Under the pieces are notes generated by a model, which saw nothing but the letters and a program-made list of their open reading frames with translations, was not told the origin of the DNA and did not search any database. The translations under genes were made by a program, and so were the position numbers. Positions 1 to 64,000 of a stretch of 64,000 nucleotides of DNA are shown here, piece after piece; within the stretch, counting starts at the first letter, position 1, and every line of letters begins with the position of its first letter. This DNA comes from Nocardia sp. BSTN01 (lineage in GTDB: Bacteria; Actinomycetota; Actinomycetes; Mycobacteriales; Mycobacteriaceae): NCBI RefSeq assembly GCF_015354405.1, contig NZ_JADKYP010000021.1, positions 41,784 to 105,783 on the forward strand, in the 5' to 3' direction.

Positions 1-1035
1 GAGTTTGCGGTCGCGGGCGCGTTCGGCCTTGTCACGGGTTTCGGCGGCGATGGCCGACACCGTTTTGCGGTCGGCGTCGCGAATGACCGGCACGAGCAGG
101 CCGGCGGGGGTGGCGACGGCGACGCCGAGGTGAATGCCGTGGTGGCGGCGCAGGGTGTCACCGGCGAAGGAGACGTTGACCGCGGGGCTGGCGCGCAGTG
201 CCGTGGCGACGGCCTTGACGAGCAGATCGTTGACGCTGACCTTGCCGGCCCCGGTGTCGGCGAGTGTCTCGTTGATCCGGGTGCGGAAGGCGAGGAGTTC
301 GGTGACGTCGATGGCGCTGGTCAGGTAGATGTGTGGCGCCTGCTGTTTGCTCTCGGTGAGGCGAGTGGCGGAGACGCGCTGGATGGTGGTCAGCGGGATT
401 TCGTCGTAGTCGCCGGAGGCCGGGGTGGCAGTGGTGCCCGGTTCCGCGCGTTCCGGTGCGGCGGTTGTTTGCGCGGCGTCGGAAGACTCTGCCGCATGGG
501 CGTTTTCGACGTCGAGGCGGGTGATGCGACCGCCGGGGCCGGTTCCGGTGACGGTTGCGATGTCGACACCGAGTTCCTGCGCGATCTTGCGCGCCAGAGG
601 CGAGGATTTGCGGCGGACGGCATCGGAGGACGCAGCCGACCTTGCCGGCGCCGCGTCGGCCGGGCTGGGCTGTTGCGCGATCCGCCGCTGTTCCGCGGCG
701 GTGTCGGCCGGCTCTGACCGCTCCTGGGCGGGCTGCCGTGTCGCTGCGCTCTCGGCCTGCTGAACGGTCGAAGACGGTGCAGGTGATGCAGCGGGCGCAG
801 TGCCGTCGCCGAGGATGGCGATGGGTTCGCCGATCGGCACGCGGGTTCCGGGTGCGGCGATGATGCGTTCGAGGACGCCGTCGTCGTACGCCTCGAGCTC
901 CATCAGGGCCTTGTCGGTTTCGATTTCGGCGAGTACCTCGCCGCGGGTGACGGTGTCACCGACCTGTTTGAGCCACGTGGCGACGACGCCGTCTTCCATG
1001 GTGTCGGAGAGGCGGGGCATGGTGATGTCGGACAA
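1..1035 (-). CDS. Dihydrolipoamide acyltransferase (E2), 3' part cut by window edge
   Basis: This is the E2 core subunit of an alpha-keto acid dehydrogenase complex, which transfers the acyl group from E1 to CoA through a swinging lipoyl arm in the cytoplasm. The N-terminal 80 residues form one lipoyl domain, with the lipoylated lysine expected at K42 in the ETDKA motif. A peripheral-subunit-binding domain (SSPLARKIAQELGV) follows at about residues 143-178, then an Ala/Pro linker and the start of the catalytic domain. The catalytic HxxxD motif lies outside the window. I chose the TTG at 1035 because an AGAGGAAAG ribosome site precedes it by about 8 nt; the alternative is an ATG at 1020. It is the last visible gene of the lpd-E1 alpha-E1 beta-E2 operon. 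Confidence 0.93.
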   Translation of the reverse strand, partial: MSDITMPRLSDTMEDGVVATWLKQVGDTVTRGEVLAEIETDKALMELEAYDDGVLERIIAAPGTRVPIGEPIAILGDGTAPAASPAPSSTVQQAESAATRQPAQERSEPADTAAEQRRIAQQPSPADAAPARSAASSDAVRRKSSPLARKIAQELGVDIATVTGTGPGGRITRLDVENAHAAESSDAAQTTAAPERAEPGTTATPASGDYDEIPLTTIQRVSATRLTESKQQAPHIYLTSAIDVTELLAFRTRINETLADTGAGKVSVNDLLVKAVATALRASPAVNVSFAGDTLRRHHGIHLGVAVATPAGLLVPVIRDADRKTVSAIAAETRDKAERARDRKL

Positions 1036-1047
1036 CGGTCTTTCCTC

Positions 1048-2040
1048 TCAGCGTCGCTTGCCCACGGCCGCAAGGGTTTCGACGGCGGCGGTGTAGAGCG
1101 ATTCGACGGACGGCAGAGCCAGCTTCTCCAGCGGCTTGGCGTAGGGGAGCGGCACTTCGGCCATGGCGACGCGGCGCACGGGGGCATCGAGATAGTCGAA
1201 GGCGCCGTCGGAGATGGAAGCGGCGATTTCGGCGCCGATGCCGTAGGTCAGCCAGTCGTCTTCGCCGATGACCGCGCAGCCGGTCTTGCGCGCCGAGGCG
1301 ACGATGGTGTCGCGGTCGAGCGGACGCAGACTGCGCAGGTCGATCACCTCGGCGGAAATACCTTCGGCGGCAAGCTTTTCCGCGACCTGGGTGCAGACCG
1401 TGGCCATCCGCGAGTAGCCGATCAGCGTGATGTCGGTGCCCTCGCGGGTGACAGCGGCCTTGCCGATCTGCGCGGGTGGGAGATCATCCGGTACGTCGCC
1501 TTTGGTGTTGTAGAGCGACAGGTTCTCCAGAAAAAGCACCGGATCGTCGTCGTCGATGGCAGCTTTGAGCAGGGCGCGGGCGTCGGCGGGGGTGCTGGGC
1601 GCGACGACTTTGAGGCCGGGCACGAACGCGTAGTAGAGCTCGATGTTCTGGGAGTGGGTGGCGCCGAGTTGCTGTCCGCCGCCGCCCGGAGTGCGGATGA
1701 CCATCGGCACGCTGGTCTGCCCGCCGAACATGCCGTAGATCTTGGCAGCGTGATTGACGATCTGATCCAGCGCGAGCAGCGAGAAGTTGATCGTCATGAT
1801 CTCCACGACCGGGCGCAACCCCAGCATGGCGGCGCCGATGGCCGCGCCGACGAACCCTTCCTCCGCGATCGGGGTGTCGCGAACTCGCTTGTCGCCGAAT
1901 TCGTTCAGCAGTCCGGCGGTGATCTTGTAGGAGCCTTCGAAGACGCCGATCTCCTCACCGATGAGAAGGATGTCGTCGTCGCGGCGCATTTCCTCGCGCA
2001 GGGTCTCGCGCAGCGCTTCGCGGTAGGTCATGACAGGCAC
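1048..2040 (-). CDS. pdhB: Alpha-keto acid dehydrogenase E1 beta subunit
   Basis: The 330-residue protein is the beta subunit of a heterotetrameric thiamine-diphosphate-dependent E1. It has the transketolase pyrimidine-binding domain first (MTYREALRETLREEM; EEGFVGAAIGAAMLGLRPV) and the transketolase C-terminal domain after about residue 200, at the usual family length. The GTG start at 2040 sits 5 nt behind GAGGAT, and only 9 nt separate it from the E1 alpha stop, so the genes are co-transcribed. Pyruvate, acetoin and branched-chain E1 beta subunits look alike at this level. The pdhB name reflects the strong PDH-type look of the alpha subunit and is not proof of substrate. Confidence 0.93.
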   Translation of the reverse strand: MPVMTYREALRETLREEMRRDDDILLIGEEIGVFEGSYKITAGLLNEFGDKRVRDTPIAEEGFVGAAIGAAMLGLRPVVEIMTINFSLLALDQIVNHAAKIYGMFGGQTSVPMVIRTPGGGGQQLGATHSQNIELYYAFVPGLKVVAPSTPADARALLKAAIDDDDPVLFLENLSLYNTKGDVPDDLPPAQIGKAAVTREGTDITLIGYSRMATVCTQVAEKLAAEGISAEVIDLRSLRPLDRDTIVASARKTGCAVIGEDDWLTYGIGAEIAASISDGAFDYLDAPVRRVAMAEVPLPYAKPLEKLALPSVESLYTAAVETLAAVGKRR

Positions 2041-2049
2041 GGGTGATCC

Positions 2050-3219
2050 TCAGACGGTGAAGAGCGGGTCGGCGGGCAGGCGGCGGGAATCGCCGGGCAC
2101 CGGGGTGGCGTAGGTGTAGTCGAACAGGCTCGACGGCTGCGGATGCGGGCTGGAGTCGGCGAACTCGACGGCGGCGGCGACCTCGGCGATGATCTCCGCG
2201 TCCAGGGCGGTGGCCGAATCGTCGCTGAGCGCACCGATTTTCAGCAGCGCGCTCTTCCAGATCTCGATCGGGTCGTGGGATCGCGCCGCCGCGACCGTTT
2301 CCTCGGTGCGGTATTTCGCGGGATCGACCACCGAGTGGCCTTTCAAGCGGTGGCTGACCGCCTCCAGCAGGGCCGGCTTTCCCTCACGGCGTGCGGTGTC
2401 GATGAGCTGCTCGGCGGTATCGCGGACGGCGAGGACATCGGTGCCGTCGACGCGTTCGCCGCGCATGCGGTAAGCGGCGGCGCGCTTCCACAGATCGGGT
2501 TCGGCGGAGGACTTCTCGACGGTGGTGCCCATGCCGGTCTGGTTGTTGACCACCAGGAAGACGATCGGCAGATTCCACAGCGCGGCAAGGTTCAGCGATT
2601 CGTGGAAGGCGCCGATATTCGTTGTGCCCTCGCCCATTTGACAGACGACGACGTCGTCGCCGCCGCGGTAGTCGATCGCCAGTGCCGCGCCGACGGCGAG
2701 CGGTACCTGGCCGCCGACGATGGCGTAGCCGCCGAGCAGCCGGGTCTGGGTGTCGTACATGTGCATCGATCCGCCCCAGCCTTTGGAGGTGCCGGTGGAG
2801 CGGCCGTACAGTTCGGCCATGACCCGGCCGGGTTCGATGCCCTTGGCGAGGGCGTAACCGTGTTCGCGGTAGTTGGTGAACAGATAGTCGGTGGGCCGCA
2901 TCGCCGCGCCGAGACCGACCACGGTGGCCTCTTCACCGAGGTTGAGGTGGCAGTAACCGCCGATCTTGGCCTGCTGGTAGCTCTGCGCGGTGCGCTCCTC
3001 GAATCGGCGCACGAACAGCATGTCGCGATACAGCTTCCGCAGTGTGCCGGGGTCCTCGGCCGCCACACGGGCCTCGAATGATGCTGTCTGCGAGGCGGTT
3101 CGGTCGGCCAGGAGAGATTCACTCGATCCGTTCCCGGTCGACTCGGTGGTCACGGCCGGTCGTTTCGGTGCGCGCCGGGTCGACGTGCGCGTGGCCTTCT
3201 GTGGGGTTGTGGTAGTCAC
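2050..3219 (-). CDS. pdhA: Alpha-keto acid dehydrogenase E1 alpha subunit
   Basis: This is the TPP-binding alpha subunit of E1, which decarboxylates the keto acid and reductively acylates E2. The GTG at 3219 follows GAGGAG by 7 nt and gives 389 residues. The first 45 are a basic Thr/Lys/Arg-rich extension, then the E1_dh fold begins (LYRDMLFVRRFEERTAQSY). The STGTSKGWGGSMHMYD stretch and the TPP/Mg motif (GEG, then N-N about 27 residues later) are PDH/acetoin-type. A longer open frame runs upstream through lpd but has no ribosome site. Actinobacteria usually rely on homodimeric AceE, so this heteromeric complex is probably an accessory pyruvate or acetoin dehydrogenase (inference). Confidence 0.93.
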   Translation of the reverse strand: MTTTTPQKATRTSTRRAPKRPAVTTESTGNGSSESLLADRTASQTASFEARVAAEDPGTLRKLYRDMLFVRRFEERTAQSYQQAKIGGYCHLNLGEEATVVGLGAAMRPTDYLFTNYREHGYALAKGIEPGRVMAELYGRSTGTSKGWGGSMHMYDTQTRLLGGYAIVGGQVPLAVGAALAIDYRGGDDVVVCQMGEGTTNIGAFHESLNLAALWNLPIVFLVVNNQTGMGTTVEKSSAEPDLWKRAAAYRMRGERVDGTDVLAVRDTAEQLIDTARREGKPALLEAVSHRLKGHSVVDPAKYRTEETVAAARSHDPIEIWKSALLKIGALSDDSATALDAEIIAEVAAAVEFADSSPHPQPSSLFDYTYATPVPGDSRRLPADPLFTV

Positions 3220-3230
3220 GGTGGTGCTCC

Positions 3231-4685
3231 TCAACGTGAACGCGGCGCGATGTGGACCGGCAGGCCGAGCCCGGTCAGGGCTGCTTCCATGCCGATCTCG
3301 CCGAGTGTGGGGTGGGCGTGGATGGTGTCGGCGAGTTCGTCGAGCGTCGCCTCGAGCGATATCGCCAGTGCCCCTTCGGCGATCAGGTCGCTCGCCGAGG
3401 GACCGATGATGTGCACGCCGAGCACTTCCCGGTGGCGTGCCCCGGCGACGATCTTGCAGAAGCCCTGGGTATCGCCGAGCGCTTCGGCTCGCCCGAGCGC
3501 GGCGAACGGGAATTTCGCGGTGATCACCTCCTGGCCGCCGGCGCGAGCCGCGTCCTCGGTCAGGCCGACGCTCGCGATCTCCGGATGGGTGAACGTCGCC
3601 GCGGGGATGACGGTGTAGTCGATGTGGGCGTCGTGACCGGCGATCACATCGGCGGCGGTGAGCCCCTGATGGGAGGCCACGTGGGCCAGCAGCGCCTTGC
3701 CGGTGACATCGCCGATCGCGTAGACATGCTCGACCGTGGTCCGCAGCCGATCGTCGACCGGGATGAAACCCCGTGCGTCGGTGTCGATTCCGGCGTATTT
3801 CAGGTCGAGGTCGGCGGTGTTCGGTCGTCGTCCCACGCCGACGAGCACGACGTCGGCCGCGACCTTCCGAGTCGTCGCGCCGTTCACGTCGAGCACCAGC
3901 GCATCGCCGGTCCGGTCGATACCGGTGACGGTGCAGCCGGTCAGGACGGTGATGCCGCGCTCGGTGAACGAGCGGCCCAGCGCGGCGCCGATCTCGGTGT
4001 CCTCCGCGGGAACCAGCCGGTCCTGCATCTCCACGACGGTCACCTCGGCGCCGAAGGCGGCGAACAGGCCGGCCCATTCGACGCCGACCGCGCTGCCACC
4101 GATGACGACCAGCCGCCGCGGTACCTCGGTCAACCCGAACGCGCCGTCGGAGGTGATCACGCCGGGCAGGTCGGCGCCCGGCACGGGCAGGACCGCGGGC
4201 ACGGACCCGGTCGCGACGATCACGTCGGTGGCCGTCACGGTTCGCGTCGGGGTCCCGGTCGGCGCGGCCGCGTAGCGCGGACCGTCCGCGAAGACCGGCG
4301 AGGGACCCGGCTGGAATACCTCGACCGTGGTCGGTCCGGTGAAGCGGGCATGCCCCTCGATCACGGTGACGCCGTTGGCTCGCAGGAGCCCGGCCACGCC
4401 GCCGGTGAGTCTGCCGACGATCCCGTCCTTGCGCCGGCGGACGGCCGCGAAGTCGAACCGCACGTCGTCGGCGTACACACCGAAATCTGCTGCGGTGCTG
4501 AGAGTTTCGAATACCTCTGCCGAGCGCAGCATGGCCTTGGTGGGGATGCAGCCCCAGTTCAGGCACACCCCGCCCGGGCGTTCCTTCTCCACCACGGCGA
4601 CGTGCAGGCCGCGCTGGGCCGCGCGGATCGCCGCGACGTACCCGCCCGGCCCGCCACCGATGACCAAGAGATCGAATTCCGGCAC
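3231..4685 (-). CDS. lpd: Dihydrolipoamide dehydrogenase (E3)
   Basis: This is the FAD-dependent E3, which reoxidises dihydrolipoamide with NAD+. The 484-residue protein has the FAD-binding GGGPGGY at residues 10-16 and the redox-active disulfide C41/C46 in CLNWGCIPTKA. The NAD-binding Rossmann motif is VVIGGSAVGVEWA, and the C-terminal dimerisation domain carries the HPTLGE catalytic His-Glu pair. The GTG at 4685 lies 8 nt after GAGGAGCACCAC, the same leader sequence that precedes E1 alpha. It opens the operon; E1 alpha starts 11 nt beyond its stop. The divergence from household Lpd was not assessed. Confidence 0.95.
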   Translation of the reverse strand: MPEFDLLVIGGGPGGYVAAIRAAQRGLHVAVVEKERPGGVCLNWGCIPTKAMLRSAEVFETLSTAADFGVYADDVRFDFAAVRRRKDGIVGRLTGGVAGLLRANGVTVIEGHARFTGPTTVEVFQPGPSPVFADGPRYAAAPTGTPTRTVTATDVIVATGSVPAVLPVPGADLPGVITSDGAFGLTEVPRRLVVIGGSAVGVEWAGLFAAFGAEVTVVEMQDRLVPAEDTEIGAALGRSFTERGITVLTGCTVTGIDRTGDALVLDVNGATTRKVAADVVLVGVGRRPNTADLDLKYAGIDTDARGFIPVDDRLRTTVEHVYAIGDVTGKALLAHVASHQGLTAADVIAGHDAHIDYTVIPAATFTHPEIASVGLTEDAARAGGQEVITAKFPFAALGRAEALGDTQGFCKIVAGARHREVLGVHIIGPSASDLIAEGALAISLEATLDELADTIHAHPTLGEIGMEAALTGLGLPVHIAPRSR

Positions 4686-4811
4686 TTGTGGTGCTCCTCG
4701 TCCTGAATCGCGTGACCCTAATCCGGTTGCGGTGTGGGCCATCACATGTGGAGTCTTGTCCGCACACGGAGGCCGGACAATTCCCGGCAAGCCCAGGTTT
4801 TGCGACCCGGG

Positions 4812-4830
4812 ATTGGGCGCTGCGCCCAAT
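4812..4830. promoter_or_regulatory. Perfect 9-1-9 palindrome between pucR-like gene and lpd
   Basis: ATTGGGCGC and GCGCCCAAT are exact reverse complements separated by one T. The site lies 30 nt beyond the stop of the PucR-type gene and about 125 nt upstream of the lpd start, all on the minus-strand transcript. No T tract follows on that strand, so an operator is at least as likely as a terminator. The neighbouring PucR protein is the obvious candidate to bind it (inference). Confidence 0.5.
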
Positions 4831-4859
4831 ATCGCTTGCGGCCGCGCCGCGCGAAACGC

Positions 4860-6113
4860 TCAGCCGGCGGAGTGATCGAGCAGGTCGCGGGCGGTGAGCG
4901 CGAGGGTGAGTTCGAATTGGTGGCGCCGGCCCTCGAGCGGCCGCCCGAGCAGCGTCGCGGCGCGCTGGAGCCGGTTGATGACGGTGTTGCGATGGCAGTG
5001 CAAGCGCGGTGCGGCGTGCGCGGCCGAGCCGTTCTCGGCCAGCCAAACCGTCAGCGTGCGCAGCAGGACGTCGCGCTCTCTGGCGGGCAGCACCAGAATC
5101 GGACCCAAGCACCGCTGGACCAATCGCTGCGCCAGATCGGGCGCGCGCACCAGCAAGGCTTCCGGGTAGCGATCGTCCAGCAGCGTGAGCGTGGTTTCGC
5201 GGCCTTTCGGCGCGGTATCGAGTGCCAGCGTGGCGAGTGCGTGGGCGACGTCGACCTCGGCCAAACCGTCGACCGTGGGGGAGAGCCCGGCGCGCCCGAG
5301 AACGAGCGGACCCAGCAGCTCCGCCACCTGCTGCGGCGAATGCCGTTCGAGTGCGACGATGCCGACCGTGTGGTCACCCCGATCGTGGCGGACCGAACGA
5401 ATCCCCATGGCCGCCAACGCACTTTCGGTGCCCAGCCGCAGCGGCTGCGGTTCCCCACGAGCGACGACCACCAGATAGTCGCCGCCGGCGGGGAGGTCGA
5501 GTTCTCGCGCCGCATACGCCGCGAAGGCGGCATCGCGGCCACGCCCGGAGAGCACATCTTCGATCAAGGCGTGCCGGCGGCGCTCGTCGCGTCGAACGCG
5601 ATCGAGTTCGGCGCCACGATAGGAGGTCACCAGCGCCGAGGACATCCCGTCGACGACCGCCCACATCGCGGTGCCGATGTCACGGAGATCGGCAGGTGAC
5701 ATATCGCCGGCACGATCCATCAGCGCTTCCCAGACGATGCGCCCGCCCAGGCGGAAGGTGCGCTGCATGGCCTCGAGCGGAACACCCTGCGCGGCGCGTT
5801 GCCGGCCGATCGCGGCGGCCACATCGTCGCGCTCGGCGCCGGCGCCCCTCGCCGCGAGCAACTCCAGCACCCGCGTCAGGAACCGCCGGCATCCCTCCTG
5901 CAGGTCGGTCCTGCTCACCGCCGAATAGTCGGTCCACTCCGGGTTGTCGGTGAACACCGCCGCCATGAGCCGGGCGGTGAGCTCGGCGATATCACTCCCG
6001 CACGCCCTCGCCAACTCCGCGGAGTCGGGCACGGGTTCGGAGATTTCTGCGGGCGCCACGACGGCCACACTACGTCGAGAGCGGACGCGCAGACGACGCC
6101 GGTAGGTCGGCAC
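4860..6113 (-). CDS. PucR-family transcriptional regulator
   Basis: The 417-residue regulator has an N-terminal RsbRD-like helical domain at about residues 30-180, a central GGDEF-like CdaR region, and a C-terminal PucR helix-turn-helix. The last is recognised by HRNTVINRLQRAATLLGR near the end. PucR/CdaR proteins act as DNA-binding activators of adjacent catabolic operons. Lying co-directionally 174 nt upstream of the lpd-pdhAB-E2 operon, it is the likely controller of that operon. The GTG at 6113 has no clear ribosome site, so the true start may lie up to about 30 codons downstream. Its 5' end abuts a truncated SDR, so a deletion may have brought it close to its present upstream neighbour. 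Confidence 0.85.
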   Translation of the reverse strand: MPTYRRRLRVRSRRSVAVVAPAEISEPVPDSAELARACGSDIAELTARLMAAVFTDNPEWTDYSAVSRTDLQEGCRRFLTRVLELLAARGAGAERDDVAAAIGRQRAAQGVPLEAMQRTFRLGGRIVWEALMDRAGDMSPADLRDIGTAMWAVVDGMSSALVTSYRGAELDRVRRDERRRHALIEDVLSGRGRDAAFAAYAARELDLPAGGDYLVVVARGEPQPLRLGTESALAAMGIRSVRHDRGDHTVGIVALERHSPQQVAELLGPLVLGRAGLSPTVDGLAEVDVAHALATLALDTAPKGRETTLTLLDDRYPEALLVRAPDLAQRLVQRCLGPILVLPARERDVLLRTLTVWLAENGSAAHAAPRLHCHRNTVINRLQRAATLLGRPLEGRRHQFELTLALTARDLLDHSAG

Positions 6114-6204
6114 GGTGACGGTCTCGGCAGCCCGATGTGCGCTCGAACGCGGAGATCAATTCGATCGGTGAGCAGACCGGGCAATGCCCGCCTCCCCAAC
6201 AGGC

Positions 6205-6450
6205 GTCGACCAGCCCGTCGAGCTGGTCCCACCGACCGATGTGCACGCCGTAGGGCATGGCGGCGCGGCCGGTTTCGCGTGCGATCTCGTCGGCGGTGGC
6301 CACGCACGTGTCGTAGTTGCGACTGGCGATGATCACATCGGCACCACAGCGCGCGGTGGCGAAGGCCATCTCGCGCCCCAGTCCGCGGCTGCCGCCGGTG
6401 ACCAGAACCACCTTGCCGGTCAGATCGAACAGCTCGTCGGCATATCCCAC
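6205..6450 (-). pseudogene. Truncated short-chain dehydrogenase (N-terminal fragment)
   Basis: The GTG at 6450 begins a convincing SDR N-terminus: the cofactor motif TGGSRGLG at about residues 19-26 and the IIASRN acidic/basic region. Similarity ends after about 82 residues (DQLDGLVDA). The frame then runs on in unrelated sequence (WGGGHCPVCS) to a stop at 6070, inside the PucR-type gene. The NNAG and YxxxK motifs are missing, so the protein cannot be an active SDR. It starts 7 nt after the upstream enzyme gene, so it was probably the second gene of that operon before a deletion removed about two thirds of it. Confidence 0.75.
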
Positions 6451-6457
6451 GGCGTTG

Positions 6458-7489
6458 TCACCTCGACAGCCACAGATCGGCGGGTGCGCAGGGCAATCCC
6501 ACCTCTTTCAGTGTCGAGATGCCGGCGGGCGCACGGGCGACGTCGAAGACGGAATTCACCGCCGGCATCGCGGTCATGGTGTCCCACTCGTGATTTCCCC
6601 AGCTGTCCGGCGGGACGAACCTGATCCGGGTCCGCACCTCGGGCTCTCCCTCGATGACGATGTAATAGTGATCGTCGTCGAATTCCCAGCTCTCGTTCAG
6701 CGCTTTCGTCAGATACCACGCGACGTTCGAGCGGACGACGGATTTCTCGCCGACGGTGCCGGTCCATCCGCCGCGCACCGCGGCAATGGTGTCCTTCTCG
6801 ATGCGGATCCAGCCCAGATCCACCGTTTCGGCGGCGGTCGCGTACTCGATGGAGAAATCGATATCGTCGAATTCGTAGCCCAGGGCCACGCCCATGCGCC
6901 GCACCGAATCACGGAAGGTGCTCATCCACAGTTTCGCGATCTCGATCAGCTCCGGGGTGGCCTCGGGCCGTGAAATGCCCAGGGCCTGCCACGTTTCCGC
7001 CGATTCGTAGACCGAGACGTCGGCCGATTCGAAGATCGAAATCGATCGGACGTCACGGCACACCGCGGTCAACGCGGTGGTCACGGCATTGACCCAGCCC
7101 GGGTTGATGCCGGTGATATGCAGCGAGCTGTTGCCGCGTTCACAGGCGGCGGCGAGTTTCTGCTCCGTCTCGCCCTGAATTCCGCCGACGTTGAGGAACA
7201 GGTTGGTGCTGATGAGATCGAGGCCGCTCTCGAGCAACCGCGTCGCATGGTCGAGGTCGGCCATGAACGGCGTGTAGATGACGGTATCCGCATCGAGCGC
7301 GAGCAGCGCATCGATATCGGAGGTGGCGAGCACTCCCGTATCGGGCCGTCCGCACAGCCTGCCCGCATCCACCCCGACCTTGTCGTCGGAATAGGCGTAG
7401 ACACCGGCCAACTCGAGTCGCGGATCGTCGAGAATCCCTCGCAGACTGAGCTTTCCGACCTTCCCGGTGGTCCATTGAATGACGCGCAC
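6458..7489 (-). CDS. Dihydrodipicolinate-reductase-like NAD(P)-binding enzyme
   Basis: The 343-residue protein begins with a Rossmann segment (MRVIQWTTGKVGKLSLRGIL) and ends in the C-terminal domain seen in 2,4-diaminopentanoate dehydrogenase-like and mycobacterial 'dihydrodipicolinate reductase' proteins. These are NAD(P)H-dependent amine/imine oxidoreductases. The physiological substrate is not evident, and it is not the lysine-pathway DapB, which is shorter. The GTG at 7489 follows AAAGG by 8 nt. A near-perfect palindrome lies about 38 nt upstream, and the gene was probably co-transcribed with the SDR fragment that follows. Confidence 0.75.
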   Translation of the reverse strand: MRVIQWTTGKVGKLSLRGILDDPRLELAGVYAYSDDKVGVDAGRLCGRPDTGVLATSDIDALLALDADTVIYTPFMADLDHATRLLESGLDLISTNLFLNVGGIQGETEQKLAAACERGNSSLHITGINPGWVNAVTTALTAVCRDVRSISIFESADVSVYESAETWQALGISRPEATPELIEIAKLWMSTFRDSVRRMGVALGYEFDDIDFSIEYATAAETVDLGWIRIEKDTIAAVRGGWTGTVGEKSVVRSNVAWYLTKALNESWEFDDDHYYIVIEGEPEVRTRIRFVPPDSWGNHEWDTMTAMPAVNSVFDVARAPAGISTLKEVGLPCAPADLWLSR

Positions 7490-7526
7490 GTGATCGACCT
7501 TTCGAGCCGCCGGTAATGTCGGCGAG

Positions 7527-7547
7527 TGCGAGAATATGATTCTCGCA
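7527..7547. promoter_or_regulatory. Palindromic operator candidate upstream of the 6458-7489 gene
   Basis: The arms TGCGAGAAT and ATTCTCGCA are exact reverse complements around an ATG spacer. The site is 38 nt upstream of the GTG at 7489 in an AT-richer patch, the normal location for a repressor operator overlapping a promoter. No regulator gene lies immediately next to it other than the CarH-like protein, whose sites look different. Confidence 0.6.
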
Positions 7548-7665
7548 TACGAAAATTAGCATCACGCTTGCTGCGGGACAAGGTCCGGCACGCTCTCGGC
7601 AGCGGAGCCGGGGGTCCCGCACTGCGTGCCGCCCGGCCGGTAATCCCCGATCAGCGTGGTCGAGG

Positions 7666-8541
7666 TCATACCCCTGCCGGGTGGGCGTGGGACAGTTCCG
7701 CCAGTGCGGACCGAAGGTCGTCGACGATCTCGGCGGTGTCCGGGGCGGGTACGTCCTGCCAGCCCGGGCCTGCCAGCAGGACGCGGGCGCCGCGGTCGGC
7801 GCAGGTGCGCACGGCCGAGAGGAGGGCGGTCGATTCCTGCTGTGACCACAGCACCGCGACCGAGTCCGGCGCGCCGCGATCGAGGGCGTCGCCGAGGGCG
7901 GGGGTGGGGACGTTGGGGCCGAGCATGGTGGCCGGAACGTCACGCTCGGCGAGGGCCGCGCGCAACACCTCGAGTGGCAGGGAGTGCGCCTCACCGCTGG
8001 TGCAGGCGAGCAGGACGGGGGTGGCGGGTGCGTCGGCCGGGGGCGGGACCGCGCGGTGGAGCGCGGCCGTGATGCACCAGGACAGCAGGTGTTCGACGTC
8101 GATGCACCCGATGCCCGCCCCTTGCCGCTGGACGATCTCGGCGAAGGCCGGGCGGCACAGCCGATCCCAGGTGTCGACCACGCCGAAGGCGCGAATGTGG
8201 GCGAGCAGCAGCGACTGCAGTGTGGTGGGGTCGGAGGCGAAGGCGGCTTCGAGGAGTGACGCGTGGTCTCCGGCGACCGGCAGGGGTCCGCGCACGGACT
8301 CGGCCGCTCGTGCCGGGCTCGATCCGCCTCGCACGAGCACGACCATGCGCTCGAGCCGGGCGATATCGGCCTCGGAGTAGAGGCGGTGGCGACCGCGCCG
8401 ATGCTGGGAGGGGCCGATGCCGTAGCGCTGATTCCAGCTGCGCAGGGTCGCGGTGGGGATGCCGATGCGCTCCGCGACGGTGCGTACCGAGAATCCGGTC
8501 GCGTCGTTGTCGGGAGGCGATGCATCGGACATGACGATCAT
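7666..8541 (-). CDS. MerR-type regulator with B12-binding domain (CarH/LitR-like)
   Basis: The protein of about 291 residues has a MerR helix-turn-helix (FSVRTVAERIGIPTATLRSW, then RGRHRLYSEADIARLERM) at residues 17-85. A helical B12-cap region carries EHLLSWC, and the C-terminal cobalamin-binding fold has the signature GEAHSLPLEVL. Its E-x-H supplies the presumed lower-ligand histidine. CarH/LitR proteins use adenosylcobalamin as a photosensor: they repress carotenoid and photoprotection genes in the dark and fall off DNA in light. The adjoining lipocalin, photolyase and crt genes fit that role. I chose ATG 8541 because GAAAGG lies 4 nt upstream; 8532 and 8565 are alternatives. Confidence 0.88.
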   Translation of the reverse strand: MIVMSDASPPDNDATGFSVRTVAERIGIPTATLRSWNQRYGIGPSQHRRGRHRLYSEADIARLERMVVLVRGGSSPARAAESVRGPLPVAGDHASLLEAAFASDPTTLQSLLLAHIRAFGVVDTWDRLCRPAFAEIVQRQGAGIGCIDVEHLLSWCITAALHRAVPPPADAPATPVLLACTSGEAHSLPLEVLRAALAERDVPATMLGPNVPTPALGDALDRGAPDSVAVLWSQQESTALLSAVRTCADRGARVLLAGPGWQDVPAPDTAEIVDDLRSALAELSHAHPAGV

Positions 8542-8629
8542 TCTGCCTTTCGCGGGCATGGGCACCGCAACGTCACAGTGCTACGGCGCCCGCGCGGTGG
8601 GGGTGATGCGTCGGCGGCACCTCCAGTAT

Positions 8630-8651
8630 GCATCGATTACGCATCGATTGC
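8630..8651 (+). promoter_or_regulatory. 11-bp tandem repeat operator, lipocalin-photolyase promoter
   Basis: Two direct repeats, GCATCGATTAC and GCATCGATTGC, abut with an exact 11-bp period. A plausible -10 hexamer TAGGAT lies at 8654-8659, directly after the second copy, about 45 nt before the lipocalin GTG. The same layout occurs at 16008-16029 and 16162-16183. Eleven-bp direct repeats are the known binding architecture of Thermus CarH. I infer that the adjacent CarH-like regulator binds here. Confidence 0.75.
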
Positions 8652-8704
8652 TGTAGGATCGTCAGTGTCATCGAACCCATGCTCATCGAACGGAGGAGTC
8701 GCAG

Positions 8705-9409
8705 GTGCTCGAACATCGTTCGAAGGTAGATCGGCCCGGTGGCTTCGACGGGAAGGTGGCGGGAGCGCTGACCGGCGCCCTCCGCCGCGTGACCGCGTTC
8801 GCTGCGGCAGCGATGCGCCCGGCCCGGCTGGCAGGTGTGGCCGTCGCGGCGATGGTCGTGTTCGGAGCCGTCGCGGCGCCCGCCGGTGCGAGTCCGGCGG
8901 CCGGTCCGGCTCCCGTTCCCGCGCTGGATCTGAGCCGTTATGTCGGAACGTGGTACCAGGTCGCCGCAGTTCCTCAGTATTTCAATCTCGTCTGCGCCCG
9001 CGATACGCGCGCCGAATACGCGGCACTGCCGAACGGTGATGTGTCGGTGCACAATTCGTGCACCACGTGGTCGGGTGCGAACAACGAGATCCAGGGTGCG
9101 GCGCGCGCGGTCGATCCGGTGACGGGAGCGCAATTGCGTGTGGCGTTCCCGGGAGTCCCGACGCAGGAAAGCCTGGACGGTCCGCCCAACTATGTCGTGA
9201 CCGCACTCGGGCCGGACTACTCCTGGGCCCTCGTCACAGACCCCTACCGGATCTCCGGATTCGTGCTCTCCCGCACGCCCGCACTGGATGCGGATCAGTG
9301 GAACCGCGTCGTCGCGGCGATCGTGGCCGCCGGGGAGCAGCCCTGCCTGTACCTGACCTCGCCGGTGACCGGTGGGCGTGGCGACATCACCCCGCTGTGC
9401 CGGCTGTGA
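8705..9409 (+). CDS. blc: Lipocalin (Blc-like), secreted or membrane-anchored
   Basis: The 234-residue protein has an N-terminal hydrophobic segment at about residues 38-62 (RPARLAGVAVAAMVVFGAVA). The lipocalin signature LSRYVGTWYQVAAVP follows, then a beta-barrel of normal length (NGDVSVHNSC; NYVVTALGPDYSWALV). Bacterial lipocalins bind hydrophobic ligands at the envelope and are often light- or stress-induced alongside photolyase. GTG 8705 is preceded by GGAGGAG with 6 nt spacing. The signal segment starts unusually late, so a later start inside the first 35 codons is possible. Photolyase follows after 47 nt on the same strand. Confidence 0.85.
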   Translation: MLEHRSKVDRPGGFDGKVAGALTGALRRVTAFAAAAMRPARLAGVAVAAMVVFGAVAAPAGASPAAGPAPVPALDLSRYVGTWYQVAAVPQYFNLVCARDTRAEYAALPNGDVSVHNSCTTWSGANNEIQGAARAVDPVTGAQLRVAFPGVPTQESLDGPPNYVVTALGPDYSWALVTDPYRISGFVLSRTPALDADQWNRVVAAIVAAGEQPCLYLTSPVTGGRGDITPLCRL

Positions 9410-9456
9410 GCCCGAGTACGAGCCATGGCAAGTCCGGTGAGTGGAGGTGAGAAGCG

Positions 9457-10779
9457 ATGGGTGTGGCGGTAGCTCTGTTCACTCGTGATCTACGGGTTCA
9501 CGACAATCCGATGCTGACCGCGGCGCAGCGTGCCGGAGATGCGGTGGTTCCACTGTTCATCCTCGACGAATCGTTGGTCACCGGCGCGGAGGCCGCACCC
9601 AACCGGGTGCGATTCCTCGCCGCGGCGCTGGACGAACTCGACGGCGAATTGCGCACACGCGGTGGGCATCTCGTTCTACGGCGCGGCAAGGTTGTCGACG
9701 AGGTCGAACGGATCGTCGCCCAGACGCAGGCGGAGTCGGTCCACCTCGCGGCCGAAGTCAGCTATTACGGCAAACGACGCGAGTCGGCCCTGCGTGACAG
9801 GCTCGAACCGCACGGTTGCCAGGTGCATACGCACGCTGCCACCGTGACCAGTGTGGACCTCGATGCGATCGAGCCGAGCACCGGACGCGATCATTTCGCG
9901 ATCTTCACGCCGTACTTCCGGCGCTGGGAAAGCGCCCGCCATCGGCGTCCCCTGCCGCCGCCCGCAGACCTCGAGGTGCCGCGCCTGGACGGCGAGCAAC
10001 CGGGTCTCGACAAACTCCGCACCGTGCGGTCCTCACCGGACCTGCGCGTCGGCGGCGAGACGACCGGGCGAAAGATGTTGCGCCGCTGGTTGTCCGATCC
10101 GGTCACCGCCTATGACGATGCCAACGACGATCTCGCCGCCGATGCCACCTCACATCTGTCGCCGTATTTGCATTTCGGATGCCTGTCGGCCGCGGAGGTG
10201 GTGTCGCGTCTGGACATGTCGGACCCGGGCGCGCACAGTTTCGCCCGGCAACTGGCCTGGCGCGACTTTCATCATCAGGTGCTGGCGGCCCGCCCCGCGG
10301 CGGCGTGGTCCGATTACCGCTCGGGCCCGGTCGAGATCCGCGAGGATGAGCAGGCCTTCGAGGCGTGGACGCACGGTCGCACCGGTTTCCCGATCGTCGA
10401 CGCGCCGATGCGCCAGCTGCGTGACGAAGGGTGGATGCCGGGGCGCGCGCGGCTGATCACCGCATCGTTTCTGGCCAAAACGCTGCGGCTGGATTGGCGA
10501 ATCGGCGCAGCCCAGTTCCGGTACTGGCTGGTCGACGGTGATGTGGCGAACAACCAGATGAACTGGCAGTGGGTCGCGGGCACCGGAACCGACACCCGCC
10601 CCAATCGCATGCTCAATCCACTGCGGCAAGCGCACCGTTTCGATCCGGAGGGTGAGTACGTCCGCCGCTGGCTACCCGAACTCGCCCACCTGTCCGGCGC
10701 GGCGGTGCACCGCCCGTGGCGCGAGGACATCGACGATGCGACCTATCCGGCGCCGATCGTGGAAGTGCCCGGCATGTAA
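9457..10779 (+). CDS. phrB: Deoxyribodipyrimidine photolyase
   Basis: This enzyme repairs UV-induced cyclobutane pyrimidine dimers with blue light. The 440-residue protein has the N-terminal photolyase antenna domain (VALFTRDLRVHDNP). The C-terminal FAD domain shows the class I signatures SPYLHFGCLS, LAWRDF, WTHGRTGFPIVDA and NNQMNWQWVAGTGTD. Length and motifs are complete, so it should be active. A GGAGG lies upstream of ATG 9457. It stands in the lipocalin-photolyase-epimerase run under the 11-bp-repeat promoter, as in other LitR/CarH-controlled photoprotection clusters. Confidence 0.95.
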   Translation: MGVAVALFTRDLRVHDNPMLTAAQRAGDAVVPLFILDESLVTGAEAAPNRVRFLAAALDELDGELRTRGGHLVLRRGKVVDEVERIVAQTQAESVHLAAEVSYYGKRRESALRDRLEPHGCQVHTHAATVTSVDLDAIEPSTGRDHFAIFTPYFRRWESARHRRPLPPPADLEVPRLDGEQPGLDKLRTVRSSPDLRVGGETTGRKMLRRWLSDPVTAYDDANDDLAADATSHLSPYLHFGCLSAAEVVSRLDMSDPGAHSFARQLAWRDFHHQVLAARPAAAWSDYRSGPVEIREDEQAFEAWTHGRTGFPIVDAPMRQLRDEGWMPGRARLITASFLAKTLRLDWRIGAAQFRYWLVDGDVANNQMNWQWVAGTGTDTRPNRMLNPLRQAHRFDPEGEYVRRWLPELAHLSGAAVHRPWREDIDDATYPAPIVEVPGM

Positions 10780-10803
10780 TCGATGCGGTGATCAGGAGAC
10801 GGT

Positions 10804-12276
10804 ATGCGATGTGTGGTGTTCGGTGCGACCGGCTACATCGGCGGCCGCTTGGTGCCCGAGCTACTGGCCGCGGGCCACGAGGTGCGGGTGCTGGCCCGCA
10901 CACCGGCCAAACTCGATGACGCCGCCTGGCGCGACAGCGTGGAAGTCCTGCGCGGTGATGTGCTCTGCGCCGACGATGTGGCCGCGGCCTGCGCCGAGGC
11001 GGACGTGCTCTATTACCTGGTGCATTCGCTGACGCGAACCGATTTCGACGATGTCGACCGCCGCGCGGCGACATTGGTGGCCGAGCAGGCGGCGCGGGCG
11101 GGGATACGCCGGATCGTGTATCTGGGCGGCATCGTTCCGCCGGGTCAGCGACTGTCGCGGCACCTGTCCTCCCGTGCCGAGGTCGGGCGAATCCTGCTGG
11201 CGGGATCGGTTCCGGTGATAGCGATGCAGGCCGCGGTGATCATCGGATCCGGTTCGGCCAGTTTCGAAATGCTGCGGTATCTCACCGAACGGCTGCCGGT
11301 GATGGTCACGCCGCGGTGGGTGCGCAACCGCATCCAGCCGATCGCGGTGCGCGATGTGCTGTACTACCTGACGCGGGCGGCCGAACTACCGCCGGATGTG
11401 CGCGGCGCCTTCGATATCGGCGGCCCGGATGTGCTCACCTACGAACAGATGATGCGTGACTACGCCGAAGTGGCGCGGCTGCCTCGGCGCGTAATCGTCC
11501 CGGTCCCGGTGCTCACGCCGTGGCTGTCGGCGCAATGGGTCGATCTCGTCACCCCGGTGCCGAAGGCGATCGCGGTGCCGCTGATGGAATCGCTGGTCAA
11601 CGACGTTGTCTGCGAAGACCACGCGATCGCCGAGCGCATCCCCGACCCGGCGCGCGGATTGATCGACTACCGCACCGCGGTCGAACTGGCGTTGACGCGC
11701 ATTCGCGACCTCGACGTTCCCACCCGCTGGTCGGACGCCGACCAGCTCGGTCGTGAACCGTCGTCGCCGCTGCCCACCGATCCCGCGTGGTCGGGCGGTT
11801 CCCTCTATGTCGATGTGCGAGAACGCCACACCCGCGCCGATCCGGCGACGCTGTGGGCGGTGATCGAATCCATCGGCGGCGAATACGGCTGGTATTCGTT
11901 TCCGCTGGCGTGGTCGTTGCGCGGCTGGATCGACCGGCTGGCCGGCGGCGCCGGATTGCGCCGGGGAAGAAGGGATCCGCATCGGCTGCACGCCGGAGAG
12001 GCGCTGGACTGGTGGCGAGTGGAACGCATCGAGCGACCGCGCATCCTTGTGTTGCGTGCGGAAATGCGGGTGCCGGGGCGGGCGTGGCTGGAGCTCCGCG
12101 TGGACTCCGCCGCGCGGGGCACGGTCTACCGTCAGCGGGCCGTCTTCGACCCGCACGGCCTGGCCGGTCACCTCTACTGGAAGGCCATCGCTCCCTTCCA
12201 CGCGCTCATCTTCGGCGGAATGACCCGTAATATCACCGGAGCGGCGGAAGAGGCTGTGTCCCAGCCGGTTTCATAG
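10804..12276 (+). CDS. NAD(P)-binding epimerase-like protein with DUF2867 domain
   Basis: The 490-residue protein starts with an atypical/extended SDR domain (VVFGATGYIGGRLVPELLAAGH, residues 3-24) running to about residue 290. It ends in a DUF2867-type SRPBCC-like domain (EYGWYSFPLAWSLRGWIDRL; VYRQRAVFDPHGLAGHLYWKAI). This two-domain family recurs in light-regulated photolyase/litR clusters, but its reaction is unknown. ATG 10804 is preceded by AGGAGACGGT, and photolyase ends 24 nt upstream, so the two are probably co-transcribed. Its last 44 nt overlap the oppositely oriented crtB 3' end. Confidence 0.85.
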   Translation: MRCVVFGATGYIGGRLVPELLAAGHEVRVLARTPAKLDDAAWRDSVEVLRGDVLCADDVAAACAEADVLYYLVHSLTRTDFDDVDRRAATLVAEQAARAGIRRIVYLGGIVPPGQRLSRHLSSRAEVGRILLAGSVPVIAMQAAVIIGSGSASFEMLRYLTERLPVMVTPRWVRNRIQPIAVRDVLYYLTRAAELPPDVRGAFDIGGPDVLTYEQMMRDYAEVARLPRRVIVPVPVLTPWLSAQWVDLVTPVPKAIAVPLMESLVNDVVCEDHAIAERIPDPARGLIDYRTAVELALTRIRDLDVPTRWSDADQLGREPSSPLPTDPAWSGGSLYVDVRERHTRADPATLWAVIESIGGEYGWYSFPLAWSLRGWIDRLAGGAGLRRGRRDPHRLHAGEALDWWRVERIERPRILVLRAEMRVPGRAWLELRVDSAARGTVYRQRAVFDPHGLAGHLYWKAIAPFHALIFGGMTRNITGAAEEAVSQPVS

Positions 12277-13204
12277 CGCCGCCGACGCGACTGCGAGACC
12301 AGACGGCAGCGGCGAGACCTCGGGTTCCCACCGCGGCGCGTCGTGGAATCCCGACGCGGGCACGATGAACGAAGATGTCGAAGTCCAGGCTCTCGATACG
12401 ATCCAGGATTTCCGAATAGAGGGTGAGCGCGGCGGCGACGCACGGCCGCGACCGCGGGTCGAGCAGGGCGATACCGGCACGGGCATAGTCGTAGATGCCG
12501 CGAGTGTGGGAGTGCTGGGTGATCAGGGCACGCCGGACTCGGGCGTCGGTGCGGCGGTGCGCCTGGCACCACAGCAACAGATCCCGGTCGACGCCGTGGG
12601 CGGCCAGTTCGTCCGCCGGCAGATAGACCCGGTCCCGGACCAGGTCCTCGTCCACATCGCGCAGAAAGTTGGTCAGCTGGAAGGCTTTTCCGAGCGCGGC
12701 GGCGTACGGGGCGGCCTCGTCCACCGGGCACACCGTGCCCAGCACCGGTAGCACCTGTAATCCGATGACCTCGGCGGAACCGTAGACGTAGCGGTCCAGC
12801 GCGCGCCGATCCGGATAGTCGGTAACCGTGAGATCCATGCGCATCGACTCCAGGAACGAGTCGAACAGCGACGCAGCGATGCGGTAGGAGTGTGCCGTGT
12901 GCAGGACGGCCGGGAGGACCGCGTCGGCATCGGCGTCCTCGGTGGTGAACTGCGCGGCCAGCGCGTCCAGTCGCGCCGCGCGTTCGGAGATCGGGCGGCG
13001 CGGGTCGATGTCGTCGAGGAGGTCGTCGGCGCGGCGGGCGAAGCCGTAGAGCGCGTGGATCGCCGGACGCTGATCGGGGGCGAGTAACCGGGTGGCGAGG
13101 AAGAAGGTCTTGCCATGGCGCGCGTTGAGGGTGCGACAGGCGCGATAGGACCGCTGCAGCTGGGGATCGGCGCGGCCGTTGTCGAGAAAGGCGATGGGGG
13201 ACAT
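12233..13204 (-). CDS. crtB: Phytoene synthase (squalene/phytoene synthase family)
   Basis: CrtB condenses two GGPP into phytoene, the first committed carotenoid step. The 323-residue protein shows both aspartate-rich Mg-binding motifs, RADDLLDDID at residues 58-67 and FLRDVDEDLVRDRVYLP in the second half. The basic Pro-rich C-terminal tail of about 40 residues looks non-conserved. It reads across the stop of the convergent epimerase gene by 44 nt, so the stop may have moved. ATG 13204 lies 10 nt after the crtI stop; its ribosome site (GGAAA) is weak, which suggests translational coupling. Confidence 0.92.
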   Translation of the reverse strand: MSPIAFLDNGRADPQLQRSYRACRTLNARHGKTFFLATRLLAPDQRPAIHALYGFARRADDLLDDIDPRRPISERAARLDALAAQFTTEDADADAVLPAVLHTAHSYRIAASLFDSFLESMRMDLTVTDYPDRRALDRYVYGSAEVIGLQVLPVLGTVCPVDEAAPYAAALGKAFQLTNFLRDVDEDLVRDRVYLPADELAAHGVDRDLLLWCQAHRRTDARVRRALITQHSHTRGIYDYARAGIALLDPRSRPCVAAALTLYSEILDRIESLDFDIFVHRARVGIPRRAAVGTRGLAAAVWSRSRVGGAMKPAGTQPLPPLR

Positions 13205-13214
13205 GAGTTTCCGA

Positions 13215-14753
13215 TCAGCGAATGATGGCGGCGGTCGAAGTGGAAAGGGCGGACGCGCGTCGGCGTGCGGGCTGTGCGGAAGGCATCGGTCCGGTGACGC
13301 GGTCCGCGGCGAGCCGGCCGGAAATCAGGACAGGAGGTATGCCGACACCGGGGACGGTGCTGCCGCCCGCCAGCACCACGTTCTCGAGTCCGCGGATCAT
13401 GTTGGCCGGGCGGAAGGGGCCGGTCTGGGTGACGGTGTGGGCCAATGCGAAGGGGCTGCCTGCCAGCATGCCGCGCCGCGCCCAGTCGGCGGGCGTAGTG
13501 ATGTGGAGCAGCCAGGGATCGGTCAGTGGGATCGGCAAGCGATCCTGAACGGTGGTCAGAACTTCCTGCGCGTAGGCGGGGCCGAAGCGGTCCCAATTGA
13601 TCGGTCCCCGTACGGCATTCGGTACCGGCGCGAGGATGTAGAGCAGGTCGCGTCCGGGTGGGGCCAGGCTCGGGTCACCCGCGGTGGGCCTGGTGACCAG
13701 CAGCGACGGATCTGTCATGACGCTGCCGCGAGCGATGATGTCGTCGAAGGCTTCGTCCCAGGCGCGGCCGAAGAGCAGATGGTGGTGCGCGGCCCGGGGC
13801 ATCGCCTCGCAGCCGACGTGCAGCACGACCGCGGACGGTGCCGCTGTGGGACGCAGCGGACGGCGCGGGGAATGGCCCGTCAGGCGGTAGGTGTCGGACA
13901 ACTCGGTGGTGAGCACGACCGCATCGCAGGGGATGCGCTCGCCGGTGTCGGTGACGATCGTGCGGATCCGGGATCCGGTGCGGTCCAGGCTCGCCACGGC
14001 GGTGTCGTAGCGGATCTCGACGCCGGCTTCGTGCGCCGCCGCGGCGAGGGCGTCGGGTAGCGCTCGCATCCCGCCGCGCGGGAACCAGACGCCGGCGATC
14101 GTGTCCATATAGGCGATCACCGCGTATGCCGCTATCGCTCGGCTGGGCGCGACGCCGGCATACAGGGATTGAAAGGTGAACAGCCGCCGCAGTTCCGGAT
14201 CGTCGATGTGCTGTGCGACCGCGCGGTCCCAGCGACGGAATCCTCCCATTGCCGCCAGCCGGCCGAGCGAGGGACGCAGCGCCGAGAACGGCGAATCGAA
14301 ATTCGCCCCGATGAACGAGTCGAACTCTGTCCGGTAGAGCTGGATCAGCCACGCGCGCAATCGCCGGTATCCCGCCGCCTGGCCGGCTCCGGCGAACTCG
14401 GTGATCGCCGCGGCCATGCGTTCGGCGTCGCTGTGGACCTCGAGCTGGCGTCCGTCGGCGAAATGGGCCCGATAGGCCGGATCCACCGGCACCAACGAGA
14501 GGCGGTCGTCCATCCGCTCACCGACCGCGGCGAACGTCTCCTCGACCAGGTGTGGCATCGTCAGCACGGTCGGGCCGGTGTCGAGGCGGTAGCCGTCCAC
14601 ATCGACGCGACCGGTGCGGCCACCGGGGACCGAATCACGTTCCAGCACGGTGACTGTGCGGCCGCGGCCGGCCAGGTGCAGCGCCGCGGACAGTCCGGCC
14701 AGCCCGGCTCCGACTACGACGACGCGGTTGCTGAGACCGATGGTCGTGCGCAT
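13215..14753 (-). CDS. crtI: Phytoene desaturase
   Basis: CrtI is an FAD enzyme that introduces conjugated double bonds into phytoene, giving lycopene or a similar acyclic carotene. The 512-residue protein has the dinucleotide motif VVVGAGLAGLSAALHLAGRG at residues 12-31 and PGGRTG soon after. The carotenoid-desaturase C-terminal signature NVVLAGGSTVPGVGIPPVLI is also present. ATG 14753 is read from an AGGAGGAAT ribosome site that overlaps the crtE stop codon, so crtE and crtI are coupled. No cyclase gene (crtY/crtL type) is visible in the window, so the local pathway would end at an acyclic product. Confidence 0.95.
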   Translation of the reverse strand: MRTTIGLSNRVVVVGAGLAGLSAALHLAGRGRTVTVLERDSVPGGRTGRVDVDGYRLDTGPTVLTMPHLVEETFAAVGERMDDRLSLVPVDPAYRAHFADGRQLEVHSDAERMAAAITEFAGAGQAAGYRRLRAWLIQLYRTEFDSFIGANFDSPFSALRPSLGRLAAMGGFRRWDRAVAQHIDDPELRRLFTFQSLYAGVAPSRAIAAYAVIAYMDTIAGVWFPRGGMRALPDALAAAAHEAGVEIRYDTAVASLDRTGSRIRTIVTDTGERIPCDAVVLTTELSDTYRLTGHSPRRPLRPTAAPSAVVLHVGCEAMPRAAHHHLLFGRAWDEAFDDIIARGSVMTDPSLLVTRPTAGDPSLAPPGRDLLYILAPVPNAVRGPINWDRFGPAYAQEVLTTVQDRLPIPLTDPWLLHITTPADWARRGMLAGSPFALAHTVTQTGPFRPANMIRGLENVVLAGGSTVPGVGIPPVLISGRLAADRVTGPMPSAQPARRRASALSTSTAAIIR

Positions 14754-14764
14754 GAGATTCCTCC

Positions 14765-15892
14765 TCAGGGGTGGCGGGTGACACAGATGAGCCCCATGCC
14801 GTCGAGTACGCGGCGCATCGGTTCGGGCAGGCTCGCACTCTCGGCCGCGTGCCGCGCCTCGCCGATGCGGTCGCTGATCATCGCCTCGATCCGGGCGGGC
14901 GCTCCGGAGGCGGTGATCACAGCGCGCAATCTGTCGGTGGCGCCGGCATCGACGACCGGTGCCGACAGCAGGGTGTCGAGTTCGCTGCGGGCGGCGGGTT
15001 CGGCGAGTTGCCGGGCGGCGATCACCACGGTGGTCGCCTTGCGCTGAGTCAGGTCTCCGTCACCGGGTTTGCCTGTGGCATCGACGCTTCCGAAGACTCC
15101 CAGCAGGTCGTCGCGCATCTGGAACGCCTCGCCCACCGCGCGTCCATACCGGCTCAGCGCCGACAGGGTCGGCTCGTCGCATCCGGCCATCGCCGCGCCG
15201 AGTTCGAGTGGCCGGCGCACGGTGTAGTTGCCGGATTTCGCCCGTGCCAGCGCCAGTACCTGCCCGAAATCCGGTTCGGTGCGGACGTCGTTGAGCAGAT
15301 CGCCGAACTGCCCCACCGCCAGCTCGATACGCATCGCGTCGAAGCGGGGCCACACGCGGTAGAGGCAATCGGGGCGAATTCCGCTGTCGCGCAGCATCTT
15401 ATCCGCCCAGACCAGGCAGATATCGCCGAGAAGCACGGCCGCCGAGTCGCCGAAACGAGCGGCGTCGCCGGGCATTCGACGATCCCGGTGCGCGTCTGCG
15501 AAGGCGACGTGCCCGGTGGGTGCGCCGCGGCGCAGCGCCGACTCGTCCATCACATCGTCCTGGATCAACGCGAAGGCGTGGACCAGTTCCAGCGCGGCGG
15601 CGGCTCGCAGCGCGGCGGCATCCGGGGCCTCGCCACACAACCAGCCGATGTACATGAACGTCGATCGCAGGCATTTGCCGCCTGCCACGTATCGGCGTGC
15701 GATGTCGTCGACCGCGATCCCGTGAACGGCGCCGATCCGGTTCTCGCGCAGGAAGGTGGCCAGTTCGGTCAGCACTCGATCCTGCACCGCGGCGCGCCAC
15801 CGTGCGACACCATCCGCCACGTTCACCGGGTGATCGGCCAGAATCGTTGCGGGGGAACACAATCGGCGTGAATTGTCGATGGTGACGCTCAC
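14765..15892 (-). CDS. crtE: Geranylgeranyl diphosphate synthase
   Basis: This trans-isoprenyl diphosphate synthase supplies GGPP for CrtB. It has the first aspartate-rich motif QDDVMD, preceded by ELVHAFAL, and the second DD motif MRDDLLGVFG. The lysine/arginine IPP-binding segment GGKCLRSTFMY is also present. I prefer GTG 15892, because GAGGAG lies 5 nt upstream; the GTG two codons earlier (15898) overlaps that ribosome site. It is the first gene of the crtEIB operon. A promoter with an 11-bp tandem repeat lies about 115 nt upstream. Confidence 0.94.
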   Translation of the reverse strand: MSVTIDNSRRLCSPATILADHPVNVADGVARWRAAVQDRVLTELATFLRENRIGAVHGIAVDDIARRYVAGGKCLRSTFMYIGWLCGEAPDAAALRAAAALELVHAFALIQDDVMDESALRRGAPTGHVAFADAHRDRRMPGDAARFGDSAAVLLGDICLVWADKMLRDSGIRPDCLYRVWPRFDAMRIELAVGQFGDLLNDVRTEPDFGQVLALARAKSGNYTVRRPLELGAAMAGCDEPTLSALSRYGRAVGEAFQMRDDLLGVFGSVDATGKPGDGDLTQRKATTVVIAARQLAEPAARSELDTLLSAPVVDAGATDRLRAVITASGAPARIEAMISDRIGEARHAAESASLPEPMRRVLDGMGLICVTRHP

Positions 15893-16007
15893 GTCCACTC
15901 CTCGGTTCGGCGGTACGGGTGCCGGCTGGGTCTGCGAGGCGGGGATCGGGACCGCGTATTGCGGCCCGCCTGGGGATCCTCCCTCGACGTCCGAACCCCA
16001 GGCTACC

Positions 16008-16029
16008 GCAAACGATGCATAAATGATGC
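16008..16029 (-). promoter_or_regulatory. 11-bp tandem repeat operator, crtEIB promoter
   Basis: Read on the minus strand, GCATCATTTAT and GCATCGTTTGC follow one another with an 11-bp period. They are followed by a candidate -10, TAGCCT (plus-strand 16000-16005), 7 nt after the second GCATCG, exactly as in the lipocalin promoter. The untranslated leader to crtE would be about 100 nt. The shared layout with 8630-8651 and 16162-16183 argues for a common regulator. Confidence 0.75.
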
Positions 16030-16161
16030 AGTGAAAGCTGTATCGATCTGCCGAGGCTGATTGTGTATCGCGCAGCCGGGGCGAGCATGGTTGATCGACT
16101 AGCGCGAGGTAGGCGCGGTTCGCAGGTTGCCACCGCGATCAGTTGAAGCCAAGGGCAAATT

Positions 16162-16183
16162 GCATCGTTTATGCATCGAATTT
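16162..16183 (+). promoter_or_regulatory. 11-bp tandem repeat operator, promoter of secreted protein gene
   Basis: GCATCGTTTAT and GCATCGAATTT are direct repeats with an 11-bp period; TATTCT at 16188-16193 is the likely -10 box. The site faces the secreted-protein gene at 16225 and lies back to back with the crtE operator 130 bp away. The 15899-16224 gap therefore holds two divergent promoters with matched repeats and no other gene. Confidence 0.72.
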
Positions 16184-16224
16184 CGGGTATTCTGGCTGAG
16201 ACGAACCAATCAGAGGAGGCCCTC

Positions 16225-16722
16225 ATGTCTCGTTCTTCCGCGCGTCGCGCGCTGTTCGCTCTCGTCTCCGGCGGCGGTATCGCATTGACCTCGGCCGCGT
16301 TGCCGGCCGCGCCGGCCCAAGCCGACTCCACCAGTTGCCCGGCGCCGGGCGCCACATCGGTCGCCGATACGGGCGCCGATGCCGCGTGTTCGGCCACCAG
16401 TACCGGCGGGAGCGCGGCTGCCGCCTACGGCATCAACGGTACGGCTTCCGCCGACGCGGGGCCGACGAGCTTGTCGCTGGCCATCGCACAAGGCGGTGGC
16501 ACCGCGCGGTCCGCCTCGGGGCCGTGGTCGGGGCCCGCGGCGATCGCGGTCGGTTCCGGCGCGACCGCCGACCTGTCCGGGGTCCGGCCGGGTCTGGCCA
16601 TCGGCATCGCAGGACCGGGCGCCACGGTCACCGTCTCCGGCGTCGGGACCCCGGAATGTACCGGCGGCCCGGGCTTCGCGGGCGATTTCCAGACCTTCCA
16701 GGGCTGCCTGTCGATGCGGTGA
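16225..16722 (+). CDS. Secreted Ala/Gly-rich protein of unknown function
   Basis: The 165-residue protein has a clear Sec signal peptide (SRSSARRALFALVSGGGIAL, cleavage after PAQA at about residue 34). The mature part is small, Ser/Gly/Ala-rich and turn-rich, with four cysteines (SCPAPGA, AACSAT, ECTGG, GCLSM). I recognise no catalytic motif. ATG 16225 is chosen over an in-frame ATG at 16171 because AGGAGG lies 5 nt upstream and the upstream codons overlap the promoter. Its promoter carries the same tandem repeat as the carotenoid and photolyase promoters, so it is probably light-induced; a role in binding or packaging pigment at the envelope is speculation. Confidence 0.8.
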   Translation: MSRSSARRALFALVSGGGIALTSAALPAAPAQADSTSCPAPGATSVADTGADAACSATSTGGSAAAAYGINGTASADAGPTSLSLAIAQGGGTARSASGPWSGPAAIAVGSGATADLSGVRPGLAIGIAGPGATVTVSGVGTPECTGGPGFAGDFQTFQGCLSMR

Positions 16723-16871
16723 CCGCGCCTCTCCACGCCGCGGTCCTCGTGCCGGTTCCGCGCGGGTGTGGGTGGTCGGGTGATCCGGCGTGACAGCGGC
16801 GCAAGTGCGAGCGATCGGGATCTCGGCGCGTAGTCTCGAACGCGGCAACCCGCCGGCGTCTGTGTCTGGTT

Positions 16872-18299
16872 GTGCCGGCTTCCCTCGAACTCCCGGGAGT
16901 CGACGTGGAACCACTGACCGAGCAACTGCGCCGCGACCGCGCGGATCGGGCGAGCGCCGTCGCCGCCGCCCTGAGCGCCCGGGATGTCGACGCCGTGGCG
17001 GTCACCTGGGTCGACACCGGCGGTATCGTCCGGATGAAAGCCGTTCCGGTGGAACGTTTCTCGCATGCGGCCGCCTGGGGCATCGGCGCGTCGCCGGTTT
17101 TCGACGCCTTCCTGGTCGACGACTCCATCCTGACCGAACACGTCGCCGGTGGCCCGACCGGGGATCTGCGGCTGTATCCCGACGTCGACCGGGCCACCGC
17201 CGTGGCCGCGCTACCGGGCTGGGGGTGGGCGCCCGCGGATCGCTACACGCAAAGTGGCACCCCGCATGCACGCGATCCCCGGTTGCTGCTGCGCCGGCTC
17301 GTCGCCGAATTGGCCGACGACGGTTACGAACTGCGCACCGCGATCGAATTCGAATGGACGATATCGCGCCCCGACCCACATGACCCGGACACTTTCATCC
17401 CCGCCACCTCGGCGCCCGCCTACGGCATGGCCAGACTCGGTGAATTGGCGCCGTACCTGCGCGATGTGGTGTCGAAGGTGCGCGACAGCGGCATCGGTGT
17501 CGAGCAGATCCATCCTGAATACGAGGTGGGCCAGTTCGAACTGTCGATTGCCTCCGCCGATCCCGTCCGCACCGCCGACAACGCCGTGCTGGTGCGCGAG
17601 GTCGTCCGGGCCGTCAGCCACGCCCACGGATTGCGGGCGACGTTCAGCCCGATGGTCGTGCCCGGTGTCGTCGGCAACGGCGGCCACGTCCATCTGAGCC
17701 TGTGGCGCCAGGGCGTGAATCGGATGTGCGGCGGTCCCGGTCCGTTCGGCATCGGTGCGGAGGGAGAGCACTTCGCCGCGGGGATCCTGGACCATCTGCC
17801 CGCGCTGCTGGCCGTCGGCTGCCCGGCGGTGGCGAGCTATCTGCGATTGCAGCCCAGCCACTGGGCCGGGGTCTTCCGATGCTGGGGGTTGGAGAACCGA
17901 GAGGCCGCCCTGCGCTACATCACCGGAAGCGAGGGAGAACGCGACCGCGCGGCCAATATCGAGATCAAGACCTTCGACGCCGCCGCCAATCCCTACCTGG
18001 CATTGGCGGGCCTGCTGGCAGCGGGCCGGGCGGGCTTGCGCGCGGGCGCGACCCTGCCCGAGCCGGTCGCCGGCGATCCGGCTCGCCTCGACTCCGCCAC
18101 CCGCTCGGCGCGCGGGATCACCCCGTTGCCCACCACGCTCGCGGACGCGGTGGCGGCTTTCGACGCCGACGAGGTGCTCTGGACGGCATTCGGCGACGAC
18201 CTCGCCGACACCATCGGCAGCGTCCGGCGCGGTGAGATCGCGCTGTTCGCCGACGCCACACCCGAGCAGATCACCGACGCGTGCCGGTGGAGGTACTGA
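16872..18299 (+). CDS. Glutamine-synthetase-like ligase (gamma-glutamyl-amine type)
   Basis: The 475-residue protein has the GS N-terminal beta-grasp domain and the C-terminal catalytic domain. Motifs include IEFEWTI with metal-binding glutamates, QIHPEYEVGQFELSI, GNGGHVHLSL and the GLENREAALRY segment. Classical GlnA has GSGMHxH and differs at several of these points. This resembles the GlnA3/GlnA4/PuuA-like enzymes that ligate glutamate to polyamines or ethanolamine. The GTG at 16872 has no good ribosome site; a GTG at 16905 is possible. It seems monocistronic, and the next gene is convergent 13 nt away. Confidence 0.85.
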   Translation: MPASLELPGVDVEPLTEQLRRDRADRASAVAAALSARDVDAVAVTWVDTGGIVRMKAVPVERFSHAAAWGIGASPVFDAFLVDDSILTEHVAGGPTGDLRLYPDVDRATAVAALPGWGWAPADRYTQSGTPHARDPRLLLRRLVAELADDGYELRTAIEFEWTISRPDPHDPDTFIPATSAPAYGMARLGELAPYLRDVVSKVRDSGIGVEQIHPEYEVGQFELSIASADPVRTADNAVLVREVVRAVSHAHGLRATFSPMVVPGVVGNGGHVHLSLWRQGVNRMCGGPGPFGIGAEGEHFAAGILDHLPALLAVGCPAVASYLRLQPSHWAGVFRCWGLENREAALRYITGSEGERDRAANIEIKTFDAAANPYLALAGLLAAGRAGLRAGATLPEPVAGDPARLDSATRSARGITPLPTTLADAVAAFDADEVLWTAFGDDLADTIGSVRRGEIALFADATPEQITDACRWRY

Positions 18300-18312
18300 G
18301 GCGGCGCGGTCG

Positions 18313-18801
18313 TCAGCTCGCCGCCGGCTCGATACTGCCGGCTCGTTCGAGCAGTGCACGCACGAACGCCAGATGGCCGGGCACCACGCCGAACCACACA
18401 TCCGGCGCACGCGTGCCGCGCATGGCCACGAAGGTCGACAGCGCGACGACGCCGTCGCGGATCTCGATCGCCAATTCGCCGTGGAAGCCAAGCCCCGAAT
18501 CGGCCCGCAGCAGAAGACATTCCGGTGCGGAGAAGGTGATGCGCCAGCCGGCGACGGTCTCCGGCGCACCGGGGGTGAGATCGAGTTCGATGCCGGCCCA
18601 CGCCGCACGCAATCGCGCCCGGACCTCTTCGGGGACGTCCTCCATGATCGTGCGGGCCCACTGCTCGGCGGTGCGGCCGGTGGCGGCGGGGGTTTCCAGC
18701 ACGTGGCTGTCGATGTAGACGACGTCGTCCAGGGTGGTGAGGGTGAGCAGTTCGGCGGTGATTCCGCATTGGCGGACGCTGGGGCAGATGTGCACGGACA
18801 T
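18313..18801 (-). CDS. DUF2867/SRPBCC-like small protein
   Basis: The 162-residue protein has a cysteine pair at the N-terminus (HICPSVRQCG) and a single alpha/beta domain. It resembles DUF2867 proteins in its ending (WFGVVPGHLAFVRALLERAG) and in its alternating amphipathic strands (WRITFSAPECLLLRAD). No catalytic residues are evident. ATG 18801 is 8 nt behind AGAAGG. It diverges from the TetR gene across an intergenic region with a perfect palindrome, so it is very likely the target of that repressor. A similar C-terminal domain occurs in the 10804-12276 protein. Confidence 0.7.
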   Translation of the reverse strand: MSVHICPSVRQCGITAELLTLTTLDDVVYIDSHVLETPAATGRTAEQWARTIMEDVPEEVRARLRAAWAGIELDLTPGAPETVAGWRITFSAPECLLLRADSGLGFHGELAIEIRDGVVALSTFVAMRGTRAPDVWFGVVPGHLAFVRALLERAGSIEPAAS

Positions 18802-18832
18802 GACGAGAACCTTCTGGTTTCGGTACTGCACA

Positions 18833-18859
18833 ATAGATACAGAACAGTACTGTATCTAT
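18833..18859. promoter_or_regulatory. TetR operator candidate (perfect 10-7-10 inverted repeat)
   Basis: ATAGATACAG and CTGTATCTAT are exact reverse complements with a 7-nt spacer (AACAGTA). The repeat sits 31 nt from the start of the divergent small gene and 51 nt from the TetR gene, in an AT-rich patch. Size and position are typical for an autoregulated TetR operator controlling both genes. Confidence 0.8.
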
Positions 18860-18910
18860 CGAGGGTGATCTAATCAAGGGCGTATCGAGCCGGTCGAGAA
18901 GGAGGGCGTG

Positions 18911-19459
18911 ATGGCACCACCGGTGCGAACTCCGCGGCGGGCGTGGGTCGATGCCGGACTCTCCGTGCTCGAGCGCCAGGGCCCCGACGCGGTCCGGGTG
19001 GAAGCGCTGGCGGCACAACTCGGAGTGACCCGCGGTGGTTTCTACCGGCAGTTCCGCTCCCGCGACGAACTACTCGAGGCGATGCTCGACGACTGGGAGC
19101 GCCGTGCCGTCGACGATGTGCGCGAACAGGTCGAACGCGAGGGCGGCGACCCGAAGCGCAAGATCCGGCGGGCGGGCACGCTCACCTTCGCCGAGGATTT
19201 GACGCCGTTGGACCTCGCCATCCGGGCCTGGGCCCGGCGCGACCCGGCCGTGGAGGCGCGGCTGCGGAAAGTGGACAACGCCAGAATGGACTACCTGCGC
19301 ACCCTCCTGCGGAACTCCGGAGTCGCCTCGCAGGACGTGGAAGCGGTTGCGCTGCTGTCTTTTTCGATGGTCATCGCCAATCACCTGATCAAGGCCGAAC
19401 ACCCCGGGCAGAGCAGATCGGATGTGCTCGCCCACGCCGCGCGGCTGCTGTTCGACTGA
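18911..19459 (+). CDS. TetR-family transcriptional regulator
   Basis: The 182-residue protein has the N-terminal TetR helix-turn-helix (AGLSVLERQG, then LAAQLGVTRGGFYRQFRSRD at residues 35-54). A helical ligand-binding domain of normal length follows. I picked ATG 18911 rather than the GTG one codon earlier, because GGAGG needs the 5-nt spacing this gives. It is divergent from the DUF2867-like gene across a perfect palindrome and probably represses both. The methyltransferase begins 21 nt after its stop and may be co-transcribed. The inducer is unknown. Confidence 0.9.
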   Translation: MAPPVRTPRRAWVDAGLSVLERQGPDAVRVEALAAQLGVTRGGFYRQFRSRDELLEAMLDDWERRAVDDVREQVEREGGDPKRKIRRAGTLTFAEDLTPLDLAIRAWARRDPAVEARLRKVDNARMDYLRTLLRNSGVASQDVEAVALLSFSMVIANHLIKAEHPGQSRSDVLAHAARLLFD

Positions 19460-19480
19460 CCGCGCGGGCATACTGGCGGG

Positions 19481-20287
19481 GTGAGCGATGAACAAGGCGT
19501 TCCGTCCTTCCACATCGACCAGGTCGACCACCCGGAACAAGACCTGATCGTCCGAATACTCGACAATCAGGCCGCCCTACCCGGCGTGGTGCGGATGCGC
19601 GAATGGGCACGCGCCGCGCTGGACCTGCGATCCGGCGAAGCGGCCCTCGATCTGGGCTCGGGCACCGGCACCGAAGTGGTCGAGCTGGCCGCTCTGGTGG
19701 GGGAGTCCGGGCGGGCCATCGGTATCGACCCGAATCCGTCGATGCTCACGGTGGCCCGCGAGCGCGCCGCCGACGTGAAGGCCGAATTCATCGAGGGATC
19801 GGCCTACGATCTGCCGCTGCCGGACGCATCCGTCGACGCGGTTCGCTGCGAGCGGGTCTATCAGCACCTCGACGATCCGGCGAAGGCCACCGCCGAGATC
19901 GCGCGGGTACTGCGGCCGGGCGGACGGGTGGTGCTGATCGACAGCGACTGGTCGACGGCGATCTTCCATCCCGGCGATCCGGAGGTTGTCGCGGCCTTGC
20001 AGCAGCGGATGGAAACCAACAGTCCGAATCGCAACTCCGGCAGGCATTTACGAGGTCGGCTGGTCGACGCGGGGCTGGTGATCGACGATATCGGTTCCGA
20101 GGCCGTGATCTGGGAGCCGGAGGCGATCCTCCCGATGTTCACGGCGGTCACCGAGCGAGGTGTGGCCGACGGATTGATCACCGCCGCCCAGCGCGATCGC
20201 GTTCTCGCCGATGTCCGGCGTGCTGCCGAGAGCGGCGACTACCACTTCTCGGTGACCATGTTCGCGGTGGTGGCGCACAAACCCTGA
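19481..20287 (+). CDS. Class I SAM-dependent methyltransferase
   Basis: The 268-residue protein has the methyltransferase motif I ALDLGSGTGTEVVELA at about residues 52-67. The acidic loop GIDPNPSMLTVARERA and post-motif segment DAVRCERVYQHLDD follow, matching UbiE/Methyltransf_11 enzymes. The substrate cannot be deduced. GTG 19481 lacks a separate ribosome site, which fits translation coupled to the TetR gene ending 21 nt upstream. The convergent antiporter ends 7 nt beyond its stop. Confidence 0.85.
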   Translation: MSDEQGVPSFHIDQVDHPEQDLIVRILDNQAALPGVVRMREWARAALDLRSGEAALDLGSGTGTEVVELAALVGESGRAIGIDPNPSMLTVARERAADVKAEFIEGSAYDLPLPDASVDAVRCERVYQHLDDPAKATAEIARVLRPGGRVVLIDSDWSTAIFHPGDPEVVAALQQRMETNSPNRNSGRHLRGRLVDAGLVIDDIGSEAVIWEPEAILPMFTAVTERGVADGLITAAQRDRVLADVRRAAESGDYHFSVTMFAVVAHKP

Positions 20288-20294
20288 CCGTGGC

Positions 20295-21443
20295 TCACGG
20301 CGCGACCGGATCCGCCACCGGCGGCCGTCGCGCCGCGAGCGCGGCAGCCACCGCCGCCGCGACGATCGTCACCAGCGCACTCAGCATCATCGCCGCCGCC
20401 TCGGCCGGAACCAGCACATGCAGCTGGGTGCCGACGGTGACGGCCGCGACCGGCACACCGATCTGAGCGGCGGCCAGCGCGCCGAAGGTGACCGGCTGTC
20501 CCAGCGTCCGCATGAGCAGATGTACCAGCAGCGCACCGGCCCCCATTGCGAATCCGAGCAGGATCAGCCGCGGCCGGTCGGCGAATTCCCGCAGATTCAG
20601 CCGGGCGCCCAGCCAGACGAAGAACAGGGGAGCCAGGAATCCGTCGGTCGCGGCGAACAATTGCCGCGCCACCCGGCGCGGTTCGCCGACGGCCGCGACG
20701 GCCAGTCCGGCCGCGAACCCGGCCAGCATGATCGAGACGTGCGTGCGGGTGGCGAGGGCGGCGATCCCGAACACGATGGCCAGACTGACCCGCAGTTCGA
20801 GGGCGAATTTGCGGCGCTCGGAGACCCGGTGCGCACGCCGGCGCAGGCCGGAGCGTTCCAGCCACCGCAGCAGGAAGAACAACAGCAGCGCGGTGCCGAT
20901 CACCGCCAGCGCGCCCAGTGCCGCGCGTTCGGCATTTCCCGCGTCGATCACCAGCGGTAGCGCGACGATCGACGCGGTGTCGGCGATCGCGACCTGCGCC
21001 GTGAGCTCCAGCACCGATCTGCCGTGCAGCCCTTGGGAATCGATGATCGGCAGCACCAGTGCCGCGGAGGAGGAGGTGAGCAGCACCGCATAGATCGCGC
21101 CGTGTCCGGTGTCGAAGAACCCGGCCAGCAGGGAGCCGACGACGGCCGCGGCCGCACCGACCAGCACGGCGCGTACGGCGCCGATTCCGAGTGCCGAGCG
21201 GATCCGTGGATCGCGAATCGGAACATGGGTACCCGCCACGAACATCACCAGCGCGAAACCCATATCGGCCAGGAAGGCGAACACCGGATCCGAGGCATCG
21301 AGCAGCCCGAATCCGGTGACGCCGCAGATGATTCCGGCCAGCAGTTCGCCGACGATCACCGGTATGTGCCAGGCTTCGCGCCACGCCAGCAACGGTCCCG
21401 CCAGCCCGAGCGCCAGCACCAGGGCCAGGGTGGACAAACTCAT
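20295..21443 (-). CDS. Cation/proton antiporter (CPA2/Kef-type membrane protein)
   Basis: The 382-residue protein is almost entirely membrane-embedded, with about 11-12 hydrophobic helices. It has Na/H-exchanger-type features: LLAGIICGVTGFGLLD in the second helix, AQVAIADTASIVALPL in the centre and unwound-helix segments typical of the fold. It probably exchanges Na+ or K+ for H+. No RCK/TrkA-N or UspA domain is attached, unlike longer Kef proteins. ATG 21443 follows AGG by 5 nt. It appears monocistronic. Confidence 0.85.
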   Translation of the reverse strand: MSLSTLALVLALGLAGPLLAWREAWHIPVIVGELLAGIICGVTGFGLLDASDPVFAFLADMGFALVMFVAGTHVPIRDPRIRSALGIGAVRAVLVGAAAAVVGSLLAGFFDTGHGAIYAVLLTSSSAALVLPIIDSQGLHGRSVLELTAQVAIADTASIVALPLVIDAGNAERAALGALAVIGTALLLFFLLRWLERSGLRRRAHRVSERRKFALELRVSLAIVFGIAALATRTHVSIMLAGFAAGLAVAAVGEPRRVARQLFAATDGFLAPLFFVWLGARLNLREFADRPRLILLGFAMGAGALLVHLLMRTLGQPVTFGALAAAQIGVPVAAVTVGTQLHVLVPAEAAAMMLSALVTIVAAAVAAALAARRPPVADPVAP

Positions 21444-21547
21444 CGGTGCCTACTTCTTCCGCTCGACCTGCTGCCGCTCGACGTCGTGCACACTGTCCGC
21501 CGCGCAACACTCCCGGTCACGCCGACACGCCGTCGCCTGCTGTCCGG

Positions 21548-21587
21548 CGCCGTGCCCGGCCGCATGCGCGGAGAGCCGGGCACGGCG
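21548..21587 (-). terminator. Strong GC hairpin after the 21593-22303 gene
   Basis: CGCCGTGCCCGGC (21548-21560) and GCCGGGCACGGCG (21575-21587) are exact 13-bp complements with a 14-nt loop. They start 5 nt beyond the minus-strand stop at 21593. No T tract follows, as is common for actinobacterial terminators. It separates the glycine-zipper genes from the antiporter gene. Confidence 0.7.
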
Positions 21588-21592
21588 AGGGC

Positions 21593-22303
21593 TCAGTGCG
21601 TGACGCCCTGGGCGTGTTCGGCCTGCAGCTGGTTGTACTTCTGTGTGCCCGCGGCGATTCCGACCGGAATGGCGACCGCGATTCCGCCGACACTCGCACC
21701 GAGACCGCCCACCGCGACCAGGCCGACCAGGCAGGCCGCGGCCATCGCGGGGACGGTCATGGTGCCGGCGGTGGCGACGGAGATCAGGGTGCCCCCGGTG
21801 GCGATACCCAGCGGGCAACCGATGGCCGCGCCGATCACCGAGCCGGCGATACCGCCGACCGCCATCGCCAGACCCATGTGCGGTCCGGCCGCCGCGACGG
21901 CCTGGTTGAGGTCCGACAGCTGCGTGTCGGCGACCTGATTGGGCTGTGCCGCAGTGGTTTCCACGGTACCGGCGACGGTCTGGGACGGCGTCGCCGGCGG
22001 GGCGGAGTCGGCGGTCGCGGGAACCTCGATCGGAGTTCCGAGCAGTGTCCTACCGGCGCCGTCGCGAATGTCGAACTGTCCGGGGCGCACCGCCACCGCG
22101 CCGAGCGGAGTCTGTAGCGCCGCGGTGCCGGTGGTCGTATCGTCCTGGTAGTGGATGCCGGCACCCAGGTCGGTACTGGTCCAATTCGATTGCGGGGCAA
22201 CGGGTGCGGGGGCGACGGTCTCGCCCTGGGCGGCCCCGGCCGCCGCGACGACGGCGGTGGCCAGCAGGGTGGATACGGCGATGGTCCGGGTGGTGGTCTT
22301 CAT
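21593..22303 (-). CDS. Secreted glycine-zipper protein, paralogue of 22339-22851
   Basis: The 236-residue protein has a Sec signal (TTTRTIAVSTLLATAVVAAA, cleavage near residue 28) and a beta-rich middle (IHYQDDTTTGTAALQTPLGA). The C-terminal 90 residues are glycine-zipper-like and hydrophobic: GSVIGAAIGCPLGIATGGTL followed by AAACLVGLVAVGGLGASVGG. Such segments insert in or line membranes. ATG 22303 is preceded by GGAAG with 5-nt spacing. The downstream neighbour on the minus strand is a terminator hairpin. The GCPLGxxTGGTL motif is shared with the adjacent gene, so the pair probably arose by duplication. Function is unknown. Confidence 0.8.
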   Translation of the reverse strand: MKTTTRTIAVSTLLATAVVAAAGAAQGETVAPAPVAPQSNWTSTDLGAGIHYQDDTTTGTAALQTPLGAVAVRPGQFDIRDGAGRTLLGTPIEVPATADSAPPATPSQTVAGTVETTAAQPNQVADTQLSDLNQAVAAAGPHMGLAMAVGGIAGSVIGAAIGCPLGIATGGTLISVATAGTMTVPAMAAACLVGLVAVGGLGASVGGIAVAIPVGIAAGTQKYNQLQAEHAQGVTH

Positions 22304-22338
22304 GAATTCTTCCGCTCTGATCGGTGGGCGAGTGTCGA

Positions 22339-22851
22339 TTACCGTGCGTTGGCGTCGGCCGGCATCGACTGTGCGATCAGGCCTTTGGAATGGAGCGAGT
22401 TGTATTGGTCGCCCACCGCGTTCGCCAGGCCCGGTCCGCCGGTGACGATGCCGCCGGCCATGCCACCGAGGAAACCGAGTGTGCCCGCGCCGAGAATGCA
22501 TCCGCCCACGATGCCGATCGGGGTCAGCACCGGCACCGGAATGGTCAGCGTGCCGCCGGTGATGGCGCCGAGGGGACAGCCGACGGCCAGGCCGGCCGCC
22601 GTGCCCACGACCTGGCCGACCGTCGAGTCGTTGGCCCACGCACCGGCGATGGTGTCGAATGCGTTCAGATATTCGGTGGTCGGATCGACCGGTGTACCGG
22701 CGGGGTCGGCCGGATCGGCCGGTGTGCCCTGTTCGCCCGCGACCGTGGCGGTCGCGGGCGACCCAGACTCGGCGAAGGCCGGAGCGGCGATGCCGATCGT
22801 GGCGGATGTGGCGAGAACCGCGATCGCGGCTGCGCGAATGACGTGACGCAT
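22339..22851 (-). CDS. Secreted glycine-zipper protein, paralogue of 21593-22303
   Basis: The 170-residue protein has a signal peptide (RHVIRAAAIAVLATSATIGI, cleavage after PAFA at about residue 27) and a short acidic Pro/Asp linker (GTPADPADPAGTPVDP). A glycine-zipper domain follows, built from GTAAGLAVGCPLGAITGGTL and CILGAGTLGFLGGMAGGIVT. ATG 22851 follows AGAAAGAAG. The next gene starts 35 nt downstream on the same strand, so the paralogues are probably co-transcribed. Proteins of this shape recur in Nocardia and Rhodococcus as uncharacterised secreted proteins (recalled, not searched). Confidence 0.8.
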   Translation of the reverse strand: MRHVIRAAAIAVLATSATIGIAAPAFAESGSPATATVAGEQGTPADPADPAGTPVDPTTEYLNAFDTIAGAWANDSTVGQVVGTAAGLAVGCPLGAITGGTLTIPVPVLTPIGIVGGCILGAGTLGFLGGMAGGIVTGGPGLANAVGDQYNSLHSKGLIAQSMPADANAR

Positions 22852-22988
22852 GATTCTTCTTTCTCGATGCCTGATATCGCCCGTGCCCTCTCGGTTGGTG
22901 AACCGAGGGTTCTCACGAGCCGTCCGTACATTAACCACCCGCGCTTCGCGCCGGCGCGGGGGCGGTCGGAGTGATCAGGCGGAGAGAT

Positions 22989-24197
22989 CTACATCGGCAC
23001 CACGGTTTTCAGCCAGCCGGTCCGGCGCAGATCGAAGGCCTCGTAGGCGTCGATCATCGACTGCGGTTCCGCGTGCTGGGTGATGAACCGGGTGGGATCG
23101 AGATCGCCGCGCCCCACCTTGTCGAGCAGACCGGGCACATAGCGATGGTGATTGCAGTTGCCGCCCTGCACGGTGAGATTGCGGTTGAGGACGCCCCCGA
23201 GCGGGAATCGGTCGAAGGTGGGCGGGTATACGCCGATCACCCCCACCGAACCGGCCTTGGCGACCGCCTGCACCGCCCAGCGCCCGGCCAGGCTCGGTGC
23301 GTCGCCGACCAGCCACTGACCGGAATCGGTATTGCCCTCGGGTGCGGCGAGCCGGCGTTCTTCCTCGAAGACGTCGGTCTCGACCGGCAGGTGGTCCGCC
23401 GCCGGTCCCTGCTCGGGCCGTTGGGCGTCGACTCCGACCGCGTCGATGACGCGATCGGCGCCGATCCCGCCGGTCAGTTCGCGGGTCACCTCGACCGGAT
23501 CCTCCCGGTGGAAGTCGATCGGTTCGGCGTTCTGGGCGCGTGCGGTCTCGAGCCGGTCGGCGATCCCGTCGACGACCAGCACCCGGCCGGCGCCCTGCCG
23601 AAAGGCCGATGCGACCGCGCACTGCCCGACCACGCCCGCGCCGAGAACCAGCACGGTGTCGCCCTCGCTGACCTGCGCGAGCCGGGCGCCGAACCAGCCG
23701 GTCGGCAGCACGTCGGAGACCATGATCGCCTGGTCGTCGGAGACACCTTCGGGCACCTTGACCAGGGTGTTGTTCGCGTACGGGATGCGTGCGTACTCGG
23801 CCTGCAGGCCGTCGACCGGTCCGGTGGTCTCCGGACCGCCGAAGAAGCTGGTGCCGGCCAGCGGGCCGTTCGGATTGGCCGTATCGCATTGAGCGGTATA
23901 GCCGCTGCGGCAGTACGCACAGTGCCCGCACGACACCGTGGAGCACACGACCACGCGATCGCCCGGCGCGAATCCGCGCACCGCCGAACCGGTGTCGACG
24001 ACCGTGCCGACGGCCTCGTGGCCGAGGACGGTGCCGGGCACCATGCCGGGCATCGTGCCGCGCACCAGATGCAGATCGGTACCGCAGATCGCGGACGAGG
24101 TGATCTGCACGATGGCGTCGGTGGGTTCCTGGATCTTCGGATCGTCGACGACGTCGAGACGGATATCGCCGACGCCGTGCCAGACAACTGCTTTCAC
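22989..24197 (-). CDS. Zinc-dependent alcohol dehydrogenase (formaldehyde-dehydrogenase-like)
   Basis: The 402-residue medium-chain dehydrogenase has the catalytic-zinc site CGTDLHLVRG and GHEAVG. It also has the four-cysteine structural zinc loop CGHCAYCRSGYTAQC and the Rossmann motif VLVLGAGVVGQCAV. Its length and the segment of about 50 extra residues after the Rossmann core resemble glutathione-independent formaldehyde dehydrogenases. The substrate remains open. GTG 24197 follows GAGGAG with 5-nt spacing, which rejects a longer open frame reaching 24665. It looks monocistronic. Confidence 0.9.
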   Translation of the reverse strand: MKAVVWHGVGDIRLDVVDDPKIQEPTDAIVQITSSAICGTDLHLVRGTMPGMVPGTVLGHEAVGTVVDTGSAVRGFAPGDRVVVCSTVSCGHCAYCRSGYTAQCDTANPNGPLAGTSFFGGPETTGPVDGLQAEYARIPYANNTLVKVPEGVSDDQAIMVSDVLPTGWFGARLAQVSEGDTVLVLGAGVVGQCAVASAFRQGAGRVLVVDGIADRLETARAQNAEPIDFHREDPVEVTRELTGGIGADRVIDAVGVDAQRPEQGPAADHLPVETDVFEEERRLAAPEGNTDSGQWLVGDAPSLAGRWAVQAVAKAGSVGVIGVYPPTFDRFPLGGVLNRNLTVQGGNCNHHRYVPGLLDKVGRGDLDPTRFITQHAEPQSMIDAYEAFDLRRTGWLKTVVPM

Positions 24198-24310
24198 GTT
24201 CACTCCTCGATAGCCGGGTCGGATGTGTACTCGTGGCGGGCGCTGGGGCCGGTCACTGGACGCCCTACCCCGGGGGCGCCGAGGTATTCCGGCGCGGCTC
24301 GTGCGAAAAC

Positions 24311-24335
24311 GGTTCGATTCGCACCCGCCGGGTAT
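24311..24335 (+). promoter_or_regulatory. Candidate SigB/SigF-type promoter upstream of STAS-CheB-CheR operon
   Basis: GGTT at 24311 and GGGTAT at 24330-24335 are separated by 15 nt. This matches the general-stress sigma pattern GTTT-N15-GGGTA of actinobacteria except for the -35 third T. It lies 149 nt upstream of the STAS gene in an otherwise empty 24198-24483 gap. Such promoters commonly drive genes with STAS and anti-sigma domains, which supports but does not prove it. Confidence 0.4.
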
Positions 24336-24483
24336 GCGGTGAACAGGCGTCGTCGAGGCGCTCGCACAGCCGCTCGGGCGACCACCCGGGGCCCGGTTCT
24401 CTGTTACAAAGGAAGGTGGGTCCGCTTCCGGCGCAGGGGTAGCGTGGCGAGCGGGGCCGTATTCGAAACTGCTTGGAGGAGAG

Positions 24484-25002
24484 ATGTTTCCGAGCGAAGG
24501 GGAGTCGCAACCGGGGTCGGGGCCGCTGTTCGGCGTGGCCGCGCACGCCGAGGGCGTCCCGCGGCCTGATCTGAGGGCCGTCGTCCGGGAACGCTCGCAT
24601 GCCGCGATTCTGTGCTTCCGCGGTGAGGCCGACACCGCGGCGCTGGCCGTGTGGCGAGAGCACATCCGTTCGGGTGCGGCGGTCGCGCGCCGCGCCGGCG
24701 GTCATCTGGTGATCGATACGACGCGATTGAGGTTTCTCGGCTGGCGCGCATTGGCGGTCCTCGCCGAGGAGGCCGACCGGCTTCCGGTCGATCTTGCGCT
24801 CGTCAGTACCAGTCCGACGGTCGCCCGCATGGTGGACGCCGGCGATATCGATGCCCATGTGCCGCTGTACGGCACCGTCGTGGAGGCACTGGGGCCGGTG
24901 GGGCCCGTCGGCCCCCCGCAGCCGGCATCGGGTGCCCCGTCCGTGTCGTCTCGCGGTCGCAGCCGGCCCTCGGTCCGGACCGCCTGTCCGAAAGCCGAGT
25001 GA
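24484..25002 (+). CDS. STAS-domain protein (anti-sigma-factor-antagonist-like)
   Basis: The 172-residue protein has one STAS domain at about residues 35-135 (AAILCFRGEADTAALAVW; LVIDTTRLRFLGWRALAVLA). The segment where classical antagonists carry the phosphorylated DSSG serine reads LGWRA, so it probably cannot be switched by the usual kinase phosphorylation. The C-terminus is a disordered Pro/Ser/Arg tail. ATG 24484 follows GGAGGAG. The CheB-type gene starts 9 nt later, so the product likely works with the methylesterase and methyltransferase that follow. Confidence 0.8.
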   Translation: MFPSEGESQPGSGPLFGVAAHAEGVPRPDLRAVVRERSHAAILCFRGEADTAALAVWREHIRSGAAVARRAGGHLVIDTTRLRFLGWRALAVLAEEADRLPVDLALVSTSPTVARMVDAGDIDAHVPLYGTVVEALGPVGPVGPPQPASGAPSVSSRGRSRPSVRTACPKAE

Positions 25003-25011
25003 TCGCGCCTC

Positions 25012-26049
25012 ATGGACGAATCCCTGGTCGGCGACCGGCCCGAATCGGAGGCCGGGGCGACGCGGCCACCACAGGATCTGATCGTCGCCGGTGCGTCCGC
25101 CGGCGGTGTGGAAGCGCTGCGCGAATTCGTCGGCGGGCTACCGCCGGATCTCGACGCCGCGGTCGCGGTTGTCCTGCATATGCCGCCGCACGGCGCGAGC
25201 GCGCTGCCCGCCATTCTGAACCGGACCGGACCGCTTCCGGCCGTCGCCGCGGCCGACGGGATGCCACTGCGGTCCGGTGTGGTGTACGTGGCGGTTCCCG
25301 ATCGCCATCTGGTCGTCACGTCGACCCATCTGCATCTGTCGCGGGGGCCCACCGAGAACGGTCATCGGCCGGGCGTGGACGCGTTGTTCCGGTCCGCGGC
25401 CATGTCGTGGGCGCCGCGGGTGGCGTGCGTCGTGTTGTCCGGGACCTTGGACGACGGGACCGCGGGCGCCGCATTGATGTCCCACCGTGGGGGTGTGGTG
25501 GCCGCGCAGGAGCCGCACGACGCGCTGTACCGTGGTATGCCGCAGAGCGTATTGGACTCCGTCGCAGTCGATGTGGTGCTCCCGGCGCGGGAGCTCGGCA
25601 AGGCCGTCGCCGAACGGCTCCGCACTCGGCACCGCGCGCCCGACCCGCCGGACGCGTCCGACCTGCAGCGTCTGGAAGCGAGTATCGACGCCGGCGGCGT
25701 ACCCGGTGACGAAGGCGTGGCGGCGATGGCCCGGCCGTCCGGACTCACCTGCCCGGACTGCAACGGTGTTCTCTATGTGCTCGAAGACAGCGGCCGCTAC
25801 CGGTGCCGCGTCGGCCACGCGTGGACCGCCGAGGCTCTGCTGATCCAGCAGAAGGTCGAGGTCGACAAGGCGCTGTGGACGGCGCTGCGCGCTCTGGAGG
25901 AGAAACAGCGGCTGGCCGAGCGGATGACCGAGGATGCCGCCCGCCACGGCGACGACCGGCTGGCCCAGCGTTATCGGGATCAGGGCGCCGAGCAGGCGGC
26001 CGCGATCGAAACGCTGCGTAAGCTGCTCGTCGACCGTTCCACGAACTGA
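25012..26049 (+). CDS. CheB-type methylesterase with C-terminal zinc-ribbon
   Basis: The 345-residue protein has the CheB catalytic domain with the expected triad: S29 in GASAGG, H56 in VLHMPP and D148 in LSGTLDDGT. It lacks the N-terminal receiver domain of chemotaxis CheB. At about residues 245-275 there is a Cys-rich ribbon (CPDCNG; CRVGHAW), followed by a helical tail. CheB enzymes demethylate or deamidate receptor glutamates. No methyl-accepting receptor or flagellar gene lies in the window, so it probably acts in a non-chemotactic signalling module with the CheR-PAS protein 20 nt downstream. Confidence 0.87.
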   Translation: MDESLVGDRPESEAGATRPPQDLIVAGASAGGVEALREFVGGLPPDLDAAVAVVLHMPPHGASALPAILNRTGPLPAVAAADGMPLRSGVVYVAVPDRHLVVTSTHLHLSRGPTENGHRPGVDALFRSAAMSWAPRVACVVLSGTLDDGTAGAALMSHRGGVVAAQEPHDALYRGMPQSVLDSVAVDVVLPARELGKAVAERLRTRHRAPDPPDASDLQRLEASIDAGGVPGDEGVAAMARPSGLTCPDCNGVLYVLEDSGRYRCRVGHAWTAEALLIQQKVEVDKALWTALRALEEKQRLAERMTEDAARHGDDRLAQRYRDQGAEQAAAIETLRKLLVDRSTN

Positions 26050-26069
26050 AGGAGCGGTAGGTTGATCGG

Positions 26070-27935
26070 GTGGACGAGGACAAGGCACCCGGCAGTGCCC
26101 GCGGATTCGAGGAGATCCTCCAGTATCTGAAGGAAGCTCGCGGATTCGATTTCACCGGCTACAAACGCAGCAGCCTGATGCGACGCGTGGACCGGCGCAT
26201 GTCCCAACTCGGCGTGAGCGATTACGTCGAATACCTGGACGTGCTGCAGGCCAATGCGGACGAATTCGTCGCGCTGTTCAACACCATTCTGATCAACGTG
26301 ACGGGATTCTTCCGCGATCCCGACGCATGGGACTATCTCCAGTCCGACATCATTCCCACGATGCTGGGCGAGCGGGGCCCCGAGGAACCGATTCGGGTCT
26401 GGTGCGCAGGATGTGCCTCCGGCGAGGAGTCCTACAGCCTGGCCATCGTGCTGGCGGAGGCGATGGGCATCGAGGAATTCCGGCAGCGGGTCAAGATCTA
26501 TGCCACCGATGTCGATGAGGAGGCCCTGAGCGTCGCGCGGCACGCCACCTACACCGAGAAGGAGATCAGCCCGCTCGGCGCGGACCTGATCCAGCGGTAT
26601 TTCGAACCGGCCTCGGGGCGATACGGATTCCGCAAGGATCTGCGGCGCTCGGTGATTTTCGGTCGCAACGACCTGGTACAGGATGCGCCGATCTCCCGGA
26701 TCGATCTACTGGCGTGCCGGAATACACTGATGTATTTCAACGCCGAGACGCAGACCAAGGTGCTCGACAAATTCCATTTCGCCCTATCGCAGCGGGGACT
26801 GCTGTTCTTGGGCAAGGCCGAGATGTTGCTGAGCCACAGCCGCATCTTCGACGCCGTGGACCTCAAGCGACGGATATTCCGCAAGGTTCCGGCCGCGCGG
26901 GTCGATGTCGGCTCCGTGTTCGGGCGCACCCTGATGCATGATCGCCGCGACACCGACCAGATCGAATCCCTGTGCGCCCTGGCCTTTTCCGCGGGCCCGG
27001 TCGCGCAGGTGGTGCTCGGCCGAGACGATGTGATCGTCTTGGCCAACGACCAGGGTAAGCATCTGTTCGGCCTGACGGACCGGGATGTGGGCCGGCCGCT
27101 GCGTGATCTCGAATTGTCCTACCGCCCTTTGGAATTGCGCGGCTATATCGATCAAGTGCGCGCCGACCGCCGGGCGGTGCGGGTCAAGGATGTCGAGTGG
27201 CAGCGCGGGCCGGGGGAAGTGCTGGCACTCGAGGTGCACGTTTCGCCGCTGCTGGCAGACGATGTGGCCATCGGGATCTCACTGGTCTTTCACGATGTCA
27301 GCGCTACGCGCCGGTTGCTGTCCGAACTGCACCATGCCAACGAACAACGGGAGTCGGCCTACGAGGAATTGCAGTCGACCAACGAGGAACTCGAAACCAC
27401 CAACGAGGAATTGCAGTCGACCGTCGAGGAACTCGAGACGACCAACGAGGAACTGCAGTCCACGAACGAGGAACTCGAGACCACCAACGAGGAACTGCAG
27501 TCGACCAATGACGAACTGCAGACGATCAATACCGAATTGCGGGAGCGCAGTACCGAACTCGACGACGTGAACGAATTCTTCGCCTCGATCATGGGTTCCT
27601 GGCACGCGGGTGTCGCCGTGGTCGACACCTCCATGCGAATCGTGGTCTGGAACGCGGGTGCGGAAGATCTGTGGGGCCTGCGGCCCGAGGAGGCCGAGGG
27701 CGAACATCTGCTCAACCTCGATATCGGCCTTCCGGTCTCGGAATTGCGGCCGGTGGTGCGGCCCGCGCTGTCCGACGCCGCCTACGAGCGCGAGGTTCGT
27801 CTCGACAGTGTCAACCGGCGCGGCCGGGCGGTCGTGATCCGGGTGGTCTGCACATCGCTCACCGACCGCAGCGGTAAACCGTCGGGCGCGATTCTGGTCA
27901 TGGAGCCGGTGGAGCCGGAGGCCGCGGTCAGCTGA
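26070..27935 (+). CDS. CheR-type methyltransferase fused to heptad coiled coil and PAS domain
   Basis: The 621-residue protein starts with CheR helical and SAM-binding domains (FDFTGYKRSSLMRRVDRRM; SAM motif VWCAGCASGEESYSLAI; IDLLACRNTLMYF) to about residue 275. A PAS-like segment covers about 300-415, ten near-perfect heptads run from 432 to 501, and a second PAS domain covers about 505-600 (WHAGVAVVDTSMRIVVWN). It methylates glutamates of an unidentified partner, with sensory input through PAS. GTG 26070 follows GGAGCGG with 10-nt spacing. Its last 8 nt overlap the convergent STAS-HATPase gene. Confidence 0.9.
   Translation: MDEDKAPGSARGFEEILQYLKEARGFDFTGYKRSSLMRRVDRRMSQLGVSDYVEYLDVLQANADEFVALFNTILINVTGFFRDPDAWDYLQSDIIPTMLGERGPEEPIRVWCAGCASGEESYSLAIVLAEAMGIEEFRQRVKIYATDVDEEALSVARHATYTEKEISPLGADLIQRYFEPASGRYGFRKDLRRSVIFGRNDLVQDAPISRIDLLACRNTLMYFNAETQTKVLDKFHFALSQRGLLFLGKAEMLLSHSRIFDAVDLKRRIFRKVPAARVDVGSVFGRTLMHDRRDTDQIESLCALAFSAGPVAQVVLGRDDVIVLANDQGKHLFGLTDRDVGRPLRDLELSYRPLELRGYIDQVRADRRAVRVKDVEWQRGPGEVLALEVHVSPLLADDVAIGISLVFHDVSATRRLLSELHHANEQRESAYEELQSTNEELETTNEELQSTVEELETTNEELQSTNEELETTNEELQSTNDELQTINTELRERSTELDDVNEFFASIMGSWHAGVAVVDTSMRIVVWNAGAEDLWGLRPEEAEGEHLLNLDIGLPVSELRPVVRPALSDAAYEREVRLDSVNRRGRAVVIRVVCTSLTDRSGKPSGAILVMEPVEPEAAVS
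27363..27572 (+). repeat. 21-bp tandem coding repeats encoding ten heptads
   Basis: The DNA repeats in 21-nt units that encode EELQSTN, EELETTN and variants in alternation, ending with DELQTIN, TELRERS and TELDDVN. The phase is exactly one heptad per unit, so the protein forms a regular left-handed coiled coil linking the methyltransferase to the PAS domain. Units 1-8 are nearly identical at DNA level, so copy number may vary between strains. Confidence 0.9.
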
Positions 27936-28716
27936 CCTGCCGGTTCCGCGTGGTCGCCAGCGTCGCCCACACCACCTTGCCGGTCGGCCACCGCGGCGCG
28001 CACCCCCAGGCCGACGCCAGTTCCGCCACGATGTGCAGGCCGTGCAGCCGGCGTCCGGCGGAGCCCGGTTCGGGCTCGCGCAGCACGGCTTCGTGCGGGT
28101 CGGGATCGGCGATCGCGATGGTGAGCAGGTCTTCGCGATATTCCAGCCGCACGTCGATATCGGGGACGCCGGTGAAATGGCCGTGCAGGTCGGCGTTGTC
28201 GATGAATTCGGTGGCGATGATCTGCGCGGCCTCGCTGATCTCGGCGATGCCCCACTCGACGCAGACCTCATCGATGAGCCGGCGCACCCGATGGCCGGTG
28301 ACCGGCGACAACGCCATGGTCATGGCGGCCCGACGCCGGATCGGCGGCTCGGCCGCCGCGGCGACGGCGGCGGCGACGCTCGGTTGCACCGCCAGGAAGC
28401 GGCGGATCGCGCTGCGCCGGAGCCGGCGGCGTAGTTCGTCGTCCTCGGCGACCAGGAAAATGGGCACACACGGCCAGTTCGCGGTGCGCAACCAGGCGCT
28501 GGTGAACGCGGTGAGGACGGTTTCGGACGCGATTGCCATGCGGTCGACGCACACGATGACCGCACGCGGCTGTTCGACGACGAACTTCACGAGGTCGTCG
28601 GTGAATCGGCGATACGTCACGGCGTCGAGCGTGATATCGGGGTCGAGCACCACACAGCGGTCGATTTCCGTCGGTTCCCAGCAGATGGGCGGAACGGTAG
28701 TCATGGCGAGTCGCAT
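27928..28716 (-). CDS. STAS-like domain fused to HATPase anti-sigma-type kinase domain
   Basis: The protein of about 262 residues has an N-terminal STAS-like half (CVVLDPDITLDAVTYRRFTD; AVIVCVDRMAIASETVLTAF). The C-terminal half is an RsbW/SpoIIAB-like ATPase with the N-box TEFIDNA and a G2-like GRRLHGLHIV. The G1 box reads ADPDP instead of DxGxG, so ATP binding may be weakened. It would bind sigma factors or STAS partners. It converges on the CheR-PAS gene with an 8-nt overlap. The ATG at 28716 was chosen for length; 28704 is an alternative, and neither has a good ribosome site. Confidence 0.72.
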   Translation of the reverse strand: MRLAMTTVPPICWEPTEIDRCVVLDPDITLDAVTYRRFTDDLVKFVVEQPRAVIVCVDRMAIASETVLTAFTSAWLRTANWPCVPIFLVAEDDELRRRLRRSAIRRFLAVQPSVAAAVAAAAEPPIRRRAAMTMALSPVTGHRVRRLIDEVCVEWGIAEISEAAQIIATEFIDNADLHGHFTGVPDIDVRLEYREDLLTIAIADPDPHEAVLREPEPGSAGRRLHGLHIVAELASAWGCAPRWPTGKVVWATLATTRNRQVS

Positions 28717-28878
28717 TCGAGCGCCGTCACCCCGGCAGCCGCGCCCACGGGACGACCGGCAGCCGTTGCCAAGTGCGTACTGCACATATTCCGACCCTAC
28801 CCGTCCGGGCGCCGCCGAAACTCGTCTTTTCGAGCGCTGAGCCCGCCTCGCGGAGGAATGCGGAGGCCGCGACGGAAC

Positions 28879-31218
28879 CTAGTTGCCCGAATACCGGCTC
28901 GTCAGCTGGTCGGCAGATCCCAGGTCGCGCGAGTTATCGTGTCCCAGTTCCACATTCAGCTCCTCGGCGTCGGCGCCGACCACCACCGGGGTGTGCACCG
29001 GTGCGTAACCGCTCGCCACCACCGTGTAGGTGCCGTCGTGCAGGTCGGCGAAGGTGTAGGCGCCGTCGAGGCCGGTGACCATGGTGTCGATCACGGTGCC
29101 GTCCCAGTCGGTGAGGGTGACCAGGGCGTCGGGCAGGGGACGGCCGTCGCGTCCGCGCACCACGCCGTGCAGGCGGGCGCAGGGGCGCAGCGTGACGTCC
29201 AGGCGCGGTGTCTCGCTGCCACCTGCTCGCACCGGAAGCGCGGTCGGGTGAAAGCCGTTGGCGCTCACCGCGATCGTGAAGTCGCCTTCGGGCAGTTCCG
29301 CGAGGCCGAACGTGCCGTCGTCGGTGGTGGCGGCGGAGGAGAGCACCTCACCGCGTGCGTCGAGGGCCGACACCCGCGCGCCGGCGATGGCGGTGCCGTC
29401 GTCGCCGCGCGATACGGTGCCGGCCAGTCCGGCCATCGCGGTGAGCACGATGTCGCAGGGCACCGGATGATGGGCGAGTTGCACCGTGGACGCGTCCGGG
29501 CGGCGCCCGTCGATCGAGGCGATCAGCACGTACGAGCCGGGTTCGGGGGCGGCGAGCTCGAAGTAGCCTTCGGCATCCGTCAGCGACCGGCCGATCTGGC
29601 GGCCCGACATCGAGATCAGGGTCAGCACGGCATCCGGCAGCGCCGCACCGCGGGAGTCGTGGACACGACCGAACGCGACCGGTCCGGACACAGCGGGTCG
29701 GCGCGGCGTCTGCGCAAAACCGTTGCGCTGCACCGCGTCCGACTCCGACGCGACCGCATGTTCAGCGGAGTGCGAACTGTGCTCGGCATCCATATCCACA
29801 GCTGCGGTCGCGGCGATCGCGGCCGGCCGATGCCCCGGAATGAACGTCGCCACCAGTGCACCGGCCACGGCCACGCCACATCCGATCAGCAGCGACACGC
29901 GGAATCCGCTCTCACTGGCCACGGCATGCCCGCCGAGCGAGATCGTCATCTGCGCCAGCACCGCGCCGACCACAGCGGCCGCGACCGAGGTGCCGATCGC
30001 GCGGACCAGCGTGTTGAAGCTGTTGGCGGCGGCGGTCTCCGACTGCGGCACCGCGGCCATCACCAGAGCCGGCATGGCGCCGTAGGCGAATCCGACGCCG
30101 GTGTTGATGATCAGCGTCACGATCAGCAGGCCCCAGGTGCTGCCCATCAGCGCCATCGAGGATCCGTATCCGGCGGCGATGATGACGCAGCCGACGATCA
30201 GGGTGATCTTGGGTCCGCTGCGGGCGGAGAGTTTGGCGCCGATGGGGGAGACCAGCATCATCATGAGTCCGGCCGGTGCCATCCACAGGCCCATGGCCAT
30301 CATCGATTGCCCGAGTCCGTACCCGGTGGCCTTCGGCAGCTGCAACAGCTGCGGCACCACCAGCGACTGGGCGTACATCGCCATGCCGACGACCATCGAG
30401 GACGCGTTGGTCAGCAGTACCTGCGGTCGTGCGGTGACGCGCAGATCGACGAGGGGGTTGCGGGCGGCCAGTTCCCACCAGCCCCACAGCAGCAGGACGA
30501 CGACGGCGGCGACGAACAAGCCGATGGTCAGACCGCTGCCCCAACCCCAGCTCGACCCCTTGGACACCGCGAGCAGCAAGCACACCAGGCCTACGCCGAG
30601 GCCGAGGGCGCCGAGGACGTCGAACCGTCCGGTGGCAGCGGAAGTCGGTGGGGTGGCGGGAATCAGGGTGAAGATCAGGACGCCGATCACCGCCGCGAGC
30701 GCGGCCATCGTCCAGAACAGCACCCGCCAGTCGGAGTACTGGATGACCGCGGCCGCCATCGGCAGTCCCAGCGCGCCGCCGATACCGAGCGAGGAGCTGA
30801 TCAGCGCGATACCCGATCCGAGGCGCTCGCGCGGCAGCAGATCGCGCAGTGCGGCGATGCCGACGGGAACGATGCCGGCGCTCATACCCTGCAGACCGCG
30901 CCCGACGATCATCGGCCACAGCGAGGAGGACACCGCGCAGATCACCGATCCGACCAGCAGTGGCACCGTCGAGCCGAGCAGCACGAGGCGTTTGCCGTAG
31001 AGGTCGCCCAATCGTCCCGACACCGGTGTGGTGACCGCGGAGGCCAGCAGGCTCACGGTGACCACCCAGGTGGCGTTGGCGGAGCTGGTGTGCAGGATTT
31101 GCGGCAGCTGGCCGAGTAACGGCACGACCACCGTCTGCGTCAGCGAGACGACGATGCCGGCGAATGCCAGCACCGCCAGTATCGCGCCGGAACGCCCGGC
31201 GGTATGTGCTTTCTCCAC
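28879..31218 (-). CDS. MFS drug-exporter (DHA2-type) fused to three carboxypeptidase-regulatory-like domains
   Basis: The 779-residue protein has a 14-helix DHA2 MFS domain to about residue 470, with motif A-like GRLGDLYGKRLVL and motif C-like SSLGIGGALGLPMA. An Ala/His-rich linker follows, then three CNA-B/carboxypeptidase-regulatory-like repeats, each with the Tyr/Phe-x-F-x-L-x2-G-x-Y/F-T pattern (TDAEGYFELAAPEPGSYVL; DDGTFGLAELPEGDFTI; LDGAYTFADLHDGTYTV). It should export a small hydrophobic compound by proton antiport; the beta-sandwich tail may bind envelope polymers. GTG 31218 follows GAGGAG by 6 nt. Operator-like repeats lie just upstream. Confidence 0.9.
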   Translation of the reverse strand: MEKAHTAGRSGAILAVLAFAGIVVSLTQTVVVPLLGQLPQILHTSSANATWVVTVSLLASAVTTPVSGRLGDLYGKRLVLLGSTVPLLVGSVICAVSSSLWPMIVGRGLQGMSAGIVPVGIAALRDLLPRERLGSGIALISSSLGIGGALGLPMAAAVIQYSDWRVLFWTMAALAAVIGVLIFTLIPATPPTSAATGRFDVLGALGLGVGLVCLLLAVSKGSSWGWGSGLTIGLFVAAVVVLLLWGWWELAARNPLVDLRVTARPQVLLTNASSMVVGMAMYAQSLVVPQLLQLPKATGYGLGQSMMAMGLWMAPAGLMMMLVSPIGAKLSARSGPKITLIVGCVIIAAGYGSSMALMGSTWGLLIVTLIINTGVGFAYGAMPALVMAAVPQSETAAANSFNTLVRAIGTSVAAAVVGAVLAQMTISLGGHAVASESGFRVSLLIGCGVAVAGALVATFIPGHRPAAIAATAAVDMDAEHSSHSAEHAVASESDAVQRNGFAQTPRRPAVSGPVAFGRVHDSRGAALPDAVLTLISMSGRQIGRSLTDAEGYFELAAPEPGSYVLIASIDGRRPDASTVQLAHHPVPCDIVLTAMAGLAGTVSRGDDGTAIAGARVSALDARGEVLSSAATTDDGTFGLAELPEGDFTIAVSANGFHPTALPVRAGGSETPRLDVTLRPCARLHGVVRGRDGRPLPDALVTLTDWDGTVIDTMVTGLDGAYTFADLHDGTYTVVASGYAPVHTPVVVGADAEELNVELGHDNSRDLGSADQLTSRYSGN

Positions 31219-31250
31219 GCCCTACTCCTCGAGTATCACGAGCCGACGTT

Positions 31251-31280
31251 TGCATCATACATATGAAGTGCATCATGCAC
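31251..31280. promoter_or_regulatory. Duplicate operator-like repeats upstream of the MFS gene
   Basis: TGCATCATAC (31251-31260) recurs as TGCATCATGC (31269-31278), 18 bp apart. The second copy is embedded in the palindrome GTGCATCATGCAC (31268-31280). The site is 33-62 nt upstream of the MFS GTG in an AT-rich patch. It is suitable for a TetR/MarR-type repressor, but no such gene adjoins. The core resembles the light-operator repeats but with different spacing. Confidence 0.55.
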
Positions 31281-31446
31281 ATTTGATGAAAATCGCCCGT
31301 TTCACCGATCGGTCCGTTGTGCCGGGCACCCATATCGGCGCTCCGGCTTCGTGAGTTGTGAACGACCGCGGCCCGATCGGCTCTCCTGCGTATCCGCCGA
31401 CCATATGGTGTGCCTGCGTCGGGGCAGTCATTCACAAAGGGGCACA

Positions 31447-31674
31447 GTGACTTTCGGTGTGGCATCCCAACCTTTCCGGCGGTTCCTCCCGGCGGCCGTT
31501 CGCGCCGCCGGCATCGTCGTGGCCGACGCGGTCGGCGGCACGGCGGTGAGTTGCGCGCAGGTGCCGTCAGCTGGGGATATCGTTGTGCCCGGCGGGTACT
31601 TCGAACCCGATCTCGGCTCCAGTCACTACCGCCCCGGCACGGGGCTGGTCGATCTGTTGTGGAGGTTGCTGTGA
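31447..31674 (+). CDS. Small protein ORF coupled to the lipase gene
   Basis: A 75-codon frame starts at GTG 31447, 4 nt after AAAGGGG, and its TGA overlaps the lipase GTG in a GTGA junction (31671-31674). The product has a basic start (ASQPFRRFLPAAVRAAG), a hydrophobic segment with an internal aspartate, one cysteine (AVSC, a poor lipobox) and a Gly/Asp-rich tail. I know no family for it. The ribosome site and coupling favour a real gene; it could also be a leader peptide that sets lipase translation. Confidence 0.5.
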   Translation: MTFGVASQPFRRFLPAAVRAAGIVVADAVGGTAVSCAQVPSAGDIVVPGGYFEPDLGSSHYRPGTGLVDLLWRLL

Positions 31675-33047
31675 AACGAGCCCGGACGCTGCTGATCGTC
31701 GTGCTCGCGGCATGCGCCCTGCTGGCGTCGATGACCGTTCGCCCAGCGCTCGGTCGTGCGGACAACGGCCCGGCGCCCACGGACTCGACCGAGTGGCAGC
31801 AGTGGATCGATCGGACGATCCCGGCGCCGAACCTGCCGCCCGCGTCCTCGCCGCCCAACGCCCAACTGCGGCCCGAACTCGCCGCGCTGTGGCGGTCGGT
31901 GTTGTCGCCGCCGGCCGGCGATCCGCTGTTCGATCAGTGGCCCGCCGGACTCGACGCCATGCGTCCCGGCGATCCGATCGAGGTGCGCGATGTGACCGCC
32001 ACGGCCGCGCCGCTGGCGGTGGTGCCGATCGCCCGCGCGCTGCTGCTGAAATTCCGCTCCACGGGCGCGACCGGTGCGCCCTCGTTCGGCACGGCGACCC
32101 TGCTGATTCCCGCCGCGAGCTGGACCGGTCCAGGACAGCGATCGGTGCTGGTGAACGCCATTCCGATCAATTCCCTCGGCCTGCGCTGCACCCCCGGCTA
32201 TGCGATGGCGCACGGACTGCATCCCAAATTCAGCGCGGGTGATCTCTTCCCGCCGACCACATGGTGGGCCCTCTCGCACGGGTACGGAGTTCTCGTTCCC
32301 GACCACGAGGGCCCGTGGATGGCCTATGCCGAACCGCATGTCGCCGGGCACGTGATCCTGGACGCGATGCGCGCGGTGCGGACGGTCGAACCGAAGACGT
32401 TGGGAGACGGTAAGTTCGCGATCGGCGGCTATTCCGGCGGGGCGATCGCGGCCTATGCGGCGGATATGCTGCTCGGCGAGTACGCGCCGGAGCTGGCGGG
32501 GTCGATCGTCGGGGTGTCGGTGGGTGGTCTGGCCACCGATTACAGCGAGGTGGCCCGTCATTTCAACGGCAATATCGCGTCGGGAATTCTGATGGTCGTC
32601 GCGCTGGCCTTCGCCCGTGAACATCCGGAACTGCTGGATCAGCTGAACCATCTGGGGGAGTGGCTGGCCACCTCCCCGGTGAAGGACACCTGCGGCGACA
32701 GCAACGGACCACTCGGTGTGACCGGCGTGCCGATCGAGCTGGCGACCGACACCGCCCATCCGCTCGACACCGAGGCAGCCCGCGCGCTGTTCGCAGCCAC
32801 CGATCTGCGCGACCGGAAATCCGCTGCGCCGCTGTACATCTACCACGGCCTGCTCGACATCTGGATTCCCGAGGTCGAGTCGACCGATCTGTTCCGCGCG
32901 CAGTGCGCTCGCGGCGTGCCCGCCGTCTTCCGCAGCGTACTGGGCGAGCATTCGATCACCCTCATGGCCGGATTCCCGGGTGCGATCGACTGGCTCGATC
33001 AGCGACTGGCCGGTGTCCCCGCGCCGAACGAATGCCCCGTCCGCTGA
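31671..33047 (+). CDS. Secreted lipase (LIP / triacylglycerol lipase family)
   Basis: The 458-residue alpha/beta hydrolase has a signal peptide (AACALLASMTVRPALG, cleavage near residue 30). The nucleophile elbow is GYSGGA, with the acidic residue in YHGLLDIWIP and the histidine in GEHSITL. These are hallmarks of secreted Candida-lipase-like (LIP) enzymes that cluster in mycolic-acid bacteria. It would hydrolyse acylglycerols or other lipid esters outside the cell. GTG 31671 overlaps the stop of the small ORF and has GGAGG 5-8 nt upstream. Confidence 0.88.
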   Translation: MKRARTLLIVVLAACALLASMTVRPALGRADNGPAPTDSTEWQQWIDRTIPAPNLPPASSPPNAQLRPELAALWRSVLSPPAGDPLFDQWPAGLDAMRPGDPIEVRDVTATAAPLAVVPIARALLLKFRSTGATGAPSFGTATLLIPAASWTGPGQRSVLVNAIPINSLGLRCTPGYAMAHGLHPKFSAGDLFPPTTWWALSHGYGVLVPDHEGPWMAYAEPHVAGHVILDAMRAVRTVEPKTLGDGKFAIGGYSGGAIAAYAADMLLGEYAPELAGSIVGVSVGGLATDYSEVARHFNGNIASGILMVVALAFAREHPELLDQLNHLGEWLATSPVKDTCGDSNGPLGVTGVPIELATDTAHPLDTEAARALFAATDLRDRKSAAPLYIYHGLLDIWIPEVESTDLFRAQCARGVPAVFRSVLGEHSITLMAGFPGAIDWLDQRLAGVPAPNECPVR

Positions 33048-33074
33048 AAACGATGTAGCACAACGATTTTCGCG

Positions 33075-34403
33075 TCAGTTCGCCGCGGCCGAACCGGGTC
33101 GCGGCAATCCGAAGTGGTCACGCAGCGTGGTGCCGGTGTATTCGGTGCGAAACAGCCCGCGGCTGCGCAGAATCGGCACCACGGTGCTGGTGAACACCTC
33201 GAGTCCGCCCGGATAGTAGGGCGGCATGACGTTGAAGCCGTCGGCGGCGCCGTGGCGGAACCAGTCCTCGATGGTGTCGGCGACCTGTTCGGGCGTGCCC
33301 GCGAAGACCCGGTGCCCGCGGGCACCCGCCAGCCGGTGCAGCAGTCCGCGCAGTGTGGGCTGCTCGCGGGTGACGATGCCCGCGATCACCTGCCGGCGGC
33401 TGGCCGCATTGTCGGTGACATCGCCCGCGTCGGCGAACAATGCGGCGGGCACCGGCTCGTCGAGCGCCAGATTCCGCAGCGATTCCCCGGCGAGGCTTTC
33501 CAGCTGGCCGAGACCGTATTCGGGCACGGTCAGCTCGTTGAATTCGCGTTGCAGCTGTTTCGCCCGCGCCTCGGTATCGGCGATGAACGGGCTGATACCC
33601 GGCAGGATTTTCACATGCTCGGGATCGCGGCCGAAATCCCGGGCCCGGCGCTTGATATCGGCGTAAAACGTCTGAGCGTCCTCGAGCCGCTGATGGGCGG
33701 TGAAAATGGCCTCGGCGTAGCGGGCCGCGAACGCTCGTCCGTCGTTGGAGGCGCCGGCCTGCACCAGGACGGGATGGCCCTGCGGAGTGCGCGCGGCGTT
33801 GAACGGTCCGCGTACGCGCAGATATTCGCCGCGGAAATCGATGCGATGGATCTTGTCGGGATCGGCGTAGATGCCGGCGGCACGGTCGAGGAGCACCGCA
33901 TCGTCGTCCCAGCTGTTCCACAATCCGACGACCGCGTCGACGAATTCCCGTGCGCGCGCATAACGTTCGGTGTGATCGGGGTGGCGGTCCAGACCGAAAT
34001 TGGCTGCGGCGAGGTCGGTTCCGGTGGTGACGATATTCCATCCGGCGCGCCCGCCCGAGATGTGATCGAGCGAGGAGAACAGCCGGGCCAGATTGTAGGG
34101 CTCGTAATAGGTCGTGGACGCGGTCGCGATCAGGCCCAGACGCGTGGTGGCCGCGGCGATCGCGGTCAGCAGCGTGATCGGTTCCAGACCGGGCGCGGCG
34201 TTGTAACGCACATCGGTGCGCAGCGCGGGGCCGTCGGCGAAGAACACCGCATCGAGGGTGGCGGCCTCGGCGGTGCGGCCGATCTCCTGGTAATAGGTCA
34301 CGTCGTAGATCCGGTCGGGCCTGCTGTCGGGATGCCGCCACGCGGCCTCGTGATGGCCCGCGGGATAGATGAAGGCGTTCAGATGCAATTGCCGTTCACT
34401 CAT
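33075..34403 (-). CDS. LLM-class flavin-dependent monooxygenase (NtaA/SnaA/DszA family)
   Basis: The 442-residue TIM-barrel enzyme has the family landmarks ATLDAVFFADGPALR, STTYYEPYNLARLFSSLDHI and GRAGWNIVTTGTDLAAANFG. This family (NtaA, SnaA, DszA, Sfn-type) is FMNH2-dependent and oxidises amines, sulfones or sulfides. The substrate is unknown. ATG 34403 has no strong ribosome site. It diverges from the flavoprotein-ferredoxin operon across a 246-nt gap with an inverted repeat, which suggests shared control and a role in organosulfur use (inference). Confidence 0.9.
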   Translation of the reverse strand: MSERQLHLNAFIYPAGHHEAAWRHPDSRPDRIYDVTYYQEIGRTAEAATLDAVFFADGPALRTDVRYNAAPGLEPITLLTAIAAATTRLGLIATASTTYYEPYNLARLFSSLDHISGGRAGWNIVTTGTDLAAANFGLDRHPDHTERYARAREFVDAVVGLWNSWDDDAVLLDRAAGIYADPDKIHRIDFRGEYLRVRGPFNAARTPQGHPVLVQAGASNDGRAFAARYAEAIFTAHQRLEDAQTFYADIKRRARDFGRDPEHVKILPGISPFIADTEARAKQLQREFNELTVPEYGLGQLESLAGESLRNLALDEPVPAALFADAGDVTDNAASRRQVIAGIVTREQPTLRGLLHRLAGARGHRVFAGTPEQVADTIEDWFRHGAADGFNVMPPYYPGGLEVFTSTVVPILRSRGLFRTEYTGTTLRDHFGLPRPGSAAAN

Positions 34404-34540
34404 ACGAGCACACCCGTCCGATCGTCGCGATGAACCCGGTCTGCGGACCGGGCGACGGCAGTCAACCAAACGGGTGCGGTCGCGTAAACGGTTAGTGCGG
34501 GGTGTGATTCGAATTCCGGCGGTGCCTGCTACTTCAGCAC

Positions 34541-34566
34541 AGAATCCTGCTGATCGTAAGGATTCT
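34541..34566. promoter_or_regulatory. Inverted repeat in the LLM / flavoprotein divergent intergenic region
   Basis: AGAATCCT and AGGATTCT are exact reverse complements separated by 10 nt. They lie 84 nt upstream of the flavoprotein ATG and 138 nt from the LLM start. The rest of the 34404-34649 gap shows nothing I can support. It could be an operator for the divergent pair or a hairpin. Confidence 0.45.
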
Positions 34567-34649
34567 CCGCCGCCGGGGCGCGGGCGAGTATTTCTGTCGG
34601 GCATGTGTCCGGCGACGGTTTTCGGCCCCGTTTTCGAAGGAGTACGGCG

Positions 34650-36245
34650 ATGAGCGAGGCATGGCAGATCGATGCCGATGTGCTGGTGATCGGTGGTGGA
34701 CCGGCCGCCTGTTGGGCCGCGATCCACGCCCGCGAGGCCGGGGCCGAGGTGGTGCTGGTCGACAAGGGGTACTGCGGCACCAGCGGCGCCACCGCACCCG
34801 CGGGGACAGGGGTGTGGTACGTGGCGCCGGATCCGGCGGCCCGCGCGGCGGCCAAGGCCAGTCGCGAGGAGTTGGGCGGCTTCCTCGCCGACCACCACTG
34901 GATGGACCGAGTGCTCGACCAGACCTACGCGAATATGCACCGACTGGCCGAGGAGGGCCGCTACCCGTTCCCGGTCGACCCGCGCACCGGCAACGCGATT
35001 CGCACGGGCGTGCAAGGCCCGGAATACATGCGCCGGATGCGGGCGTGGGTGCAGCGGCTGGGCGTGCGGATCGTCGACCACGCCCCGGCCCTGGAACTCC
35101 TGGTCGACCGAGACGGTACGGTCCGCGGCGCGGCCGGCTATCTGCTGCGCGAGCACCGCGACTACCGCGTGCACGCCGGTGCGGTGGTGCTGGCCACCGG
35201 CGGCTGCGCCTTCCTCTCGCGCGCGCTCGGCACCAACGTCGACACCGGTGACGGCACACTCATGGCCGCCGAGGTGGGCGCACGCTTCTCCGGAATGGAA
35301 TTCTCCAACGCCTATGGCATCGCCGCGAAGGGCTCGACCGTCACCAAGACCGCCTATTACCGCTACGCCACCTTCTTCCACGAGGACGGCAGCATTCTCG
35401 AGGGCGCCGGATCGGTGCAGGGACGTTCGGTCATCGCGCGAACCCTGTTGCAGGAGAGGGTCTTCGCGCAACTGGACCGCGCGGATCGGACCACGCAGGA
35501 GCAGATGCGGCGCGGACAGCCGAACTTCTTCCTGCAATTCGATCGCCGCGGCATCGACCCGTTCACCCAGCGTTTCGAGGTGGATCTGCTGGCCGAGGGC
35601 ACGGTGCGCGGCACCGGCGGGATCGAGGTGGTCAGCGACGAGTGCGCGACCTCGGTGAGCGGACTGTATGCCGCGGGCGACGCGGCCACCCGCGAACGCA
35701 TCTGCGGCGGATTCACCGGCGGCGGCAGCCACAATGCGGCATGGGCGATGTCGTCGGGTAGCTGGGCGGGACGGGGTGCGGCGCGATTCGCGCGCCGCGG
35801 TGTTCGTCCGGCTGGTTTGACGCGGGCCGGGCGGACTGGGCTGCGGCCCACCGGGTCCGGACGCGTCGGCGCGGACGAGGTGCTCGCCGCGGCACGCGCC
35901 GAACTGCTGCCGGTGGAGAAGAACTATCTGCGCCACGGCGAGCGGGTCCGACCGGCATTGGCCGCTCTGGACACGGTGTGGACGGAGGCGGCCGCGGGGC
36001 TGCGGGCCACCGGCGCCGACCGAGTGCGGGCGCGCGAGGCCGCCGCGATCACCGCGGTCGGGCGGCTGATGTACCGATCGGCGCTGGCGCGCACCGAATC
36101 TCGCGGTATGAGCAAGCGCGCCGACCATCCGGAACTGGATCCCGCACAGCACCACCACATCCTCAGCGGCGGGCTCGACGAGGTGTGGACGGTGGCGGCG
36201 GCGCTGCGGTCGGCAGATGCTCCCGCGGTCGCGGCGGTGGCCTGA
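34650..36245 (+). CDS. FAD flavoprotein of the fumarate reductase / APS reductase superfamily
   Basis: The 531-residue protein has the FAD dinucleotide motif DVLVIGGGPAACWAAIHARE at about residues 9-28. Other landmarks are KGYCGTSGATAPAGTG, the central GAVVLATGGCAFLSRALGT and the C-terminal LYAAGDAATRERICGGFTGGG, as in FrdA/AprA-like enzymes. The 2[4Fe-4S] ferredoxin gene overlaps its stop by one base, the arrangement of AprA-AprB. It is therefore probably an AprA-like flavoprotein acting with this ferredoxin on an oxidised sulfur or related compound; the reaction is not established. ATG 34650 follows GAAGGAG. Confidence 0.85.
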   Translation: MSEAWQIDADVLVIGGGPAACWAAIHAREAGAEVVLVDKGYCGTSGATAPAGTGVWYVAPDPAARAAAKASREELGGFLADHHWMDRVLDQTYANMHRLAEEGRYPFPVDPRTGNAIRTGVQGPEYMRRMRAWVQRLGVRIVDHAPALELLVDRDGTVRGAAGYLLREHRDYRVHAGAVVLATGGCAFLSRALGTNVDTGDGTLMAAEVGARFSGMEFSNAYGIAAKGSTVTKTAYYRYATFFHEDGSILEGAGSVQGRSVIARTLLQERVFAQLDRADRTTQEQMRRGQPNFFLQFDRRGIDPFTQRFEVDLLAEGTVRGTGGIEVVSDECATSVSGLYAAGDAATRERICGGFTGGGSHNAAWAMSSGSWAGRGAARFARRGVRPAGLTRAGRTGLRPTGSGRVGADEVLAAARAELLPVEKNYLRHGERVRPALAALDTVWTEAAAGLRATGADRVRAREAAAITAVGRLMYRSALARTESRGMSKRADHPELDPAQHHHILSGGLDEVWTVAAALRSADAPAVAAVA

Positions 36246-36583
36246 TGATCGAACTGGTTCACGCCCCGGCCTGCATCGCCTGCGACAAATGCGTCGACGT
36301 CTGCCCGACGAACGTCTTCGACCGCGGTGGCGACGGAATCCCGGTCATCGCACGGCAATCCGACTGCCAGACCTGCTTCATGTGTGAGGCGTACTGCCCG
36401 ACCGACGCGCTGTACGTGGACCCGCAATCCACGCCGCTGCCGCCGCAACAGGCGGTCCCGCGCGAGCACATCGGCGCGTATCGGCGTGAAATCGGCTGGG
36501 GAAAGGGACGCCGGCCGGGCAGTCTCACAGCGGTGGGGCCGGAACTTCCGCCCGGCCCGGCGCCGCGGCCCTCGGGAGCGTGA
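36245..36583 (+). CDS. 2[4Fe-4S] ferredoxin, AprB-like
   Basis: The 112-residue protein contains two complete cluster motifs, CIACDKCVDVCP and CQTCFMCEAYCP, near the N-terminus. A C-terminal extension of about 50 residues (EHIGAYRREIGWGKG) resembles the tail of APS reductase beta subunits that wraps the alpha subunit. It probably carries electrons to or from the flavoprotein, whose stop codon overlaps its ATG (TGATG). A short Pro-rich end follows. Confidence 0.9.
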   Translation: MIELVHAPACIACDKCVDVCPTNVFDRGGDGIPVIARQSDCQTCFMCEAYCPTDALYVDPQSTPLPPQQAVPREHIGAYRREIGWGKGRRPGSLTAVGPELPPGPAPRPSGA

Positions 36584-36748
36584 GCCGTGCAGACGGTCCG
36601 TTCCACGCTGTGCACGACGATCTCGGGCGCGGCGCAGGAACAATCGGAATGAAACAATCTGGCTCACAATACAATTCCTGATCCGAGCGAAAGGATCCGG
36701 CTGAATGCAACCGGTGGCGACGAGGGCGGCTATCGATACCGTCGGGGG

Positions 36749-38053
36749 ATGGGTAGCAGTGCGCGACGCCGGCCGCTGAAGATCGTGACCGGGGTCAGTG
36801 GTTCGCCGAAAATCTACGATGCCGCGATCGATCCGCGGCGCTCGACGCTCGACGATGCGCTGGGTGTCGCGAAACTCGCCGAGGAGCACCGCTTCGACGC
36901 CTTGTTCGCGGCGGACCTGCTGAGTTTCGGCGCGCAGGGCGCCATCGGGGCGCAGGAACCGCTGATCTTCCTGTCCGCCCTCAGCGCGGTGACCCGCCGT
37001 GTGGGCCTGATTGCCACGGTCACAACGACTTTCCACCATCCGTACAATCTGGCGCGACTGTTCGGGACGCTCGACCACATCAGCAACGGGCGCGCCGCGT
37101 GGAATGCGGTGACCTCTTCTCTGGGCGAGGAGAACTACGGTGCCGGAGACCTGCCGAGTCCGGAGGAACGCTACGCCCGCGCGACCGAAGTCCTCGAAGT
37201 CGCGAACGCGCTGTTCGACAGCTGGCAGCCGGGCGCGCTCAGGCCGGACGGTCACGGCGGCGCGGTCCTGGATGCCGAGCGGGTCCGTCCGATCGACTAT
37301 GCCGGACGCTATTTCACCGTGCGCGGGCCGCTGAACATTCCGCCGCTGCCGCAGCGACGCCCCGTGCAGTTCCAGGCCGGGCAATCCGAGGGCGGCGTGG
37401 AATTGGGCGCCCGGTTCGCCGAGGTGGTGTTCACCTCACTGGCGACGCTCGACGACGCGCTCACCTACACGAAGAAGATCCGCACGCGCGCAGCGGAATT
37501 GGGCCGCGCCGACGGATTGCCGTACATCTTCAGCTCACTGCACACCACCTACGGCGCCACCGAGGAGGAAGCGCGGCGGCTGGTTCGTGAACGTGCCGAG
37601 GCCACCGATTTCGAGGCGGGCCGCCATGCGCTGGCCGATATGCTCGGCGGCGAGATCGACCTGTCCGAACTGCCGCTGGACCGGCCGATCCCGGACTCGC
37701 TGCTGCCCGATGTGCACGCGGCGAACCGCCGCCGCGGCCGCGTGGAGATCTTCACCGCGCTGGCCCGATCCGGAAAAACGTTGCGTGAGTTGATCATCGC
37801 CGCCAAGGACACCGGCCACTGGGCCGCCGCCGGCACTCCCGGACAACTCGCCGACGCGATCGAGGAACGCTACGACGCCGGCGTCCTGGACGTGATCGGT
37901 CTCGGCGGCCTCGACGACCCACGCAACCGCGACTTCCTGCTCGAGGGCCTGCTCCCCGAACTTCGCCGCCGCGGCATCGTCGGCACCGACTACGTGGGCG
38001 AGACCTTCCGCGACAACCTCGAACTCCCTGCGTTGCCGCCGCGGAACGAGTAA
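36749..38053 (+). CDS. Second LLM-class flavin-dependent monooxygenase (NtaA/SnaA/DszA family)
   Basis: The 434-residue TIM-barrel oxidoreductase shows RFDALFAADLLSFG, TVTTTFHHPYNLARLFGTLD and GRAAWNAVTSSLGEENYG, the same architecture as the 33075-34403 enzyme but clearly divergent. Family members need FMNH2 from a partner reductase and attack amines or organosulfur compounds. ATG 36749 lies just after GGGGG, a weak ribosome site with short spacing. It is separated from the ferredoxin by 165 nt with no gene. The convergent quinone oxidoreductase ends 8 nt beyond its stop. Confidence 0.88.
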   Translation: MGSSARRRPLKIVTGVSGSPKIYDAAIDPRRSTLDDALGVAKLAEEHRFDALFAADLLSFGAQGAIGAQEPLIFLSALSAVTRRVGLIATVTTTFHHPYNLARLFGTLDHISNGRAAWNAVTSSLGEENYGAGDLPSPEERYARATEVLEVANALFDSWQPGALRPDGHGGAVLDAERVRPIDYAGRYFTVRGPLNIPPLPQRRPVQFQAGQSEGGVELGARFAEVVFTSLATLDDALTYTKKIRTRAAELGRADGLPYIFSSLHTTYGATEEEARRLVRERAEATDFEAGRHALADMLGGEIDLSELPLDRPIPDSLLPDVHAANRRRGRVEIFTALARSGKTLRELIIAAKDTGHWAAAGTPGQLADAIEERYDAGVLDVIGLGGLDDPRNRDFLLEGLLPELRRRGIVGTDYVGETFRDNLELPALPPRNE

Positions 38054-38061
38054 CGCGCTCT

Positions 38062-39009
38062 TCAGAATTCGAGGACGATCCGCCCTCGGACACCACCGGC
38101 TTCGAGCAGCTCGTGCGCTTGTGCGGCTCGGTCGGCGGGGAAGGTCCGGGCCACACGCAGGGTGAGAGCGCCCTCGGCGGCGAGGCGGCTCAATTCGCTC
38201 AGCGCATGCGGTTCGTCCAGATGGTCGGCGACCATCACGAGGTGGACCGAAATGCCGCGCTCCGGCGTGGCTCCCCCACCCAGGGCCGCGGGCCGCAGGA
38301 TGACGAACGCACCGCCGTCGCGCACCGCCGCGAGCACCGCATCGCCTTGTAGCGCGGTATCGATCAGCGCGTCCACGCCGTCGGGAGCGTGGGCGCGGAT
38401 GCGGGAGGCGAGGTCCTCGCCGCGCGGCAGGACGATATCGGCGCCGAAGTCGCGGACCAGCTGTTCATCTGCCGGCTTCGCGTCGGCGATCACGGTGTAG
38501 CCGCGTGTCTTCGCCAGCTGGATCACATAACCGCCGACCGCACCGGCCGCCCCCGTCACCGCGATCGTGCGACCTGCGCGCGGGTCGAGGGCGTCCAGGG
38601 CGAACCAGGCGGTGAGGCCGTTCATCGGAAGCGTTGCGGCGGAAACGAAGTCGCTTCCCTCGGGCAGTCGCGCCACCTGACCCGCGGGTACCACGATCTT
38701 TTCCGCATAGGCACCGCCCCCGGCGAGTACCGGGAGCGTGATCGCGACGACCCGGTCGCCACTGCGCCAGCCGGTTTCGGGGTCGGCCTCGTCGACGATT
38801 CCCGCGGCGTCCCACCCGGGGACGTACGGTGGCGTCACCTCCCGGTAGCGATCGTGCGCCATACCGGACCGGGTCACGGTGTCGGAGGGGTTCACGGCCG
38901 CGGCCGCCACCCGGATCCGCACTTCCCCGGCACCGGCGTGCGGTTCGGGCACCTCGACCGGTCGCAGTACCTCCGGACCACCCGGCTCCTCGAATCCGAT
39001 CGCCAGCAT
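38062..39009 (-). CDS. Quinone-oxidoreductase-like MDR family enzyme
   Basis: The 315-residue medium-chain reductase has the QOR start (AIGFEEPGGPEVLRPVEVPE), no zinc ligands, and the Rossmann motif ITVTGAAGAVGGYVIQLAK at the usual place. It would reduce quinones, enones or similar acceptors with NADPH. ATG 39009 is the only sensible start; the ribosome site is weak. It faces the LLM monooxygenase tail to tail, so the functional link is uncertain. Confidence 0.88.
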   Translation of the reverse strand: MLAIGFEEPGGPEVLRPVEVPEPHAGAGEVRIRVAAAAVNPSDTVTRSGMAHDRYREVTPPYVPGWDAAGIVDEADPETGWRSGDRVVAITLPVLAGGGAYAEKIVVPAGQVARLPEGSDFVSAATLPMNGLTAWFALDALDPRAGRTIAVTGAAGAVGGYVIQLAKTRGYTVIADAKPADEQLVRDFGADIVLPRGEDLASRIRAHAPDGVDALIDTALQGDAVLAAVRDGGAFVILRPAALGGGATPERGISVHLVMVADHLDEPHALSELSRLAAEGALTLRVARTFPADRAAQAHELLEAGGVRGRIVLEF

Positions 39010-39145
39010 CGCACCTCCCGAGTTCGCGGTCTGCTATTTCCCGGGGCAACCGCCGTCTGCCGGAGATTTGTTCCAGGGGTTGCGAAGATGGTGGTCGCCG
39101 GTGCGCGCGCAGCACCGCAGCCGGTGTCGAGAACCTTCGGTCTAC

Positions 39146-39979
39146 TCAGCCGTTCGCGGCGGTTCTCGCGCGAACGAGATGCGGGCCCGGGAGCGCCGGT
39201 CCGTCGGCGGGGATCTCGGTATAGGACCGCACCAGCGCGATCCCGGAGTGGTCCTCGATGTCGGTGAATCCGGCCGACTCCAGTTCGCCCCGCATCTGCT
39301 CTTCGGTGAAGAAGCTCACCCACGGTTCACCCACGGCCGCAACGCGTTTCCCGCGGGCCTGCTGACCCGCGTCGGGCGGATAGGAGTAATCGAACACCAG
39401 GACCGCACCGCCGCCCTGGCGGGCGATGTAGCGCATCGTCGCGGCGATGGCGTCGTGTTCGAGGTAGACCACCACGCCGAGCCACACGTACACCGCGCTG
39501 CGGGTGCGATCCAGTCCCGCCTGTGCCAGCGCGTCGGCGAGATTGTCGCGGTGGAAGTCCACCGGAGCGAAGGTCATCGAGTGGGGGACCTCGATTCCCG
39601 CTTCGGACAACCGATTTCGCTTCCACGCCTGTGTGTCGGGGTGGTCGACCTCGAAAAATCGCACATCCGCATGAGGATTGCGGTAGGCGGCGGTATCCAT
39701 ACCCGCGCCGAGTACGACCACCTGGCGGGTTCCGCCGGCGACCGCCTCCGCGACGGCGTCGTCGGCGAAGCGACTGCGTGTGGCGAGGAAGAGCCGGCGG
39801 CGCCGCGCCAGTTCCGGATCCACCCCCTGGTCGAAGGGATTGTCGCGAGCCGCTTCCTCACCGCCGACGATCCGCACCGCCAGCGGATCGGTGAAGATCC
39901 GCGGTTCGTCGGCGAGCTGGTGATGGGCCCGTGCCTGCGCGGTGGCCATTGCGGTTCTGCTGGGTTGCCCGACCTGCAT
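39146..39979 (-). CDS. SAM-dependent methyltransferase of the LCM/TIGR00027 family
   Basis: The protein of about 277 residues has the hallmark N-terminus MQVGQPSRTAMATAQARAHH and the SAM-binding segment VVVLGAGMDTAAYR. The conserved FFEVDHPDTQAWKR and WLGVVVYLE of the large actinobacterial leucine-carboxyl-methyltransferase-like family are also present. Family expansions are typical of Mycobacterium and Nocardia; substrates are mostly unknown. I chose ATG 39979 because it matches the family start, although the frame stays open to a GTG at 40036. Confidence 0.85.
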   Translation of the reverse strand: MQVGQPSRTAMATAQARAHHQLADEPRIFTDPLAVRIVGGEEAARDNPFDQGVDPELARRRRLFLATRSRFADDAVAEAVAGGTRQVVVLGAGMDTAAYRNPHADVRFFEVDHPDTQAWKRNRLSEAGIEVPHSMTFAPVDFHRDNLADALAQAGLDRTRSAVYVWLGVVVYLEHDAIAATMRYIARQGGGAVLVFDYSYPPDAGQQARGKRVAAVGEPWVSFFTEEQMRGELESAGFTDIEDHSGIALVRSYTEIPADGPALPGPHLVRARTAANG

Positions 39980-40069
39980 ACCGGTCACCGTACGCCCGGG
40001 GCGCGGCGTGATCATCGCGAGATCCGTCACGCGCACTTGCCGGGGGTCGCTGGTTACCCCGTATGAAAC

Positions 40070-40083
40070 TGGAACACGTTATA
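40070..40083. promoter_or_regulatory. KstR-consensus-like site upstream of the SnoaL-like gene
   Basis: TGGAACACGTTATA fits the TnnAACnnGTTnnA consensus reported for the cholesterol-regulon repressor KstR. The site overlaps a possible -10 (TATAGA) and lies 31 nt before the ATG at 40115. Only eight positions are fixed, so a chance match in a window this size is quite possible. Confidence 0.4.
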
Positions 40084-40114
40084 GATTGGGGGTAGTCGAG
40101 AGTCTGGAGGAACG

Positions 40115-40915
40115 ATGTCCGCGAACGCGTCGGCGGCCCAACTGCTCGCCACGGTGGAACGATCCCCGCAGGCGGTCGCGGTGCACGATCGTGCGGCCTG
40201 GGTGAATCTGTTCGCGCCCGACGGCCGGGTCGAGGATCCGGTCGGCTCGCGCCCGCACCTCGGCCGACAGGCGATCGAACGCTTCTACGACACTTTCATC
40301 GGCCCCAACCACATCGTCTTCCACGGCGACCACGACGTCGTGCGCGGTGCGACGGTCTTCCGTGATCTCGCTCTCGCCCCCACCATGTCCACCGGTGTGA
40401 CGCTGCGCGTGCCGATGCACCTGCGCTACGACCTGACACCCGTCGGCGGCGATTGGAAGATCGCCCGCCTCTACGCGCACTGGGAACTGCCGGTGATGGT
40501 CGGCCAACTGCTCGCCGCCGGCGGGCGCGGGCTCAGCGCGGCCACGAAACTCGCGCCGCAGCTGCTCGGAAACCAAGGCATCGGTGGTGCTGTGGGTTTC
40601 AGCCGCGGTTTCATCCGGGTCGGCGCGGCAGGCAAACGCGCCGCCACCGGATTGCTGGAAGCGGCCGGTCGCGGCGACGTCGCCGGTGTGCGCGCGGTGC
40701 TCAGCCCACGCGCGGTCGTGGAATGGCCGGCCGGTTCCGATGTGGGCCATGCCGAATTCGTCAAGCGGGTGCGCGGACTCGAGGTCGGCAAAACGATCGC
40801 GGCGGGCCGATTCGTGACCGTCAGTGTGCGCACCCCGACCGAACGAGGGATCGCGGAACTGGAGGTCGACGGCCGGCGGGTGGTCACACTGCGCGGCTTC
40901 GTCGCCGAGGACTGA
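40115..40915 (+). CDS. SnoaL/NTF2-like (ketosteroid-isomerase-type) protein
   Basis: The 266-residue protein has an N-terminal cone-shaped NTF2/SnoaL domain (WVNLFAPDGRVEDPVGSRPH; GRQAIERFYDTFIGPN; WKIARLYAHWELP) to about residue 130. A hydrophobic helical middle follows (GQLLAAGGRGLSAATKLAPQ), then a second, shorter alpha/beta portion. Such folds act as isomerases, cyclases or ligand carriers. ATG 40115 follows GGAGG by about 5 nt. The KstR-like site upstream hints at steroid-linked expression, but the catalytic aspartates of true ketosteroid isomerase were not confirmed. Confidence 0.78.
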   Translation: MSANASAAQLLATVERSPQAVAVHDRAAWVNLFAPDGRVEDPVGSRPHLGRQAIERFYDTFIGPNHIVFHGDHDVVRGATVFRDLALAPTMSTGVTLRVPMHLRYDLTPVGGDWKIARLYAHWELPVMVGQLLAAGGRGLSAATKLAPQLLGNQGIGGAVGFSRGFIRVGAAGKRAATGLLEAAGRGDVAGVRAVLSPRAVVEWPAGSDVGHAEFVKRVRGLEVGKTIAAGRFVTVSVRTPTERGIAELEVDGRRVVTLRGFVAED

Positions 40916-41006
40916 ACCGGTTCGCCGCGGTCGTGTTCGCCGACGACTGACTGCTCGGGTGGCTCGCGGGCGGAGGGGGCGCCTCGATGGCCGGGTACGG
41001 TGAGGT

Positions 41007-42197
41007 ATGGAATCACCCTCGGGCCCAGGGGAGTCCGATCGGCCCGGAGTTGCGAGCATCAGATTGCGCCGTGCGATCGCCGTCGTGGCCGGGCTCGTGG
41101 TGGCCGCCTCGGTGGTGTGCCTGCTGCCCCGGTGGTGGTGTGGTCGCGAGGCCGACGCGTGGTTTCGCGGGGATGCGGCACGGGTGCACGGGCTGGCGGA
41201 GGAGTTGGTGGCCTTCGAAGCCGACGATGATCGGCAGCGTGCCGCGGGATCCGGTGCCCTCGACGGGATGTGGGGACTGCTCGCACATCAGATGACGGCC
41301 CAGGGCCTCGCGCAGGTGGTCCTCGCGCACCCCGAATGGCGGGGGCGCTACGCTCCGATCGCGACTCGGGCGGCAACCAAAAGCCTGCTGCCGCAGATGC
41401 GCTCGGTATTCACCGATGCCTGGCACGGCGAGGACGGCCTCGCCCATCTCGACAGCGTGCACGGCCACGCCTATCTGTCCTATTCCGCGCTCGCGCTCGG
41501 GATGGCGCGGCTGGTCGACCCGGCCTTTCCACCCGATCTCGCCGAGGAACTCGACGCGATCGTCGCCGCCCTCGAACGGCGACTACTCGCCGCGCCGACC
41601 GCGCTGATCGACACCTTCCCCGGTGAGGCGTATCCGACCGACGTGGCGGCCGTCGCCGCCGCGATCGCGGTGCACGGCCGGGCGACCGGTGCCGACCACA
41701 GCGCGGTGCTCGCGCACTGGGCGCGGCAGGTTCGTGCCGTCCAGATCGACGGCGGCACAGGTCTGATCATCCAGCGCATGGGTGTCGACGGCCGTGCCCA
41801 CGATGCTCCGCGCGCGTCGGGAACCGGCCTGGCGGCCTACTTCGCCGGATTCGCCGACCGCGCCCTCGCCGCCCAGTTGGCGAACGCCGTGTTCGGTCAG
41901 GAGCGAAGTGTGCTCGGCTTCAGCGCTGTTCACGAATACGGTCACGGCCACAGCGGCCCCGGTGATATGGACAGCGGTCCGGTGATTCTCGGAATCTCGG
42001 TCTCCGCCACCGGATTCGCTCTCGCGCCGGCCCGCGCGTTCGGGCACCGCGACCTCTTCACCCGCCTGTTCCGCACCACAGATCTCCTCGGCGTACCTGT
42101 GCGCAGCGGAGACCGTCTGCGTTTCGCGACGGGCGGTGTGATCGGCAACGCCCTCCTGCTGGCCTTCCTCACGTCCGGTCCGGAGCTCGCGCGATGA
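41007..42197 (+). CDS. Membrane-anchored protein of unknown function
   Basis: The 396-residue protein has one N-terminal membrane helix at about residues 22-43 (RRAIAVVAGLVVAASVVCLL). A large extracytoplasmic domain rich in alternating helices follows, as in alpha/alpha-barrel enzymes (GEAYPTDVAAVAAAIAVHG; EYGHGHSGPGDMDSGPVIL). I do not recognise the family. GTG or ATG near 41007 is plausible; no strong ribosome site is present. It shares an ATGA overlap with the next small membrane protein gene, so the two probably form a functional pair at the membrane. Confidence 0.72.
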   Translation: MESPSGPGESDRPGVASIRLRRAIAVVAGLVVAASVVCLLPRWWCGREADAWFRGDAARVHGLAEELVAFEADDDRQRAAGSGALDGMWGLLAHQMTAQGLAQVVLAHPEWRGRYAPIATRAATKSLLPQMRSVFTDAWHGEDGLAHLDSVHGHAYLSYSALALGMARLVDPAFPPDLAEELDAIVAALERRLLAAPTALIDTFPGEAYPTDVAAVAAAIAVHGRATGADHSAVLAHWARQVRAVQIDGGTGLIIQRMGVDGRAHDAPRASGTGLAAYFAGFADRALAAQLANAVFGQERSVLGFSAVHEYGHGHSGPGDMDSGPVILGISVSATGFALAPARAFGHRDLFTRLFRTTDLLGVPVRSGDRLRFATGGVIGNALLLAFLTSGPELAR

Positions 42198-42568
42198 AAC
42201 GTCCCGACAGCACGCAGGTGCTCGCAGCCCTTCGACCGCTGCGCATTCCCTTGGTCCTGCTCGTGCTGTATCTCGCCCTGTATGCGGTGATGGCGGCGCT
42301 CTCGGCCCGGCACGGCTACGGCTCACCGGACGGGCTGGGATTCGGCTATCTGGCTGTGACCGCGGCGGTCGTCGTCCTGCGAGTGGCCCTGCTGATCATC
42401 GTGCCGGCTGTGCTCGCCTACCGCCTGGCGGTGTGCGTGCCGGCTCAGTTCATCGCAAAGCCTTCGGTGGAGAAGGTGAAACCCTTTCCGGAGGCATCGT
42501 CTCGGCACGACACACCCGAGTCGCGGGCTGTGCAGATGAAGCCATCCGCCGACAGGGATGTGTTGTAA
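42194..42568 (+). CDS. Small membrane protein with probably replaced C-terminus
   Basis: The 124-residue frame has two membrane helices (LRIPLVLLVLYLALYAVMAA; YLAVTAAVVVLRVALLIIVP) to about residue 80. A charged tail of 45 residues follows that is antisense to the conserved C-terminus of the convergent lipoprotein. The start overlaps the previous gene (ATGA). The tail looks non-conserved, so the original stop was probably lost by deletion or mutation. Partner of the 41007 protein by position. Confidence 0.65.
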   Translation: MKRPDSTQVLAALRPLRIPLVLLVLYLALYAVMAALSARHGYGSPDGLGFGYLAVTAAVVVLRVALLIIVPAVLAYRLAVCVPAQFIAKPSVEKVKPFPEASSRHDTPESRAVQMKPSADRDVL

Positions 42569-43071
42569 GGCAACACTTTTGCCTCATTCGGCGTCTGCCG
42601 GAACACCGCTTGTCCCAGTACCGCGAAGCGGGGGTCGCTGCCCCGCTCGATCATGATCGTGTCGGGCGGGACCTGTTTGTGGGAGTAGTGACTCTCCACG
42701 GTCGGAGCGCCTTTCACGCCGATCCCCGCGCCGGTGCTCGTCGCGGGCTGGCATCCGGCCATATGCGGTTCACCGCCGACGACGATCGCGCACTGCCATC
42801 GCCCGGCCGGAGTGGTGAAGTAGTAACCGTCGATCCCGCCGGATGTGGCGAAGTACGACCGGGCATCGGCCACCGCCACGCCGGGCATCGCCATATTCGA
42901 CAGCGCAGCCGATGTGCCTGCGGGCGAAGCCGTCCCGACACTCCGCACATCGGAGACCGCCTCGTTGTCGCCGACCGCCTGGCCGGCCGAACCGCCGCAC
43001 CCGACGATGCCCATCGTCAGCACGCAGATCGACATCGTGACGAACGGTGAAAGAACTGCACGCCTGTTCAT
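42445..43071 (-). CDS. Lipoprotein of unknown function
   Basis: The 208-residue protein has a lipoprotein signal ending in MGIVGC, with the lipidated cysteine at residue 25 followed by GGSAG. The mature region contains three Cys pairs (WQCAIV/AGCQPA, FICTAR/VSCRDD), the last near GKGFTFS at the end. That pattern is familiar from secreted Nocardia/Rhodococcus proteins. It would sit on the outer face of the membrane. Its 3' end overlaps the convergent small membrane gene by 124 nt. Confidence 0.8.
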   Translation of the reverse strand: MNRRAVLSPFVTMSICVLTMGIVGCGGSAGQAVGDNEAVSDVRSVGTASPAGTSAALSNMAMPGVAVADARSYFATSGGIDGYYFTTPAGRWQCAIVVGGEPHMAGCQPATSTGAGIGVKGAPTVESHYSHKQVPPDTIMIERGSDPRFAVLGQAVFRQTPNEAKVLPYNTSLSADGFICTARDSGVSCRDDASGKGFTFSTEGFAMN

Positions 43072-43285
43072 CGCACGCTTTCCGAAACCTTCACGGTCTC
43101 ATCAGGTTCGAGTGGTCGGCCGACTTGCCGCAGAACGGCTACCGATTATCGCCGGGCTGGACGGCGTCCACAATAAGCTGTTCGACCGACATCCGCGCAG
43201 GTCTTCGCCCAGTCGGGTTCGCCGCGCGGAGTGTCGGACGGCGCGCCGGTAAAGCCTGGAAGCCCGGGTCTCTGCCGCGAACCAC

Positions 43286-44146
43286 TCACGGGAAGCGATT
43301 GGCGATGGCCCTCGCGATTTCATCAGGCGCGTGTTCCTGGATGAAGTGTCGTGCGTGGGGCAGTTCGACCGTTTCGATATCGGGGAAGGCGGCCCGCATG
43401 CGCGGGATGCACGCTTTCGGCCGGAACACGGGATCGCGCATCCCCCATACCAACAGCGTCGGCTTGTCCCCGAGAAACGTGCGAACGTCTCGGGAAAGCT
43501 GCTCCAGCAGTGGGGTCGCAGCACGAATTTCTCCGGGCATCACCGCAAGTCCGCGACGCGCTGCCGCGGTGGGTTGTACCGCGCGATAATGCTCGGCTTC
43601 CGTCGCGGTGAGGGTGCGCCCCAATTCCGAGAGCAGCACGCGCTCGATGAGAAAGTTCTGCTCGAGTATCCGGCGCTGCATCGGACGGCTGCTCATGATC
43701 GTGCTGAATGCCTTGTTGGCCATTGCCTCGATCGGCCACAACACCGTGTTACCCAACACGATTCCCCGCACCCGATCCGCCCTCGTGACCGCCGCCCCGA
43801 TACCGATGGGCCCGCCCCAATCCTGTCCCATGACGATGAACTCGTCGAGCCGCAGATGATCGATCAGCTCGCCGAGCACGGCGGTGAGTTCGGCGACGGT
43901 ATATCCGAAATCGGAAGGTCGCTCGGACAATCCGAACCCGGGATAGTCCACCGCGACACACCGATATCGATCCCGCAGTTCGGTGACTATGTGGCGATAC
44001 AGGAAACTCCACGTCGGGGACCCGTGGCAGAACAGGATCGTCGGCCCGGACCCCTCGTCGATGTAGTGCATGCGTCCGGCCGACGAGTCGAACCAGCGCG
44101 ACTCGAACGGGTACAGACTCTTGTCCGGAACGAAATCGATCATCAT
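43286..44146 (-). CDS. Haloalkane-dehalogenase-like alpha/beta hydrolase
   Basis: The 286-residue protein has an oxyanion segment CHGSPTWSFLYR (residues 40-51). Its nucleophile elbow is MGQDWGG with aspartate D109 and tryptophan W110, and a histidine sits near the end (ARHFIQE). An aspartate nucleophile with an adjacent tryptophan is the haloalkane dehalogenase signature: hydrolysis of carbon-halogen bonds via an aspartyl ester. Epoxide hydrolases also use aspartate, so activity needs testing. ATG 44146 follows GGGAGGG with 4-nt spacing. It appears monocistronic. Confidence 0.85.
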   Translation of the reverse strand: MMIDFVPDKSLYPFESRWFDSSAGRMHYIDEGSGPTILFCHGSPTWSFLYRHIVTELRDRYRCVAVDYPGFGLSERPSDFGYTVAELTAVLGELIDHLRLDEFIVMGQDWGGPIGIGAAVTRADRVRGIVLGNTVLWPIEAMANKAFSTIMSSRPMQRRILEQNFLIERVLLSELGRTLTATEAEHYRAVQPTAAARRGLAVMPGEIRAATPLLEQLSRDVRTFLGDKPTLLVWGMRDPVFRPKACIPRMRAAFPDIETVELPHARHFIQEHAPDEIARAIANRFP

Positions 44147-44328
44147 GGTGCCCTCCCTGTGGCCCAGGCTATCCCCGCCGCCCGCCCGGCCGTGCGCTCT
44201 GCGACCCGGATCACCACAGTCACCAGACCTGGAAACTCGGGGCTGTCTGACTCCCCGATGGCTTCTTACGCTTCGAAGTGTTACAGGGCCGCAGTCAGCC
44301 CTGACACTCATCGATACGGAGAAGTCCC

Positions 44329-44523
44329 ATGAGCAAGCGATTCGCCGCCGCCGCATTGACCGCTGCCGCCCTGGTGTTGCCGCTCGCGGCCGCCGCACCG
44401 TCGGCATCCGCCGATACGACCGGCACGGGTTCGTCCTCGGGCTCGGCCGATGCGCTGAGCAATCTGATCTGTGAATTCCGGGACTATCTCGGAATGGGCG
44501 GATGTGTCTATCACATGCCGTGA
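44329..44523 (+). CDS. Small secreted protein
   Basis: The 64-residue protein has a strong signal peptide (SKRFAAAALTAAALVLPLAA, cleavage after SASA at about residue 28). The mature Ser/Gly-rich peptide is about 36 residues, with two cysteines (NLICEF, GGCVYH) likely to form a disulfide. ATG 44329 follows GGAGAAG with 4-nt spacing. No family recognised; similar short Cys-pair exported peptides are common in Nocardia. Confidence 0.75.
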   Translation: MSKRFAAAALTAAALVLPLAAAAPSASADTTGTGSSSGSADALSNLICEFRDYLGMGGCVYHMP

Positions 44524-44586
44524 AACTGTCCTGCCCGCAGGGTAATTCGTGTGCGGCCGCCGGAGGCAGCGGGCAGACTGTCCCGA

Positions 44587-45144
44587 ATGCAGGCGCGTAG
44601 TGTCCCCGAACTGATCGACCTCCTGGCCGCCGGAGTACAGGTGCAGTACCTGCCGTTCTGGGGGCATCAACCGCAACGCGACGGAGCGATCGGCGCCGGC
44701 TGTTTGAGCCAGTGGTGGCCGGCCGAGTTCGTCGTCGGCGAACTGACCTTTCGCACCGCCGAGCACTACATGATGTGGAGGAAGGCGACGCTGTTCGGGG
44801 ATACGGCGACCGCCGAGCAGGTCGTGGCAGCCGAACATCCGCGCGAGGCGAAGACACTGGGCCGCCGCGTTGCCGGAATCGACGAAAAAGTCTGGGAGGC
44901 AGAGCGATACGCCATCGTGGTCGCCGCGAGCACCGCGAAATTCGGCCAGCACGAACACCTTCGCGAATTCCTCGTGCGCACCAGCGATCGAGTGCTCGTG
45001 GAGGCCAGCCCGGTGGATCGGATCTGGGGCATCGGCCTGGCCGCCGACGATCCACGCGCCGAGGACCCGGCGCGGTGGCAGGGGCTCAATCTGCTGGGCT
45101 TCGCCCTGATGGACGCCCGCGATGCGGTCCGGACCGCGCACTGA
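44587..45144 (+). CDS. NADAR-family protein (YbiA-like)
   Basis: The 185-residue protein carries the NADAR fold: YLPFWGHQPQRDGAIGAGCL, FRTAEHYMMWRKATLFGD, GRRVAGIDEKVWEAERY and the C-terminal DRIWGIG. NADAR proteins are N-glycosidases acting on riboflavin-pathway intermediates or, as recently described, removing ADP-ribose from guanine, and are linked to toxin or phage counter-defence. I chose ATG 44587 since it fits the family start; a GTG at 44551 has a modest AGGG ribosome site. Confidence 0.87.
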   Translation: MQARSVPELIDLLAAGVQVQYLPFWGHQPQRDGAIGAGCLSQWWPAEFVVGELTFRTAEHYMMWRKATLFGDTATAEQVVAAEHPREAKTLGRRVAGIDEKVWEAERYAIVVAASTAKFGQHEHLREFLVRTSDRVLVEASPVDRIWGIGLAADDPRAEDPARWQGLNLLGFALMDARDAVRTAH

Positions 45145-45207
45145 CGGACCGCCGAAGCCGCCCGGGCCATCGGTTTCGAGCCCGCCCGATCCGGCAGCAC
45201 GACACAT

Positions 45208-45461
45208 ATGACCACTGCATTGATAACCGGAGCCGGCGCCGGATTCGGCAGGGATACCGCCTTCCGTCTGGCCGAACGGACCGGCTTCGATGTGATCGCG
45301 GGTGTCGAGATCTCTGCGCGGGTGTGGGAGCTCGAGCAGGAGGCGAACAGGCGTGGGGTGGGCTGAGGGTGGAGAAACTCGGACGTCACCGACCCGGGAG
45401 ATCGTGACAAGGCCGCTGGGTGGGAGATGGATGTCCTGCTCGACAACGCCGGAGTGAGCGT
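45208..45461 (+). pseudogene. Remnant of a short-chain dehydrogenase
   Basis: ATG 45208 opens a clean SDR start (TTALITGAGAGFGRDTAF). A stop occurs after RRGVG at about codon 53. The coding sense resumes out of frame as LRVEKL and then back in the first frame as DVTDPGDRDKAAGWEMDVLL and DNAGVS. Similarity stops there, so the YxxxK half is gone. The lesions include at least one lost and one gained base at about 45355-45385, plus truncation. The downstream serine hydrolase promoter begins just after. Confidence 0.8.
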
Positions 45462-45488
45462 GTCGAACAAATATTTTCCGTCTGCGGC

Positions 45489-45513
45489 TTGACCTTGACC
45501 CAGGGGCAAGGTT
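45489..45513 (+). promoter_or_regulatory. MerR-type promoter of the serine hydrolase gene
   Basis: A -35-like TTGACC (45489-45494) is followed by the near-perfect inverted repeat ACCTTGACCC / GGGGCAAGGT with a single A spacer. This is the stretched-spacer layout of MerR-activated promoters. The -10 would fall at about 45513-45520, so the transcript would start at or near the ATG and be leaderless. The MerR-family gene two positions downstream (46978) is the probable regulator. Confidence 0.65.
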
Positions 45514-45518
45514 CGACG

Positions 45519-46949
45519 ATGGTCCACATGAACGACAACGCACTGCACACCATCGCCGACCGGATCCGCTCGCAGGTGGACGCCTTCTGTGAAACGGACA
45601 AGGTCCCCGGCTACGTCACCGGTGTCTATCACGCGGGCGAACAGATTCTCGTCTCGCACGGCACCGCGAATCTCGCCACCGGCGCCCCGATGCGCGAGGA
45701 CACGGACTTCCTCTTCGGTTCCGTCACCAAGGTGCTCACCACGACGCTCGTACTGCAACAGGTCGAACGCGGACTGCTGAAACTCGATGCGCCGGTGGTG
45801 GACTACCTGCCGGAATTCGCCCTCGCCGAACCGGGCGCCGCGGACAAGATCCTGGTCCGGCACCTGATCTCACACACCAACGGCATCGACGCGGACCTGT
45901 TCTTCCCCGACGCCGAGGGCCGCGACGCGCTGAAACACTACGTCGAGGGCCTCGCGACGTGCGGCGCCCTGTTCGCACCCGGCGAGCAGCTCAGCTACTC
46001 CAACGGTGGCATGATCGTGGCGGGCCGACTGCTCGAGGTGGTCACCGGAACGCCCTATTCGGACCTGCTGCAGCGGGAGTTGTTCGACCCGGCCGGGATG
46101 ACAACGTCGAGTACTTCTGCGCGACAAGCGATTCTGCGCAGCACGGCCGTCGGCCACTTCATCGATCCCGACACCGGGAGCGTCGAGCCGACCGGGATGT
46201 TCATGCTCCCCGACACCTGGGGACCGGCCGGCGGCACCCCGATCGGCACGGTCGCCGACCTGCTGGCGTTCGGACGCATTCACCTCGCCGGTGGCGTCGC
46301 GCCCACCGGGGTCCGGGTCCTGTCCGCGGAATCGACGGCGACGATGCAACGAGTCGCCCACGATATGCACACTCCGAACGTCCCGCCGATGGGACTCGGC
46401 TGGGTGCGGTATCCGTTCGGTGACACCACGGTGCTGGCGATGTCGGGCGCGTCACCGGGCGGGGTGTCCATTCTGTGCGTGGTCCCCGAATACGACCTGG
46501 TCTTCACCGCCTTCGGCAACACCTCCGGTGCGATCGTGCTGCACGACCGGCTGCTGCGGAGGCTGCTGACCGAACATCTGGGCGTCGAAATCCCCACGCT
46601 CGTCGATGAATTCGATGCGGAGTTCGATCTCACCCCGTACGCCGGCACCTACCGGTCGGGCCAGCTCCGCGTCGATGTCCACGTCGTCGAGGGACAGCTC
46701 GAGGAGCGCGTGACCTACGAACCCGACGACCCGACGCAGGAACGCATCTTCACCGCCTTCGCCGGAGGCGCGACCTCGGCGCCGCCGCAACGCTACGTAC
46801 CGGTCCGCCCCGGCCTGTTCGCGCCCGCGGGCTATCCGCCGGAAATCTTCGACGGGTATCTGCGATTGCTGCTCGTCTCCTACCACGACATTCGCGACGG
46901 TCGTGCCCGGTTCCGCAACGCCGGTGGTCGCCTGACCCGGCGTTGGTGA
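45519..46949 (+). CDS. Serine hydrolase of the beta-lactamase / penicillin-binding protein class C family
   Basis: The protein of about 476 residues has the family motifs SVTK (active Ser and Lys; FGSVTKVLTTTL), the second motif YSN (QLSYSNGGMIVAG) and a later SGASPGG segment. The C-terminal 120-residue beta domain is typical of the class C-like family. It has no signal peptide, so it is probably a cytoplasmic esterase or peptidase rather than a drug-degrading beta-lactamase. ATG 45519 or 45528 lie just after the MerR promoter and imply a leaderless mRNA. The MerR regulator follows after 28 nt. Confidence 0.87.
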   Translation: MVHMNDNALHTIADRIRSQVDAFCETDKVPGYVTGVYHAGEQILVSHGTANLATGAPMREDTDFLFGSVTKVLTTTLVLQQVERGLLKLDAPVVDYLPEFALAEPGAADKILVRHLISHTNGIDADLFFPDAEGRDALKHYVEGLATCGALFAPGEQLSYSNGGMIVAGRLLEVVTGTPYSDLLQRELFDPAGMTTSSTSARQAILRSTAVGHFIDPDTGSVEPTGMFMLPDTWGPAGGTPIGTVADLLAFGRIHLAGGVAPTGVRVLSAESTATMQRVAHDMHTPNVPPMGLGWVRYPFGDTTVLAMSGASPGGVSILCVVPEYDLVFTAFGNTSGAIVLHDRLLRRLLTEHLGVEIPTLVDEFDAEFDLTPYAGTYRSGQLRVDVHVVEGQLEERVTYEPDDPTQERIFTAFAGGATSAPPQRYVPVRPGLFAPAGYPPEIFDGYLRLLLVSYHDIRDGRARFRNAGGRLTRRW

Positions 46950-46977
46950 CCGAGCCGCCGCGCGCGAGGATGTCCCC

Positions 46978-47709
46978 ATGCTCACGATCGGACAGCTCGC
47001 GGACTATGCGGGGGTGACCGTCAAGGCCGTTCGCCACTATCACCAGCGCGGTCTGCTCGCCGAACCCGACCGCGACGCCTCAGGCTATCGCCGCTACACC
47101 GCGCAGCACGCGATCGATCTGGTCAAGATCAGGACGTTGGCCCACGCCGGGGTGCCGCTGGCCCGCGTCGCGCAACTGCTCGACGCCGACCCCGGCGCCC
47201 TCGCGGCGGCCCTCGCCGAAATCGACCACGACCTCGAACAGCGCATCGAACAATTGCGGCGAACCCGGGAACAACTCACCCAATTGCGCGGCGGAGACCG
47301 TCTCTACGTGTCCGCGGACGTCGCCGATCACCTCGACGAACTGCGTGAACTCGGCGTCAGCGAGCGGCAGATCCAGCTGGAACGTGACGGCTGGATCCTC
47401 ATGCAGACCGCCTCGCCCGCTGCGGCCGTCGCATGGGTCGCCGAAAAGCGCGCACTGCTCGAAGATTCCGAATTCCGCGCCATCTATCTCGACTACGATG
47501 CCGTCCACGAGTGCTCCCCGGAGGATCCGCGGCTACCCGAGTTGGCGGCGCGGACGCGAGAGTGGTTCGCGCGCAGGGATAATGGAGAGAGCGCCGTCCC
47601 GGATCACGACGCGACCATTGCCCGGCTGGCGGTCCAGTCGCAGCCCGGCGCGTCGTCCCCGGCGTGGGACCGGCTCGCCGAGCTGATGCGGGAGCCGAGC
47701 GTGGAGTAG
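46978..47709 (+). CDS. MerR-family transcriptional regulator
   Basis: The 243-residue protein starts with the MerR winged helix (LTIGQLADYAGVTVKAVRHY; RDASGYRRYTAQHAIDLVKI). A coiled-coil dimerisation helix follows (about residues 80-105), then a C-terminal effector part of about 130 residues without metal-binding cysteines. It is likely a drug or small-molecule sensor. It probably activates the serine hydrolase promoter at 45489-45513, and both genes are transcribed in the same direction. The start ATG is standard. Confidence 0.9.
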   Translation: MLTIGQLADYAGVTVKAVRHYHQRGLLAEPDRDASGYRRYTAQHAIDLVKIRTLAHAGVPLARVAQLLDADPGALAAALAEIDHDLEQRIEQLRRTREQLTQLRGGDRLYVSADVADHLDELRELGVSERQIQLERDGWILMQTASPAAAVAWVAEKRALLEDSEFRAIYLDYDAVHECSPEDPRLPELAARTREWFARRDNGESAVPDHDATIARLAVQSQPGASSPAWDRLAELMREPSVE

Positions 47710-47881
47710 TAACGCTCGCCACGCAGCTACCTGCACGCAACAAGCTGCAGCGCTGGCTAATTTGTCAAAAACATTGAAGTGCAACGGTTTCCGCTAGGGT
47801 GTCCGCCGTGCCCATACAACGAATGGCAGGCAATCTCGCAGGACGTCGGACAGGACACGCATCATCTCACGCGGGGGACGC

Positions 47882-49135
47882 ATGCTGAACGACGCAGACG
47901 CGGTGCATGACAGCGGCCGGACATCCGGCCACGGTTCTCCGGCGCGCTCCGCGGAACCGCAGATCCGGCTCGATTCCACCGACTTCGCGGCGGATCCGCA
48001 CCGCGCCTACGAATCCATGCGCCGCCGTGGGCCGCTGGTACCGATCGAGCTGGCGCCCGGGGTGCCGGCCACTCTGGTGATCGGATATCAAGCGGCACTG
48101 CAGATTTTGAACGACGAGGCCCGCTTTCCCGCCGACCCGCGCCGATGGGAGAAGAACGCTCCGCCGGACTGCCCGGTGACGCCGATGCTCGGCTATCGGC
48201 AGAACGCCCTGCGCACCGCGGGCGCGGAACATGCCCGTTACCGGCGCACGATCACCGACGCGCTGGACACCGTCAATCTGCACAAGGTCCACGGCGCGGT
48301 CGCACGCGCCGCCGACGCTCTCGTCAACTCCTTCTGCGAGCGCGGCACCGCCGATCTCCGGATGGATTACGCCTTCCCACTGACCTTTCGGGTTCTCAGT
48401 GAGTTGATGGGCTTCCCCGAAGACGCCGCATCGGCGGCCTACCAGGGGATGGCCGCGATGCTGGACGGGGTCGGCGCCGAAGAAGGTCAGCAGCGGTTCA
48501 TCGAGGCGCTGCTCGCGGTGGTCGAGCAGAAGCGCGAGCGGCCCGGTGACGATCTCACCTCGCGACTGCTGACCCACCCGGAGGGCTTGGACCCCATGGA
48601 GATGGTGAACCAGGCCGCGTTGCTGTTCTCGGCGGGCACGGAGCCGACCTGCAATCTGATCCTGAACACCCTGCTGCTGTTGATGGCCGACGAGGAGTAC
48701 GGCGGCAACGTGCTCAGCGGTGCCATGGACACCCGCGATGCCATCGACGAGGTCCTGTTCGCGGACCCGCCGCTGGCCAATTTCTGCATGACGTATCCGA
48801 GACAGCCGCAACTCATCGGCGACGTGTGGTTGCCGGCCGATCAGCCGGTCGTCGTCAGCCTGGCCGCATGCAACACCGACCCGCACATCGTCGGCGGTGA
48901 CCGCCGGGGAAACCGGTCTCATCTGGCGTGGGGAGTCGGCCCCCACTCGTGCCCGGCGCAGCCGCTCGCACAGACCATAGCGCGGCAGGCGATCGATCTG
49001 TTGCTCGATGCCCTTCCGGATATTCGCCCGGAAGTCCCTGCGCAGCAACTAAGTTGGAGAACCGGGCAGTTTCACCGCGCCTTGGCAGCCCTGCCGGTGG
49101 TGTTTCCCGCATGCCCGCCGATGCGTCTCACCTGA
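47882..49135 (+). CDS. Cytochrome P450 lacking the ExxR arginine (CYP157-like)
   Basis: The 417-residue P450 keeps the I-helix segment SAGTEPTCNLI and a heme-ligand region WGVGPHSCPAQPLA with Cys357. The K-helix motif reads E290-V-L-F293, so the otherwise universal ExxR arginine is replaced. The residue after the Cys is Pro, not Leu/Ile. Loss of ExxR is the hallmark described for the CYP157 family, whose members pair with CYP154 in actinobacterial conservons. Electron transfer partners are not nearby. ATG 47882 has GGGGG upstream. The CYP154-like gene starts 13 nt after its stop. Confidence 0.85.
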   Translation: MLNDADAVHDSGRTSGHGSPARSAEPQIRLDSTDFAADPHRAYESMRRRGPLVPIELAPGVPATLVIGYQAALQILNDEARFPADPRRWEKNAPPDCPVTPMLGYRQNALRTAGAEHARYRRTITDALDTVNLHKVHGAVARAADALVNSFCERGTADLRMDYAFPLTFRVLSELMGFPEDAASAAYQGMAAMLDGVGAEEGQQRFIEALLAVVEQKRERPGDDLTSRLLTHPEGLDPMEMVNQAALLFSAGTEPTCNLILNTLLLLMADEEYGGNVLSGAMDTRDAIDEVLFADPPLANFCMTYPRQPQLIGDVWLPADQPVVVSLAACNTDPHIVGGDRRGNRSHLAWGVGPHSCPAQPLAQTIARQAIDLLLDALPDIRPEVPAQQLSWRTGQFHRALAALPVVFPACPPMRLT

Positions 49136-49148
49136 TGGAGGGTCTCCG

Positions 49149-50402
49149 ATGACAGATACGCAGCCGCTGGTGCTGGATCCCAGCGCCGCCGACATCCAGG
49201 GCGAGCTGGCCCGCATCCGCGCTCGCGGCCCGGTCGCCGAGGTGGTGCTGCCCGGCGGCGTGCCGGCCTGGTCGGTCACCGACGCCGCCGTGCTCAGGCA
49301 ACTGCTCACCGATCCGCGTGTCTCCAAGGATGCACATCAGCACTGGCCGCGGTTCCTCGACGGCGAAATCGGGCCCGACTGGGTGATGTTTCCGTGGGTG
49401 GCGGCGAGAAATATGCTCACCACCTACGGCGAGCAGCATCAGCGGCTGCGCAAACTCGTGGCGCCGGCGTTCACGAACAAACGCACCCAGGCCCTTCGAT
49501 CACGGATCGAAGCGTTCGTCGCCGAACTGCTCGACGAATTGTCCGCCGCCGCCGACGGCGAAATAGTCGATCTGCGTGCGGGTTTCGCCACCGAGTTGCC
49601 GATTCGTGTCATCGGCGAACTGATGGGTGTTCCGGCCGGGATGGATGAGCAACTGCGCATCCACGCCGACGGAATTCTCGATACCAGCCTCGACCCCGCC
49701 GAAGTCGGCGCGCATTTCGGCGCGCTGTTCGTCCTCATGGAAGAACTCTTACGGCACAAGCGTGAGAATCCCGGCGACGACCTCACGACCGTGCTGATGA
49801 ACGCCCACGACGACGCGGACGGATCGCGCCTCGATGAACAGGAACTGCGCGATACGCTGCTACTGATCATCACGGCCGGTCACGAAACCACCGCGAATCT
49901 GCTGGACCACAGCATCGTCGGTCTGCTCACTCATCCCGAACAACGGAAGGCGGCCATCGCGGAACAAACACCGTGGTCCGAGGTGATCGAAGAGGGACTT
50001 CGATGGAATGCGCCGCTGGCGCATATGCCGATGCGTTTCGCGGTGGAGGACATCGACATCCCCGGCAATTCCGATCGTCCGGGTGTGCGGATCAACCGGG
50101 GTGACGTGATCATCGCGTCCTTGGCGGGCGCGGGTCGGGATCGAAAAGTGCACGGCGACAACGCCGACGTGTTCGATGCCGGGCGGCGGTCGAAGGAACA
50201 CCTCGCGTTCGGCTACGGGGTGCATCATTGTCTGGGAGCGCCGCTGGCGCGGCTCGAGGCAACGATAGCGCTTCCTGCTCTGTTCGAGCGGTTCCCCGAT
50301 ATGGAACTGGCGATGGATCCTGCTGAGCTGCGGTCGATTCCGAGCATTGTCACCAATGGGCATCGCGAAATCCCGGTTCACCGGACGGCGCGCACATCCT
50401 GA
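49149..50402 (+). CDS. Cytochrome P450, CYP154-like
   Basis: The 417-residue P450 has every canonical motif: I-helix AGHETTA, E282-G-L-R285 in the K helix and the heme loop FGYGVHHCLGAPLAR with Cys361. The overall form (VLDPSAADIQGELARIRARG start) resembles CYP154/CYP107-type bacterial hydroxylases. The substrate is unknown. ATG 49149 follows GGAGGG by 6 nt. It is translated with the ExxR-less P450 directly upstream; the pairing suggests one functional unit. Confidence 0.92.
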   Translation: MTDTQPLVLDPSAADIQGELARIRARGPVAEVVLPGGVPAWSVTDAAVLRQLLTDPRVSKDAHQHWPRFLDGEIGPDWVMFPWVAARNMLTTYGEQHQRLRKLVAPAFTNKRTQALRSRIEAFVAELLDELSAAADGEIVDLRAGFATELPIRVIGELMGVPAGMDEQLRIHADGILDTSLDPAEVGAHFGALFVLMEELLRHKRENPGDDLTTVLMNAHDDADGSRLDEQELRDTLLLIITAGHETTANLLDHSIVGLLTHPEQRKAAIAEQTPWSEVIEEGLRWNAPLAHMPMRFAVEDIDIPGNSDRPGVRINRGDVIIASLAGAGRDRKVHGDNADVFDAGRRSKEHLAFGYGVHHCLGAPLARLEATIALPALFERFPDMELAMDPAELRSIPSIVTNGHREIPVHRTARTS

Positions 50403-50649
50403 TCGCAGCCGATCGGAAGATGGCCTCGACCCATGCCGGGACGGGGCCATTCCGATGCGCAGGTGGGTTGTGCGATGGTCGCGGCCGCGCGGGCCGGTGA
50501 GCGAACACTGCGGACTTCCCGCCGGTCTCCGGAGACTCGCCGATATGCGCGGCGTGTGATCACCTGACCTACGGTGAGCGCGACACCCGATCCTCCGACG
50601 ACACCCAACGGGTGGAGCCGGCGCGGTGCGTTCTCGCGGTCCGGCGCGT

Positions 50650-51489
50650 TCACCGAACCGATCTGCGGGGAGACGAAACCGGCCAGCCGGAGTCCCGCAG
50701 AACGCGTCGCGAACTGGCATAAGCCTGCCGGGCAGTGACGTACGGATCCTGCGCGTCCAGTTCGTCGGACACGACCTCGACCGCGATCGGTGCCCGGACG
50801 CCGTGGCGCGCGAGCCGGCGCAGCATCGGAATCAGCGCGGCCCACCGTGACCGGGCAGCCGGCGACAACGCAGCGCCTCGCGGCGAAGGTCGGACAACGG
50901 TTCGGGCAGGGTGTCGCACAATTGGATCGCCGCCACCCGCTCCGGCGGAATGGCTCGAAGCGGGAACCGGTTCGTCGGCGGTGTGGGCGCGCTGCCAATG
51001 CCAGGCATCGATGAGGAGTCCGGCGTTGTCCGCGCCGGATGCCTCGATCAGTTTCCACGCGGAGGTAGCGGAATCGATCGCGGCGTACGGCATGTACTCG
51101 AGGGCGACGACGGCTCCGGAATCGGCTGCACGGTAGCACAATTCGCGCAACCCGCGTGCCAGGGTGCCGAATGGGAATTGCTGCGACATGGCCGTGTGGA
51201 TTCGGGTGGCGCCCAGTTCGGCCGCCATTCGCACCACGAGGCGGTCGGATTCGAGCTCGTCCTCGGAATATGCGGCCGGGTCCGCCCAGTGTGCGGCCAA
51301 CTCGACTTCGTCCACCTGGAGACCGTGCTCCGTGACCACCGCGGAGATATCCGCGGGGGTCGAATGGTCCTTCAACGCCGCGCGGTAGTGCTCGACCGAG
51401 AGCCCGATACCGGTGAAACCGGCGGCCGCGGCCGCCGCGCAACGAGTACCCACATCCGCATTGCGCAGCGTGAGATCGCTCAGCGTCAT
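50650..51489 (-). pseudogene. Sugar-phosphate isomerase/epimerase (TIM barrel) with two compensating frameshifts
   Basis: The frame starts convincingly (LTLRNADVGTRCAAAAAAGF; EMPYAAIDSATSAWKLIEA-type barrel strands) and ends in a barrel helix (IPMLRRLARHGVRAPIAVEV). Between about 50845 and 50957 the reading frame gives SSHSAGAGGGDPIVRHPART, unlike any barrel. A neighbouring frame of the same stretch reads IPPERVAAIQLCDTLPEPLS then DLRREALRCRRLPGHG, the expected family sequence including the CDT metal-ligand region. One inserted base near 50957 and one deleted near 50845 cancel out. If the sequence is correct the enzyme is inactive. ATG 51489 is used; a GTG at 51555 is possible. Confidence 0.7.
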
Positions 51490-52129
51490 CGAGTAGTCGC
51501 CACGCGAGTTGCTCGTACGAACTGCCTCGCGGTCGCCCGGTCCGCCGATGTCCACACTGGCGGTCTACCCGGCCACACCCGACGAAACCCTCGCCGAGAA
51601 TGCGTGGCACTCGTCGGTTTCTCACCGCATGCCGCTCGACCTGGGGTCGGCGCTCCTTCGAGTCGGTCCCGATCTCTCGGCGACTGCTGGTCGGTCGGGA
51701 CGAAACGATGACAGGGCTCGGTCGGTTCGGACCGACAGGCTGGGGTCGGCGATTCTGTTCCGCCTCCGGTCTCGACGTCCGCCTACTCCATTCGTACAAC
51801 TCTCGGTCGGCGGCGCCGTCGTTCCGGTGGGCGGCCCGAATCACGGGCGCTGTCAGCGGCCCGGCGGTCAACCGGCGGCGTGCGGTCTCGTCCCAGGCTT
51901 CGGCCCGATACCGTCTGGTACGAGGAACCGGCGGACTCCCAGTCTTCTGAACCGCCTTCAGTCAGCGCGACAGTCGCTGCTCACCCGGGCGACGGCTGTG
52001 CTGGGTGCAGGCCGCGCAACGGTCCCCGGTCTACATACCGCGCTCCAGCCTCTCCGGCTTCGCGGTGGACCGTTGCGGAACTTCGCGATGCACGACGAAC
52101 CGCCGGAGGCTGCTCCTGGGCGGCGATAT
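51490..52129. other. Non-coding gap of about 640 bases
   Basis: I see no supportable gene here. The open frames on both strands lack family features and have the wrong residue composition for this genome. No repeat, tRNA or terminator is evident. Together with the damaged isomerase next to it, the stretch looks like decayed DNA. Confidence 0.6.
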
Positions 52130-53080
52130 CTACGTTTTACCGGCGGCCGGTGTTTGGAACGCGCGTCGATACGCGCCCGGCGTGGTGCCGACCTGGTCGT
52201 GAAAACGCCGACGCAGATTGACCGCCGAGCCCAGCCCTACTCGGACCGCGATGGCATCGACCGGTAAGTCTGTGTCCTCCAACAGAACTCGTGCCCGCGC
52301 CACCCGCCGCTCGAGCAACCATCCACCCGGACTGGTACCGACTTGCTCGGCGAACCGGCGCGCCAGCGTTCGTGGCGAGACGTTGAGATGGGCGGCCATA
52401 TCGGCCACCGACAGCGATGTCTCGAGCCGCGCCTCGGCCCATTCCAGCAGACCGTCGAATCCGTCCTCGACCGGCGACGGCGGCGCGTACTGAACCTGAC
52501 CGCCATCGCGATGCGGCGGCATCACCATGTGCCGCGCGATGAGTGCGGCATGTGCGGCACCGTGATCGGTGCGAACCAGATGCAGGCACAGGTCGATTCC
52601 CGCACCCGCCCCTGCACTCGTGGCCACATCGCCGTGGTCCACATACAGCCGATCCGGCTCCACCCGAACCCGCGGAAACTCCCGCGCCAATTGCCCGGCC
52701 CGAGCCCAATGCGTCGTCGCCGAACGCCCGTCCAACAGTCCGGTCCGAGCCAGCGCGAACACCCCGGAACAGATGGTGACCAGCCGCGCCCCGCGGCCGT
52801 GCGCCCGGACCAGCGCCCGCCGCACCGGTCCCGACAGCGGGGTCTCCACCGGTAGCCACCCAGGAATGATCACGGTGTCCGCGGACTCCAGCGCCGCCAA
52901 CCCACGCGACACCGATATCGCATAACCCGCAGTCGTAGGCACGGCCCCCGGCGCCTCCGTACACACCTCGAACTCGTAGTACTGCGGCACGCCGTCCCGC
53001 TGTGTACCGAAAACCTCGACAGCGCAACCGAGTTCGAACGTCGACTGCACCGGCCGCACCAAAGCCACCACACGATGCAT
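52130..53080 (-). CDS. GlxA-like transcriptional regulator (DJ-1/PfpI + AraC HTH)
   Basis: The 316-residue regulator has an N-terminal DJ-1/PfpI amidase-like domain (ADTVIIPGWLPVE; LVTICSGVFALARTGLLDGR with the nucleophile-elbow cysteine in ICSG). The C-terminal AraC helix-turn-helix pair is LSVADMAAHLNVSPRTLARR and FAEQVGTSPGGWLLERRVAR. Such proteins regulate amino-acid or quaternary-amine catabolism, or detoxification genes. ATG 53080 diverges from the cupin gene 62 nt away, the most likely target. Confidence 0.9.
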   Translation of the reverse strand: MHRVVALVRPVQSTFELGCAVEVFGTQRDGVPQYYEFEVCTEAPGAVPTTAGYAISVSRGLAALESADTVIIPGWLPVETPLSGPVRRALVRAHGRGARLVTICSGVFALARTGLLDGRSATTHWARAGQLAREFPRVRVEPDRLYVDHGDVATSAGAGAGIDLCLHLVRTDHGAAHAALIARHMVMPPHRDGGQVQYAPPSPVEDGFDGLLEWAEARLETSLSVADMAAHLNVSPRTLARRFAEQVGTSPGGWLLERRVARARVLLEDTDLPVDAIAVRVGLGSAVNLRRRFHDQVGTTPGAYRRAFQTPAAGKT

Positions 53081-53142
53081 GGCAAGAATGTACCCCTCGA
53101 CGTCATCTCAGACACTGTCCGGGCCTCGCCGCATCCGGCACC

Positions 53143-53487
53143 GTGACAGATATGAACCCCGAAATCCTCACCCAGCCCGGCTACACCTGGACAGACCTCG
53201 CCGACGCCCCCAGTCGCGAACTTTTCCCGGGCATCCGCCTACGCCACCTGTGGAAAGGCGACAACGGCGCCCACGCCCACGTCCTGGAAATGGACCCCGG
53301 CACCTCCTGGCCCCGCCGCGACGTGCACGAACCCGGACCCGAGGAGGTCTACGTCCTGACCGGCACCTTCAACGACGGCGCCCGGGACTACTCGGCGGGT
53401 ACCTTCCTCCATGCCCCGGCAGGGAGCTGGCATGTGCCAGGAAGCGAGACGGGGTGCACCCTGTTCCTCTTTTATCCCGAGGGGTAG
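53143..53487 (+). CDS. Cupin-domain protein (ChrR-like)
   Basis: The 114-residue protein is a single cupin domain: metal-binding GAHAHVLEMDPGTSWPRRDV then HEPGPEEVYVLTG. The second motif is FLHAPAGSWHVPG. It resembles the cupin part of ChrR anti-sigma factors and small acetylacetone-dioxygenase-like cupins. Without the N-terminal zinc anti-sigma domain it is more likely a small metal-dependent enzyme or binding protein. GTG 53143 and ATG 53152 are both possible; neither has a ribosome site. It is divergent from the GlxA-like gene. Confidence 0.82.
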   Translation: MTDMNPEILTQPGYTWTDLADAPSRELFPGIRLRHLWKGDNGAHAHVLEMDPGTSWPRRDVHEPGPEEVYVLTGTFNDGARDYSAGTFLHAPAGSWHVPGSETGCTLFLFYPEG

Positions 53488-53548
53488 ATCGCAGGCGGTA
53501 GCCGCGGCTCGGTTAGTGGGTGCAGCCAACGCTCTATACCGGATACTG

Positions 53549-54766
53549 ATGCCTATGACGGGCGGGACGGGGGTCGGTCTCTCAGCCGATCTGATGATTG
53601 TTTGGCGTGCGCTACATCGGCGCTTCGGATCCGGCACCACAGTGACGTCGGTTCGAGTCGGCCCTTTGAGCGTGGCTGAGCGCGAAGCGTTGGCAGACCT
53701 GCTGGGCATGGCAATCCTGCCGCCCGAGGTGTGCAGCATTCGTGTCGATCAGCTGGACTCCGCATTGACAGAGTCCGTGGGGATGACGGCTCATCAGGTT
53801 GTGAAAGAGCTCGTCGGACCGATCGAGAATCGGTCGGCCGCTCGTGCAGAGCAGGCGGGTCGGCGGCGGGAGTTGTGGAATTGGCTGGATACTCATCCCG
53901 TCGTTCGCTCACAACCGGCGCTGGGGGAGTGGGCCCACGCCATGCGACGCGCCGGCATCATCGGGGGATCGGTGGACACAACGCGGGACCTGTTGGCCGA
54001 GGCCCTGGCAGTGCTGCACGCTATACCCGCACCAGGGACGCCGCTCCCGGTCTTCGCGGAGCAGACGCTGCGTGACCCACATGGCTTGGACAACGGAACT
54101 CGGTTGCAGGCGATTGTTTTTCGTGGGCTGGCAGCAATCCACGACTGTGATGTGCCTCGGGATGCCGCCCGGGTGCGCAGTTTCTGGGAGACGGCAGGCG
54201 TTGCCGACGACGAACTCTCGTCCACCGTTCTCGCGGCCGGACTCCGTGTGGCCGGATCCGGATCGGTGCTCGAAGCGATGCTCGCCGTCTGCGCAGCCGC
54301 AGGCTCGGCTGCCTCGCTGACGCTGCAGCAGGTGCGCACTGCACAGCAACTCGATGTCGTGCCGGAAGTCGTTCGGGTGGTCGAGAATCCGAGCGTGCTC
54401 GCGAGCGCGTTGCGGCGCTTCGGACCCTCCTGCGCGCCGATCGTGTGCACCGCCGGCTGGCCGTCCAGCGCAGGTATTCGGCTCCTGGATCTCCTGTCCA
54501 CCGCGGGTGCCCGGCTCGAATATCACGGCGATTTCGACGGTGAGGGTTTGCGGATTGCGGCACACGTCATCGCGCGGACCGGTGCGCATCCTTGGCGCAT
54601 GGGTAGCGCGGACTACCTGGCGTCGGTCGGTCCGGGCGGGCCCCCGGTGGGCCGGGTATCGGAGGCTCCCTGGGATAGCGATCTGGCCTCCCATATGCGT
54701 CGAACCGGGGTTTCGGTGCCGGAGGAACGGGTCGTGGAGATCCTCCTGGACGATCTGGCGCTGTAG
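53549..54766 (+). CDS. jetD: Wadjet type II nuclease subunit JetD (TIGR02679 / DUF2399)
   Basis: This is the TOPRIM-type nuclease of the Wadjet anti-plasmid system. The 405-residue protein shows the JetD/TIGR02679 pattern: E279 in RVVENPSVL, then CTAGWPSSAGIRLLDLL, then YHGDFDGEGLRIA with acidic residues D328, D330 and E332. The N-terminal half is the helical DUF3323-like region (RRRELWNWLDTHPVVRSQPA). It cuts closed circular DNA trapped by the JetABC loop extruder (family knowledge). ATG 53549 lies 8 nt after TATACC, so a leaderless start is possible. It precedes jetA by 49 nt and is oddly first, where jetD usually comes last. Confidence 0.93.
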   Translation: MPMTGGTGVGLSADLMIVWRALHRRFGSGTTVTSVRVGPLSVAEREALADLLGMAILPPEVCSIRVDQLDSALTESVGMTAHQVVKELVGPIENRSAARAEQAGRRRELWNWLDTHPVVRSQPALGEWAHAMRRAGIIGGSVDTTRDLLAEALAVLHAIPAPGTPLPVFAEQTLRDPHGLDNGTRLQAIVFRGLAAIHDCDVPRDAARVRSFWETAGVADDELSSTVLAAGLRVAGSGSVLEAMLAVCAAAGSAASLTLQQVRTAQQLDVVPEVVRVVENPSVLASALRRFGPSCAPIVCTAGWPSSAGIRLLDLLSTAGARLEYHGDFDGEGLRIAAHVIARTGAHPWRMGSADYLASVGPGGPPVGRVSEAPWDSDLASHMRRTGVSVPEERVVEILLDDLAL

Positions 54767-54815
54767 TTGTCGGTGCACGGCGTTACCGTGGCTGCTGATC
54801 GAGGGGAGGCGCCGC

Positions 54816-56330
54816 ATGGATCCGATTCGAGTCCCACCGGAGATGTTCCGGTTCACCGGTGCAGAGCGTTCGGGACTGTATACGGCGGTGCTGCATGCGT
54901 TCGGTGAGGCGAACGAACATCTCGAGACGGCGCTGAGCCTGGATAATCTGCGTTCCCGGTTGCCTTCTGTCGGCCGGCTCGAACCCGTCGCCGACGACGA
55001 ACTGGCCGAGGTACTCGACCAGTTGCGGGCGTGGAATCTCGTGGATGTAATCCAGAATCACTCGGAGAACTACCGCACCGCAATTGATTACGAACGCCGC
55101 AATCTGCTGTATTCACTGACCAAGATGGGGGAGGCGGCCTTCGCCGGAGTTGTGCACGCCTTGACCGTCCTTGCCTCGAGCGGCGCCTTGCAGACCGCGG
55201 TGCTGGACGCGATCGCCGATCGCCTGGCCGACCTGATCCGCGTGTCGGAGTCCGGCACCAACCGGCAGGTCTATGTGGTGCTGGCCGAGCTGGAGGGGCA
55301 CTTGGAGGCATTGCGTTCCGGGACAAAACAATTCAACGGCGAGTTGCAACGCCTGCTGCGTGCGGACGGCGTGGATCTCGTGGTGTTCCACGAAGTCAAG
55401 GCCGCCACAGTTGCATACCTGCAGGAGTTTCTCGACGATCTCGATATCCGTGCGCACACCATCGCGATGCGGATTCGGCAGCTGGAGGATTTCGGTGTCG
55501 CCCGGCTGCAGCAGCGGGCGTTGGCCGGTGCCGATCTGCCCGCGTTCAGTGGAACCGATCCCCGTCCGGCCTGGCTGGAACAGCGCCGGGCTCGCTGGGC
55601 GGGGTTGCGCGCCTGGTTCTTGCCGGCCGACGGCTCCGTGCCACGTGTCGATCAGCTGCGACATGTGGGACGGCGTGCCATCGTCACCCTCTTACAATTT
55701 CTCGACCGCCTCACCGAATCGCGCCGCCGATCGAGCAATGCTTCGGCCGACTTCCGTGAGCTCGCTCGCTGGTTCGCGATCATCCCGGCTGGAGACGACC
55801 TGAATCGCCTGTGGTCCACGGTCTTCGGCCTCAGTCCGGCGCGGCACGCTCATCTGGCACACCCGGACCCGGAGCTGGTGAGTTACACGGCTTCGTGGAT
55901 CGAGGCCCCAGGTGTGCCGGTGTCGCCGCTCCTGCGCACCGCGGGAAAGACCGAACGGATGGGACGGACGGGCGCCGTTCCTGATGTATCGGCCTTGCGT
56001 AAGGAACGAGCGGCCAAAGCGATCGCCGAGCGCGCGGAAATCCAGGCGGCCTGGGACATGCTCGATACCGGCGGCACCGCCCGGCGGCTGTCGGAATTCG
56101 AGCAACTCGACCACGCCATGTTCCAGCGCCTTCTCGACCTGATCGGACGTGCACTCGGTTCGGCACCGGATGCAGAGGGCGTCCGGTCGGCCCGGGCACA
56201 CGACGGCCGCATCCAGATCGTGCTGCGGCCCGCCGCGGACGGCGCTGTCGCCGAACTGCGCCTGCCGCACGGTGTCTTCCGTGGCCCGGACTATCTCGTC
56301 GAGATTCGTGCGGTCGGAGCCCGGCGATGA
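54816..56330 (+). CDS. jetA: Wadjet type II subunit JetA (TIGR02677 / DUF2397)
   Basis: The 504-residue protein begins VPPEMFRFTGAERSGLYTAV and has the recognisable TIGR02677 features: an N-terminal winged-helix/kleisin-like region (LDQLRAWNLVDVIQ; YERRNLLYSLTKMGEAAF) and long helices (YVVLAELEGHLEALRSGTKQ; VDLVVFHEVKAATVAYLQEF). JetA is the kleisin that bridges the JetC SMC arms. ATG 54816 follows GGGGAGGC by 5 nt. It overlaps jetB by an ATGA junction, showing tight translational coupling. Length matches the family. Confidence 0.92.
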   Translation: MDPIRVPPEMFRFTGAERSGLYTAVLHAFGEANEHLETALSLDNLRSRLPSVGRLEPVADDELAEVLDQLRAWNLVDVIQNHSENYRTAIDYERRNLLYSLTKMGEAAFAGVVHALTVLASSGALQTAVLDAIADRLADLIRVSESGTNRQVYVVLAELEGHLEALRSGTKQFNGELQRLLRADGVDLVVFHEVKAATVAYLQEFLDDLDIRAHTIAMRIRQLEDFGVARLQQRALAGADLPAFSGTDPRPAWLEQRRARWAGLRAWFLPADGSVPRVDQLRHVGRRAIVTLLQFLDRLTESRRRSSNASADFRELARWFAIIPAGDDLNRLWSTVFGLSPARHAHLAHPDPELVSYTASWIEAPGVPVSPLLRTAGKTERMGRTGAVPDVSALRKERAAKAIAERAEIQAAWDMLDTGGTARRLSEFEQLDHAMFQRLLDLIGRALGSAPDAEGVRSARAHDGRIQIVLRPAADGAVAELRLPHGVFRGPDYLVEIRAVGARR

Positions 56331-57583
56331 GCGACCTCACCAACCAGCTCGCGATCGCCGAAAAGGAAGAGGTAGGGCGCGGCATCCGCTATCTGCTCGC
56401 CGAACCGCTGCTCACCGCAAGGTCGGCCCCCGACCGGTTCGACGTCGTCCGCCGGCGCCGGGTACCGATTGCCGCCTGGTTCGACACCTTCTGCGGATGG
56501 GGGCTCATCGTGGAGCCGCGGGTGGGATACGCGCGGTTGCGTAAGGTCCGTACAAGTGTCGATCCCACGCGTCCGGCTCGGCGCCATCGTTCTCAGCGGA
56601 CGCCGTTCGACCGCCGCCGGTATGTGCTGCTGTGTGTCGTCGCGGCGGAGCTTTGCACAGTTCCGGTGACCACCATCGGCATCCTGGCCGACAATGTCGC
56701 GGCCGCGACCGCGAACGAACCCCTGATCAGTGGGTTCGACCCGGTCGATCGGGCGGAGCGGCGAGCATTCGTCGATGTCCTGCGACTTCTGGAGTCGTTC
56801 GGAGTGCTGGAGACCGTCGACGGATCGTCGGACACTTACGTCGACTCCACGCAGGCGAAGGTGCTCTACCGGGTCGACAACACATTGTTGCTGCGGCTGC
56901 TGGTCACTACGTCGGGTCCATCGCAGCTGGGCGTTCCGGCCGAGGAGGTCCCGCTGCGGCTGCCCGACGTACTCGGCGAACTGACCCGTGAACGTCGTTA
57001 CGGCGCTGCCGCCGAACATCGAGGTCGCCATACCGATTCCCCAGCAGCGCCGGATGCGCAGCGCAATCTCTGGTTGCGGCACAGCGTGTTTCGCCGACTG
57101 GTCGAGGACCCCGTGCTGTACTTCGACACCCTGACCGACGCCGAACGCGCCTACCTGGCAACCCCGACCGGACGGCAGATGCTCAAACGAGCTGCCGATA
57201 CCGCCGGCTTCGTCCTGGAGGAGCGGGCCGAAGGGGTGATGTTCGTAGACCCCGAGGCACTGTCCACCGACCAGAAATTCCCGGATGATGCCGCCACCGC
57301 CAAGGTCGCCGCCTTGCTGTTGCTGGAAGAGCTGACCGGCCCGACCACGGTCGAGCAACTGCGCCGCCACGCGGCTGAGCTGTTGCAACGATTCCCCCGT
57401 TGGGCACGTTCCTACCGCACCGACGACGGTCCCGGTGACCTGGTTACCGACGCGCTGGCGGTGCTCACTCAGTTCCAGCTGGTTCGCACCACCACGGCCG
57501 GGCTGGTCGTGCCACTACCCGCTGCGGCGCGCTATCGCGTGCAGCAGCCTCGCCTCGCCGATCCCACTCAGGAGCAGTCATGA
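56327..57583 (+). CDS. jetB: Wadjet type II subunit JetB (TIGR02678 / DUF2398)
   Basis: The 418-residue protein matches TIGR02678: RYLLAEPLL-type start (GRGIRYLLAEPLLTARSAPD), VRRRRVPIAAWFDTFCGWGL, YVLLCVVAAELCTVPVTTIG and LYRVDNTLLLRLL. It is the KITE-like subunit that binds the kleisin within the JetABC complex. It shares ATGA overlaps with jetA at its start and with jetC at its end, so the three are made together. It is complete and without odd features. Confidence 0.92.
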   Translation: MSDLTNQLAIAEKEEVGRGIRYLLAEPLLTARSAPDRFDVVRRRRVPIAAWFDTFCGWGLIVEPRVGYARLRKVRTSVDPTRPARRHRSQRTPFDRRRYVLLCVVAAELCTVPVTTIGILADNVAAATANEPLISGFDPVDRAERRAFVDVLRLLESFGVLETVDGSSDTYVDSTQAKVLYRVDNTLLLRLLVTTSGPSQLGVPAEEVPLRLPDVLGELTRERRYGAAAEHRGRHTDSPAAPDAQRNLWLRHSVFRRLVEDPVLYFDTLTDAERAYLATPTGRQMLKRAADTAGFVLEERAEGVMFVDPEALSTDQKFPDDAATAKVAALLLLEELTGPTTVEQLRRHAAELLQRFPRWARSYRTDDGPGDLVTDALAVLTQFQLVRTTTAGLVVPLPAAARYRVQQPRLADPTQEQS

Positions 57584-60500
57584 CCGCTGCCGCTCAGGTG
57601 CGCTGGACACCGACTCGCGCCGGAATCCTCAACATCTGGCGCTACTACCGTGAAATTTTCGAATTTCACGAAGGCCGACTGCTGCTACGCGGTGCGAACG
57701 GGAGCGGCAAATCCAAGGCGCTGGAGTTGTTGCTGCCCTTCCTGTTCGATGCCAGCTTGCGGGCCAATCGGCTCTCGACCTTCGGCACCAACGAACGCAC
57801 GATGCACTGGAACATGATGGGGGAGGGCGCCACCGGGGTGACCCGCGTCGGTTACGTATGGCTCGAATTCCGGCAGCAGGACCGCTGGTTCACCTGTGGT
57901 GCCCGACTGCAGGCCACCAGCCGGACCACCAGCGTGCACCCGGACTTCTTCACCACCAGCCAGCGGATCGGCGAGCCGGGCGAAGAAGGAGTGCTGGTAC
58001 TCACCGATTCGGAGCGGCCGATCGGCAAATCCGAACTCGATGCCCGGATCGGCGAGTACGGCGATGTCTACGAGAACGCCGCGGAATACCGGAATGCCGT
58101 GCGTACCACGCTGTTCCCGGAACTGTCCGAACAACGGTACGACGCTCTCATCACCGCCTTGCTGCAGTTGCGGATGCCGAAACTGTCCCAGCGCCTCGAT
58201 CCCGGACTGTTGTCGACACTGTTGTCGAAGGCGCTGCCGCCCTTGGGAACCGACGAACTCGCCGACCTCGCCGAGGGGTTCGAGCGGCTGGATGCGCAGC
58301 GGGAGCGGCTGGCTCGTCTCGATGAGGAATCGGCCGCGGTGGCGAAGCTCGCGCATCAGCAGCGGACCTACGCACAGCGCGTACTCCGAGCTCATGCCGG
58401 GGAGTTGGTTTCGGTGACCACCGAACTCGACACCCTGTCGGAACAGGCACGGGAGGCTGCCGGACAACACGGTGCGGCGAAACAACAGCTCATGGACATC
58501 GAGCAGAAAGTGATCGAGCTCGAACAGGCCCATGCCCAGTCCGTCTCGCGCCGGGAGGGGCTGATGAAGTCCCACGCTTACCAGGAGGGAGCGAAACTCG
58601 ATGATCTGCGCGCGAACGTGGCGAAGGCGCAACGGTGGTACGACGACGCGCAGGGGCGGGCTCGTCGCGAGGCCGCCGCGGCGGAGAAGGCGGCGCAGCG
58701 CTATCAGCAGGCCCAGGACGCCGCCGTATCGTGGCGGGAAACCGTGGCATTGGCCGCCACGGAAGTACGGCAAGCGGCTCTCTCCTGTGGAATGAGCGCA
58801 ACTGTGGACGAGATGGCCGAGAGTCTGGCACTTCCGGAATGCTCCGGTCTGCTTCGCAATTCCGTAGCGGCGCGCGAAGACCGGATTCGGCTCGTCGAGC
58901 GCGACATTGCGGAGCACGAGAAGAAGCGTGCGTTGAGCGAGGCTGAGGAAAAGCGTGTCGAGCAGGCCCGGGACAAACTAACTGCTGCCGACGAGCGGCT
59001 ACACACCGCCGGTGACGAGCGAGATCGAGCGCTGGAATCGCTGCGGCACGACATCGAGGAGTGGGTGCAGAGCTGCTCGGAACTGCTTCTTGATGCCGAA
59101 TTGCTTGTCTCCGTGGCGGATTCGGACACCGGATTCGCCGAGCGCGTCAACGAGGCCGTCACCGCCGCGCGCGAGACCATCGCTGCCGCGATCGAAGCCT
59201 GTCGCCGGGACAAAGAGGGGGCGGTTGCGGAGCGGGAACGCCCGGCCGCCGACCGCGAGAAGCTGCTCACCGAACAGGATGTGCCCCCGGCCGCGCCCGG
59301 ATGGCGAACAGCCGACCGGTCCGTCATGACGGGCGCGCCCCTGTGGCAGCTGGTCGAATTCGCACCGGCGCTGGATTCCGCTACCGCTGCGGCGATCGAA
59401 GCGGCACTCGAATCGTCCGGTCTCCTCGACGCCTGGATCGGTTCCCGAGGTGAAATAGCCGGCCACGATATCTTCGCCGACCCTGACGCGGTTCAGGCCG
59501 TTGCCGGCGAGTCCCTCGCCGATGTGCTGACAGTGCATGACGAGGGCGGCGTGGCGACCGAGTCGGTACGAAAGGTATTGGCAGCCATATCGTTCGGCCG
59601 GACCCTCACCGATGGTCCGGCGATGGCGGTCGCCGCCGACGGCAGCTGGCGCATCGGTAATCTGCACGGCAGCTGGGCCAAACCGGCGGCCACCTATATC
59701 GGGGCGGAGGCCAGGAGACGGAACCGAGAGCGCCGCCTCGCCGAACTCGATTCGCTCATCGCCGAAATCGACAGGCACATCGAGGATTACGATCTGCAGC
59801 TGGAGATGCTGTCGAACCGGCGCCGGTCGATCGACGACGACATGCGGGCACAACCAGACCGCAGCGCATTTCGCTCCGCCCGGACAGCCTTCGCGGACGC
59901 GGACCGCAACCGAGATTCGGTGGACCAGGAATTGCGGACCGCGATCGACGCTTTGCGGAGCGCACAGGCAGCACAGACAGCCGCGCTGCAGAACCTCCAT
60001 ATGCGCAGCGCCGAGAGCGGATTGCCGACCGAAACGGCGGCATTGGAAGCACTCCGGGCCACACTGAAGTCGTTCCAGGGAAAAGCGCAGACGTGGCTCG
60101 ACCATCGCCGCGACCTCCGACATGCCGAATCCGACGAACGCGCCACTGCCGAAGACTCCGAGGATAAGGCCGAGGAGGCACAGCGATCCGCCGAAAACGA
60201 AGAGCGCGCCGCATCCGAACTTCGGGACGCTGGTGAGCAATTGCGGGCTGTCGAGGATTCTGTGGGCATGGAATACCGCGAGGTGTTGAACGAGATCGCC
60301 ACGTTGCAAGGCGAAATCTCAACCACCGCAGATTCTTTGAAAGCCGAACGTACGCGCGAGCGTGATTGGACCGGTAAAGAAGCCGCGTTGGGCACCAAGG
60401 CCGAGGCCGCCGCGCAGGCTCACCGCGACAAGACCGCCGAACGCGACCTCATCGCCCAGCGATTCCGGGAGCTCGCCGGCGGGAACCTGCCTGCAGACGC

Positions 60501-61572
60501 CGAGATCCCCGAATCCGAAAGTTTCCGCGAACTGCTCACCGGGTCCGGTGGCGTCCGTGCGGCCCTCGATGCCGCCCGCAAAGTGACGGCTGCCTGGCCG
60601 ACCGTCCCGCACACCGCCAACAATATCGGCGACGCCCTGCGCCGCCTCAGCGAATCCGTGCACGAATGCCGCACCTCACTGAGCGCTCGCGCCGACCTGG
60701 ACCTCGAATCCGACGGCGACATCCAACTTTTCACCGCCGTCGTCGATGGCGTGCGCGTCGGCGCCGCCGGCCTGAAGGACATCCTGCGGCGAGAAGCAGA
60801 CCAGAGCCGCAACGACATAACCCAGCACGAACACGAACTGTTCGACAAGACCCTCACCGGAGACACCCGCCGCCACCTCGCGTCCAGAATCCGGCAGGCG
60901 AACGCACTCGTCGACGCCATGAACGAGCATCTGTCCCGCGTGCGCACCGCCTCCGACGTCGGCGTACAACTACGGTGGCAGGTCGGCAAAGACCTGCCAC
61001 CGGGCACTGCCGCGGCCCGCGAACTGCTCTTGAAGGACCCCGCTCGTCTCAATGATGCCGATCGTGAAGCCCTGCACAGGTTCCTGCGCGACCGCATTGA
61101 GGAAGCCAAAGCCGCTGACTCCGCCACCAGCTGGGAACAGCAACTGGCCGAAGTGTTCGACTACACCCGATGGCACCAGTTCACCGTCCGTATCGACCGC
61201 GGGCGCGGAGAGGGTTTCCAGGAACTCACCAAGAAACTGCACGGAGCCCTCTCCGGCGGCGAGAAGGCTATCGCTCTGCACCTGCCGCTGTTCGCGGCTG
61301 TCGCGGCGCATTACCACGCCAGCCCCACGGCTCCCCGAGTGATTCTGCTCGACGAAGTGTTCGTCGGCGTCGACACCGCCAACCGCGGCCAGATCTTCGC
61401 CCTGCTGTCCGCACTGTCACTCGACCTGGTCCTCACCTCCGACCACGAATGGTGCACCTACCCGGAACTGAGCGGAATCGCCATCCACCAGATCGTCACG
61501 GGCGACGACAGCGATGCTGTGACGACAGTCCGGTTCACCTGGAATGGGGCGGAGCTGGAAGCAGCGGCGTAG
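57580..61572 (+). CDS. jetC: Wadjet type II SMC ATPase JetC (TIGR02680)
   Basis: The 1330-residue SMC-like protein has Walker A GANGSGKSKA (residues 38-47, catalytic K44). Long coiled-coil arms span about 250-520 and 750-1130, with a hinge region at about 590-720. The ABC signature LSGGEKA starts at L1224, and Walker B is ILLDEVF with D1258/E1259. It forms the ATP-driven DNA loop extruder of Wadjet, which senses small circular DNA. Length is normal for TIGR02680. It overlaps jetB by four bases. The Uma2 gene converges 21 nt downstream. Confidence 0.94.
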   Translation: MTAAAQVRWTPTRAGILNIWRYYREIFEFHEGRLLLRGANGSGKSKALELLLPFLFDASLRANRLSTFGTNERTMHWNMMGEGATGVTRVGYVWLEFRQQDRWFTCGARLQATSRTTSVHPDFFTTSQRIGEPGEEGVLVLTDSERPIGKSELDARIGEYGDVYENAAEYRNAVRTTLFPELSEQRYDALITALLQLRMPKLSQRLDPGLLSTLLSKALPPLGTDELADLAEGFERLDAQRERLARLDEESAAVAKLAHQQRTYAQRVLRAHAGELVSVTTELDTLSEQAREAAGQHGAAKQQLMDIEQKVIELEQAHAQSVSRREGLMKSHAYQEGAKLDDLRANVAKAQRWYDDAQGRARREAAAAEKAAQRYQQAQDAAVSWRETVALAATEVRQAALSCGMSATVDEMAESLALPECSGLLRNSVAAREDRIRLVERDIAEHEKKRALSEAEEKRVEQARDKLTAADERLHTAGDERDRALESLRHDIEEWVQSCSELLLDAELLVSVADSDTGFAERVNEAVTAARETIAAAIEACRRDKEGAVAERERPAADREKLLTEQDVPPAAPGWRTADRSVMTGAPLWQLVEFAPALDSATAAAIEAALESSGLLDAWIGSRGEIAGHDIFADPDAVQAVAGESLADVLTVHDEGGVATESVRKVLAAISFGRTLTDGPAMAVAADGSWRIGNLHGSWAKPAATYIGAEARRRNRERRLAELDSLIAEIDRHIEDYDLQLEMLSNRRRSIDDDMRAQPDRSAFRSARTAFADADRNRDSVDQELRTAIDALRSAQAAQTAALQNLHMRSAESGLPTETAALEALRATLKSFQGKAQTWLDHRRDLRHAESDERATAEDSEDKAEEAQRSAENEERAASELRDAGEQLRAVEDSVGMEYREVLNEIATLQGEISTTADSLKAERTRERDWTGKEAALGTKAEAAAQAHRDKTAERDLIAQRFRELAGGNLPADAEIPESESFRELLTGSGGVRAALDAARKVTAAWPTVPHTANNIGDALRRLSESVHECRTSLSARADLDLESDGDIQLFTAVVDGVRVGAAGLKDILRREADQSRNDITQHEHELFDKTLTGDTRRHLASRIRQANALVDAMNEHLSRVRTASDVGVQLRWQVGKDLPPGTAAARELLLKDPARLNDADREALHRFLRDRIEEAKAADSATSWEQQLAEVFDYTRWHQFTVRIDRGRGEGFQELTKKLHGALSGGEKAIALHLPLFAAVAAHYHASPTAPRVILLDEVFVGVDTANRGQIFALLSALSLDLVLTSDHEWCTYPELSGIAIHQIVTGDDSDAVTTVRFTWNGAELEAAA

Positions 61573-61593
61573 CCGAGAGGCGGCGGCCTGAGC

Positions 61594-62247
61594 TCAAAAT
61601 TCCAGTTCGGACCACGGGATACTGATGGGAAATGGGTGGTTGATGGTGACCGCGCCCGCGTCCGTAGGCGACCAGGCCCCGGCCAGGACGTAGTTGGCGC
61701 GGTGCAACACCGTGATGCCAGGATCTGGGGGCTTCACCTCGGGGATCAACGTGTAGGCATGGATGTGCGCGATCTCGCTGCGGTGTGTGGCGAGCGTGAC
61801 CTCCCAGTACCAAGGGATTGCGGCTCGCGCGTAGCGCGCCTTCTTCGCTTCCATGTCGGCGTCCGAGTTGGACGGCGAGAGCACTTCGCCCACCAGAACC
61901 ACCCGATCGGACCGGACGTCCTGGTACGGCTCCGGCAGACACCGATAGACCATGAAGTCCGGTGTGACGAAATCCGACATGCCGGTGCGCCCGAAGAACA
62001 CGTTGGTCTCGGTACTCACCCGCCAGCACTGCTTGAGGTCTGCCTTCAATGCTGTTGTAGCGCAGGCACTCAGGCCGTTCCAGACCAGGTTGGTGAATTC
62101 GTGATGTTCGGGCGGGCAGTGTGGCATCCACACCACGCGCCCCTCCCAAAGTTCGATGTGCTCGGCGATCTCTTCGGGCAGCGCCGACAGTTCGTCCCAG
62201 GTCATGCACTCCGGGAGTTCGGGTCGCTTCGCCTCTGGGACGGCCAT
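61594..62247 (-). CDS. Uma2-family (DUF820) putative nuclease-fold protein
   Basis: The 217-residue protein has the Uma2/PD-(D/E)xK-like fold features: IELWEGRVVWMPHCPPEHH, the PDFMVY strand (FVTPDFMVYRCLP) and VVLVGEVLSPSNSDADMEAK, which carries the acidic-glutamate-lysine constellation. Uma2 proteins are abundant in actinobacteria and cyanobacteria, with mostly unproven nuclease activity. ATG 62247 follows TATTAT by 6 nt, hinting at a leaderless transcript. It converges on jetC. Confidence 0.83.
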   Translation of the reverse strand: MAVPEAKRPELPECMTWDELSALPEEIAEHIELWEGRVVWMPHCPPEHHEFTNLVWNGLSACATTALKADLKQCWRVSTETNVFFGRTGMSDFVTPDFMVYRCLPEPYQDVRSDRVVLVGEVLSPSNSDADMEAKKARYARAAIPWYWEVTLATHRSEIAHIHAYTLIPEVKPPDPGITVLHRANYVLAGAWSPTDAGAVTINHPFPISIPWSELEF

Positions 62248-62508
62248 GCAGTCATAATAATTCGCCTATGCGGCGCTTGAGGAGTGTGCTCGACACAGAC
62301 CCTGAGCGCAACAGTATGGCGAGCACGTCGGGTGCGGTGAAACGTCGGCCGTAGGAAGTCTCGCCGTACTGCCCGAACACGCCGGCAAGAACCCCATTCG
62401 GGCTGCTTACGAACATTTCGAGGCGCACATCGTAAGTGAACTGGCAGTTGTGTTGCGTTTCATCCCGATTTTTGGCCTGAAACGCAACGCTGTGGGAGGG
62501 GCAGCGTT
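62248..62508. other. Intergenic stretch upstream of a decayed gene
   Basis: No supportable gene is present. It contains one conspicuous inverted repeat at 62452-62488 and, near its end, a strong ribosome site (GGGAGGGG) serving the pseudogene that begins at 62509. Low-level coding sense around 62380-62450 (RAAYEHFEAHIVSELAVVL) could be a further gene relic, but this is unsupported. Confidence 0.5.
62452..62488. repeat. Perfect 11-bp inverted repeat
   Basis: GTTGCGTTTCA (62452-62462) and TGAAACGCAAC (62478-62488) are exact complements with a 15-nt loop containing a T5 run. It lies in the gap between the divergent Uma2 gene and the first pseudogene. It could be a hairpin terminator for a lost gene, an operator, or one end of a mobile element. 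Only one copy is seen in the window. Confidence 0.65.
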
Positions 62509-63266
62509 ATGGCATCGTCGTCGCGCTAAGCGAGTACCAGTATTACGAATTCGTGGCCCTGAACAGGCCGTTGGACGCCGCACAGCAGGCCGAGGCGCGC
62601 GCGTTGTCGACCAGGGCCAGAATCACCGATACCAGCTTCGTCAACGAGCACCACTGGCGCGCGTTCGGCGGTGATCCAAGCCGTGTGCTGGAGCGGGTAC
62701 TCGACCTCGACGCGGTTGATCGATTCCAGCTAGACGAGCACGTGACCGCCTGGACGTTGGGCAGGCACGCCATCATCGAACTATCGACTGAGCAGGACGA
62801 CGAGCCCGATTGGACCGCGACGCCGAGTCGTGGTTGCCCGAAATCCCGGGCGTGCGGTGCGAACTCGCGGTCGGCGACCTGCGCCCGCTCTACGTGGCCT
62901 GGCTGGCCGGGTACGGCACCTGGGAACGCGCTCGACGGTGCGGCCCGAAATCGCGCCGAGCACGAACGTCGCGAACATACCGCGCGGCTCGCACTACGCG
63001 CGGAACAGCAAGCGTGACAACGAGAACGACAGCTCGCCGAAGTGGCCGCGAACCAGGACGACACCTGGCGACAGGTCGAGGCGTTGATCGCGGCCAAGAA
63101 AGCGAGCGAATACGCTCCGCCGTCTCGATCCTGACCGACTTGCACGTTGGCCCAGCGTTCGGGCTGGCTGGAGCCGTTCGCGAAACGCGAAATCGGACTA
63201 CGCCACCCTCACTTCCGCAAGTCCGCGCTGATCGCACGTCTCGACGCCGCCGGATTCCCCGGCTGA
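62509..63266 (+). pseudogene. Decayed actinobacterial gene (SWIM-zinc-finger-associated family), several frameshifts
   Basis: ATG 62509 has a good ribosome site but hits a stop after six codons. The true reading continues one frame over as SEYQYYEFVALNRPLDAAQQ and ARALSTRARITDTSFVNEHH. The frame then moves at about 62811 (RDAESWLPEIPGVRCELAVG), back at about 62935 (NRAEHERREHTARLALRAEQ), and meets stops at 63015 and 63131. It ends with SGWLEPFAKREIGLRHPHFR and IARLDAAGFPG. These pieces match, in order, the ends of a conserved protein of about 350 residues often beside SWIM-domain genes; the middle is deleted. It cannot make a functional product. Confidence 0.72.
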
Positions 63267-64000
63267 CCAACCCGGCCTCTCCGCCGATCGAGCGGACTCG
63301 CACGATCGCTGTTGTTCAGGCGAATGCGCCACGTCAGTCCGTAGGTGGCGAACGACTGGGCAGGGCTTACCACCACATCGTCCCTGTCGTCGTAGCGCAG
63401 GAGCACGCTGTGAACGGGGAATTTTTGGTCGCCATCATCGAGTTGGAGGGGGCGGTCGGAAACTTCGGGTTGTGGCCCAACGCTGCTGTGATCGCACGGA
63501 TTTCCGCCGCGGTGAGGCCGTCGTCTTCTGTGAACACCAGCCACATAGAACCTATTCGGCGGGGTAGCAGTTCCGTTTCCTCGGACCTGCCGGACACCCC
63601 GGGAATGAGAATTTGAGGCGGTGCCCCGTTCCACACCTGCTGGAGGTGATTGTCCTCGGTGAGATGTCCGCGTCCGCTATGAGGGCATCGATGAAGCTAC
63701 GCGCCTCGCGCACAACGGATTTCTGGTCAGTAATCACGACTGCTTCGTCGCTCATCTCGGAATTCGCTGAGGCATTCGCGGATCCGATGACGGCATAGTC
63801 GGCGGTGGTGATGACCTTCGCGTGTAGCTGGGCCAAGGAGTAGACCTCGACGCCGCGCTCGAGCAGTTCGCGGATGGCGGCGGGCGAAGTGGAGTGCGAG
63901 GCCACGGCTTCCCGGCTCGCATTGACCACCAAGCGATCTCCTCGCCTGAACCCACGCAGCAGGCGCGGAGCGTCGACACCTAGTGTTCCGCGCCTGAAAT
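63209..64000 (-). pseudogene. Decayed phospholipase-D-like (HKD) gene, cut by window edge
   Basis: The first frame, open to the edge, reads RGDRLVVNASREAVASHSTS and then LHAKVITTADYAVIGSANAS, an HKD-type PLD motif (H-x-K then the S-x-N pattern). At about 63640 the sense jumps frame to EDNHLQQVWNGAPPQILIPG and IGSMWLVFTEDDGLTAAEIR, and at about 63460 to RPLQLDDGDQKFPVHSVLLR. The protein is split by at least two frameshifts. PLD-fold proteins of this kind occur in restriction or defence islands. The upstream half lies beyond 64000, and the last part overlaps the previous pseudogene. Confidence 0.72.

Follow-up and report, generated by a model that had tools for sequence, protein, structure and literature searches.

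A CarH/LitR-like regulator with Gln in place of the Wx9EH tryptophan and a GCATC tandem-repeat operator in Nocardia: a putative variant of a known light switch

The closest described systems are the CarH proteins (class I LitR) of Thermus thermophilus and Bacillus megaterium, which combine a MerR domain with a cobalamin-binding domain, possess an EH pair and an axial His, have carotenoid targets and use operators of tandem 11-bp direct repeats lying over promoter elements; such repeats are the binding mode of CarH described in PMC9304148. Their operator unit, nnnnTnnACAn, is present in three or four copies. The signature of class I LitR/CarH is given in PMC11796333 as GxxW, EH, GxxH and GxxxP, while Wx9EH is termed critical for AdoCbl binding and function in the review PMC8156234, according to which it exhibits absolute conservation in all CarH homologues studied and is a part of the family definition. 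Concerning the more distant systems, the LitR of Streptomyces coelicolor, an actinobacterial member, acts via the sigma factor LitS (PMC12705666), whereas the CarA of Myxococcus xanthus—a CarH paralogue without Wx9EH—represses crt genes (PMC8156234) and requires CarS for relief. The class II LitR proteins of Pseudomonas (PplR1 and PmlR2), described in PMC9758184, are repressors of light genes including photolyase; they are without a full B12 domain, have a LOV partner and recognize the site T(G/A)TACA-N12-TGTA(C/T)A. Lipocalin, photolyase and epimerase genes (lpc-phr-epi) occurring with actinobacterial crt clusters have already been drawn, as seen from a figure legend in PMC5401885, and the gene company described below is therefore not new; that paper, however, concerns the MarR-type regulator CrtR, and the GCATC operator is not met in the parts of it used here. 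No paper on a GCATC operator or a Q-type CarH was found in a literature search covering mainly openly accessible papers.

The present locus is situated in a stretch of 64,000 nucleotides from Nocardia sp. BSTN01 (contig NZ_JADKYP010000021.1, positions 41,784–105,783), referred to as the window; its relevant features are gathered in Table 1. Among the window genes searched against Pfam there is also a CheR protein (26070-27935) that carries PAS domains.

Table 1. Regulator, operators, -10-like hexamers and putative target genes in the window
Feature	Position	Strand	Remark
CarH/LitR-like regulator, MerR DNA-binding domain + cobalamin-binding-like domain	7666..8541	-	Pfam MerR_1 2e-13
Operator 1, two tandem 11-bp units GCATCGATTAC-GCATCGATTGC	8630..8651	+	carH-lipocalin divergent spacer
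TAGGAT, -10-like, predicted lipocalin-phr promoter	8654..8659	+	24 nt from first base of operator 1
Lipocalin, first gene downstream of operator 1	8705..9409	+	Lipocalin_2 2.6e-36; secretion inferred from N-terminus
DNA photolyase/cryptochrome family gene	9457..10779	+	FAD_binding_7 1.3e-64; all NCBIfam matches below cut-offs
SDR-DUF2867 protein, third gene of likely operon	10804..12276	+	Pfam
crtB, phytoene synthase	12233..13204	-	SQS_PSY 1.7e-62
crtI, phytoene desaturase	13215..14753	-	TIGR02734, 490.5 bits, above cut-off 238.1
crtE, polyprenyl (geranylgeranyl) diphosphate synthase	14765..15892	-	polyprenyl_synt 5.5e-43; start codon may be GTG 15898
TAGCCT, -10-like, predicted crtEIB promoter	16005-16000	-	24 nt from first base of operator 2
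Operator 2, two tandem 11-bp units GCATCATTTAT-GCATCGTTTGC	16029-16008	-	upstream of crtE
Operator 3, two tandem 11-bp units GCATCGTTTAT-GCATCGAATTT	16162..16183	+	upstream of DUF6764 gene
TATTCT, -10-like, predicted DUF6764 promoter	16188..16193	+	26 nt from first base of operator 3
Small DUF6764 protein downstream of operator 3	16225..16722	+	5.4e-12; secretion inferred from N-terminus

The regulator, possessing an N-terminal MerR helix-turn-helix and a C-terminal cobalamin-binding-like domain, belongs to the CarH/LitR family in the broad sense. Its best solved chain is that of Thermus CarH (1.7e-17, residues 13-275, all residue numbers being counted from the ATG at 8532); the NCBIfam CarH model is matched with 66 bits (2.4e-18) at a cut-off of 400, and the Pfam B12-binding match (8.7e-4) is under the gathering score of Pfam. 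In an alignment of 85 rows—the window protein and 84 Nocardia homologues, those outside 240-340 aa having been left out—Wx9EH is replaced by Qx9EH, with Q137, E147 and H148 each in 85/85 rows. In the match to Thermus CarH, the tryptophan of the latter falls on Q137. Besides the EH pair, the axial H183, G205 and P209 are invariant in all 85 rows. Of the class I signature, EH and GxxxP are thus complete (85/85 each) and GxxH nearly so (G in 83, H in 85), whereas GxxW is absent, its G position being occupied by V (80) or I (5) and its W position by Q (85). The motif ExHx2G retains E181-x-H183 and has P186 at the G position, where P also stands in most rows of the W-type relatives; 10 of 52 loci, with no homologue from the gene caller, were dropped from this comparison. 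Residue 34 is Asn in 83 and Thr in two of the Nocardia rows; in 19 W-type rows it is Asp, Glu or Ala, and Thermus has Glu. In the tree, which was built with column 137 included, the Q-type rows form a clade of single origin, to which the W-type rows of family f33 are sister; the alignment A2 consists of the window and a hand-picked set of 49 out of 79 reduced references. The f33 rows, which we would guess to come from Streptomyces relatives, keep the Trp; at one of their loci (L272) photolyase and SDR-DUF2867 genes adjoin the W-type regulator as in Nocardia, but there is no GCATC repeat at 11 bp.

The earlier note on this DNA had spoken of a CarH/LitR-like photoreceptor. The protein is indeed a CarH/LitR-like MerR protein; because it lacks the Wx9EH tryptophan and the glycine with which GxxW begins, however, the word photoreceptor is used here as a hypothesis only. 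The conserved E-H pair and axial His suggest that cobalamin is still bound by the Nocardia regulator.

The same note had pointed to three two-copy direct repeats with an exact 11-bp period, each before a -10-like hexamer, and these are present as described, the promoters being assigned by hexamer match only. The operator unit, TGCATCRWTTA, is unlike the published TnnACA site, also in agreement with the note. Two such units, allowing up to 3 mismatches, are matched three times in the 7.79-Mb genome, i.e. at exactly the three sites, with none in the control; it should be added that this 21-bp consensus was derived from sites of relatives, the three window sites included. At this stringency, the regulon in BSTN01 looks local, comprising three promoters. 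The loose pattern GCATCRN5GCATCR has 8 matches in the genome, three of them being these sites, versus 3 for the reversed-pattern control, and is therefore weak evidence when taken alone.

Independent tests come from the relatives. The GCATC pairs counted in 40 of their loci exhibit a peak of 44 at 11 bp (next highest count 9), and in 80 named Nocardia loci there are 94 pairs at 11 bp versus 25 at 16 bp, the second most frequent spacing; when only intergenic DNA of the 80 loci is considered, the count is 99 at 11 bp and at most 7 at any other spacing from 6 to 21. In spacers picked by flanking genes alone from 13 near relatives including the window (11 for the carH-lipocalin and 8 for the crtE-DUF6764 spacer), each of the three sites shows no variation in its 10 core bases, as compared with 35/146 and 121-122/315 invariant positions, respectively, outside the cores. 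A chance repeat is ruled out by the spacing peaks, the genome-wide consensus scan with its empty control and the spacer conservation.

Strict sites in the 80 named Nocardia loci are intergenic in 94 out of 97 cases, the intergenic share of bases being 14.7%; the three sites inside genes were dropped. For 68 sites a gene on the same strand follows within 300 bp (lipocalin 38, crtE 9, DUF6764 8, photolyase 6, other 7), so that 55 of them face lipocalin, crtE or DUF6764. The other 26 consist of 22 directed at the 3' end of carH and four with no gene called in the adjoining 300 bp; removal of near-copies reduced the two sets to 55 and 24, respectively. The hexamer TANNNT is found 23-27 nt from the site start in 51 of the 55 direct sites and in only one of the 20 de-duplicated sites directed at carH, and there is no third repeat unit, the operator consisting of two. 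Among the 22 carH-directed sites, 11 are compatible with being operators that serve, in inverted orientation, the gene beyond (crtE, amine oxidase or SDR), and 7 lie between convergent genes, where the simple model does not explain them. The operator also adjoins a crt-linked carH paralogue in Nocardia. The gene calls in these loci come from a simple script based on codon usage, which miscalls some frames, as seen in L261. The pair peak, the site positions and the TANNNT spacing bear out the claim of a common operator at the lipocalin-photolyase, crtEIB and secreted-protein promoters.

Concerning the distribution, the motif is present in 115 of 128 Nocardia genomes with the CarH-like gene versus 4 of 23 without it (151 genomes; Fisher 3e-12, a value that overstates independence because the species are related). 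Three genomes missing from one co-occurrence listing are, by comparison with another, presumably G022, G428 and G430. The 13 remaining carriers have no exact match to the motif, and in one genome (G359), assembled in ~1340 contigs, a good site upstream of crtI was found with the regulator undetected. The idea of a general actinobacterial consensus has to be abandoned: intergenic DNA of 49 other-genus loci (about 3-4 kb each) contains 0 GCATC pairs at 11 bp, and the motif was found in Nocardia, in one sister genus retaining both regulator and site (3/3 loci) and in an isolated, unexplained case from another family (G046). A de novo scan of the same 49 loci for any 11-bp direct repeat gave 7 at 11 versus up to 24 elsewhere, i.e. 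no peak, and no GCATC repeat occurs in L270, the 20-kb locus of L194, a Q-type row that does not belong to the family. The classical TnnACA operator is not supported in Nocardia, where TnnACA pairs (7 at 11 versus 15 at 12) lack an 11-bp peak; one W-type genus does have such pairs at 11 bp beside carH, in the three loci L220, L223 and L228.

Based on the spacing peak, the positions and the co-occurrence with the CarH-like gene, the GCATC tandem repeat is very probably the operator of the neighbouring CarH/LitR-like protein. The best explanation as a whole, to which we assign a probability of roughly 70%, would be a Q-type CarH/LitR repressor acting on a recoded two-repeat operator and relieved by light. 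Against it speak the missing Trp of Wx9EH, the site of G359, the 13 carriers with no exact match, locus L270 and the carH-directed sites. What the computation shows is the motif with its spacing, position and conservation, the joint occurrence of motif and regulator gene, and the Gln in place of Trp; we infer that the protein binds directly and acts as a repressor, that light is its signal and that cobalamin is its chromophore. Two tandem TGCATCRWTTA units, offset by one turn of the helix, would be bound by the protein, which probably forms a head-to-tail dimer or tetramer. With the hexamers taken as -10 elements, the pair of units would cover about -38 to -15, so that the bound protein would exclude RNA polymerase and repress in the dark; its release would turn on photolyase, lipocalin, carotenoid synthesis and the secreted protein together. 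The cobalamin pocket would be altered, Gln occupying the place from which, in CarH, Trp stacks on the adenosyl group.

A further-reaching proposal, for the time being tentative, is that in the Nocardia Q clade the CarH switch may have been altered on both sides—the pocket, where Gln for the adenosyl-stacking Trp could point to another cobalamin, to other photochemistry or to a signal other than light, e.g. oxidation, and the operator, recoded to two repeats that a dimer rather than a tetramer would read via residue 34 (Asn in place of an acidic residue). It is rather unlikely that, with the same operator, the regulator works like CarA, as a B12-independent repressor whose relief comes from an antirepressor or a different signal (singlet oxygen, redox or a partner photoreceptor). 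The Gln found for Trp throughout the 85 rows fits this, as do the accompaniment of B12 independence by absent Wx9EH in Myxococcus CarA (PMC8156234) and the action of class II LitR via a LOV partner (PMC9758184); the invariant E147, H148, H183, G205 and P209, however, are hard to explain without cobalamin use—although CarA, too, keeps the B12 motif—and Pfam names no LOV or ECF sigma gene among the 20 searched of 54 called window genes.

It is quite improbable that the operator belongs to another co-resident regulator, such as the MarR-type CrtR, with the CarH-like protein as a bystander. MarR dimers usually bind palindromes, whereas tandem 11-bp direct repeats are a CarH-type site. CrtR does control the crt genes of Corynebacterium, and a CrtR group has been reported in Mycobacterium and Nocardia (PMC6739363), but the motif follows the CarH-like gene across Nocardia and into a second genus and adjoins the crt-linked paralogue, and Pfam recognizes no MarR gene in the ten genes searched between 6461 and 18299. 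That the repeat is a core element of promoters read by an alternative sigma factor (e.g. LitS-like) is hardly tenable despite the hexamer nearly always following the direct sites and the transcription of Streptomyces crt genes with LitS (PMC12705666, PMC5401885), and is rejected because the distance to the hexamer varies (23-27 nt) and the element is inverted upstream of crtE in four Nocardia and 3/3 sister-genus loci, the 11-bp unit being, moreover, common to both copies and the motif tracking the CarH-like gene.

Judged from sequence, the Nocardia regulator and its putative operator are a new form, open to experiment, of a light switch that is already known. The Qx9EH clade, standing beside carotenoid and photolyase genes with an apparent operator of its own, would make it possible to test directly which parts of the pocket are needed for AdoCbl photosensing. 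With the GCATC operator, light switches of the CarH type would have a second DNA code, and the operator may also be used to search for the putative light response of Nocardia.

The three tandem repeats with an 11-bp period claimed by the earlier note are present in the window exactly as it gave them, each followed by a -10-like hexamer, as it had also claimed, beginning 24, 24 and 26 nt, respectively, when counted from the site's first base. The genes concerned, as assigned with Pfam and NCBIfam, code for the lipocalin, photolyase, SDR-DUF2867, CrtE, CrtI, CrtB and DUF6764 proteins and for a MerR protein carrying a cobalamin-binding-like domain. Their genome (7.79 Mb) is near Nocardia aobensis and N. 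cerradoensis, with 97% identity in the regulator.

Features of the window and their positions
Feature	Position	Strand	Remark
Regulator gene	7666-8541	-	CarH/LitR-like MerR protein; residues numbered from ATG at 8532
Operator 1	8630-8651	+	lipocalin gene
Operator 2	16008-16029	-	crtE
Operator 3	16162-16183	+	DUF6764 gene
3' overlap of crtB and the SDR-DUF2867 gene	12233-12276		convergent genes, 44 bp
Signalling cassette	24484-28716		STAS, CheB, CheR with PAS domains, STAS/HATPase (weak); chemotaxis-type methylation enzymes
Wadjet system	53672-61572		JetD, JetA, JetB, JetC in a row; type-2 models match best

The loose pattern GCATCRN5GCATCR matches eight times in the genome versus three times for its reversed control, which, taken alone, is weak evidence against chance. 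In 40 loci of up to 20 kb around regulator homologues in relatives, 44 GCATCR pairs are spaced at 11 bp versus 0-9 at any other spacing from 6 to 40 bp. Eighty named Nocardia loci, the best 80 of 180, contain 94 pairs at 11 bp, the second most frequent spacing being 16 bp with 25; their intergenic GCATC pairs number 99 at 11 bp versus at most 7 at the other spacings from 6 to 21 bp, and 94 of their 97 strict sites, the window included, are intergenic, a class covering 14.7% of the bases. Both cores are, moreover, invariant (10/10) at each of the three sites in spacers chosen by their flanking genes without regard to the motif, the lipocalin spacer coming from 11 and the crtE-DUF6764 spacer from 8 of the 13 species tried.

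Concerning the anatomy of the operator, for 68 of the 94 intergenic sites (best 80 of 180 loci) a gene lies on the same strand no more than 300 bp away, namely lipocalin (38), crtE (9), DUF6764 (8), photolyase (6) and others (7); in a single relative (L250), a site also faces a glycosyltransferase of the UGT type. The 55 direct sites left after de-duplication define two copies of the unit TGCATCRWTTA, preceded by no information except a T (44/55) and followed, at 23-27 nt in 51 of the 55, mainly by TANNNT, with G at position 23 in 38. Operator-like sites at position 1501 of two loci precede similar proteins, by 28 bp in L041 (158 aa, no Pfam match) and by 110 bp in L052 (148 aa); motifs like these occur in other near relatives and are absent from the window's genome.

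The motif follows the regulator gene. The regulator was found in 128 of 151 Nocardia genomes (E up to 1e-30) and the motif in 119 (reversed control, 2), i.e. in 115 of the 128 carriers versus 4 of the 23 non-carriers (Fisher 3e-12, the true strength being lower owing to relatedness). In three of these four non-carriers, all matches, five in total with four inside called genes, have G in front of the second GCATC, a position usually taken by T or C in real sites; in the fourth, a draft of about 1340 contigs (G359), crtI is preceded by a convincing site. In several genomes, next to crtEIB lies a second CarH-like paralogue that has its own sites, the window's genome having one CarH-like gene. In a sister genus of the same family, an inverted site lies about 150 bp ahead of crtE in all three regulator-bearing loci, and the regulator was not found in the other sampled genomes of that genus.

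With regard to the regulator itself, the earlier description as a CarH/LitR-like photoreceptor holds for the family. CarH is defined by Wx9EH plus a B12 motif (PMC8156234) or by GxxW, EH, GxxH and GxxxP (PMC11796333), and the Trp131 of Thermus CarH is described as stacking on the adenosyl group (PMC10442372). With the solved structure as reference, this Trp aligns to Q137, so the Trp element of both definitions is absent from the Nocardia regulator, which is therefore filed within the CarH/LitR family and not as a demonstrated adenosylcobalamin photoreceptor. The main rival explanation is a B12-independent, CarA-like repressor; beside the missing Trp stand E147, H148, H183, G205 and P209, which, like Q137, occur in 85/85 Nocardia rows, and G180 in 83/85. 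In a 50-row tree, a single branch (support 100/93, all 200 bootstrap trees) separates the 33 Gln rows from the rest, and the neighbours of the Gln rows are Trp rows of family f33. One of the 33 (L194) belongs to another family, and its 20-kb locus (L270) contains no GCATC repeat, which makes the operator younger or narrower than the Gln. A further pocket variant, Hx9EH, was seen in other actinobacteria (L195-L198, L200-L208 and L219).

The operator differs from CarH operators described as three or four units nnnnTnnACAn, some with fewer perfect units (PMC9304148), Nocardia having two copies of its own unit. The claimed departure from the Thermus-type core is borne out by TnnACA pairs, which show no 11-bp peak in Nocardia intergenic DNA (best 80 of 180 loci; 7 at 11 bp versus 15 at 12 bp). 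Among 49 loci of other actinobacterial genera, each about 3-4 kb long, no GCATC pairs at 11 bp were found; the three TnnACA pairs at 11 bp there all lie beside carH in one Trp-type genus (L220, L223 and L228), a natural contrast to Nocardia. In another family, the stretch separating carH from crtE contains an isolated GCATC-type repeat (L269:9057-9073), and none was found near carH in three relatives from this family (L213-L215). When columns 14-79 of the DNA-binding domain were compared between the 85 Nocardia rows and 20 Trp-type rows (19 with letters there), only columns 34 and 51 shared no residue: N (83) or T (2) versus D, E or A at the former, and L, H or Y versus R at the latter. Since Thermus CarH has Glu at 34 yet Leu at 51, residue 34 is the preferred candidate for the change in operator specificity; in the sister genus, two of the three rows carry Ser at this position.

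The operators would span about -38 to -15 if the hexamers act as -10 elements, so that a bound protein would exclude RNA polymerase. For CarH/LitR proteins, the precedent is dark repression that light relieves (PMC9304148 and PMC6739363); on this analogy we infer that the regulator would bind and repress these promoters in the dark and release them in the light, with light as the signal and cobalamin in use. The remaining 26 of the 94 intergenic sites comprise four without a called gene near and 22 pointing at the carH 3' end, with a -10-like hexamer in 1/20 after de-duplication. The next gene in the carH direction is of the amine-oxidase family in four, SDR in three and crtE in four, and these sites read as inverted operators. 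In seven loci (L122, L124, L129, L136, L138, L148 and L173), a strict operator pointing at the carH 3' end (hexamer in 1/7) lies just 3' of carH, between it and a convergent related gene, in L122 that of an epimerase-DUF1731 protein; these operators may be relics or exert antisense control on carH, and the proposed repression does not explain them. In the window's genome, the consensus with up to three mismatches has exactly three sites, all of them here (control, 0), and the regulon of this organism would be local at that stringency.
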